This document shows, piece after piece, positions 1 through 64,000 of a stretch of DNA of 64,000 bases. The stretch lies in NCBI GenBank assembly GCA_034190875.2, contig CM067356.1, positions 47,769,656 through 47,833,655 of the forward strand, given 5' to 3'. A model generated the notes under the pieces. It made no database searches, was not told where the DNA came from, and saw only the letters and a list, made by a program, of their open reading frames with translations. Numbering within the stretch: the stretch's first letter is position 1; each line of letters opens with the position of its first letter. A program made the translations under genes and the position numbers. Source of the stretch: Urechis unicinctus. Its lineage: Eukaryota; Annelida; Polychaeta; Xenopneusta; Urechidae.

Positions 1-411
1 TTAGCATTCACAGTAACAAAAAACAGTAAAAAGGACGATTAGTTTCAAGGTTTTCTACTGCAGCAGCTTAGTGGCAGGCTAACAGCAGTTCGTGTTTAAG
101 TAGGCCAAATCTTACGTAATCGACCAAAGGCCTTGGCTGGGTTTGCATTGACTTGGGTAGGGGGTCATGTCAAAACAGGCCAAACCTTACGTAATCAATC
201 AGCGGCAGCATTCATCGCTTTCGCGGTGTATTGACTTGGTTTAGGGGTCATGTCAAAACATCTAAGCGGCAGCAGCTTGTGATCTTATAATAGTGCGCGT
301 TACCAGCTATTATCGGTCCGTGTATATACTGTCTTTATGTCTCAGCGACAGTGTGCACTGGATGTCCCGGTGCAATCAAAGCGGGTATATATACGCAAAC
401 ACGCATACACG

Positions 412-536
<125 letters not shown>

Positions 537-582
537 GGTTTCCGATGCCAAGCTTCCGAGCGCCGAGCAGCTATCTATAAAT

Positions 583-848
583 AGCATATATATGTGAATA
601 TTTATAAGTGTGTGTGTTTATATACGTATATATATAGAGAGAGGGAAAAAGATATAGAGAGAGATATATATATATATATAGAATATATAGAGAGAGAGAC
701 ATAGAGAGATAGAGACATCTATATATATACATATCTGTATATATATATATATATATAGATTTATATATATACACATATATATATACACATATATGTATAT
801 ATATGCATATATACATATATATATACATATATATATATATGTACATAC

Positions 849-883
<35 letters not shown>

Positions 884-1249
884 AATATACATATATACAT
901 AGATATATAAATAAATATATATATATATATACATATTTATATACATACATATATATACATATATACATACATATATATATATAAATATACATATACACAT
1001 ATATATAAATATAAAAATAAATATATGTATATAAATACATGTATATATGCATATATATATATATATTCATATATATTTTTTTTTAGAGATAATATTGTTT
1101 GTGGTATATTGTTGGTACCGTATTGCTGGTCGTCCAGGCTTGTCGTTGGAAGACATGCCGTTGGCGCATGTGCCAACTCTAAATAGGCCAAACCTATAAG
1201 TGTGTGTGTGTTTTATATACGTATATATATATAATTATATATGTGTATG

Positions 1250-1298
<49 letters not shown>

Positions 1299-1306
1299 TT
1301 ATATAG
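583..1306. repeat. Compound AT-rich microsatellite cluster
   Basis: Two clusters (about 583-1078 and 1200-1306) of ATATAC, ATAAAT and GAGAGA interruptions in a TA-repeat background, separated by about 120 bp of normal sequence. The order suggests decay and re-expansion of an ancestral (TA)n array. Confidence 0.9.
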
Positions 1307-2275
1307 CTGTTTATGCGATAGGTGACAATTAATGTATGAGATGATGTTATGTTATTGTTTTCATTTCAAACAAGATTATTGTGTAAGTGAAATAAAGGGG
1401 TTGGTTGGAATTATGCATTTAACATGCAAATCTATGTAAGGTGAATGTGATTTGATGCTTAAGACAGGTAACTATTTCATCAATTAAATAATTCTGGAGC
1501 CTCTCTTCATTAATGCAATGTGATGCCATGTTCTTTACCGATTGTGTTATATTTTTTTATTTGATATTCAATTCAGATGCTGGTCGATGCTTGTAGCCTT
1601 GTATGATCTTATGTTGCACTCCACATCTTCATAATGTTTTCACAGTTTTCATTGATCACTGTTTATGTTAGATTTTTCCTTTTTATAAATTTATTGAGTA
1701 ATTTACAACAATCAACTTAAAAATAAGCATATCCTTTTTGTATTTTTATCTATAAATTATACAAAACATTGGACTCATTTGTTATGTTAAACTTATATTT
1801 CTATTGTTGAAAGACATTTCAAGGTTTACTAACATACGATATTTGTCAAGTCTCGTTGCATGGATTCATCAGCGTGTTTATTGCCCTTTAGCGCTTAAAC
1901 CAATTATTTTGTCCCTTGTTCATGATCTATTGATCAGTTGGCTGTCTATTTATTGTAAAGTTTTCATGCATTGTTTGGCTTTTCTTCAGCATATATCACA
2001 TTCGGTGAGCAGGCCATACCTGTGCGTTTTCTTAAAGTCGACAAATGAACGGTACACTTCTTGATTGAACTGCATGTAGTAAAAAAAGTCTTACAGTATG
2101 CTTTATTTCATCTTCCACCCATGTCTGAGCGCCAACGGTCGGCTGTACAGTGAAATATATTATAAAACAAAACTTTCCAATATCAGCCGCAATTAATGTC
2201 AGTGGAAAACGGTCAACCCTCATGAAATTGTAGTCTACCACTTATGTTTTATGGTTAAGCACTACCTTTTGACAC

Positions 2276-2410
2276 TTGAGGCAAAGTACTCGTGGTATTA
2301 CCAATGCTGCACATTGTCTATATCATGATACTCGTGGTTTTTACCATGCTGCAAATTGTATTTATCATGAAAATCGTGGTATTTTCCATGATGCACATTA
2401 TTTGTGCTAC
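2276..2410. repeat. Short tandem repeat, about 45 bp x 3
   Basis: Three degenerate copies share the pattern CTCGTGG.. TACCATGCTGCACATTGT and TATCATGA. The same array is in unit B at about 17300-17430, so it predates the segmental duplication. Confidence 0.75.
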
Positions 2411-3060
2411 GGTCTCATATTTACCACGGTTTTTCAAAATATTTTTCAATCACATCTCTCATGATGTGTACTTTGGTACTGAATATATGTTCCAGAATTG
2501 TTATGATCATATCATGCAACTGTTTGGGACATATGCTGCTTTAGTTATAAATATTCCTATTGTCTACAACCCATATTCGGGATCAATAATGTACCTTTCA
2601 TTATTAGGCACATACATTATAAATGAGTTTCAACAGATTAATTATCATTAAAAAAATGACTATAATAGCACAGGCACACAAGCTAAAGTGAGCAGAAAAC
2701 GATGTAAGACCTTCATCATGATAAAAGGTTACCTGAAATATCAATAAGCAATAGTAAATATCAGTGATGCATCATTAAATTGATTCAAGTAATGAACAAG
2801 ATCCACTATTAATCAAACTGCGGATCACTGACGAAAACATGATACTCCTTACTCCTCATAACATCACAGTTGTTCAATTTCTGCACAAATTCACACTAAA
2901 TCTCACTGGAGCAGTCACCATGAACAAAAACGTGGTTATATGTACTTTGATGACATTATCTACTACACTACATAGTCACCTTAATGGTGAGATATTATTG
3001 CTTTAGCTGTTAGTCATAGCAACAGAGCCATATGCAGAATTTGGGGATCACTGACGAAAA

Positions 3061-3534
3061 CGTGACACTCAACACTCTTCATGGCAACACAGTGAGAGTC
3101 AGTCATGGCAACAGAGCCGTACGCAGATTGAAGAATATCATCTTTGTTGAGTATTGTGCATCACACTCTTTCTCTTGTCTCTTAGAATGCATCTGATGTA
3201 ATAAATGGTAGGCGGTCGCACAGGTATTATTGTTGAGTTTGAGCAGCCTTCAATAGCTCCTCATCCCAGCCTTTGCATTAATTGCTTGTGAATTTGCGTA
3301 GGCTCGGTTAAATAGTTCCCTTAAACTGCCATCGTACAGAAAGGAAAGCTTGTCCACATCTACCACAGTTCCTGACACTGCGCCTATAGTGAGTCAACGA
3401 GTAGGTATTGTAGCTGACATGCTCCAAACTGGATATTTGTTTTGGGTATCTAATCTTACGACACACAAGCAGATACTTTCTAGTAAGTCCTCTTTTGTCT
3501 TCACGTGTACACACCTAGCGATACACTTTCATAT
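3061..3534. other. Unit A-specific sequence without a supported gene
   Basis: This stretch is missing from the paralogous position in unit B, which has only about 60 unrelated bases there. It begins with a second partial copy of the local sequence at 2822-2870 (shared core GGATCACTGACGAAAAC). The short open frames show no recognisable family. Confidence 0.5.
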
Positions 3535-4051
3535 TCCACCGAGAATTGGATCAGAGATCGCCGCCAAAACATAATGTAGGCGAAGGAAAGGAAAGCGAAT
3601 CGGGGAATCTTATGGTCAGTAATAGATTTATGTCAAGGTTGTAATCCTTTTAATGTATATGTCAGCCTTCAATGCTTCAGGTTGTGTCTCAAAACAAGAA
3701 CTTGTTGCAGAAGAAATCCTTCGGCAAAGATCCAGGGACATTCTACATGATTGTGAATAGACAGATCAGGTTATTCAGTGTTGCAATTGAGCAGAAAATG
3801 ATTTGCAGCCGCGCATATGTTGCGACACACCTCACATCACCTCAGTATATTACGAAATCATCACAGAAGCCTTGAAAAGTGGTATAGTTTCCACTTTCAA
3901 ATTCTGCAATGAGTTGATCCAGCACCAAGAACTGTCTCTGGTGGGATAAACTGCCCGCCCAAAAGAAGAGTTGGGTTATTTTGAATTGTTTTTATTATAG
4001 AAATATTTATTATTGATATTTTCCTGTGGGTATGGTCACTGTTACAGTGTA

Positions 4052-4345
4052 CAACAGCACCTACCATGCTGCTATATTATGTACAGCAGCACCTATCATG
4101 CTGCTATAATATGTACAGCAGAGCCTACCATGCTGCTATAATATCTACAGCAACATCTACCATGCTCCTATAATATGTACGACAACACCTGCCATGCTCC
4201 TATAATACGTACGATAACACCTTCCCTGATTCTATAATATGTATAACAACACCTGCCATGCTTCTCTAATATGTGCAATAACACCTGTCATGCAGCCATG
4301 ATATGTACAATAACATCTGCCTTGCTACCATAGGATGTGTAGCAA
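4052..4345. repeat. Minisatellite, 32-bp unit, about 9 copies
   Basis: Tandem units run ACAGCAGCACCTACCATGCT then GCTATAATATGT and degenerate towards the right. The array lies in a roughly 740-bp stretch (3640-4376) that unit B lacks. It therefore arose or was lost after the duplication. Confidence 0.9.
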
Positions 4346-4496
4346 TACCTTTGATTTGACCGCTTAGGTAATTGTATGTCATAGGAGGATACAATTGACT
4401 ACAGTCTGCGGAGGCGTAGGGGACTGTTCAAGGCATAGACGTTATGATTGCTATACATTTCATAGCAATCACAATGTGCACTTAGAGTGAGTTTGG

Positions 4497-5245
4497 GTTG
4501 GTTAGCACACCGGGATTATGGTGGAGTCACAGTGAAGGTTGGAAATGATTAACGGAGGGAACAATGTGAGGTCACGGCAGGGGTTGGTGAGGTTCACGGT
4601 GGGATTATTGCAGGATTACGGTGGGATCAAGGCGGGATTACTGAAGGATCATGGCGGGATTTGTATGGGATCATGGCAGGATCACGGCGGGGTTACGGTG
4701 GGATCATGGCGGGTTTATGATGGGATTATTTTGGGATTACATTGGGATTATGGCGGGATTACGGTGGGATCATTGTGGGATTACGGTGGGATCATGGCGG
4801 GATTATGGTGGGATTATGGCGGGATTACGGAGGAATTATGGCGGGATTACGAAGGGATCATGGTGCGATTACGGTGGGATTATGGCGGGATTACAGTGTG
4901 ATCATTACAGTGGGATCAAGCCGGAATCACTGTGGGATCATGGCGGGATTTTAATGGGATCATGGCGGGATCAATGCGGGTTACGGTGTGATCATGATTA
5001 AGATGGGATTGGTTAGGATTACTGTGAGATTATGGCGAGATTACGATGGGATTATGGTAGGATTATGATGGGATCACGGTGCGATTATGGCGGGATTACG
5101 ATGGGATCATGGTGAGATCATGGTAGGATTACGATGGGACCATGTCAGGGATAAATTAACTATGAGTATATGGCGGGGATTACATTGCAATGATGGCGGG
5201 ATTACGGTGAGATCATGGCGGGGATAACGGTGGGATCAATGCTGC
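4497..5245. repeat. Degenerate minisatellite of GGGATTAcGGTG / GGGATCATGGCG units
   Basis: About 60 copies of a 12-bp unit, mostly alternating GGGATTACGGTG and GGGATCATGGCG. Because the unit length is a multiple of three, all forward frames stay open for up to 120 codons as glycine-rich repeats. I treat these as non-coding. A shorter version sits at 18405-18800 in unit B. The same GGGATCATGGCGGGA core recurs in the arrays at 12000-12110 and 27008-27205. Confidence 0.93.
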
Positions 5246-5486
5246 GATTAAAGTGCCAAAATCTATATCTCCTCGGCGACTCTGGGTATATTGCTTAACG
5301 TATGTAAAATTACTTCCAATAATACGTACAAAGACTTAGACGTGTTAAGTAAGAGAATCAAGGCCGATTGGTACGTAGGTCTTCTTCGGCGTCAATATAC
5401 CAGGAAGTCGCTCGGAAATATCCAAGAAGACTGCTTATATGAAAGGGAGAATACTGTCATTTACTCTTAGATGAATCCTTTCTGAT

Positions 5487-5556
5487 TAGTCGCCTCTTAC
5501 GATATGCGGAAGGATACAGTGGGCCTATTCTACCCCCGGATCCACAGGGGGTCCCC
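5487..5556. repeat. Possible SINE conserved-core block (unit A)
   Basis: GTCGCCTCTTACGATATGCG followed by a GGGCCTATTCTACCCC block and an inverted GGGGG/CCCCC pair resembles, from memory, the conserved central domain of metazoan SINEs. The paralogous copy in unit B (19032-19105) is closer to the remembered form (CCTCTTACGACATGC). No tRNA-like head was identified next to it, so it may be only a SINE remnant. Confidence 0.35.
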
Positions 5557-5661
5557 CTTTCAGTATATCTCAACTCTACTGCGCTTAACATTACCTCCCC
5601 ACTGACGATGAAAATGCAGATTAAGAAGACAATAATGATAGTATTCATCATGGTAACGACA

Positions 5662-5707
<46 letters not shown>

Positions 5708-5714
5708 CGACGAC

Positions 5715-5811
<97 letters not shown>
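5662..5811. repeat. (GAT/ATG)n microsatellite, unit A
   Basis: About 150 bp of ATG trinucleotide repeat with one ACG interruption near 5707. It translates to poly-Met, poly-Asp/His or poly-Ile runs that are artefacts. Unit B has the same tract at 19227-19329. Confidence 0.97.
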
Positions 5812-5813
<2 letters not shown>

Positions 5814-7079
5814 AAACATGACATCGTAGTTCGCCAATTTTCAACATTTTCCAACGTTCATCTTGTATACGACTTCGCTCAGTTGTGTCCAAATCACCTC
5901 ACGCTTGGTGAAAGGCGCTGGGAAGTATTGTCAAAAGAAAGGCATAGGAGAGCTAGTATTCTTTGTCACCTTGAAGCGATTTAAATCTTGATGCGAGTCG
6001 CCTGATGATATCAGTTTTACCCGGTGTTAAGGATACGTATCTATACACATTCTCGCCCAAATCCTCCAATACTCATCACCCTCCACCGTTGGTGATCACT
6101 GAAACAGCAGTTACTGTAAATCTCTAGTATAAAAGCAGGGACATGCGCACGTTTATATGAGTTGGTTGATTACATGTATTAATGTGAATACATCTTATTG
6201 CAACTACACATTTAATTGCGCGCAACAGTTGAACGTTATGTCAGCAACGGCCAACCATCGTTCTCCGTTAATTCGAAGCGGACAGGTGTAAAACAGTGAC
6301 AGCGGAAAGGTTTCCCGGAAATGTAGACCCGAGTCGTTTCTTCAACAGCCTGACTTGCTGTCGTTATATATCAATCCGTCTCTCAGTATGAAATGCGGTT
6401 TTTAATAATTATATGACACGGTTGAATCTTGCATATGAAGAATGATGATAGACACTGGTCGTTTTTGAGATGTGACGGTGGTAATGAGTTTATTAATCTT
6501 TTAGGTAGGCAAACTGATTCCGTATTCCTCAATTCCAAATATTAATTAAAAGGTTCTTTTATATAAAAATCGTAACTTTGGTGAGGTCCATGTTATAGAT
6601 GGACTTCTATTTCTATTCTTGGTCATACGGAGTTGGCCTTCCAACTTTGTCCGTACGACGGTGGCGAAATCGTTGTCCGAATACTGAATGTCTATACCTT
6701 CTGGAGAGGTATTTATACAAGTGTGTGGCGTAGTGGTGGTACAATAACCTTTAGCTTGAAGTGAAGATCAAACGGGCTGATGTTAAATTGTTATGGGAAT
6801 TGACTTGCTACACCGGGTCTATTAAATTTGGAAACTGACCCATTCGGAATAGTTACTTCAGATATCAAGGTTGTGTATTTGAGGGGCGAGGGGATTATGA
6901 CTCCACGCTGGTTGACGACGCTTATTACGGTTAATACATAAAATCTTATCCATACTGACTGTCTCGACTAGCCGAGAGTTAGCGTTGCCAGGGACGGAGG
7001 GTGCCAATTAGCGCCTGGGTTAACAGGTTGTTACACCATTTACCCATCCAGCGCGATCTTTTGTTCCCGCACATGCCAC

Positions 7080-7104
7080 GGGGGGGGGGGGGGGGGGGGG
7101 GGGG
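7080..7104. repeat. Poly(G) run of 25
   Basis: Homopolymer G, with a 26-G counterpart at 20603-20628 in unit B. Such runs can form G-quadruplexes and their lengths are often uncertain in assemblies. Confidence 0.95.
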
Positions 7105-8350
7105 TGTGGATCAGTGATAACGAGGGGATTAGTGATTAGTGGTGTCTTGTTGGCCGTTATTTTGTTCAGGTGAGAATCAAATAAACACGAGTCACGCGCT
7201 TACCCGCGTGAAATGTTGGTTATCTTTACGGATTTGACGTTGCTGACGACGTCAGTGTCAACTGTTACTTCACGATAAGCAATGTTTGTAACGTGTGTGT
7301 GAATCATCAATTCATGTGTGCTTGTGATATGAAAGATGAATCACACTGACCTCGGTGACGTTGTTTTTGACGTGTGTGTGAATCATAAATTTATGTCTGT
7401 TTCTGATATGAAAGATGAAGTACACTGACCTCGGTGATGTGGTTTGCGATGTCAATAAGGAATCTCACTAACTTCTATTGTAAGCACTATATAGCACAAT
7501 ATTGTTGGTGTGCCGTTAAAACTTATACTTACCCTACCTTACCCTTATGGCTATTACATGCCGAGCTGCAGCATTATCATACCTGACCGTACCCAGGTTA
7601 AGGCATGTTATACTCGGTATCTGGCTAATATGGCACTTTGCCGATACGGGACTTGGACCCGTATCGACTTCTTAACCTTGAGGATGATAACATTGATAGA
7701 AATAGATTTTTTTTTCAGTTTATCTTCATACCATCGAAAAGATCTGGGCAAGATATAATCTCTTTCTTTTACTAAACGTCTTCACAACTCACGGTGTGTC
7801 ACGTCATTGCGTTCTGTGGTCATATACTCATCGTCTTCACAACTCACAGTGCAGTTAGTTTTCTGATTGGTCCTTGTATGTAAGAACTGTTAGACACCCT
7901 GTGTTGGACACTACACCATGTAGATATGACGATGCAAATGATCTATTTTGTGTGCCATTTGGATATCAGGGTCATAAGTTCAAGCACTTTAGGCGTAAAC
8001 TGACTACTTAACGGGTATAATGAGATCATATGCATTTCTATACATTTCATTTTACGCATAAACATTTTCGTACGCGTTAACTGCTTGGACTTATGAACCT
8101 TATTGCCATCCGTAGCCACGTCCATCACCACACAGTGCAACACAGCATGCGTGACTGGAAGTAACAACCACATCCCCTCCTGCCGGTTCTTCCACAAGTC
8201 ACGACGCAGCGCCACCTACCATCGCTTGCACACAAGCCCGCCGAAGCAGCCAAATCATTACCTTTGGTGCCATTGATCGAAACCTACACTACAGCATTAG
8301 ACCATCGGTCATCCTGCACGCTGTGTTAACTCATTCGTCTTTAGTGCGCA

Positions 8351-11300
8351 ATGGAAATTGAATATAATCACTCGCTTTACAATGCTGACAAATACAAATC
8401 TATGGTAAGCGAGACCGAGGATTATTTCGTGGCCGTCTACTTCAGTGTATTAGGTAAGTAGACCACGTTAGTGGTTGCCCAACGCTTTGCTAAGTCCATC
8501 TTCTCCGTAAGAACATTGTATAAGTTAAAAATTCTGTCATTTGCGCGAAAGAAAAGTCGAGATTGCATTGACATTGTATCTTTCCCGCTGGCCGGTATTA
8601 GTGCTTCTATTGTGTTAAAATCAAATAAGCTTGCAAATCCCGAATCAGTCAATTTCAGTTATAACGGATAAAATATACATAAAAACCCTAAACCCAACTC
8701 GATCAAAATTCCAAAATTAACTACGACAGAAACCCCTGAATTCTCTCCCTGACTTCAGAACACCCTGTCCTTCGATAAACTTTCACCAAACTATCTAATT
8801 TTTCCCTCAGTATTGTGCGCCTATTGAAAACAAAAACCAACACCCCACCCCCGGCAGCTGGTTCCATGGTAACCAAATCATAACAATAATCCCAACAACG
8901 CTACAGTATATATGGAAGACGGGCTTATCTACTTAGGGTTACAATGGAAGTTGCAGTAAAGACCGACAGTCCTGTCTATATACTTACACAAACAAGCAAT
9001 AGCAACAAGTAGTTTCCAATGATTCTTTATGTGGTCTGAATCGTGTGCGAGTTCGTAATTGATATATGTAACTTATCTGACATTTGATGATGTTCATGTA
9101 ATTTCCGTTGCATTTTCTAGCCCATCTCTGACTATGATTTTACAACATTCATAATCATATCCATTTCTCTAAAGTAAAAAATTCTGGACTATCGCTCACA
9201 TCGATATCGCTCGTTCGTTAATTGATACCTGTATTCTGTAACTGCATGGAACATGCGTCAGTATCCCGCTGGAAAATGTTTCCACGAAGTCGTCACCGGC
9301 GGTTTTTATCACAGTCCATGGTCATAGTCCTCACGAACAATAGAAAATAACGTGAAGCAACGGAGCGATGACTTGCAACGGAGGGTGAATTAGTCCGTGA
9401 CCACGTCATTAATTCTCTCCATTTGTTTACGAGGTATGCTGGGCTTCAGCTCAGCTCCGGGGTCTAATGACTCGACAGGAGTTGGTGACGGCTGACCCTC
9501 TACTGACACTAACAAATAAAACTCATTCCGGGAAGCCAATCTGTGGCACTAAGCGATGCAATCATTGACAGGTCACCATGCCCTGATGCTAGGATCCCTC
9601 TCATGCAACACCTTGCTGATCCTCCTCCTCCGTCGTTGCTATGTGATTCTGTATGTTTTCAGGCATCCTGGCCTTGGTGTTGAATATCACGGTACTGGTG
9701 GTGAGCGGAACCAGGAGGGGATTGTTACAGCCGCCCGAATGGTTCATCGTCATCCTGGCCCTTAACGATATCACGTGGGTCCTAACCGGCTTCTACATGC
9801 CGGTCGCTTCCGGTTACCATCATCGATGGCTGTTTGGAGAAGTGGGTAAGTAGAATGATATCAAACTCTCCATTTGGATGAAATAAAATATATTCCAAAA
9901 AGTGCATTTACGTCGATGCTTTCAAGATATATGTCCATCTATATATAGCCAAATTGTGTGTCAGAGTATGTATCCAAATTTAAGGACAAGATTGCTCTGT
10001 CGGTTTTAACATTAACCTGACTACTCATTTTTCCACAAACATGTCCATAAGCTAAGCAAAGCGAGCGTCTGATTCGCAAGGAATTGCGGTTGTTCTGAGA
10101 TACGTTTGCATGCAATAGAATGTTGTGACCCAATGTGTAGTAATTGCGGCATGGTTCATGGACAACATATAGAAATATTAGGTTGTTGGTTATCTTCGAG
10201 GGTTGACTTGTTGCAGGTTGTACAGTGTACGCGTTAGTCTCCTTCCTGGTAGGTCTCTTCCACATCAACGTCATCACGATCATGAGCGTTGTGCGCTGGC
10301 TCGTCATCTGCGTTCCTACGTTTGGTGAGTGATGCATGGGCAGCACGCTAGATGATAGACAACATGCTAATACTATGACAATAACATGACAATAGCATGC
10401 TAATAACAGGCTAGCTGAATGCTAATAACGTGACATAAACATGCTAATAATATGTTAATAACTAGACTATAACATGCTAACAACATGCAAATAAAATGCT
10501 TATAACGTTCTCGTCTTCGTCATCATTTACATCATTATCACCATCACACCGTCTTCATCAATATCGTTATTAACATCTTCATTGGTATCATTGCCTTCTT
10601 CATCATTGTAATTACTATCATCGTCCTTATCATCATAGACTTCTTTTTATTTACATCGTTCGTCCAATGTTCACAAGGGTCATGTGACTTCTGTTACAGC
10701 TCGACTCGTCAAGGGCAGGAATATTATGCTCGCTGTGCTCCTAGCCTTCTTGTATTCGGTCGCATGGAGCATATTGCCGCTTTTAGGCTGGGGGGAGTAT
10801 GGCTTCGAGGCTTTTGGTCTTGTCTGTAGTCTCAACTGGCGAGCCCGGACGCGCTCTTCCTTCAACTTTATAATCACATTGCTTGTGGTTCTCTATATTC
10901 TGCCAGTGATCGTCATCACACTTTGTTACAGCCGTATTGTCATTCATATAACCTGGCGAAATATCAGCAACAGCATCAATCGACAAGCCACATACCGAAG
11001 TCGATTGATGATCAAGGTAGGTCATTGATATATATAATATTCTCTCACTTGATGCTTTCTCTCTATGCATTTGGTATTTATTACGAACATTTACCACTTA
11101 ACCCAATTATTTATTGGATTTCATTAATTGCTCAATCTTTGCCGGCTGATTGGCACAGTTAACTTGGTCATGTCGACAGCCGCTCGCAACCATAAGTAAA
11201 CTAACACTCTGTAACAATCTTATAGTACCATCCATCCATCCGTCCATCATCTCATTCCTCATTATCACTCAAAATACACGAACGTGTAAGTCTTCTTGGG

Positions 11301-11734
11301 GTTAAAACGGGAACATATTCTCTTTACGTCATACCTATAGTTTCACCATTGACAACTATGTAATGCCACTTTGATGTCCGTATCTGTGAGTTCAGATGAC
11401 ACTCGTCATGTGTTTGACATTCGTCTTGGTGTGGACCCCGTACGCTGTCGTGTCTGTCTGGTCGGCAGTCACTCCACCAGAAGATCTGCCTGACTACTTT
11501 CCCACCATCTCCCTTCTTCCCTGCCTCTTCGCTAAATCCTCCACCATCATCAACCCATGCGTCTACTTCTTCTCCATCCACAGATTCCAGAGGCATACTA
11601 AGGAAACAGCAGCAAGGCTATGCACGTTTCTCCGTCATCTGTCCAATGCCGCCACCAATAATGCTCGGTATATTTTTACAGCAGACGCTAAATGCAAGTC
11701 ATCATCGGAGATTTGCCACTCGAGCGCCGTTTGA
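8351..11734 (+). CDS. Opsin, copy A (five exons, 349 aa)
   Basis: Class A light-sensing receptor that should bind retinal in the plasma membrane. Exons: 8351-8453, 9663-9845, 10217-10324, 10700-11016 and 11396-11734. All introns are GT-AG with phases 1, 1, 1, 0, and the joined length of 1050 nt is in frame. An in-frame TAG lies just upstream of the start. Residue 6 begins a glycosylation site (N-H-S). Seven hydrophobic segments are visible, with Cys97 and Cys174 spaced exactly as the rhodopsin disulfide pair. Glu168 is at the 181-type counterion position and Tyr100 at the 113 position. TM6 has WTPYA, and TM7 has FAKSST with Lys284 as the retinal lysine, followed by NPCVY. Oddity: the E/DRY motif reads Val121-Arg122-Trp123. 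The TM7 and loop-2 motifs recall Opn3/TMT or Opn5/RGR-type opsins; the subtype is not resolved. No canonical AATAAA was found nearby. Confidence 0.93.
10355..10505. repeat. Tandem repeat of CATGCTAATAA-type units in opsin A intron 3
   Basis: Degenerate 10-12-bp units (ACATGCTAATA, ACATGACAATA). Unit B has a version nearly twice as long at 25055-25330. This is part of why intron 3 is longer there. Confidence 0.85.
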
Positions 11735-11999
11735 CGGAGAGACGGACCCCGACCTGATGAAATGGGTCTAATGTTGATGCGGTGTGCATGGAGTCACCTG
11801 TGACGTCACATGCTATGTTATACCACTCAAACCGCTGTACATTGGTCAAATGTGATATAATGATCTAAGCTCATCGATGTACAATGCATTGTATCCTGGC
11901 AGCGTTGAGGTGACCAATAGAATCATGCAGATGGAATGTTGACAACTTTAGGACACCCAAACTAGGACACAATCGTTCCATGTGAACTAGGAGACCTGG

Positions 12000-12110
12000 A
12001 CCCTGGCGGGGCATTGTCGAGTGAATCATAACGCGGGGATCATGGCGGGACACTGCCGAGTTAATTATACCACGGGGATCATGGCGGGATACTGCCGAGT
12101 GAATAATGTA
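12000..12110. repeat. Minisatellite, about 45-bp unit, 2-3 copies, at the right end of unit A
   Basis: Units contain CGGGGATCATGGCGGGACAC followed by TGCCGAGTGAATCAT. The counterpart in unit B (27008-27205) has about five copies. Homology between the two large units stops at this array, so it marks, and may have caused, the duplication breakpoint. Confidence 0.85.
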
Positions 12111-12115
12111 CAATA

Positions 12116-12451
12116 TGTTCAATTCACAACCTTGTTTCTTATGGCTTTTCTGTAATCTTTTCATATACCACAGTTTCATATTATAAGCAGTTACCTTCTA
12201 TCTAAGGAAAGAGTAATCTATGTTATCATTCATACCAAAGGTGCTTGATTTCCTGAACCCTACTTCTAAGTACTGTGCCACTATCTATAATATTATAAAG
12301 CTAATCGACGCTTGGAAGCTTGCAATGGAAACCGAGCGCTTGTGTTTCATGGCTTCATGACAAATGATCCAAATAGGCCAAGGGCACAGTTCTTTTGTCT
12401 GTTGGTCATTTGACGACTGAATCGTCACTTGATTGTCTGGGTTTTGCCCAA
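12116..12451. repeat. 336-bp block duplicated at 14986-15321
   Basis: The block begins TGTTCAATTCACAACCTTG and ends GTCTGGGTTTTGCCCA. A copy of the same length lies in the same orientation inside intron 2 of the legumain pseudogene. No terminal inverted repeats or target duplications are evident. It is either a fragment of a dispersed repeat or a leftover of an earlier duplication involving the legumain locus. Confidence 0.9.
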
Positions 12452-13504
12452 CATATATTAACTATTTGTTGTTCTTCTGTGCTGGGTTCAACTGAGCTAC
12501 TCCGGTTCCAGCTTGAAATATTGTTGATAGCCATTCTAAACACTCAGATATAAATTGCATGGACATGATTTAGCATTGTCCGCAGAGAGCATTTTATGAG
12601 ATGATGACATATTTCTACTGTTGAATACATTAAACAAGGAATCTAACAACAGCACCCACCTATTGACCAACTGCATTTCCCTTTTACCTACCTGCTTGCC
12701 TGCCAGCCTACCCACTCGACCGCCCGTCGTGTCAGTGTTGCGCAGTTGTATACTGGTTGTTTTGTGAAGGGCGTTACCTGGTGGATGTGATCCAACAGCG
12801 AGATGACCTAGAACTAGCATTTGTGTGGAAGTGCTGAAGCTATGCATGGTGTGGTTGATAGCAAATACGTCCTCGTGAACCTGGATGATTTTAAACAAAG
12901 GTCACAACTACAATTAATATCTTAGATGCATGCCACTAGATACCATAAAGGTTTGTATCTTACGCCTGATGCATATTATTGCTGGTTTGTAATTGCGTTG
13001 TTGTTAATTGAGTATGCATAAACATGTTGCTGTTATCGTTTATTCAATTTATTGCATAAACAACTAAAATTGCATATATTGTACTTGTGCATGCTCTTTC
13101 TGTATTTCGGACAACAGTTGTAGTTTTGTAAAATCAATGCATTTCTTAAATTCGAGTGAACTGTAAAATGTAGAATTCAGTAAATCATAATGTTGTCTTA
13201 AATATGCTCTCAACCATTGACTATATGTCAAGTCTTACAATTGCCAAATGAACCATAGCCAGCGGCACTGAATTAATAGTTTTTTAAATGGTCAACTATT
13301 TGTAGCTATTGAAAGGATTAATAATGGTTTAAAATCCGTACTCCCCAAATGAAAACCTCGTGGAAAGTACACCCTCCCATCGGTAGTAGTTTTGATCATG
13401 TGATCTTAGCATTTGATGCATTTTAGAAACACGACATAAACAGTGACAACTGCGGAAAGCGATTTAATCCTTATCAACTAATAGGTGCTTGAATATCATC
13501 GACC
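12452..13504. other. Intergenic sequence upstream of the legumain pseudogene
   Basis: AT-rich, apparently single-copy DNA in this window. No exon with recognisable similarity was found on either strand. Confidence 0.5.
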
Positions 13505-13847
13505 ATGCGCTTCGCGGCACTAACAGTGTTGGGTGTTGTCTGTCGGGTGTTCAGCAGCCGATATAAACTCCACATCAATGAGAAGGAGAGCTCGACTGGA
13601 ATGCACTGGGCTCTTATTGTTGCTGGTTCCAATGGCTGGTACAACTACAGGCACTAGGTACGAACTTATCGACCAGATCAGTGACTTATCTCTTTCTTTG
13701 TTTTTACCTTGGGCTAGTAAGTTAAAATACTTGATAATGCTCCTTAAGCCTCATAACTACCATTATAATGCCATTGTTAGCATATTCTGGCGCACCGAAC
13801 CGTGTAGACGCAACTTTGTTTTAAACACTGAGAATGTTTTACCTGGT

Positions 13848-13972
13848 GTAGCCTCGATCGGACGGTTTTATAAATACATATCTCTGACGTCTTGTGGGGC
13901 TAACCGTGGTGTAGCCCCGGCCGGACGGTAATATAAAAATATATACCTCGGACGTCTTGTAGGGCTAACCGT
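13848..13972. repeat. Tandem duplication, about 62 bp x 2, in pseudogene intron 1
   Basis: Two copies share the cores CGGACGGT, GACGTCTTGT and GGGCTAACCGTG. This is local and of no evident function. Confidence 0.8.
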
Positions 13973-14985
13973 GTTGTTATCCAAAAAACTGAAATAGATA
14001 TTGCTTGTTGTAGAATTCCGCATGTACTTGGTTTACACATACACAGGATATGGGGGTCTTTACTGCCCAGAGCTCATACACTATGAGTGGGTTTATCACA
14101 TCACCTTCTCAGACTTTATAAGATGCAAATTACATTCATGCAGTTAACTCAAGCGGATATATGCGTCAAACTAGTTCTACAAATCAGTTCCAATGGACAT
14201 TGTGGCTGAGTTTTTATCGAGACCCTCTCGAATGTCCTATACACGGTACTGCCTGGAACAACCATCTTGATACAGTATATGCCTGTTATGGGTTTCTAAT
14301 GGTTGATAGCATTCACATGATCATATATAAAGTGTGATGATGTATATTACACCTGAAACCCAAAGCAGTATGAAATCTGCAAACTGTATTGATTCCCTAT
14401 TGTTTGTAGGTTCCCATGGTAATAATTTCCACAGTACAGTTGAACTAAGTCTCAATGTGAACCTTGACATCTTGCAGTATCGGTTATCTCATGTCATATT
14501 TATAGTTTGAGATTATCTCCTTTCAGCTCTTATGGCTCTAACCTTCCTTCTAAGTTGAATTTAGATTTGCTCAAAGCTCACATGACCAAGATAACCTTAA
14601 CTCATCCTACCTTTTCATTCTGTAGCAGTAAAATTTTAATCTTGCTGTCAATATTGACATTACAATCCAGACAGTTATATTCCAGGTATATCTGACAGTT
14701 TGCGTATGTGATGGGATATCTCATAGTGGTTTTGTTCCAGGCTGATGCATGGTATTTCTGCCAAACGCATCATCACCATGATGTATGATGACATTGCAAA
14801 TAATGAAGAGTAAGTGGTAAGTATCATTTATTCTGCTATTTGCTTGGATGAAAATTCCTCCTTTGTAATAGCATGACACTTGTTTGCCACCTAACTGCCT
14901 ATGGGGCCAGAATTTCAAAGGACCGCACACATAGAGTCATTTATCAATGAGCAACTGAACTGGAAATCACCATTCATGTAAAATC

Positions 14986-15321
14986 TGTTCAATTCACAAC
15001 CTTGTTTCTTATGGTTTCTTTGAAATCTTTTCATATACCACAGTTTCATATTATAAGCAGTCACCTTCTATCTAAGGAAAGAGTAATATATGTTATCATT
15101 CATGCCAAAGGTGCTTGGTTTCCTAAGCCCTACTTCCAAGTGCTGTGCCACTATCTGTAATAAGAGATTGCTGATCGACTCTTGGAAGCTTGCAATGGGA
15201 ACCGAGCGCTTGTATTTCATGCCTTCATGACAAATGATCCAAATTGGCCAAGGGTGTAGATCTTTTGTCTGGTAGTCATTTGACGGCTGAATCGTCACTT
15301 GATTGTCTGGGTTTTGCCCAT
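14986..15321. repeat. 336-bp block duplicated at 12116-12451
   Basis: Second copy of the block described at 12116-12451, in the same orientation. It occupies most of intron 2 of the legumain pseudogene (14810-15436). Its reverse strand has a 76-codon open frame that is broken in the other copy, so I do not call a gene. Confidence 0.9.
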
Positions 15322-18300
15322 CATCTATTTACTGTTTCTAGGTAATGTCTTTGTTTAAAATATTGCATGCCCTTTCCTGCTTTAACAAGTCCTCGAGCGA
15401 TGATTACCTGGTGATATCATTGTTTGATGTAAACAGGAACCCCACCCCTGGTATTTTTATCAATCACCTCCACGGGGCAGAAGTTTATAAAGGTGTCAAG
15501 ATCGACTACAGTCACGAGGCAAGTACAAGAATGTCCAAGCTACCTTTGACTGGTTTCTGAATGATACAGAGAGTTTTCATTTTATATCAGGATGTAAATG
15601 TTTTTTATCATCATGATTTTTTTTATTTCATGGATGTGTGTTTTTTAGTCTAGGACAGAGCACATGTATTTGTATAAAATGGCGTGTTCCTATTGGTTTT
15701 CTTTTATTTATATGTGGATATTGTTGGTGACAACATCACAAAAACAGTCTAATGATGTGTTTTCATACAGCAAGTGACGCCAGAGATTTTACTTGGTGTC
15801 CTACAAGGAAACCAGGTGGCAGTCAATGGAATTGGGTCAGGTCGAGTCATCAACAGGTAAGGAAAGTAAACGATATCAAAATAAAACTGCTTTAATTAGT
15901 TCTAGTTCGACATATAATACTTAATATATTATGTGTACAATTCACATTTGTAGTTTCATTTATTTTTCTAGGAATATTGCTGTATTTGTTTTAGTGGACG
16001 TAATGACCACATATTTGTGAACATTGCGGTTCATGGAAATCATGGCTTGATAGCATATCCTTTAGGACAGGTATGACATGTAATCCACACAATTTGTTTA
16101 TTCTTTAATACAAAGTGTTTTGCCGTATAAATTGGCAACTTCCTTTGAAGTGAACTCATTCATATAATGCTTATTTTTCTGTGCAACAAGGAATATCTTT
16201 GATTATTCTCCGCTGGAGGCACTGCAACTGAAGAAAGCAATCCTCAAAATGAACAAAGCGAAACGCTACCAAAAGGTAGTTTTCTTTATGAAACGTACCC
16301 CTATACATGCTTCATGCTTGATGAATCATGATTGATTATATCTGCAACGAGTAGTTTTAGCATTTGTTTATGTATCTTATATGTCATATTGTGCTTCCAT
16401 CTATTTGCAGATGGTGTTCTATATTGAAGCATGAAATGCGGATCCATGTTTGAAAACCTACTACCAAGCAATATTAATGGTATGATATCGATTTTTTCAA
16501 CACCCCCACAACCCTAAGCATGTGTGGTTAAGGTTACAGCTGTAGGAATCTACTTCTGTGTTCATTGATCATGCTAAGAAATACCAACTTAAATTCACAA
16601 TGAAATATCAGCTTCGCTAGTTTTCAAGATCTAAAGTGCTGATTTGCTGTGAATTCCATGGAGTTCTCGTACGCGTGTTACTACGACAGGAAAAGACAAA
16701 CATACCTAGGTGATGTGTACAGTGTGAAGTGGATGGAGGACTCTGATGTGGTTTGTTCACCATTATGCTTCCTCTGACTCTATTGTCAGTAAATAAATTC
16801 GTCATTCCAAGTTTGAATCAGCTGTTGCAAAACCAATTTTTCCTTTCTTATGGCCTTGCTGTGAATTTTGTTTGCAGAAAATATTTAGCAGGGAGACTCT
16901 GCAGCGGTAATACAAAATAGTCCGTCGTGAGACCAACACCAGTCACGTGATGCAGTTTGGAGATCTGGCGAGTATAGAGACATGACAAAGTGTAGTGGGT
17001 GGTTGTCCTTTAACAGTTACAGTCAGCTAGCTGGTTACTGATTAGAATTTGAATAGAATGATTGAACTGTTTGAACTCTGGCATTGCTGTACGGTATATA
17101 TGTTGTCTTATCCATCTGACTTATCTGACTATAACGTTTCCAGGGTATTGCCTCCGACTCAGTGAGTGACTTCCAAAGATATTCTTTATACGTAGCCCCT
17201 CCACTTCTTGTTCTCCCTGACGTGCTCGTAAGTACAACTCTCATGAAATTGTAGTCTACCACTTTATGTTTTATGGTTTAGCCCTACCATTTGACACTTG
17301 AGGCAAAGTACTCGTGGTATTACCAATGCTGCACATTGTCTGTATCATGCATCTCGTGGTTTTTACCATGCTGCACATTGTATTTATCATGACAATTGAG
17401 ATATTTTCCATGATGCACATTATTTGTGCTACGGTTCCTCATATTTACCATGGTTTTTCCAAATATTTTTCAATCACGTCTCTTATGCAGTGTATTTTGG
17501 TACTAAATATATGTTCCAGAATTTTTGTTATGATCATATCATGCAACTGTTAGGGACATATTCTGCTTTAGTTATAAATATTTCTATTGTCTACAACCCA
17601 TATTCGGGACCAATGAAGTACCTAATAAAATATTATTTCATTATTAGGCACATACATTATAAATGAGTTTCAACAGATGAAATATCATTAAAACAATGAT
17701 TATAAGAGCACAGGCACACAAGCTCAAGTGAGCAGCAATCGATGTAAGACCATCATCATGATATAAGGTAACCTGGAATATCAATAAGCAATAGTAAATA
17801 TCAGTGATGCATCATTAAATTGATTGAAGTAATGAACAAGATCCACGATTAATCAAACTGCGGATCACTGACGAAAACATGATACCCCTTACTCCTCATA
17901 ACAACAAAGTTGTTCAATTTCTGCACAAATTCACATTAAATCTCACTGGAGCAGTCATCATGAACGAAAACGTGGTTATATGTACTTTGATGACATTATC
18001 TACTACGCCACATAGTTACCTTTGTGATGAGATATTATTGCTTTAGCTGTTAGTCATAGCAACAGAGCCGTATTGCAGAATTTAGGGATCACTGACAAGG
18101 ATATTCATTACCAGGCATGTTGTAGACAAGGGCAATTGCTTGGACTTCCATCGAGAATTGGATTAGAGATCGCCGCCAAAAGATAAACTAGGCGAAGAAA
18201 TCCTGAAGACGAAGGGACAGCGATTCTGGGAATATAGTTGTCAGTACGAGATTTATGTCAAGGTTATTGGATGTCATAGGAGGATACAATCGACTACAGT

Positions 18301-18404
18301 CTGCGGAGGCATAGGGGACTGTTCAATGCATGGACGTTATGATTGCTATACATTTCATAGCAATTACAATGTGCACTTAGATTGGGTTAGGGTTGGTTAG
18401 CACA

Positions 18405-18800
18405 CGGATATTAGGGTGGAGTCACAGTGATGGTTGGAATTGAATAATGTGAGGTCACGGCAGGGGATGGTGAGGTTCACTGCGGGATTATGGCGGGATT
18501 ACGGTGGTATCAAGGCGGAATTACTGTGGGATCATAACGGGAATTTTATGGGATCATGGCAGGATCATGGCGGGGTTACGGTGGGATCATGATGGGTTTC
18601 ATATGGGATTATGTTGGGATTACGGTGGTATTATGGTGGGATCATTTCGGGATTACGGTGGGATTATGGCGAGATTACGGTAGGATTATGGCGGGATTAT
18701 GAAGGGTTCATGGTGAGATCATGGTGGGATTACGGCGGGATCATGGCGGGATAACGGTGAGATCATAGCGGGGATAACTGTGGGACCATGGCTGCGATTT
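18405..18800. repeat. GGGATTAcGGTG / GGGATCATGGCG minisatellite, unit B
   Basis: Counterpart of the array at 4497-5245 but about half its length, with the same 12-bp alternating units. The length difference shows expansion or contraction after the segmental duplication. Confidence 0.9.
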
Positions 18801-19031
18801 AAGTGCCAAAATCTTTATCTCCTCAGCGACTCTGGGTATATTGCTCAACTAATGTAAAATTACTTCCAATAATACGTACAAAGATTAAGACGTGTTTAGT
18901 AAGAGAATCAAGGCCGATTGGTACGTAGGTCTTCTTTGGCGTCAATATTCCAAGAAGTCGCTCCACTCAACCGTCTGTATCCCATTGTCCTCCGACACGA
19001 GTAGCAACCCACGGCCAACTGGTTGCCCCCT

Positions 19032-19105
19032 ATTAGTAGCCTCTTACGACATGCACGAGGACACAGTGGGCCTATTCTACTCCTGGACCCACAGGGGGTC
19101 CCCCG
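19032..19105. repeat. Possible SINE conserved-core block (unit B)
   Basis: Paralog of 5487-5556, beginning TAGTAGCCTCTTACGACATG, with a GGGCCTATTCTACTCC block and then CCACAGGGGGTCCCCC. It resembles a conserved central SINE domain from memory. The family was not confirmed and no head or tail was delimited. Confidence 0.35.
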
Positions 19106-19226
19106 TTCAGTATTTCTCAACTGTACTGCGCTTAACATTACCTCCCCGCAGACGATGAAAATGCAGATTAAGAAGACAATAATGATAGTATTCATCATGA
19201 TGGTGATCATGATCATGGTTACGACA

Positions 19227-19242
19227 ATGATGATGATGATGT

Positions 19243-19329
<87 letters not shown>
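19227..19329. repeat. (GAT/ATG)n microsatellite, unit B
   Basis: About 100 bp of ATG repeat, the shorter partner of 5662-5811. Confidence 0.96.
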
Positions 19330-19330
<1 letters not shown>

Positions 19331-20602
19331 AAACATGACATCGTAGTTCGCCAATTTTCAACATTTTCCAACGTTCATCTTTTATACGACTTCGCTCAGT
19401 TGTGTCCAAATCACCTCACGCTTGGTGAAAGGCGATAGGAATTATTGTCAAAAGAAAAGCATAGGGAGAGCTAGTATTCTTTGTCACCTTGAAGCGATTT
19501 AAATCTTGATGCGAGTCGCCTGATGATATCAGTTTTACTCGATGTTAAGGATACGTAACTATACACATTCTCGCCCAAATCCTCCAATACTCATCACCCT
19601 TCACCGTTGTTGATCACTGAAACAGTAGTTACTATAGGTCTCTAGTATAATAGCAGGGACATGCGCACGTTTATATGAGTTGGTTGATTACATGTATTAA
19701 TGTGAATACATCTTATTGCAACTACACATTTAATTGCGCGCAACTGTTGAACGTTATGTCCGCAACGGCCAACCATCGTTCTCCGTTAATTCGAAGCGGA
19801 CAGGTGTAAAACAGTGACACGCGGGAAGGTTTCCCGGAAATGTCGACCCAGTCGTCTCTTCAACAGCCTGACTTGCTGTCGTTATATATCAATCCGTCTT
19901 TCAATATGAAATGCGGTTTTTAATAATTATATGACACGGTTGAATCTTGCTTATGAAGAATGATGAGAGACACTGGTCGTTTTTGAGATGTGACGGTGGT
20001 AATGAGTTTATTAATCTTTTAGGTTGGCAAACTGATTCCGTATTCCTCAAGTCCAAATATTAATTAAAAGGTTCTTTTTATATAAAAATCGTAACTTGGG
20101 TGAGGTCCAGGTTATAGATGAGACGGACTTCTATTTCTATTCTTGGTCATACGGAGTTGGCCTTCCAACTTTGTCCGTACGACGGTGGCGAAATCGTTGT
20201 CCGAATACTGAATGTCTATACCTTCTGGAGAGGTATTTATACAAGTGTGTGGCGTAGTGGTGGTACAATAACCTTTAGCTTGAAGTGAATATCAAACGGG
20301 CTGATGTTAAATTGTTATGGGAATTGACTTGCTACACCGGGTCTATTAAATTTGGAAAATGACCCATTCGGAATAGTTACTTCAGATATCAAGGTTGTGT
20401 ATTTGAGGGGCGAGGAGATTATGACTCCACGCTGGTTGACGACGCTTATTACGGTTAATACATAAAATCTTATCCATACTGACTGTCTCGAGCCGAGAGT
20501 TAGCGTTGCCAGGGACGGAGGGTGCCAGTTAGCGCCTGGGTTAACAGGTTGTTACACCATTTACCCATCCAGCGCGATCTTTTGTTCCCGCACATGCCAC
20601 GT

Positions 20603-20628
20603 GGGGGGGGGGGGGGGGGGGGGGGGGG
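20603..20628. repeat. Poly(G) run of 26
   Basis: Counterpart of the 25-G run at 7080-7104. Both are flanked by CACATGCCACG and GGATCAGTGATAACGAGG. Confidence 0.95.
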
Positions 20629-21542
20629 TGGATCAGTGATAACGAGGAGATTAGTGGTGTCTTGTTGGCCGTTATTTTGTTCAGGTGAGAATCAAATAAA
20701 CACGAGTCACGCGCTTACCCGCGTGAAATGTTGGTTATCTTTACGGATTTGACGTTGCTGACGACGTCAGTGTCAACTGTTACTTCACGATAAGCAATGT
20801 TTGTAACGTGTGCGTGAATCATCAATTCATGTGTGCTTGTGATATGAAAGATGAGTCTCACTGACCTCGGTGACGTTGTTTTTGACGTGTGTGTTAATCA
20901 TAAATTTATGTCTGTTTGTGATATGAAAGATGAAGTACACTGACCTCGGTGACGTGGTTTGCGATGTCAATAAGGAATCTCACTAACTTCTATTGTAGGC
21001 ACTATATAGCACAATATTGTTGGTGTGCCGTTAAAACTTATACTTACCCTACCTTACCCTTATGGCTAATACATACATGGATTGCAGCATTATCATACCT
21101 GACCGCGCCCAGGTTAAGGCATGTTATACTCGGTATCTAGCTGATACGGCACTTAGCCGATACCGGACTTGGTGCCGTACTGACTTCTTACCTTTGAGGA
21201 TGATAACATTCATAGATATTTTTTAGTTTAACTTCATGCCATCGAAAAGATCAGGGCAAGATATAATCTCTTTCTTTAAATAAACGTCTTCACAACTCAT
21301 CGTGTGTCACGTAATTGCGTTCCGTGGTCATATGCTCAACGTCTTCACAACTCATAGTGTGTCACGTCATTGCGTTCTGTACACCACAGTCTTGGTGTGC
21401 CATTTGGATATCAGGGTCATAAGTTCAAGCACTTTACGCGTAAACTTACAAGTCATTTTACGCGTAAAATAAGATAATGTGCATTTCTATAAATTTCATT
21501 TTACGCGTAAACTTGTCGTACGCCTTAACTGCATGGACTTAA

Positions 21543-22105
21543 AGAGACTGTTCAGCCCCATATAAGGAAAGTGGTTGCCTAGCAAGCTGCTTGGTAACAG
21601 CACCATGGAAACCAAAAATGTTACACTTTCAGTCGCTACGCGGCGCTGTGGTCTCAGAAAAAAGATCCTTGCTTCGACAGTCGCCATTTATGTTGTCGGA
21701 CATTATCCTTCCTGCTTGTCGGTCTAATGTGTGCACAATTATGCCCACAACTTGAATGAGTGAAGATTTTATGAAATCTACATTATATAACTAAAGCGAA
21801 AGAATACACATCGTTAGCGAGGTAAATTCAGAGCGCGTTATGATTTACAGCTAACATTCGTGTAGTTCATGGTTTTAGGGAGGCACCGTTATCGATGGAA
21901 CGACATAACTTAATAAAACAGATCTCCACAGTATATCATGAACATTTCCAGTCAAATAATAATGTTAAAAACTTATCAACATAACTTCTATCATGTAAAC
22001 TCGGCGGCACAAATTAGAAGATGTCATTACTTACGTCTGCGTTAATCGTAGTAATGTAATAACGAAATGATCCCTGATTGCCTTATATGTGGCTGAACAG
22101 TCTCT
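21543..22105. mobile_element. MITE, 563 bp, 25-bp TIRs, TTAA (or TA) target duplication
   Basis: The ends are AGAGACTGTTCAGCCCCATA (21543 onward) and its inverse ending at 22105. They form 25-bp terminal inverted repeats with one mismatch. Both sides are flanked by TTAA (21539-21542 and 22106-22109). The paralogous site in unit A (about 8087) is empty and reads GGACTTATGAACC, so this is a clean insertion after, or polymorphic at, the duplication. There is no coding capacity. TTAA suggests piggyBac mobilisation. A TA duplication (Tc1/mariner type) with TIRs one base longer cannot be excluded. A second, truncated copy is at 36738-36808. Confidence 0.9.
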
Positions 22106-22365
22106 TTAAGAACCTTATTGCCACCCGTAGCCACGCCCATCTACACACTACGCAACACAGCATGCGTGACTGGAAGTAACAACCACATTCCCCTCCTGCA
22201 GGTTCTTCCACAGGTCACGACGCACAGCGCCTCCTGCCATCGCTTGCACACAAGCCAGCCGAAGCGGACGAGCCATTACCTTTTCCGTTGATCGAGACCA
22301 ACACTACTACATTAGACCATCAGCCATTCTGCACGCGGTGTTACCTCATTCGTCTTTAGTGCGCA

Positions 22366-25300
22366 ATGGAAATTGAATATAATCACTCGCTTTACAATTC
22401 TGACAAATACAAATCTACGGTAAGCGAGACCGAGGATTATTTCGTGGCCGTCTACTTCAGTGTATTAGGTAAGTAGACCACGTTAGTGGTTGCCCAACGC
22501 TCTGCTAAGACCATCTTCTCCTTAAGAAAGAATATCAACATTGTATAAGTCAACCATTGTGTCATTTGCGCGAAAGAAAAGTCGAGATTGCATTGACATT
22601 GTATCCTTCCCGCTGGCCGGTATTAGTGCTTCTATTGTGTTAAAATCAAATAAGCTTGCAAATCCCGAATCAGTCAATGTCAGTTATAACGGATAAAATA
22701 TACATAAAAACCCTACACACGACTCGATCAAAATTCCAAAATTAACTTCGACAGCAACCCCCGAATCCTCTCCCTGACTTCAGAACACCCTGCCCTTCTA
22801 TACACTTTTACCAAACTATCTAATTTTTCCCGCAATATTGTCCGCCTATTGAAAACATAAACCAACACCCCAACCCCGGCACCCGGTTCCATGGTAACCA
22901 AATCATAATAATAATCCCAACAACGCTCCTATTTATATGGAAGACGGGCTTATTTTCTAAAGGTTACAATGGAAGTTGCAATAAAGACCGAAAGTCCTGT
23001 CTATATACTTTCACGAACTAGAAATCGGAAATAGCAACAAATAGTTTCCTAGAATTCTTTTTGTGGCCTGAATCGTGTGCAATTTCGTAATTGATATATG
23101 TAAATTATCTGACATTTGATGATGTTCATGTAATTTCCGTTGTATTTCCTTGCCCATCTCTAACCTTGATTTTACAACATTTATAATCATATCCATTTCT
23201 CTAAAGTAAAAAATTCTGGACTATAGATCACATCGCTTGCACCGATATCGCTCGTTCGTTAATTGATACGTTTGTCAATTTTGGAATTGTTGTCGCATAA
23301 AACATCCACACCACAATTGACCACTCTCCCCCATAACCCCAACCTCATTATTCCATTTGATATTATTGCAAAGGGATTGATTTCACTCTTGTACTTGACA
23401 CCAACGACCAACCCCAGGCAGCTGTCCTTCAAAGTGACATTGAATTTTTTGCAATTAACCTGTTGAAATCTCATTTTTCCCAAGGAGATTTATTTTCCTA
23501 GCTCTACCTCACATCGTGTTATCAGCGACATATAACGCTTCTATTGAGATAGTAGGTTTGAACATCCAAGTCATCACTCTCCATGGCAGACATGTTTGAT
23601 GCAATGCTAACATAACATGCGAATCCCAGCCTGCGCAGAAGCCGATGCGCAGGAGATCGCCAAGTCATGTTACACACTTGGCGCAAGCGCGAACAACAGA
23701 TGGTGAGATTCCTAACAGCTTCGTGGGTTACAAGATGACACAAAGGAATGCTGGTGGTCAATAAGCAGGTGCCATAAATGGTCGATTCGACCACAGAAGA
23801 GGGGAATTGTTTATCGGCCGACACGTTTACGAATGTTGAGGCCAGAGTGATTGCCCTGTCAGTCGCCGTATGGTCGCTTATATAACCAGTAATGAATTAT
23901 GTAACTGCATGGAACCAGCGTCAGTATCCCGCTGAAAAAATGTCTCCACGAAGTCGTCACCGGCGGTTTTTATCACATTCCATGGTCATAGTCCTCACGA
24001 GCAATAGAAAATATCGCGAAGGAACGGAGCGATGACTTGCAACGGAGGGTGAATTAGTCCATGACTACGTCATTAATTCTCTCCATTTGTTTACGAGGTA
24101 TGCTGGGCTTCAGCTCAGCTCCGGGGTCTAATGACTCGACAGGAGTTGATGACGGCTGACCCTCTACTGACACGAACTGTGCCCTCTACTGACACTTACA
24201 AGTAAAGCTCCATATAGGGAAACCAATCTGTGGCACTAAGCGATGCAATCATTGACAAGTCACCATGCCCTGATGCTAGGATCCCTCTCACGCAACACCT
24301 TTCTGATCCTCCTCCTCCGTCGTTGCTATGTGATTCTGTATGTTTTCAGGCATCCTGGCCTTGGTGTTGAATATTACGGTACTGGTGGTGAGCGGAATCA
24401 GGAGGGGATTGTTACAGCCTCCCGAATGGTTCATCGTCATCCTGGCCCTTAACGACATCATGTGGGTCCTAACCGGCTTCTACATGCCGGTCGCTTCCGG
24501 TTTCCATCATCGATGGCTGTTTGGAGAAGTGGGTAAGTAGAATGATATCAAACTCTCCTTTTGGAGGAAATAAAACATATTCCAAAAAGTGCATTTACGT
24601 CGATGTTTTCAAGATGTATGTCCATCTATATATAGCCAAATTGTGTGTCAGAGTTTGTATCCAAATTTAAGGACAAGATTGCTCTGTCGGTTTTAACATT
24701 AACTTGTCTACTCATTATTCTGCAAACCTGTTGGAAGGTGATCTGTCCATAAGCTAAGCAAAGCGAGCGTCTGATTCGCAAGAAATTGCGGTTGTTCTGA
24801 GATACTTTGCATGCAATAGAATGTTGTGACCCAATGTGTAGTAATGGCGGCATGGTTCATGGACAACATATAGAAATATTAGGTTGTTGGTTATCTTCGA
24901 GGGTTGACTTGTTGCAGGTTGTACAATGTACGCGTTCGTCTCCTTCCTGGTAGGTCTCTTCCACATCAACGTCATCACGATCATGAGCGTTGTGCGCTGG
25001 CTCGTCATCTGCGTTCCTACATCTGGTGAGTGATGCATGGGCAGCACACTAGATGATAGACAGCATGCTAATTATATGACAATTACATGACAATAGCATG
25101 CTAATAACATGCTAGCTGAATGCTAATAACGTGACAAAAACATGCTAATAATATGCACTTAACATGACAATAGCATGCTAATAACATGCTAATTACATGC
25201 TTATAACGTGACATAAACATGCTAATAATATGCACTTAACATGACAATATCAAGCTAATAACATGTTAATAACTAGACAATAATATGCTAACAACATGCA

Positions 25301-26744
25301 AATAAAATGTCAATAACATGCTTATAGTGTCCTCGTCATCCTTTACATCATTATCATCATCACACCATCGTCATCAATATCGTTATGAAAATCTTCATTA
25401 GTATCATTTCCGTCATCATCGTAGTAATAACAATCATCGTCCTTATCATCATAGACTTCTTTGTCATTGGTATCAGCACCATTGTCGGCTACATCATCGT
25501 CAATGACTTCATCGTCGTCACGACCGTTATCTTCTCTCATGACATATCTTATTTACATCGTTCGTCCAATGTTCACAAGGGTCATGTGACTTCTGTTACA
25601 GCTCGATTCGTCAAGGGCAGGAATATTATTCTCGCTGTGCTCCTAGCCTTCCTGTATTCGGTCGTTTGGAGCATATTGCCGCTTTTAGGCTGGGGGGAGT
25701 ATGGCTTCGAGGCTTTTGGTCTGGCCTGTAGTCTCAACTGGCGAGCCCGGACGCGCTCTTCTTTCACCTTTATAATCACATTGCTTGTGGTTCTCTATAT
25801 TCTGCCAGTGATCATCATCACGCTTTGTTACAGCCGTATTGTCATTTATATAACCTGGCGACATATCAGCAGCAGCATCAATCGACAAGCCACATACCGA
25901 AGTCGATTGATGATCAAGGTAGGTCATTAATATATATAATATTCTCTCACTCGCTGCTTTCTCTCTATGCATTTGGTATTTATGTACGAACATTTACCAC
26001 TTAACCCAATTACTAATTGGATTTCATTAATTGCTCAATCTTTGCCGGCTGATTGGCACAGTTAACTTGGTTATGTCGACAGCCGCTCGCAACCCTAACT
26101 TAGGGCCTAAGTGAACTAATACTCCGTAACAAACGTATAGAACCGTCTCTCCATCCGTTCATCATTTCATTCCTCATTATCACTCAAAATACACGTACAA
26201 TCCTTAGTGTGAGGGTTAGTTCAGGATTCCGAATGTGTCATATATAATTGAAAAGATTGTGCCAAGCTTACAACACGTGTGTTTGTACCGGTTTGTAAGT
26301 CTTCTGGGGGTTAAAACGGGAACAAATCCTATTTATGTCATACCTATAGTGTCACCATTGACAACTGTGCAATACCACTTTGATGTCCGGTATGTGTGAG
26401 TTCAGATGACACTCGTCATGTGTTTGTCATTCGTCTTCGTGTGGACCCCGTACGCTGTCGTGTCTGTCTGGTCGGCAGTCACTCCACCAGAAGATCTGCC
26501 TGACTACTTTCCCACCATCTCCCTTCTTCCCTGCCTCTTCGCTAAATCCTCCACCATCATCAACCCATGCGTCTACTTCTTCTCCATCCACAGATTCCAG
26601 AGGCATACTAAGGAAACTGCAGCAAGGCTATGCACGTTACTCCGTCACCTGTCCAATTCCGCCACCAATAATACTCGGTATATTTTAACAGCGGACGCTA
26701 AATGCTTGTCATCATCGGAGATTTGCTGCTCGAGCGCCATTTGA
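22366..26744 (+). CDS. Opsin, copy B (five exons, 349 aa)
   Basis: Paralog of the opsin at 8351-11734 with identical exon structure: 22366-22468, 24350-24532, 24918-25025, 25602-25918 and 26406-26744, with GT-AG introns of phases 1, 1, 1, 0. The joined frame is intact. By eye about 26 of 349 residues differ from copy A, mostly in exons 4 and 5. Key residues are kept: Cys97/Cys174, Glu168, Tyr100, WTPYA, Lys284 in FAKSST, and NPCVY. It shares the unusual Val-Arg-Trp in place of the E/DRY tripeptide, so that change predates the duplication. Intron 1 is about 670 bp longer than in A because of an extra block at about 23270-23890. The sequence upstream for at least 4 kb matches unit A, so both copies probably kept proximal control elements. 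The opsin subtype is unresolved. Confidence 0.93.
23270..23890. other. Unit B-specific block in opsin intron 1
   Basis: The paralogous position in unit A (about 9225) lacks these roughly 620 bases. I found no terminal inverted repeats or clear target duplication, so I cannot tell insertion in B from deletion in A. The short open frames on both strands have no recognisable similarity. Confidence 0.7.
25055..25330. repeat. Expanded CATGCTAATAA-type tandem repeat in opsin B intron 3
   Basis: Higher-copy counterpart of 10355-10505. Unit variants such as ACATGCTAATAATATGC alternate with ACATGACAATAGCATGC. Confidence 0.85.
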
Positions 26745-27007
26745 CGGAGAAATGGACCCCAACCTGATGAAATGCGTCATACGTTGGTGCGGTCTGCATG
26801 GAGTCGCCTGTGACGTCACATGCCATGTTATACCACAAAAACCGCTGTACATGGGTCAAATGTGATATAATGATCTAATCTCATCGGTGTACAATGCCAT
26901 GTATCTTGGCAGCGTTGAGATGACCGGATGGTATCATGCAGATGGAATGTTGACAACTTTAGGACACCCAAACTAGGACACGATCGTTCCATGTGAACGG
27001 AGACCAG

Positions 27008-27205
27008 GACCCTGGCGGGGCACTGTCGAGTGAATCACAACACGGGGATCCTTGCGGGATACTGCCGAACTTATCATAACACGGGGAATACGGCAGGACA
27101 CTACCGAGTTAATCACAACACGGGGATCCTGGCGGGACACTGCCGAGTGAATCACAACACGGGGATCCTGGCGGGACACTGCCGAGTGAATCACAACACG
27201 GCGAT
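27008..27205. repeat. Minisatellite, about 46-bp unit, about 5 copies, at the right end of unit B
   Basis: Units contain GGCGGGACACTGCCGAGTGA and ATCACAACACGGGGATCCT. This is an expanded version of the array at 12000-12110. Homology to unit A ends within or just after it. Confidence 0.9.
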
Positions 27206-27576
27206 CCTGCCGTGCACGACGTCTTATTGCGATGATCGTAACCGAATGCGGCGTTACGATATATTGGTTCCAATTATACACGATAATTACACAAATGTAC
27301 ATATGATGAATAATTTTTCACATAAATGAGGCGATTTAATCCGACCAGACAAATTTTGAAAAGTTCATGATTATTTTGAGTGACAAGATAGCTTGCTGCG
27401 CGCACGCGCAGATTAGGTTCTTCGCAAGCGAACTTTTGCTTTCCGTATTTTATTATTTAAGTATATGTGTCATTTTGTCAATGATTATCTTTTGAAAATA
27501 CCTACCTTTGAGGGGGGATATGTATTCAACGATATCACATTGACAATTGAAAAAAAGATAACACTTATGGATTCCC

Positions 27577-27791
27577 GCAGCCTGGAGGGGGCACTTGGCC
27601 TTGTCCTGAGTAGGGGTTTGCCCCGGGATCTCAAAAACCCGTACCCGTCATACAAGGTGAAAATGGCAAAAGCATACCCCATCCTACAAATATGAGGCCC
27701 AACAAAACCCGTCGGGAGGCCGACAAAACATACCCTGGCACATGTTTACTACCTCTATATACTTAAGTGCCCCCTCCCCCGGGACCTGCAG
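27577..27791. mobile_element. Short inverted-repeat (MITE-like) element, about 215 bp
   Basis: The left end, GCAG.. GGAGGGGGCACTT, is mirrored at the right end by AAGTGCCCCCTCC.. CTGC. The arms are imperfect (about 20-25 bp) and the target duplication is not clear, so the class is unassigned. The interior has no coding potential. Confidence 0.55.
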
Positions 27792-28049
27792 CCACATGGC
27801 GATTGAAACTGAAACTGCGTAATGTGACGTCATATGTCCAAAAAGGAGGTTGCCGTGAAAGAAAGTTGTGATTCTAAAAGTTCATGTGACAATTGCTAAA
27901 TAATCACGAGACAGTGGATAACTAAAATAGTGCGGTTAAACGGATGTTCATCTAAATACTCGACATATATAGGTACGTAAGTATACAACATTGATGAGAA
28001 GCTATATGCACGCGGAATAAAAAAAAATTGCCGCACGACCCACATATCT

Positions 28050-28092
28050 TCGCGCACGACGATATATATTTATATTACCGTCGTGCGCGACT
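28050..28092. other. Perfect-arm palindrome with AT-rich loop
   Basis: The arms TCGCGCACGACG and CGTCGTGCGCGA flank about 19 bp of AT-rich sequence. It could form a stable hairpin or cruciform, or be a fold-back remnant. There is no neighbouring gene to suggest a regulatory role. Confidence 0.7.
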
Positions 28093-31000
28093 ATGTTTGC
28101 ACCTTCTTTAATACTTAAGACGGAAGTGTCCAAAATCCCCATCTGGTATACTACTTCCGGGATGATGAGACGAATCGACAAGGCAAATGCTACTTAGGCG
28201 ATTGTTGCCCTCGAGGTTAAACTAAAGATAGTCTTGTTAAATTGACTAATGAGTTTCGTAATGGTAAGTTACATCGATATTTTCTAAGAGAGCTGTTCTT
28301 AATACAAAGAATGATTGCTGCAATGAACGTTAAATGAATTGACTTGGGTGCCTATGGCCCGCAGTGCTAATCTACTTTGAATCCGAACTTTCAACGCCAG
28401 AAACTGAAACATGGGCGCTGCGTCTCAGCTCTTGTGTGATGGCGCCCAGAGGCACCGAGTTGAACCCATTTCATGATCACCAAGTGAACGGAGAGCAATC
28501 CAATACCATATGACCTCATACTGACTAAAATGGTGGTCATCGCGTCACGATTTCTTGGAATTGGTGACGTAAAAAAGGCATAAGAGTCAAAAAAGCGGCA
28601 CGTGACACCGCAACTGGAGCAATGGAACTCCATGCTGTGCCTTGCTGAAAGGGCTGATTTATTTAATGGACTGCTTTGCTGGAGAAAGATAGGTAAATTA
28701 CGGTTAGTTTGCACAGTGTTGTAAAATTCGACTGGACCCCACTGTACATTCGGGTCGTACTGCAGCGCTGTACGAAAATGTGGTCATAGCTACGCCAAAC
28801 ATGGGGGCCGAGTTTTTGCAATGTTGCAATAGACAGCGTAGGGTGATGCTTTGGGTGATGATAGCATTTTCAGTGAGATTTAGCTAGTCGCCCAAAATGT
28901 CCAAGTTGTCCTGCCAAATTAATGTTTTAATCTTTAGAGGCCCCTAAATGTGCTGAGAGTCGGGAGCAGTTGAACCTTGGAGTAAGCTCAGCAACCGGGG
29001 ACTCACCTGTGTGCACAATATTTGACAATACTTGATTTACCAACTGGACATGGGCTTCACTAGCTGACAAGTCTTGTGATGTACTGGTGGCTGGCACTGG
29101 TAGTGCTGTGCGGTGCAGCACAGGCGTGTTTGGCTGAGGAAAGGCCATTTGTTGAGGGACAGGTAGCAGAAGGATGTCTTGCTTCATCTTTACATACCGG
29201 CCATCCACAATCTTTTGACTATTTATCAGGAAGGGTGTATTTACCTTCCAAATTTCTGCGGTTGGTCTCCAGTTTGGACAGATCGACTTCCGGTCATTCT
29301 TATAAAACCTACCTCAGCAGACTACGTGCACCTCGCTGCTTCTTGATCCGCGGGATACAGCCCTTCCGGGGAAGCCCCTGATATATTTCAACAATTAGCT
29401 CAAGCTGATATGCCTCAATTCAAATACTCCCTCGTCGAAATTACATACAATTTTGACCGCTTAATTAGTGATATATCGCGGGTCGGCTACTTCCGCTCAT
29501 CGGAAAGTAATACTTCACACATATAACTCAACTACGAGCACCATTCTGCTTCTTCGTGACACAAAGATCGCTCTGGGCAAGGAGTTCACGCGGACACTTG
29601 CATTACGTCATCCCACCTGCCATTCCCCGCTTGTGAAGCTCGCAATACAAAGACACAGCTCGCGGTCGTTATGAGACGAACCATCGATCTACTAACAGGA
29701 TTAACCCGTCTCACATTATGTGATCCCAATTAATGATAAATAATAAGATTAAATAACTGGAATAGTAGTTAGGATTCAGCCATCATTAACCATTCTATCA
29801 CGAGGTTATTGAGCGGTGACATGCAAGCAGATTCGCGCTCAAGTCAGGGAACGAAACATTTTGGCTTAATCAATTAATGGGCGCGAAATTCAGCTCTGCA
29901 TAGTCATTGTTTGTGTATTTCAATGAGATCAGATCGTTGTGCGAGATATAAGGATTATTTAAGGAAGCTGGGAATGCGACGTCTGTGGTTAAGAGAAAAT
30001 ATCCGCATGTAACCATTGTGTGCAGCATATTTGGCTTCAAGTGATCCTACATGGACACGAAATAACGTTATCATCACCACATGACGGCATCCATGTCTAT
30101 TATTGTGTATTTCTCTCATAATTCGTCAATCTGGCTGAGTTTTTTTTCCGGGTATTAACTATTTTACTTAATGCAGTAGCGTTTTATTGGAAAATAAACT
30201 TTTATTTTGTGTTTGTTTTTTTATATTGAATAAGCATTGGTTCATAGACAAGTCAAATCGAATTATTCTTTTCTCACCAGGTTTACATTAGGCTGTGGTT
30301 TGATTTGGAATGCTCTCAAATCTATACTTCGAATATCCATTAGAGCTAGAAAAGGTGACTCTTACAGCTACGATTGGTTTGACATAAATTAATGTACATC
30401 TGTAAATGGCATCTCGGTAGCACACCATCTCCCTCAGGTAAACACAAAGATATACTATTACTCCGATCCCGACCCCGATCCCGATAGCCAATATCACCAG
30501 AATGATCCGTTTACTTTGTGTAGCCTTTATGGACATATCGTTCAACTTTCAAATTGCGCGCCATAGTTGAACTTAATGTCCGCAGTGACCAGCCACTGTT
30601 TGCAGGGGCTTGGGCGTCTCCAGATCACCCATGGACTCGCACACTTGTCGATATTACTTATTATTTTGGAAAACAGGCCTCCTGGATAGCATAGTGGCTC
30701 CGTCTATGGATCCGGTTCTTACAAATGTATCTAACTAGTTTTATTAGAATCGTAAAACATTTGATCGATAAATGGCTGCGTTTGTCAACACGTCGATGCG
30801 TAGGTCAATGCAGAATGAACTTTCCTCTGTGATTTGTGATGACGCACGCTAACCGGAAGGTCACCTGTGTCATTGGTGGAATCACAGACGCTATTAAGAG
30901 ATGGTGGATCGGCGCCCGGTAGCTTGGTATCGCCTGGGGTGGAGTGTAGTCTGCGATATAGTGACCGGGTAGCCGAGAAAGACGAGGCTTTCATTCACTG

Positions 31001-31450
31001 ACAGCCGGCAGGGCCGCTGCGGCGCCGAGGGGAACTAAGTCCATGTGCGTAACTAGGTACAGTAGAAGATTTGATCACCTACTGCTTGAGGCTTCCAATG
31101 ACTTAACCTCCCTTTTGTCCTCATTGCACGCCACGCCTGTAAGACTATATTGAACAACGCAGACAGTGTTTCCCCACCAATAGCTGAATTACCTGTCATT
31201 TCACCACGCCTTCATCAGCAGTGTCTCCGACGAATCCTGCTGGCTAGGGCCTATGTCTTATTATCTGACACCTGTTGCACGTGAAAATGAAAATAAAGGG
31301 TTCCAAGATCAAGAAAGAGTGTCGTAACGTGTGGCATCAAAAGTTTGTGATTTACTATCCCAAAGAACCTCACAAGGAATCCGAAAGAAGGGGAATATAC
31401 TATTATAGATACATATAGAACAGATTTCATATGAACAGCCTCAATTCGCC
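28093..31450. other. Region without a supported gene
   Basis: Several open frames of 60-107 codons exist on both strands (for example 28391-28714 and 28927-29208 on the minus strand, 29076-29381 on the plus strand). None shows a recognisable family or a consistent exon chain. A roughly 45-bp match at 30552-30600 (GCGCGCCATAGTTGAACTTA, then ATGTCCGC) resembles 6219-6265 and 19735-19785, so a dispersed repeat fragment is present. Confidence 0.5.
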
Positions 31451-31458
31451 AATAATTT

Positions 31459-31668
31459 ATAGATATCATATATATATATATAAAATATGCAGAATATATA
31501 TCTATGTATATATATATATGCCATGTGTGTGTGTCGTTTGACTTCAAGTGTGTATTTGTGTGTTCAGGTGTGTGTGTGTGTGGTGTGTGATCATCCTTAA
31601 CAATTAGATTTAATGTATTGTACCATAATAAGCGTTGTGTGTGTGTGTGTGTGTGTGTGTCGGTGTGG

Positions 31669-31720
<52 letters not shown>
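31459..31720. repeat. (AT)n and (GT)n microsatellites
   Basis: (AT)n at about 31459-31520 is followed by interrupted (GT)n, densest at 31635-31720. Confidence 0.95.
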
Positions 31721-31723
<3 letters not shown>

Positions 31724-31929
31724 TCTTGTCCAAATTGAACTAATGCGACCGATAGTGATAGTTTCGTGTTGATTTCGTGTTTCGTGTTTTTGAAGCTACC
31801 TTAGATATGATTGTGTAGTTTGTGTGGGATAGCGTATCCCAGCTCATAAGTACTGGCGATGTATTCATTATTTATATATATTTATATATATTGTGTTTTA
31901 CCCGTGAGTTTTTATGCGTGTGTGTGTGG

Positions 31930-32910
31930 GTGCGTGGAACTAAAATGTCAGCAGTCACATTTTGCGAGCGTAGCTAGTGAGCGGCACGGAATCATATATT
32001 TTGAGGGGTGCATTCAGAAAATATCACATTTCGGACGGTTTAGTTCGTTAATGATTTTTGGGGCACCTAAAAGACGGATAATATATGGGGGTAACAGTTA
32101 TGTAGTTGAGTTAGTGGTCGGCTAAGTGAGATCAATAACAATACCAACGGGACATGAACGCTGGTATTGTAGTCTTACAGAACAAGTTGATAAACAATGT
32201 TTTGAGTAAACAATCAAACATTGCAAGTGATTATTTGTAATTGATGAGCTTTGCAGTTTCAATGGAATTTGTTGCTTTTACATTACTCTATGCAAACTCT
32301 GAACTGTTAGCTACAAAAACAAATAACGGTTTCGAATAATAAATTTGCTAGCCCAGAAGGGTAATTGACTGGCAATTATTGTAGGTGTTGGTCGTAATCA
32401 CCAACATGTGGCGTCAGCAGGTGGGATCTGTCAAGGTCCAGGCGTTGGTTATAAAGTACATTTCGGTTTACCCAAGCGACACGCCATGCACCACAAATGC
32501 AACAGCAACCATGGAGCTAAAATGTCAGCAGGTTTTGCCGGCCCAAATGAGCCCGGAATCAACATCTTTCAAGTTCCCATTAGAGTCACGGTTTATTTAA
32601 TTAAGTTTTTCAGGGGCGCCTGGAGCGGATCAATATAGTAACAGTTATGGAGTTGAGTTATATGGCCAAATGAAACATGGGGATCAAGACAGGTCTGCAG
32701 CTAGACCAAAATGTGGAGAAACATTACAGCTCAAACATATGGCTGTTATGATAGTTCCATGGTTCAAAGCTTTCGAGGGTCATGCAAAGCAGTTATCTGC
32801 ACAAAAATTAACTGAGCAATGCATTCAAGAAGGTCTGCAGCTAAACAAAAATCAAGTGAATTTGCAGCATTCATTAGCTCAAACATGCAAAACATCAAAG
32901 TGAATTAACC
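31930..32910. repeat. Degenerate repeat debris with internal duplications
   Basis: AACTAAAATGTCAGCAG near 31938 recurs near 32516, and GTAACAGTTATG.AGTTGAGTTA near 32092 recurs near 32637. This suggests an old tandem duplication of about 0.55 kb. The stretch 32474-32515 (ACGCCATGCACCACAAATGC and following) also matches 36237-36277 in the LINE fragment. At least part is therefore non-LTR retrotransposon remnant. Open frames are short and broken. Confidence 0.55.
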
Positions 32911-35910
32911 ATAATATTCATGCAAGGTCCATGGTTATATGGAGAACTTGGTTTCGAAACTGTATCGGCCCATAAGGGACCAAGACTGGCATTATTTTAA
33001 AATTTTGGCCGTAATTAGACTAATTTTCATGTGGCATCGAAGCAGGTGGGATTGATAATTTCATAAGCGATCAAATTCATTAAAGCATCATGCTGTCCGG
33101 GGCCATGATAGGTCGACAATGATTTGGCTGTCTAAACCATCGAGCCAGCTTTGTTTTTCAATTAAATATTACCCGCGACGTGCCACATCTTGACAGCAGT
33201 GCCGGTGAGGCGATTTTACAGAGAGTAACGACGATCTTTGTACAGCAAGATATGTAGGCTGCTGTTAACAAACCAGTGAAAAACCAGCAGAAGTGATACC
33301 CGCTGTACTTCAAGCTTACTTTGTGCGAAAACTATGTATAATTTACAACGCAAAGGAATAAGATGTAAATTGAAATTTGAACGGGCTTCCATCGAGTGCA
33401 AACTAATTTACGAAACAACCATCAACGAACGGAAAAACTTCAGCTTTAAGTCCCGTTTTAAATTTGATTCGTCCGTAACCGGAAGTGACGTCATCGATAT
33501 CCATCAAATTAAAGGATTAGATTTCATCTGCCTATGGCAACAACTCGCCCAATTGTTTTGACAATTGAACCAATATTTACCTATAAGCGATCGAAAATTT
33601 TACGAAATATGCCCTAGTGGAATTTTTTTTTACCAACTCAACGCGCTTTGAAAACGACAAATATTTTGATAGCATATGTCAATTATCTAAGTTTAGCACT
33701 TGAATCAGCCTTCATAAAATGTTAAGCTTCCATTGCTTAACCATACAAAGGTGTAAAGGTGGAAGTGATTGGAGTAGAATATAAACAAGTAAATATGACA
33801 ATAATAACTACAGAAATACGTATAATACGAAAGAATGAAATAACAAAAGCAAATATCTTGTGGGGATGTTGAAATATAGTAATTTGCAGAGGAAGGTTTT
33901 AAGTTAAAAGTAATTTCCTTATATCATTGAATTAGTATCCTTGTAATTTCGAATGCAGCATAAAAAATTATAAAACTGAGGTACATTATTACTATATCAT
34001 GTAATATTTGTTAAATCAATGACTACGACGAGTCTTATAATAGACAATATATCAGTTTTCGCGACTATTCATGCACGTAAATGATGCAGTGTTTAACAAG
34101 TGTTAAGATATTATATTATAAAATATATCAAATCCAGTAGACATTACTCACAGCGGTAAAATAATACACAAAATCTTATGCCTTCACTATATATCGTATT
34201 ACATATATCTATATATTCATACACATACATACATTTACATATATATATTCAATCATAACAAGTGAGTACAAGGCACATGTGTATGAAAATAATCGTAGGC
34301 CACCTTTATATTGTGAGGTCAACACGGCGTTGATGGTATCAAGCTTTAAAAAAATATAAGATAAATATGAACATTGGTGCAAATGCCGGACATGCCCAAA
34401 GGACACCAACAGCACTCCCGTGTGAGGTACAATTAAATGAAAGGTAATTGTTGTTTCGCAGATGGATTAGGCAAGGGAATTATTATGGCTTAGGGCTGGC
34501 GTGTTGGACTCACGCGAAGATTGTTTGGATAAACATGATGCTGTGTGAGGAATTGAATTAAATGTATGTAAGTTGTGATGAGCAAGGTGGACAACACAAG
34601 CGGTAAATGAGTGGTTGTTGCGTGCGTTAACTAGGCGGGTTATTTTACCTGTACCCGATGACAGTGACCGGGTCCAGGGTAAATAAAAATGCCTTCTGTT
34701 AAATTCCTAGCCGCATGAATAGAACGCCTAATTTAAGGAACCCAAGCCACGCGTGTCCCTCTGCCAGACGCCTGATCAAAGGAATCTGACCCATTGAATT
34801 GGATTGTCGGCGTTACAATTGGTTATGGCATAGTTGAACCCTCATAGGGGTCATGTATTGTGTCTCAGATCACATGAGATGCACTTATCGGTAATCATGC
34901 TTGCTGAGATTTTTACAGATACTCCGTGGGTTTTATGGGTTTTTAAACCATGTCGGTACAAACTGCATATTAAACCAGCAAATATTTTCAGCCAGTCGTG
35001 GAAGTTGTCCAACAATTGCAAAAGATTTTCAAATTCAAAATTAATCAGGTAACAAGAAGTCACTTTTTAAGTAAGCCCTGCTTTGACATTAAATAAATAT
35101 GCAAAAATCCATTTTACTCTTAACAAAGTGACACTGCAAGCACTTCTGTATATGGGTGTACTGTGTCGTGTTGACTTAAGTTGGTGTAATTATATGTCAC
35201 AGCATCAGTTTAATATTAAACAACCTTTTGTAACCTCATCGTAGAGTACAAAATATTAATAGAATATAATTAATTAGCAATAGTACCTTATGTGATATAA
35301 AATTTAGATTCGCTCCTGTGTCAATCTCAGCCCAATAAATGTGGCCCGTGATTTTGACATTCATAATTTATGATCCAGTGAATGTGCCTAGCTCTCACCC
35401 CCTCGTTTTGTTAGGAATATCCATGTCGATCCAGGTCGTCGTCAATTTCTCCCGATAGGTTACTGTCTTGACGAGTCAGCAGGCCTTATCCGTTCAACTA
35501 TGGAGTCAGTTGCTTGAGCAATTCGGTAAGGGACTCCCGCATATCAACTGAAGTTGTCCGTAACGTTTCCTTTTCTTCCTCTTCATCATATTGATGGCTA
35601 TTCTCTGTCGCCGCAGAGGATGAGATTTGTTTACCCCCCATCTTTATGCAGTCTGTAATTGTTTTAGTATCACGCTACCTTGAAGGTCGGACACGTCCTT
35701 CCACGTCGCCGCTATTTCGCCGCGTAGCTGTATGCCGCTGAGATGTTGTCAGCGCCACTCGGCGTTGTTCCTGTATGGATTGCGTAGACCGGTGTGCCGT
35801 CTGCGTTGGTTGCGTCGCTCTGCGTTCTTTTCTTCCAGTTCACTTTTGGATTAAATTCGCAACCCGACCTGGTCCTCATTCGACGTTAATGCTATGTAGG
35901 AGAGTCTCAC
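32911..35910. other. Region without a supported gene
   Basis: AT-rich DNA with no recognisable coding exon. A 47-codon reverse-strand frame near 35495-35640 (with a DEEEE run) was seen but has no support as a gene. Confidence 0.5.
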
Positions 35911-36735
35911 ATGATAGGCACGAAACTAGAGATCATCAAACTGAGTGAAACTGTCACGACAGAAAAACGCAAGGACATGACCACAGAGATCACAGTTAAC
36001 AGCTCAGACAGCAATGTGTCATCCATGACACAAACTCCTCATTACACTCCTTCAACAACTAGAATACAAACATCACCTGAAGAAGGTGATCTTGACGTCT
36101 GCACATATGCTGACATGATGACCAGACAAGACAATCTTCATATAAAAGTTACCTGCTTGGAGGAAACACTAATATTCAGGGAAAAGAAAATGAGGTGCAT
36201 TTTGCAACGATACCAAATGACATACCCTCAACCAGCACGCCACGCAACACAAATGCAACTGCAACCATCGAGCCAATTTGAGAATCGGATGCTGGAATGT
36301 TCAGGGAATGGTTGCTAAGGGGAAAAAAGTATGTTCTAATGTGGATTTTTTAAAGCAGATCTCTGATTTTCATATTGTTGGTCTAACCGATACACGTGCG
36401 GTTGAGGGTATGAATGGTGACACCCATATTGATGATAACATTACATGAAGTTTCCCTACGCCAAAACACACCAAAGCAACTCATGGTTCGGGAGGGATAC
36501 TTGTAATGATGAACCTTTGTATCCCTTTGAATCAACTCCTCAATTCACAATGACTATGTATGGTTAACACTAGACGAACAATACTTTGGTTTAATTAAGG
36601 GCATCTATTTATGCGTAGCATCATTATATGCACCAGATGTGTGCAAAACACCAGAAGAACTTCTCGTGGCCTCCACTAAGCTCAACTCTGTATATGAGCA
36701 TGCAGCAAAGCTATCTCTGAAACTAAAAAATGACA
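35911..36735 (+). mobile_element. Degenerate LINE fragment (ORF1 tail and start of endonuclease domain)
   Basis: A 135-codon open frame (35911-36318) looks like the end of an ORF1. It is followed in another frame by an apurinic-endonuclease-like start: NVQGMVAKGKK-like sequence, then DFLKQISDFHIVGLTDTR, then GSGGILVMM, then an ASLYAPD-like segment near 36620. This order matches the endonuclease of non-LTR retrotransposons. Stops and frameshifts break it, and the reverse transcriptase is absent. It ends abruptly at the MITE remnant at 36738. Confidence 0.75.
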
Positions 36736-36737
36736 TT

Positions 36738-36808
36738 GTCTGCGTTAAACGTCGTAATGTCTCAACAAAATGATCCCTGATTGCCCGATATGGGGCTGAA
36801 CAGCCTCT
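36738..36808. mobile_element. Truncated MITE end, same family as 21543-22105
   Basis: The right-hand 71 bp match the right end of the 563-bp MITE (GTCTGCGTTAA.. ATGATCCCTGATTGCC.. GGCTGAACAG.. CTCT). TTAA follows at 36809-36812. The left part is missing. Confidence 0.85.
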
Positions 36809-37039
36809 TTAATATACACCACGATCATTTGGGTGTGAAGTAGCACTTGATTATTGCGTGGAGGCTGGTTAAATATTTCATGGGTCACAATTCGATGGGA
36901 AAAGCTTCTTTTTAGTTCCGTTGTAGCTGTATATAATGTGTACAGATGTCCCATGAGTCTAGAATCCTATAATCAGTTTGTATACCTGTACGTGTTTTAA
37001 GAGATGTCAGTCCTAACAAGTGCAACGGGTTTCAAGTCG

Positions 37040-37330
37040 GTTCCCGTGGCGTAGTGGTATATTGATTTGCCTTTTGACCCACAGATTGTGGGTTCGATAT
37101 CAAGGTCTGAAAACCTGACTGGCTTCCCGTAGCTCGGAAGATCACGTTTAATGGCGGTCCCATCCCTGAAAGGGGGTGCACTCGACCCTGTAGCTCAATA
37201 GTACCGTGCTGGACCTTCGTCCCAGTGGCGTGAGTTTCGCAGCCCGGTCTGGGCAACGGGTTTGTGCCAAGTGGGCGCTGGCACTTAAGGGGAGCTGTCC
37301 AAGCATCACAATCATCCTCACCCATCACCT
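37040..37330 (+). mobile_element. Possible SINE with two tRNA-like promoter heads
   Basis: First head: A box TGGCGTAGTGG at 37047-37057 and B-box-like GGTTCGATATC at 37091-37101, spaced as in a tRNA gene. Second head: A box TAGCTCAATAG at 37191-37201 and B-box-like AGTTTCGCAGC at about 37233-37243. Neither folds into a complete functional tRNA by eye. Two heads in tandem suggest a dimeric tRNA-derived SINE. The 3' boundary and target duplications were not found. Confidence 0.55.
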
Positions 37331-37966
37331 CATTGTTGAAAGCGACGGTAATCTCCAATATCATCATTACGTTTTGCAACCGGTTTCGAGCTTTGTTGAT
37401 CGCCTCCGTGTCTCTGTGCGGGGCATTGCAAGATCGGTATAAATTCCAATTTTTTTTGCCATGTTTTTGCGATCTTCTTCAAAAGCAATATAGAAAGTCT
37501 AAATATTTGCTATCTATGATTCAAAAATGATAATTAAGATTAACAGTGGGCCATTAGAAAGTGTCAATGTTCGAACCTGTAAGAAAAGCGCATCAATTTG
37601 CCGGCTTAAGCTTTGCTCTGAAGCTGACATGACGTCAGAGCAGAGGACCACGGTCACCAGGTCAGTATTACGAACCAGTCCGCTAGAGGGGGCAGTTCGC
37701 TTCCCGTCAAACAGAGACTGTCGAGAATGGCTATCCACATAAACCAGATGCCGACACCTCTACATAATAATGTATTCATCACGAACGAACCATCACGCGA
37801 TCGTCCCGAACGTGGTCATAACGCCAATGAATAGATGTGGTGAAACGCTAGAGGGAGCAGAGCATGCGGCTCAGTCCCAATGGACAACTCCTATATTTGA
37901 CGCTAGTTCCCACCCGAAATCAAAAATTTGAAATAAAACTTAGCTGAATAGCTGATAACTCCTTAA

Positions 37967-37984
37967 AGGCCCGGTCACACAGCC
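37967..37984 (+). repeat. Left terminal inverted repeat of the Harbinger element
   Basis: 18 bp, AGGCCCGGTCACACAGCC, directly preceded by the TAA target duplication. It differs from the right TIR by one base. Confidence 0.95.
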
Positions 37985-38450
37985 CTCCACGGGCGTATCG
38001 CGGCCGAATCACGGCCAAAAATTTCTGCCCGTGAAGCAGACGCTGTTGGACGCTTTGAAGTCGCGATAAAGACGCGATACAGCCATACTTTACCCGTCGT
38101 TACACGCGGTAAGAAATTCACACGCGGTTGGCCGCGCGAAAAAGTTTTGGGCTGCCCAAAAATTTAGACCGCGGGTAATCGCGGGCGGTACACGTGGTAC
38201 ACACGCGGTAAAGACGCGGTACAGACGCGGAACGAACGTGCTAGGACGTGCTACGGCCGCGGTTAAGACGTGGTTACACGCGGTAGGACGCGAAATTTTA
38301 GCGGGTAATCGCGGGTGGAGCACGGTCATAGCACGTTTGTTCCGCGTCTGTACCGCGTTGTTATCACGTGCATTAGCGTGTGTACCGCGTGTAAGCACGG
38401 ACAAACGCCTTTCTCCGCGTAAACAGCGCGCCCCAATACCGGCCTAATCA
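37985..38450. promoter_or_regulatory. Left subterminal repeat region of the Harbinger element
   Basis: GC-rich stretch with many copies on both strands of ACGCGGTA, CGCGGGTAATCGCGGG and TACACGCGG. Harbinger Myb-like proteins are known to bind subterminal repeats, so these are candidate binding sites (inference). Confidence 0.7.
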
Positions 38451-38528
38451 CGTTCAATTGCGTCTTGTACACGTCCCAAATACGATTGTCCACGGCCTAA
38501 TCGCGTCCGTACAACGTCTGATTTTAGG

Positions 38529-38537
38529 TATATAAAA
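38529..38537 (+). promoter_or_regulatory. TATA box of the transposase gene
   Basis: TATATAAAA lies 62 bp upstream of the ATG at 38591 and downstream of the subterminal repeats. A start site about 30 bp downstream, near 38560, would place the upstream ATG (38546) outside the transcript. Confidence 0.7.
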
Positions 38538-38590
38538 AGCGCGATTTGCCGAGCATTCGTCAGTTGTGCTCCAGACGTCAAGGGGTGAAC

Positions 38591-39898
38591 ATGGATCCCC
38601 GTCACCGTAATGACCTCGTCTTGCTGCTCCAGCAGCATCAGAACCAAGTGGTACAGGTCCATCAGCTCCTCATTGACAGAAGAAGACGAAGGAGGAGGAG
38701 GAGGGTGGTCCGGAACATCTGGGTGCGCGACTGGATTGGCAGGAGACCTGAGCTGGGGCTGTACGATCGTCTCATGGTGGAGCTCCGTAATGAAGATCCA
38801 AGGGCCTTCCAGAACTTCATGAGAATGCCACCTGCCATGTTCGATGAAATTGTGCAGAGACTGACACCAGCCCTTACCAAGGAGACCACCAACTGGCGAG
38901 CACCCCTTGATCCAGGCCTGAAGTTTGCCCTCACCCTGAGGCACCTTGCTTCTGGCGCCAAGTACCGTGAGATGCAGTATGGCTGGAGGGTCCCTCACAC
39001 CACCATCAGTCTGGTGTTGCGCGAAGTGTGTGCGGCCATCGTCGAGGAGTTCCGTGATGAGCTGCTCGCGCCACCACAGACTGCTGCAGAGTGGCGTCAG
39101 ATTAGTGACAATTGGATGAACAGTTGGAACTTTCCGCATGTCATTGGTGCAATAGACGGCAAGCACATTGCCTGTAAATCTCCTGCCAACACTGGGTCCG
39201 ACTACTTCAACTACAAGGGCTTCTTCAGTGTCATCCTCCTGGCAGTCGTCACATCTGACTACAAGTTCCTCTGGATAGACGTCAGCGGCAAGGGGTCTTC
39301 GTCTGATGCCCACATCTACAATGCAAGTGATTTCAGAGAGGGTCTCCAGAACAATGACATTATTGGGTTCCCACAGCCTGATCCTCTCCCAGGTGACACT
39401 GAGGATATACCTTACTTTCTGGTGGGAGATGATGCTTTCGCACTCCGGACCTACATGATGAAGCCGTATGGTAACAAGGACATGACCAGGAAGCAGAGGA
39501 TATTCAACTATAGACTCTCGCGAGCCAGAAGGGTAGTTGAGAATTCGTTTGGCATCCTTGCCAACCGATTTCAAGTTCTCCTGACTACCATGATGCATGA
39601 AGCTGACACTGTGAGGCTCCTGGTCAAGGCGTGTGTACTCCTCCTCCTCCACCTGATGAGAACACGTTACCCGGTGATGCAGAACAGACTGGTGGATTTC
39701 GAGCGTCCAAATGGAGCCCTGGTGCCTGGTGCCTGGCGTGCAGGCAGGAACCTTGACGACACGAGACCTGACCGAGTACCAGGAAACAATAGAGATTTCA
39801 GGATAGCCAAGGCTCAGAGGAACCTCATCATGGAGTGGTGCAACTCACCGGCTGGAAGGGTTCCATGGCAGGATGACATGCTCCTACCCCGTTTCTAG
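38591..39898 (+). CDS. Harbinger transposase (HARBI1-like DDE nuclease), 435 aa
   Basis: Catalyses cut-and-paste transposition of the element. It is a single open exon. I chose the ATG at 38591 (MDPRHRND) over the in-frame ATG at 38546, because the TATA box at 38529 predicts transcription starting between them. In the 435-residue numbering, an Arg-rich run is at 30-38 and a helix-turn-helix-like segment at about 115-150. The catalytic triad motifs are GAIDGKH (Asp189), VGDDAF (Asp280) and VVENSFG (Glu317). The SGKGSSSDAHIYN motif, typical of the family, is also present. Length is normal for the family and no stop or frameshift is seen. The stop codon lies in the first unit of a 60-bp tandem duplication. 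A polyadenylation signal is at 40182. Confidence 0.95.
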   Translation: MDPRHRNDLVLLLQQHQNQVVQVHQLLIDRRRRRRRRRVVRNIWVRDWIGRRPELGLYDRLMVELRNEDPRAFQNFMRMPPAMFDEIVQRLTPALTKETTNWRAPLDPGLKFALTLRHLASGAKYREMQYGWRVPHTTISLVLREVCAAIVEEFRDELLAPPQTAAEWRQISDNWMNSWNFPHVIGAIDGKHIACKSPANTGSDYFNYKGFFSVILLAVVTSDYKFLWIDVSGKGSSSDAHIYNASDFREGLQNNDIIGFPQPDPLPGDTEDIPYFLVGDDAFALRTYMMKPYGNKDMTRKQRIFNYRLSRARRVVENSFGILANRFQVLLTTMMHEADTVRLLVKACVLLLLHLMRTRYPVMQNRLVDFERPNGALVPGAWRAGRNLDDTRPDRVPGNNRDFRIAKAQRNLIMEWCNSPAGRVPWQDDMLLPRF

Positions 39899-40010
39899 TT
39901 ATTGTGACAGTGACACTGTTATTGTGATTGATCATGCTATGGAGTATGCAGTTTCTAATTATTGTGAATGTGACAATGTTATTGTGATTGCTCATGCTAT
40001 GGAGCTGTGA
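39891..40010. repeat. 60-bp tandem duplication spanning the transposase stop
   Basis: Two exact-length 60-bp units (39891-39950 and 39951-40010), both beginning GTTTCTA and both containing GTTATTGTGATTG and CATGCTATGGAG. The first includes the TAG stop. Confidence 0.93.
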
Positions 40011-40181
40011 CATTTAATCTATGAACTGATGATGGTTAAACTAAGGATTATTCTACAATTGTTATAACATGAATGTATAATATGATGTCGAATTGCTGTA
40101 TAATATATTTTATTTATATTAAATTTTATTTGATTGTTTGTGTGTTTGTGTTGGGGGTGGTGGAAATATAAGAAAACAAGA

Positions 40182-40187
40182 AATAAA
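40182..40187 (+). terminator. Polyadenylation signal of the transposase gene
   Basis: AATAAA about 285 bp after the stop codon. The minus-strand gene ends nearby (its TTTATT signals are at about 40325-40335 on the plus strand), so the two transcripts probably converge or overlap. Confidence 0.55.
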
Positions 40188-40525
40188 AATTGGATTAAAA
40201 TTATTATCTTCTGTACTTTGTAGAAGATAAATGTCTTAATCTAACTTTTATTTCTTGTCATTTGAAATTTACTAATATTTTTATTGTAATAGTTTTTCAT
40301 TTTTATTACACACAATTCACACACTTTATTTTATTTACCTAGGAAACACAAACAAATGTTAACAATTTAACAACAGTACAACTTTATTATTATATCAAAG
40401 TTATCAAAAGCAGTGAAGTTAACAGCAAGGCATACATATAGCCAATCGTCCACAGCCTAAAAACACAGTAATATAAAGATATCACAAATCAGTCACAAAA
40501 TCACAAATCAGTCACAAAGCACACA

Positions 40526-43002
40526 CTACTCCGTAGCATCCGAGGAGGTCTCATCAGCCTGACTGACCTGACTGGCTTGGTCCCCTGAGGCAACGTGAGG
40601 TCTTGCTTGGCCAGGTGAAGTTGTGGAAAGGTTCGGGGTGTTGAGAGTTCCCTGAGAGGTCTGAGAGAGCCTCCCCATACCACTATCCATTAAGTTCCAC
40701 TCCTCACCAATGGTAGAGGCCAAAAGCCTTCCCACAGATTCAGCTGATTCCCTGGTACGGCGTGGAGTCTGTAGTGGTTGCTGGGTAACCTGCTGGTGCT
40801 GCTGCTGGGGAAGCTGCTGCTGCTGCTGGGGAACCTGCTGCTGCTGATAACCACCACCATACTGCCAGTTGCTCCACTGGTCGTAGTTGGCCTGGGGCTG
40901 GTAGTACTGCTGCTGCTTGAAGTAGGTCTGACTGCAGTAGGGTTGTGAGGAGGCTGTGCAGGCTGCTGGTGCAGACGCTGAGGGGCCCGGTCTGGCCCAT
41001 GATGAAGAAGGCCCTTGAGTGTCACGGCTGCTGTCACGTTGACCCTGTCCTCCCTCACGCATAATATCCGTGATGAGCTCCTTCATGACAGAGTACTGCT
41101 CCTGGGGAGCAGTGCGGAGCGTATCAGACACATAGCGGATGAAGGCCTCTCGGTCTGACTGAGCCTGAGACCTCTCCTCCAGCAGCTTCTCCAGCAGTGC
41201 CTGGTTGGCCTTCATGGTAGAACGCAGTTCCTGCATCCAGCTCTCCTCCTCTAGGCTCTCCTCATCCCTCCTCCTCCTCTTGCGCCGGCGACTAGACGTG
41301 GTCGAGCCCTGCTCCGCTGCTGCCAATTCCATCTCTTCCAGGATGTTGGACTGGCTTTCCACGGAGTCATGAGTTTCCAGCCAGGGCAGTGCATGGGAGG
41401 TCGAGGCAGCAGCAGATGCAGCAGACGAGGCAGTAGCATTAGCAGAGGGGGCACGTGGCAGACTGACGAGGGTGTCTGGAGCCTCAGTGGGGATCGAACC
41501 TGAAACAAGTTAAACATTTGTTTAATATGATGGCATTGACATTTTGCATTAAAACATGTTAAAGCATTGTATACATTTAATCACTTCAACAATTTTTTGG
41601 AATATACTTTTGGAATATAGTTTTGAAATTTAGTTTTTGAATAAAGTTAAATGAAGTTTAATAAACTTTATTATTATATAGTTTACTGAAGCGAACAAAT
41701 ATATTAAATGTCTTTACAAAAATAAACAAATTAAGGCAAATTTGTCAAAAATTTATACAATAAAATTACTATATTTAACTATTTTATTGAAATTTCAAAA
41801 CTTTTCAAATAAATGTAATGACATGTACTTACTTTTGTAGAAGGCAATGTTCTTCAGCACCCACTTGTCCCTATCCGTCAACAGCTTTGTTGCCTGGCCA
41901 CTCGTCTTCTTGGATAGCTTTACGTACCAATCTTTAACGTTCTTCCACCAGTTCTGCAGATGCTTGAACGTGACCCCGATCTCTTGTGCCTTCATCTCCC
42001 ACGCTGACTTCTTCTTATGGTAATCCTTGGTGCTCCGGAGCCAAAGGTAAGAGTTGCCCTGAAGCCACTCAACCAGATCCTGCTGTACCTCGTCGGGGAG
42101 ACTCCAAGCTTGCTTGGGAGCACCATCAGCCTTCCTCTTGCCCTTGCCCTTGCCCTTCTGCTTTTTGCGACCTGGCTCTTGCTCCTCCTCCTCCTTTTCC
42201 TCCTCCTCCTCTTGACGTGGGGTGGGTTCCGGGGATTTCGGAGAACCAGGCTCTTCCGACACAGGATCCTCCTCCTCCACTCGCATGGCGCCCTCCCCAG
42301 TGTTGGCAGCGGGTGTGGTCACAGGGGTGGTGGTGGCAGCAGTGGTGGTGGCAGCAGATGTAACACCTGAAAAGGCAGAATAATAAAAGTATTTTTTAAT
42401 AAACAATAATCGTTTATAAAAAAATATACATACAAATAATAATTTTTTGGGGGGGATAATTTCTTCAGCGACATGCTTTTCATTCCAAATTTGGCACACG
42501 AGATAAAATATCCTCCCATTAAATTGTTTCTAATCACAGTATGCATTGCACGTTACTCAAAATTAATAGTGTACACAAAATAAATTTAAAAAAAGATTTC
42601 CTACTGCTATCTTCTATAATGCATAACAACTTTTTTCTTTAAATGAATGAATTTTGAACGAACAGTGGTCCACCATTCCTTGACGAAGATTTAAAAATTT
42701 TAAAAATTATAACATAAATTGTACTCACCATCAAGAGATTCTTCCTCCTCTTCAACTAGACTGGCAGCTCTTGGACTGACAGCAGGACTGGCCTCGACCT
42801 CGCCACGAGCACTCGGAACTTCGGCAGCAGAGTGGACGACAGCTTGCACCTCCACTGTGACTCCTGCCTTGGGCTTCTTGGCGGCCTCCACTGGCACTGG
42901 GCTGCCTTCATCTGCTGCCTTCGCCCTCGGCTTCTTGCTCGCACGCTGCTTCTTCTTCTTCTTGGCCGGGGAACTCGACGTGGGCTTCTTCTTCGGTGCC
43001 AT
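40526..43002 (-). CDS. Harbinger second protein (Myb/SANT-like), three exons, 593 aa
   Basis: DNA-binding partner that in this superfamily brings the transposase to the nucleus and the transposon ends. Exons on the minus strand: 43002-42729, 42366-41833 and 41499-40526. The introns have donors GTGAGT and GTAAGT, with TTTTCAG and GTTTCAG acceptors. All junctions are phase 1 and the joined 1782 nt is open. Residues 1-20 are Lys/Ser-rich (MAPKKKP..), and acidic and KGKGKGKRK tracts precede a trihelix/MADF-like Myb domain at about 180-245 (Trp-rich: VEWLQGN.. YLWLRSTKD.. LQNWWKNVKDWY). Exon 3 has a predicted nuclear signal RRRKRRRR (about 340), a helical segment, and a Gln-rich region at about 463-513. 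TATA-like TATAATAAA lies at 43063-43073 in the same orientation. Confidence 0.9.
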
Positions 43003-43039
43003 AGCTTGATCTTCACGGGACTGTGTCTTGAGCGGTTAT

Positions 43040-43256
43040 GATTTCTACAGCCCGGTTCGGCTGCTTTATTATACCCGTGGTAGGCCGCGGTACCGCCGCG
43101 CTTCACCCGCGATAAGGACGCGGAACAGTCGCCGGCGTCTGTTCCGCGGGCATACCACGGGTAAACCGCGGGTAAGCCAATTTTGCACATTTTCCACCAC
43201 GGGCAACCGCGGGTAAAAAAAAATCGCGAAATTTTACCAGCGATACAGACGCGAAA
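43040..43256. promoter_or_regulatory. Right subterminal repeat region and promoter of the minus-strand Harbinger gene
   Basis: Repeated CGCGGGTA, CCGCGGTA and GACGCGGAACAG motifs echo the left subterminal block in inverted orientation. A TATA-like box for the minus-strand gene lies at about 43063-43073. Confidence 0.65.
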
Positions 43257-43274
43257 GGCTGTGTGACCAGGCCT
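43257..43274 (-). repeat. Right terminal inverted repeat of the Harbinger element
   Basis: GGCTGTGTGACCAGGCCT, the inverse of the left TIR with one mismatch, directly followed by the TAA target duplication. Confidence 0.95.
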
Positions 43275-43277
43275 TAA

Positions 43278-44055
43278 GATCGACAGATTACTTTTGAAAC
43301 GCGCACTAAGAGTTACCAACAACAAGGACACACGCTTGTCCCGCCCACGCTTGTCCCGCCCACAGGCTGTGAGCGCGATACGAACCCGGATGCGCCACCG
43401 GACGGAGACGTTACTCGCCGTGTCAGGTTACAGACGTAGCACTCGACGCGCATCCCTGAAGACGAGCTACATCTCGGGGGATGTGAATAGTGTATCAGTT
43501 GTCTCCCTCTACAAACGTTATCCGAGCAATTCCAACGCTAATCGAAAGCTATCCTGCTGGTCTAGTCACTGTAAGTAACTTATTCATTTTCAATTTTATG
43601 AAACCCTTCCTAAAAGCTAAGGCGTCGTCATGCATGAGCCGTGCCGTACGAGTCCGTACTTCCAGCACCGGGTTGTCATAAGATTCCCCGGTGTGACATG
43701 CTGTCTGTACGCTGGTACGCCATCTTTCATGCTCATATGGACATGTTAGTGGTGTAAATCTAAAACGCGCGTAGATTGTTTTGTAACGCCACCGACGCAC
43801 ATGCCGGATTGACTGCCTACGTGGGTGATGTCGGGGGTGATGTATGGTGCTGCGTTATTTTGTCTCCCCACCCCAGCCCACTATTGGCTCTGAGTGATTA
43901 ACTGGCGACTATTTCTTATTACAGGTTGCTGAGACCGTTTGCTGCACTTTATCAAGCTATTCCTGTCCGGTTTAATGCCATTTGATCCGAGACAACACCC
44001 GATAGCAGAGCTTATCTGATACAAGTGTAAAAGATCTGTTTAACAGAGGCAGTAT
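43278..44055. other. Right flank of the transposon, no supported gene
   Basis: Short open frames on both strands around 43294-43800 show no recognisable family. Confidence 0.5.
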
Positions 44056-44745
44056 TTATGCTGCAACCCATTAAGCTGTTCTTGAGAGAGTAGGTGTATG
44101 TCAACTCATTAGGCTGTTCGCTGGAGACAATGTGTAATTGTCACCCCGGTTGAGGGTTTCATGAGAAGTAATGTGTATGTCAGCTCATTAAGCTGTTCGT
44201 GAGAAGCACTGTGTGTGTATAACCCCATTAAGCAGCAAATGATAAGCAATGTTTCAGCTCATTAAGCTGGTCGTGAGAAGCAATGTGTATATGCCAGCAC
44301 ATTAAGCTGGTCGTGAGAAGCAATGTGTATGTGCCAGCACATTAAGCTGCTCGTGAGAAGTAATGTGTATGTGTCAGCACATTAAGCTGCTCGTGAGAAG
44401 TAATGTGTATGTGGCAGCACATTAAGCTGCTCGTGAGAAGTAATGTGTATGTGTCAGCTCATTAAGCTGCTAATGAGAATTAATGTGTATGTGTCAGCAC
44501 ATTAAGCTGCTAATGAGAAGTAATGTGTATATGCCAGCACATTAAGCTGCTCGTGAGAAGTAATGTGTATGTGTCAGCACATTAAGCTGCTAATGAGAAG
44601 TAATGTGTATGTGTCAGCACATTAAGCTGCTAATGAGAAGTAATGTGTATATGCCAGCACATTAAGCTGCTCGTGAGAAGTAATGTGTATGTGTCAGCAC
44701 ATTAAGCTGCTAATGAGTAGTTATGTGTATGTGTCAGCACATTAA
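44056..44745. repeat. Minisatellite, 40-bp unit, about 17 copies
   Basis: Consensus ATTAAGCTGCTCGTGAGAAG then TAATGTGTATGTGTCAGCAC. Left copies are divergent and central copies (about 44280-44720) are nearly identical. Variants TCGTGAG and TAATGAG alternate in blocks, suggesting higher-order amplification. Confidence 0.95.
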
Positions 44746-45324
44746 ACGCTTCAAGGGAGACGATTACCGTCTTCATGAGAGTCAATACTCTCGAGTCAAC
44801 GCTTCTTATGGAGGCTGTGTGGCCAGGGTAAAAAAACATTGATTCCATAGCTGCCCTGCCATTGTTCAACTGCAATTGACTTCCAATACATTTGTCCTTA
44901 CAATACATCACTGATAATTATTAAAAGAATTAAGCGAACTGGCTGAAATGATCTTGGTTGGTTAGCTATTCTTAGCTGTTCCATGCGGTCACAATGCGAT
45001 TAGATTATTTCATCGTAATTCCATCTTGCCCATAGTTTTGTCAAGGTGTACCAATGTGTCCGGAGGCCTGGGTTCTCAGCACGGCAAAGCTGAAAAACAA
45101 ATCAACATTATAATGTTCTAATCCATTGGATATTTTGTATACGTATAACAGATCCCGGCGGAAACGACCTATCATGAGCAGTCTTTGTTCTAGTGAGATT
45201 AAGTGTATTTGTCCATTTAACTGCTATTGAGAGATATTGTGCGTATGTCAGCATGTTAAGCTGTTCATGGACGGCAAAGTGCGTGTGTTCTCTTCTTTTA
45301 GTATCTCCTCGTCGAAATTCATGA

Positions 45325-45465
45325 AAGCAACAGGTGTCTTGCCCGTTATGATTATTTTTCTTCCAGTACCGTCAACAGGTGTCTTTTCCGTTATGATTCT
45401 TTTTCGCCCAATACCGGCAACAGGTGTCGCGCCCGTTATGATTCTCTTCCGTTCAGTCACGTCGC
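45325..45465. repeat. Tandem repeat, about 51 bp x 3
   Basis: Three units share CAACAGGTGTC, CCGTTATGATT and TTTTCnnCCAnTACCG. Open frames across it are artefacts of the repeat. Confidence 0.85.
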
Positions 45466-47458
45466 CGGTGACGCATCCATTAAGATTAACTTCCAGAAGA
45501 TGCTTACTTATGATTCAACCCTTAGGTGTCATAACAAAGCTCGAGTATCTCTATCCACGTTATTTGATGTCAAAAGATAAGGGGACTTTTAACGTTAAAT
45601 AACGTTCACCGCATACATTTCCTATGAATAGCGAACAAAGGCCGGTGTTTTTCCGACGATCTGTTTTCTAACCGCGATTAAAAGCATCAAACTCGCCGCA
45701 TTATCAGGTCTATCTTTGATCTGAGCATAAAACACATTGGAAAAGTGAAATGAGATAATAACTTTTTTGATTCATGCGTTTCCTAACTCAAGGAACACCT
45801 TCTAGGAAGTCTGTAATTACTAAAAGATAATCTGTAATATGTCACCACGAGAGGAAATACTGCGGCTACCAGATTAAACGCCACGTGCGTGTAGTTGTAT
45901 GTTTTCACCTATACCAGGTAAATCACCTTACTTTGGGTCGTAAACCCTGACCAATATTACACGTGCAGGTACCTGAATTAGGAGATCGGCCGTTCAATCA
46001 AAATAATAGGTGGGGTGGGATTTGGGAGGTAGGGAGTTAGTTTTCTGTACCAGCAGGTGACCCCGGTGGGTGTGTCTACATGATATGAGGGTGCAGGTGC
46101 AACGTTTCCTGGTGATTCGGGATAGACTGGATGTAGAGTACTTAACACAACATGTATTTTATACGTACCTGTAATTATTCCCTGTGTTATGACACCTGCA
46201 TGCCAATCTCCAGGTGAGGCTTAACTTGTCAAAGGTAAAGAGGGAGGTACTGTTTTCTTTATGATGCTTGAGTTGCTAATATACGGTCGTCACTGAGAGG
46301 TGGGGAATAACTCTCTCCTCTGAGTCTGCTCGCAACCACTTACAAAACACTTTCCTCTCTGGTTGTTGGCGCTTACACACAGACTAATGTAGAAAAAAAA
46401 ATCCGCCCTCATTCGACTCAACACAAACTACAAAACATATATTCTGCGCATTATACCATTACCTGCTTAAACCAGTAGGAATTCCATTCTATATAGACCC
46501 CTGCGGCTTACGTCTGTTTGCCAACATCAAACATTTGGTTAAGTTCCTAATCTCTATAATATTCTAAAGTTGTAGCTAGCTGCGATATGTGTGTTGGCGA
46601 GTGTGCTTGAAACCTGCCCAACTATGCGCGCAATTACTCAAAAGCAGGCGTGATTGATGAATATAGAAAGTGTTGTTTTCAGTCGTTTGAAGAGTATTGA
46701 CGATTGGCAGAAGCGTCTGCAGGAAAATGCCATGAATAAGCAAAATAAAACCCATAAAGTAATTTTACGAGGGTTCGATTCATTAAGGGTCTCAAAATAA
46801 TAATAAAAATAAGTTCTGACCTTTCCCTGGCTGATATTCGGGAAATGCTTCTATAAATTATCGTATTTCTGTGACGTAGCATTCGTCAAGTGAACGACAG
46901 CGTCTGTTATTGAGAAGGTGTATTTTAGGTTTGGAATTCGCTTGGAGAACGTCTTGAGGATTATCGAGGAAGTGTGGTTTTGTCAATAAGATAAACAGGT
47001 GGTCTGTGGGGGGGGGTGAGTCAGCGTGACGTCACCTCCCAACGTGTCACCAACATTCCCGACTTCCCCACTTCCTGCCATAGCGCACTCGCAATAATGA
47101 TGAACAAAGACCCGAGTCATTCGCGATGGCGAAACTTGATTTTTTGAAACTGGCGCGTGGGCAATGGGTTTTGGTACATTCCTTCGCATCTTGTTATCAT
47201 TATTCTTCCAAGGGGCCGTCTCCAAACACTGTAACATGAGCTCTTCCCCGCGAAAATATTCACACGTGTTGGTGAAAGTTAAACTAAATTCTTTTCGGGA
47301 TCACCTTATGTATTGTTTAAGCGTCATTCCATTCCAAATTCATTTATATGCCGATTGTAACTGGAGCTGTATTTAGGAAGTACATGAGGGAACCAGTTAT
47401 TTTGTTTATAACAGACCGACAGTTGATCACAGGTGTTATAGAAACGCTTCGTTCTACA
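45466..47458. other. Region without a supported gene
   Basis: AT-rich sequence with several short open frames and no recognisable exon, RNA gene or element. Confidence 0.5.
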
Positions 47459-47538
47459 TTACTCAGTCTAAGGCAGCTGATTAGTCTCAGGCAGCTGATT
47501 AGTCTCAGGCAGCTGATTAGTCTCAGGCAGCTGATTAG
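47459..47538. repeat. Short tandem repeat, 18 bp x 4
   Basis: Perfect repeats of AGTCTCAGGCAGCTGATT. Each unit contains CAGCTG. Confidence 0.95.
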
Positions 47539-49900
47539 ATAATACACCTTCCAAGTTTCGATTGACCTGTCTGGTGCCCTGCAATGCTCACATCGGTGCC
47601 ACGCTGTTTAGATGTAATGGACATCCGTAACTTGATCAGTATCAGATCGCAGTCAGGTGAGGTCTTACCTCGTCTCTTTACCTGTTTACCAATCATTTAC
47701 CTGCCTGTATAGATTACGGGCAGATCAGTTCATACAATATACGACTTCCGTAGAACAGCCTCATCCCTAAAACTCACATCACATTTGTGATGAACAATTT
47801 AGGGTCGACTTTCATGACCTCAACATAGCTCTATCGACGTTAACCTCCCGGTAATTGCACAGCCTCTTGGCTATTTTATCTCTCCTGATAGGAAGTTATA
47901 GAGTCGTATTGAGTACATGCCAGTATGTAGTCGGGCTATTCCAGGACTCCACACTCCTGTTCAAGTGCTTTAATAGTTGTTTCGGCTATAACGACGCAGT
48001 ATCGCCTGGGGACTCATGATGGTTTATGATATCATAGATCGGCTTGATATTGATGATTTCCATTATATTCGTATGAGCAGCTGAAATATAATGCAATTAC
48101 CTAAAGTTATAAGTACGCTAACTCGATTCAATTAACAGATTACCACCTAGCACAGATCCGTCATCCTAAGGAAGTGCTTGAACGCGACGTTTTGTGTTGA
48201 GTTCAACAAGCCAAGAGGTGTCGAACATGAGCCATGGCTTAGAGATGGCACCAAGCCAAACCCAACATTCGCTCCAGTCGCGCATCGCTCTTATCATAGT
48301 GGGAGGTCACCGTGCGAGGTCACATGTCCAAAGCGATACTTCATTTCCCATCTTAAATAATGAAATGTGGTCTGGGGTGAAGTTTAGCAGGTCCCACTTC
48401 TTTCGTTTCATATCCAATGTAGCCGGTGTCTTGTGGTGCCGGGCCCTCTGGTGGTCAAGGTCATCAGGGTCACGCCAAGCGCCCGTAACCCCTTGATCGC
48501 CCCTGGAGGAACAAGAGTGCTGTCCCAGCGAGGAGGGGGCGTTTGACTTGTGCGTCGTTGTAGGGGGGGGACTGTCAGCGATGGTGGGAAACAATCACAA
48601 AGACTTAATGGCTACCCAGTTCACGTGATCAGCGTGGGGGAGATGGGGAGAGGCGGCTTACCAACACGTACCATACCACCCACACACAACACACGAACAC
48701 ACGAAGCGCTAGTACTCAATTCCATTCCCCAATTCCCCGATCGCTATTTTTTATCTTTTCTCCGATCTCTCTCCATTCTTATTGAATACCTTGCTTCATT
48801 TATCAGTATTGTACATTCCGTATTCCTTGTTATACGTTTATGGTACAACTACAAACACATAGTTCACTGCATTGGTTTCACCAATGTTGTAATCTATACC
48901 CTTAAACTAATGACTGCATATTAAGAACCCGTGTGTAAGTGTAAGGATAACCCATTTTTTTTCATGTTCGCTCTAACCCGCTACTTGTGCTTACCTTCTG
49001 CAGAGAAATGGCCGCTTTTCTCTAGCTTGAGTGCCTGTGGTCGGCTGAAGTGGCACTTATCACACCTGCATACCTGTGATCCAATTTGATAAGGTCAGCA
49101 GGTAAATTAACACCTCCCGGATCGCTCCTTATCACAAGCATTAACACCTGCTTAAAAAATCCCCCTACTCCACCAGGTAGAGCGTAATTCTGATTAAAAA
49201 GAGATGTAACAAAAAAGAGCGGAAGCTTGAAGCTTTGTGAGTGGACTGACTGACTGACTGATTGTCGCGAATCGGGAACAGAACTTATTCAGATCCAGAC
49301 AATTCACTTTGTTTTCGGTGGTATTTATAACACAATATACCGCTCTCATTATACTGTATTCCAACGTGGCTACATTATCGGCACGTTATGATACATCATG
49401 GGGAACGCAAGATGGGGAGCGGAAGTTGATACGGTACTATTGAATAAGACAGGGGTGACGCAAGTGTCCCCACAAGAATGACATGATAGCTAACGTTACA
49501 GACCTAACATCAATAACACACTGTGAATGATGTGATGCTGTTGTTATCTCCTCCCTAACTCCTCAGCCCGGCCATCCTTACCGGTCGCTAGGAAGCCCAA
49601 CTTCGGCTGCCGAGCGCTCGAAAACATGACATCGGCAGCCTTACCTGCTATGGCCTTCCTCTGCCCCGCTGCTGGTACCCTCCTAACTCCCCCCCCCCCG
49701 CCCCCCTTACCCCCGCTCTTCCCACTTGGTGGTCATCGGGACTCACGACCCAGCCTCCAACAGACCGTGCTACGTGGGCGATAGAGAGAGACCTTGGACC
49801 AGAGAAGCCGAGTCATCCGGCGGGTCAGCCGTGTGTGGGAGGGTTCATGGGGGGAGTTACTGGCGCGTGTAAGCCAACAGCTCCCGGCATCGCTTGCCGC
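47539..49900. other. Region without a supported gene, upstream of the fibrinogen-related gene
   Basis: Open frames of up to 124 codons (for example 48550-48924) lack a recognisable family and splice partners. A C-rich run is at 49690-49712. Confidence 0.5.
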
Positions 49901-49910
49901 TCACGGCTGC

Positions 49911-49918
49911 TATATAAA
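49911..49918 (+). promoter_or_regulatory. Candidate TATA box of the fibrinogen-related gene
   Basis: TATATAAA lies 338 bp upstream of the ATG at 50249. A start site near 49940 would give a 5' leader of about 310 nt with short upstream ATGs, or one containing an unrecognised intron. Confidence 0.5.
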
Positions 49919-50248
49919 CCTGGGCACGGAGTCAGATGCATACTGAAACAGGCACCACCACTTACCACCAGAGCTTATCCCAATGCATTGGAGGCCTCAA
50001 CGCGTGATCTGGTCGAAATGGACTAATGTCAATTGGAAATGCATTCCTGAGAATCGATATAATTGGATAAACTAAGTTTAAGAGGAGTTGATTTCTCTGG
50101 TTAAAGGATGGGGTGCGTGTGTTGATAAGCTGGCTTTATGACTTGTTCGCAGGTGATGTGAAGTTCTCGCGCTGGTAACTGAGGTAACAGAGCAGTGCTG
50201 TCCAGCTTTTGAGCCATAATAGTGACCAGTGGACAATAAACATCAACA

Positions 50249-63780
<13,532 letters not shown>

Positions 63781-63947
63781 CTCGTTATTGCCGTCTGCAT
63801 GTTATGCTAGCTGTAAGAAAGCTGTACTGGTTACCGAATTTAACTTGAAGTTCTTTCGCCTTAATAGTATTTATGACATGGTTCGAGAAATGCTTGTATG
63901 TTGTATATTTAATGCTGTATTTCCTTGATCGGTATTGTAAAATTGGA

Positions 63948-63953
63948 AATAAA
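63948..63953 (+). terminator. Polyadenylation signal of the fibrinogen-related gene
   Basis: AATAAA 168 bp after the stop codon, near the right edge of the window. Confidence 0.75.
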
Positions 63954-64000
63954 TTAAGGTTGTACATTCCAAACGAAGTAAGACTCACTGAACATTCATT

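Follow-up and report, generated by a model that had tools for sequence, protein, structure and literature searches.

We argue that the transposon described here belongs to a recently active two-gene family, that this copy is probably non-autonomous and that the functions of the family are split among copies. We consider this reading likely. The element itself is a cut-and-paste transposon of the PIF/Harbinger superfamily, of the two-gene kind known from animals. It lies in the genome of Urechis unicinctus, within a stretch of 64,000 nucleotides (C15:47769656-47833655 of a 1.19-Gb assembly in 926 contigs) that we call the window. Exons of 7tm_1 and Fibrinogen_C type were also found, and these fit an animal. 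An earlier note had read the element from its letters as structurally complete and possibly active. Completeness holds for the ends and the reading frames, and it fails for the intactness of the transposase, at its LHN motif. Activity is weakened for the window copy by the loss of the Asn of that motif, and recent mobility of the family is strongly supported. The coordinates of all features are given in Table 1.

Table 1. Features of the PIF/Harbinger element, numbered from the first letter of the window.
Feature	Positions	Strand	Remark
Left target site duplication TAA	37964..37966	.	
Whole element	37967..43274		PIF/Harbinger, two genes, 5308 sites
Left TIR AGGCCCGGTCACACAGCC	37967..37984	+	form seen at 99/100 TIR places listed
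Left subterminal region	37967..38526	.	rich in CGCGG / CGCGGTA, partly in 11-bp steps
Putative TATA box TATATAAAAA, transposase gene	38529..38538	+	function predicted from sequence
DDE transposase ORF	38591..39898	+	435 aa plus stop
Catalytic Asp189	39155..39157	+	
Catalytic Asp280	39428..39430	+	
Catalytic Glu317	39539..39541	+	
Private motif change	39638..39652	+	sisters ...AC.LLHNL..., window copy ...ACVLLLLHL...
Myb/SANT-like exon 3	40526..41499	-	
Myb/SANT-like exon 2	41833..42366	-	Myb/MADF-like domain
Myb/SANT-like exon 1	42729..43002	-	lysine-rich N-terminus, likely NLS
Right subterminal region	43016..43274	.	CGCGG-rich
Putative TATA box TATAATAAAG, Myb-like gene	43064..43073	-	function likewise predicted
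Right TIR AGGCCTGGTCACACAGCC	43257..43274	-	the single mismatch, at a CpG, is private
Right target site duplication TAA	43275..43277	.	

The earlier note placed 18-bp terminal inverted repeats (TIRs) with one mismatch at the borders of the element and a TAA duplication outside each, and that is what is found there. The two ends are identical at 17/18 positions. Of the 116 places for this end 100 are listed, and among these the T form is confined to the right TIR of the window copy, whose mismatch is shared by 0/47 copies. CGCGG occurs 18 times in the left 560 bp (shuffle mean 5.2) and 11 times in the right 259 bp (shuffle mean 2.3). It occurs 0 times in the 4489 bp between the subterminal regions. 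The left CGCGG region is likely a protein-binding region. In zebrafish Harbinger3_DR a 9-bp subterminal motif is reported to be bound by the Myb-like protein (PMC9710019), so by analogy the CGCGG repeats would be the likely counterpart of that motif.

Both genes can be read as the earlier note described them. The DDE transposase frame is unbroken and has D189, D280 and E317 in place. It matches Pfam DDE_Tnp_4 (PF13359) with an E-value of 9.6e-28 and 97.2 bits, where the cut-off is 24.8. No relative was found among the solved structures, which gave two matches only, both with E >0.5 and both to unrelated molecules. A single-sequence AlphaFold model of the transposase has a mean pLDDT of 36.3 and is uninformative on the motif change discussed below. 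No relatives were found among the viral contigs and plasmids searched. A TATA-like sequence precedes the ATG of either gene (Table 1). The three exons of the Myb/SANT-like gene join at GT-AG sites, and the frame stays open across the splice joins for 593 aa. Only one of the joins enumerated gives this length, and the next best gives 275. The match to the Myb-like domain (PF10545) is weak at 19.9 bits and E 9.8e-4, as the cut-off is 22.

The search for copies with near-identical ends that the earlier note proposed finds many. The 18-mer end AGGCCYGGTCACACAGCC has 116 exact occurrences in the 1.19-Gb genome, 58 per strand, and the reversed control has 0. Of 111 candidates for the left 534 bp, 40 were scored, the window included, and 40/40 match at 98-100%. 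We fetched 60 stretches and added three non-duplicate loci, which makes 63 loci that are part of all the places. A matching right end was found for 45/62 left ends, and the copies with both ends range in length from 1028 to 8305 bp. Identical 3-bp flanks are found at 30/45 of these both-ended copies (14 TAA, 11 TTA and 5 others), where L054 and L055, which have identical flanks and represent one duplicated site, are counted as two of the 30. TAA or TTA stands at both sides of 25/45 other copies with both ends, and 15/45 have no identical 3-bp pair. Related empty sites were found for 2/4 insertions examined (L014 and L028). There the related repeats, 65-73% identical, run on across the join and have the triplet once. 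For L049 and L059 a related insertion-free repeat was not found when their flanks were compared with the other fetched loci. There is no empty copy of the window site in the assembly, where its joined flanks matched themselves only.

Internal-deletion derivatives of about 1.0-1.5 kb (at most 1541 bp) account for 35/45 both-ended copies. In the main classes ~0.4-1.2 kb remains at the left and 0.25-1.0 kb at the right. The left/right junctions 803/5064, 745/4762, 664/4774-4777 and 1022/4934 are recurrent, and the copies that share them are mostly on different chromosomes. Some variants are diagnostic of these classes. One at position 21 is confined to the 664/4775 class, where 5/9 copies have it. 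Another at position 345 is found in those same five copies plus one outside the class, and a third at position 231 in 4/6 copies of the 803/5064 class. Recurrent junctions with shared diagnostic variants imply that the derivatives were copied after deletion and hence moved in trans. One can imagine a scenario where the same deletions were repeated independently to give the shared junctions, but this is unlikely since several classes have common diagnostic variants. Over the left 400 bp the within-class distance is 1.51% vs 1.75% between classes. The former is scarcely lower than the latter, so the deletion classes are hardly younger than the burst.

The window copy is the least diverged insertion compared. 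It is off the majority base at 11/5308 sites (0.21%), the fewest among 63 sequences (the window plus 62 loci), where only substitutions are counted and positions are set by matches to the window copy, with a slight possible bias toward it. The median divergence from the majority base for the 63 sequences is 0.81%, with L025, pieces of <90% identity or <60 bases and five loci repeating the window or other loci excluded. The left 534 bp alone gives a median of 0.94% (n=59, each covering at least 90%). In the same 59 sequences there are 181 singleton variants vs 47 shared ones, and such an excess of singletons is the pattern of a fast burst. The family has been recently mobile. The recent mobility that the earlier note suggested is strongly supported by the 0.21% divergence together with the recurrent-junction derivatives that carry TWA duplications. 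The divergence of many percent that the earlier note named as a refutation is not seen in the copies.

It is worth considering which copies still carry open genes. The genome search for the Myb-like gene used exons 2-3 as the query, and 37/37 candidates were scored. The whole query is covered by six copies (the window copy, L031, L011, L030, L063 and L050), and the remaining copies are partial. All exons are present in 6 fetched copies, and a complete frame over the three is kept by the window copy alone. The five others stop at codons 80 to 289, and L030 retains the Myb domain upstream of its stop. The transposase of the C4 copy, at C4:1668636, is interrupted by a stop, and the Myb match of this copy does not include query positions 308-422. 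With 97 of 951 candidates scored, a full-length transposase match without a stop is found in three young copies: the window copy, C13:23357305 (L063) and C13:73182653 (L065). The end of the L065 transposase runs into a deletion and gains a few residues. L063 and L065 each have an open transposase with LHN and no working Myb gene. Open transposases are no rarity in this host. Among the 108 matches listed (97/951 candidates scored), 13 are near full length and stop-free, and they belong to several lineages.

PIF/Harbinger transposases are generally known to carry an LHN motif after the catalytic Glu. The window transposase has lost the Asn of this motif and has an added Leu, so that AC.LLHNLM of its sisters has become ACVLLLLHLM. 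The Asn of the LHN-type motif is present in 15/15 relatives examined. LHN is found in 9/9 sister copies, some of which have frameshifts elsewhere (the L053 and C4 copies and the C5 copy at C5:50943791 are outside this comparison), and in 2/2 older relatives (C16 and C3). Four distant Harbinger lineages in the same genome, at 46-66% amino acid identity to the transposase, have LHN in 3/4 cases and LYN in 1/4. Since the Asn is conserved in 15/15 relatives and absent from the window copy, the transposase of this copy is probably impaired. As judged from the sequence, the window copy is probably no longer autonomous. An open frame is not the same as an intact protein, because a private change can fall on a conserved residue, as it does here. 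The loss of the motif lowers the claim of activity and leaves the claim of descent as it was, since the sister copies carry LHN.

The profile scores can be set beside the motif. With DDE_Tnp_4 the window copy aligns as far as position 156 of the 158 in the profile, and L063 and L065 align up to 158. The two other open copies score 103.3 and 100.0 bits vs 97.2 for the window copy, which is a small gap. With DDE_Tnp_1 the window copy is higher, at 23.9 vs 19.0 for L065. The other private amino acid changes are V112F and N137T in the transposase, relative to nine sisters, and S309W and P473A in the Myb-like protein. Private single-base coding changes outside the motif are protein-altering in 4/4 cases. 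This is what would be expected without selection, and four changes are too few to serve as proof.

The same genome holds older relatives at C16:9041274, C3:67383453, C15:46131895 and C17:38722420, with transposases at 76-82% amino acid identity. A Myb-like stretch follows the transposase on the opposite strand in C16, C3 and C17, as in the window element. The DNA likeness of this stretch is just 66-81%, and these relatives are outside the recent burst. The exon-2 domain stretch (query 297-579) is recognisable in older relatives at 72-75% DNA identity. Compared with a young copy, the C16 and C3 relatives have DNA identities of 88% and 84%, dS values of 0.30 and 0.42 and dN values of 0.09 and 0.12. 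The resulting dN/dS of ~0.29 (237-240 bases) agrees with the transposase having been under purifying selection before the burst, as far as so little sequence can indicate. It must be noted that the C3 relative used in this comparison is itself fragmented.

Several known systems resemble this family. Harbinger-Snek is described from sea kraits (Laticauda), with relatives in echinoderms, bivalves and teleosts (PMC8437027). Like the window family, it is described as having a transposase and a Myb-like protein, as having burst recently and as occurring also in solo-ORF variants and in short non-autonomous forms that share its ends (PMC8437027); the likeness is one of description. A single fully intact copy is reported in L. 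laticaudata, whereas here the transposase motif is altered in the one copy that keeps both frames open. Harbinger-Snek is also said to make up 8-12% of its genomes (PMC8437027), whereas here there are 116 exact ends. The zebrafish element Harbinger3_DR encodes two proteins that are both reported to be required, and its Myb-like protein is reported to bring the transposase to the nucleus (PMC2836001, PMC9710019). Harbinger3_DR is a reconstructed consensus (PMC2836001, PMC9710019), whereas the window element is a natural copy. In rice, Ping/Pong and mPing are described as a two-gene element moving a non-autonomous derivative in trans, like here, and the Ping and Pong proteins as interchangeable between elements (PMC2836001). 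Unlike the window element, Ping/Pong belong to a plant lineage (PMC2836001).

By analogy with these systems, the Myb/SANT-like protein would bind the CGCGG-rich subterminal repeats and take the transposase into the nucleus. The latter would cut at the TIRs, and the element would insert at TWA, which would be duplicated there. The family did burst recently, with its internal-deletion derivatives amplified in trans. Continued movement would combine the Myb protein of the window copy with the transposase of another copy. The transposases of L063 and L065 could complement the window copy in this way. The strictest form of this scenario is a split, mutually dependent family in which the window copy (C15) provides the Myb protein and the C13 copies (L063 and L065) provide transposases with an intact motif. 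We offer this form tentatively and think it rather doubtful.

Other scenarios have to be weighed against a recently active family with its functions split among copies. The burst may be over, leaving a relic family in which no copy or combination is mobile. This scenario overlaps with our preferred one and departs from it in denying complementation. Every long copy read is defective in at least one gene, and at a median divergence of 0.81% most copies are not brand new. However, the window copy is at just 0.21% divergence, and two open LHN transposases and one complete Myb frame coexist in the genome. We regard a relic family as unlikely, though it deserves to be kept in mind. The opposite scenario is that the window copy is fully autonomous and active now, which requires the motif change to be tolerated. 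It has both frames open, the lowest divergence of the 63 sequences, ends that agree at 17/18 positions and canonical splice sites. However, the motif Asn is found in 15/15 relatives, including lineages as low as 46% identity, and the right TIR has a private mismatch. The motif change is found in 0/9 sisters covering the motif (again with L053, C4 and C5 outside the comparison), so the window copy has no known offspring. Full autonomy seems improbable to us.

One could also argue that errors of assembly lie behind the motif change or the open frames. The sequence does come from one assembly, and an in-frame expansion of a CTC run together with the loss of one AAC codon is one way to read the change. 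However, the frame remains open and the rest of the copy is close to its sisters, and we think an artefact very unlikely. A complete Myb frame in one copy only, among those found, might be taken to mean that the transposase and Myb pair has been domesticated for a host function. The target site duplication, the TIRs and the many young, near-identical copies speak against this, and we reject it on those grounds. There is also no sign of selection for function at this site, as the 4/4 private single-base coding changes outside the motif alter a protein. Domestication is hardly credible.

The element remains of an ordinary kind, a PIF/Harbinger transposon, and the correction concerns one motif. 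Open frames and good ends are not sufficient for calling a transposon active. Comparing a copy with its own family can do more, and here it confirms recent mobility and reveals a probable defect. If the split between C15 and C13 is real, this would be a natural two-component transposon decaying into complementing loci. Its ~1-kb derivatives would then be mobile only while the C15 and C13 loci share a genome.

Two loci bearing ends of the window's Harbinger family, L045 and L046 (C9:22101670-22118575, same assembly), form a local array. Its four left ends have identical ten flanking bases, so this is probably one insertion that was duplicated in tandem. The flank of L014, an internally deleted derivative (C2:35906325-35908550), is similar to a DNA polymerase gene. 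Going by its motif, this gene would belong to a Polinton/Maverick-like repeat. Related stretches are also found at family loci L032, L062 and L060.

In the window, a block of roughly 10 kb is present twice in direct orientation, as a duplication (2214-12104 and 17235-27113). The component pieces are mostly 80-92% alike, several tandem repeats are common to both copies, and 7tm_1 exons (rhodopsin-type GPCR) lie inside the block.

Other features of the window and example loci of other Harbinger transposase lineages
Feature	Position	Detail
Long minisatellite	window 44162-44745	period 40
Long minisatellite	window 52613-53241	period 32
Long minisatellite	window 58568-59084	period 65
Fibrinogen_C domain exon	window 60659-60991	1.5e-16
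Fibrinogen_C domain exon	window 63301-63780	7.6e-36
Other Harbinger lineage	C15:33869175	
Other Harbinger lineage	C4:54232028	
Other Harbinger lineage	C16:51251910	
Other Harbinger lineage	C9:69787163	

A genome-wide protein search (97 of 951 candidates scored) found several further Harbinger transposase lineages at 46-66% amino acid identity. Some have stop-free long frames in more than one copy. These lineages may be further recently active families in U. unicinctus.
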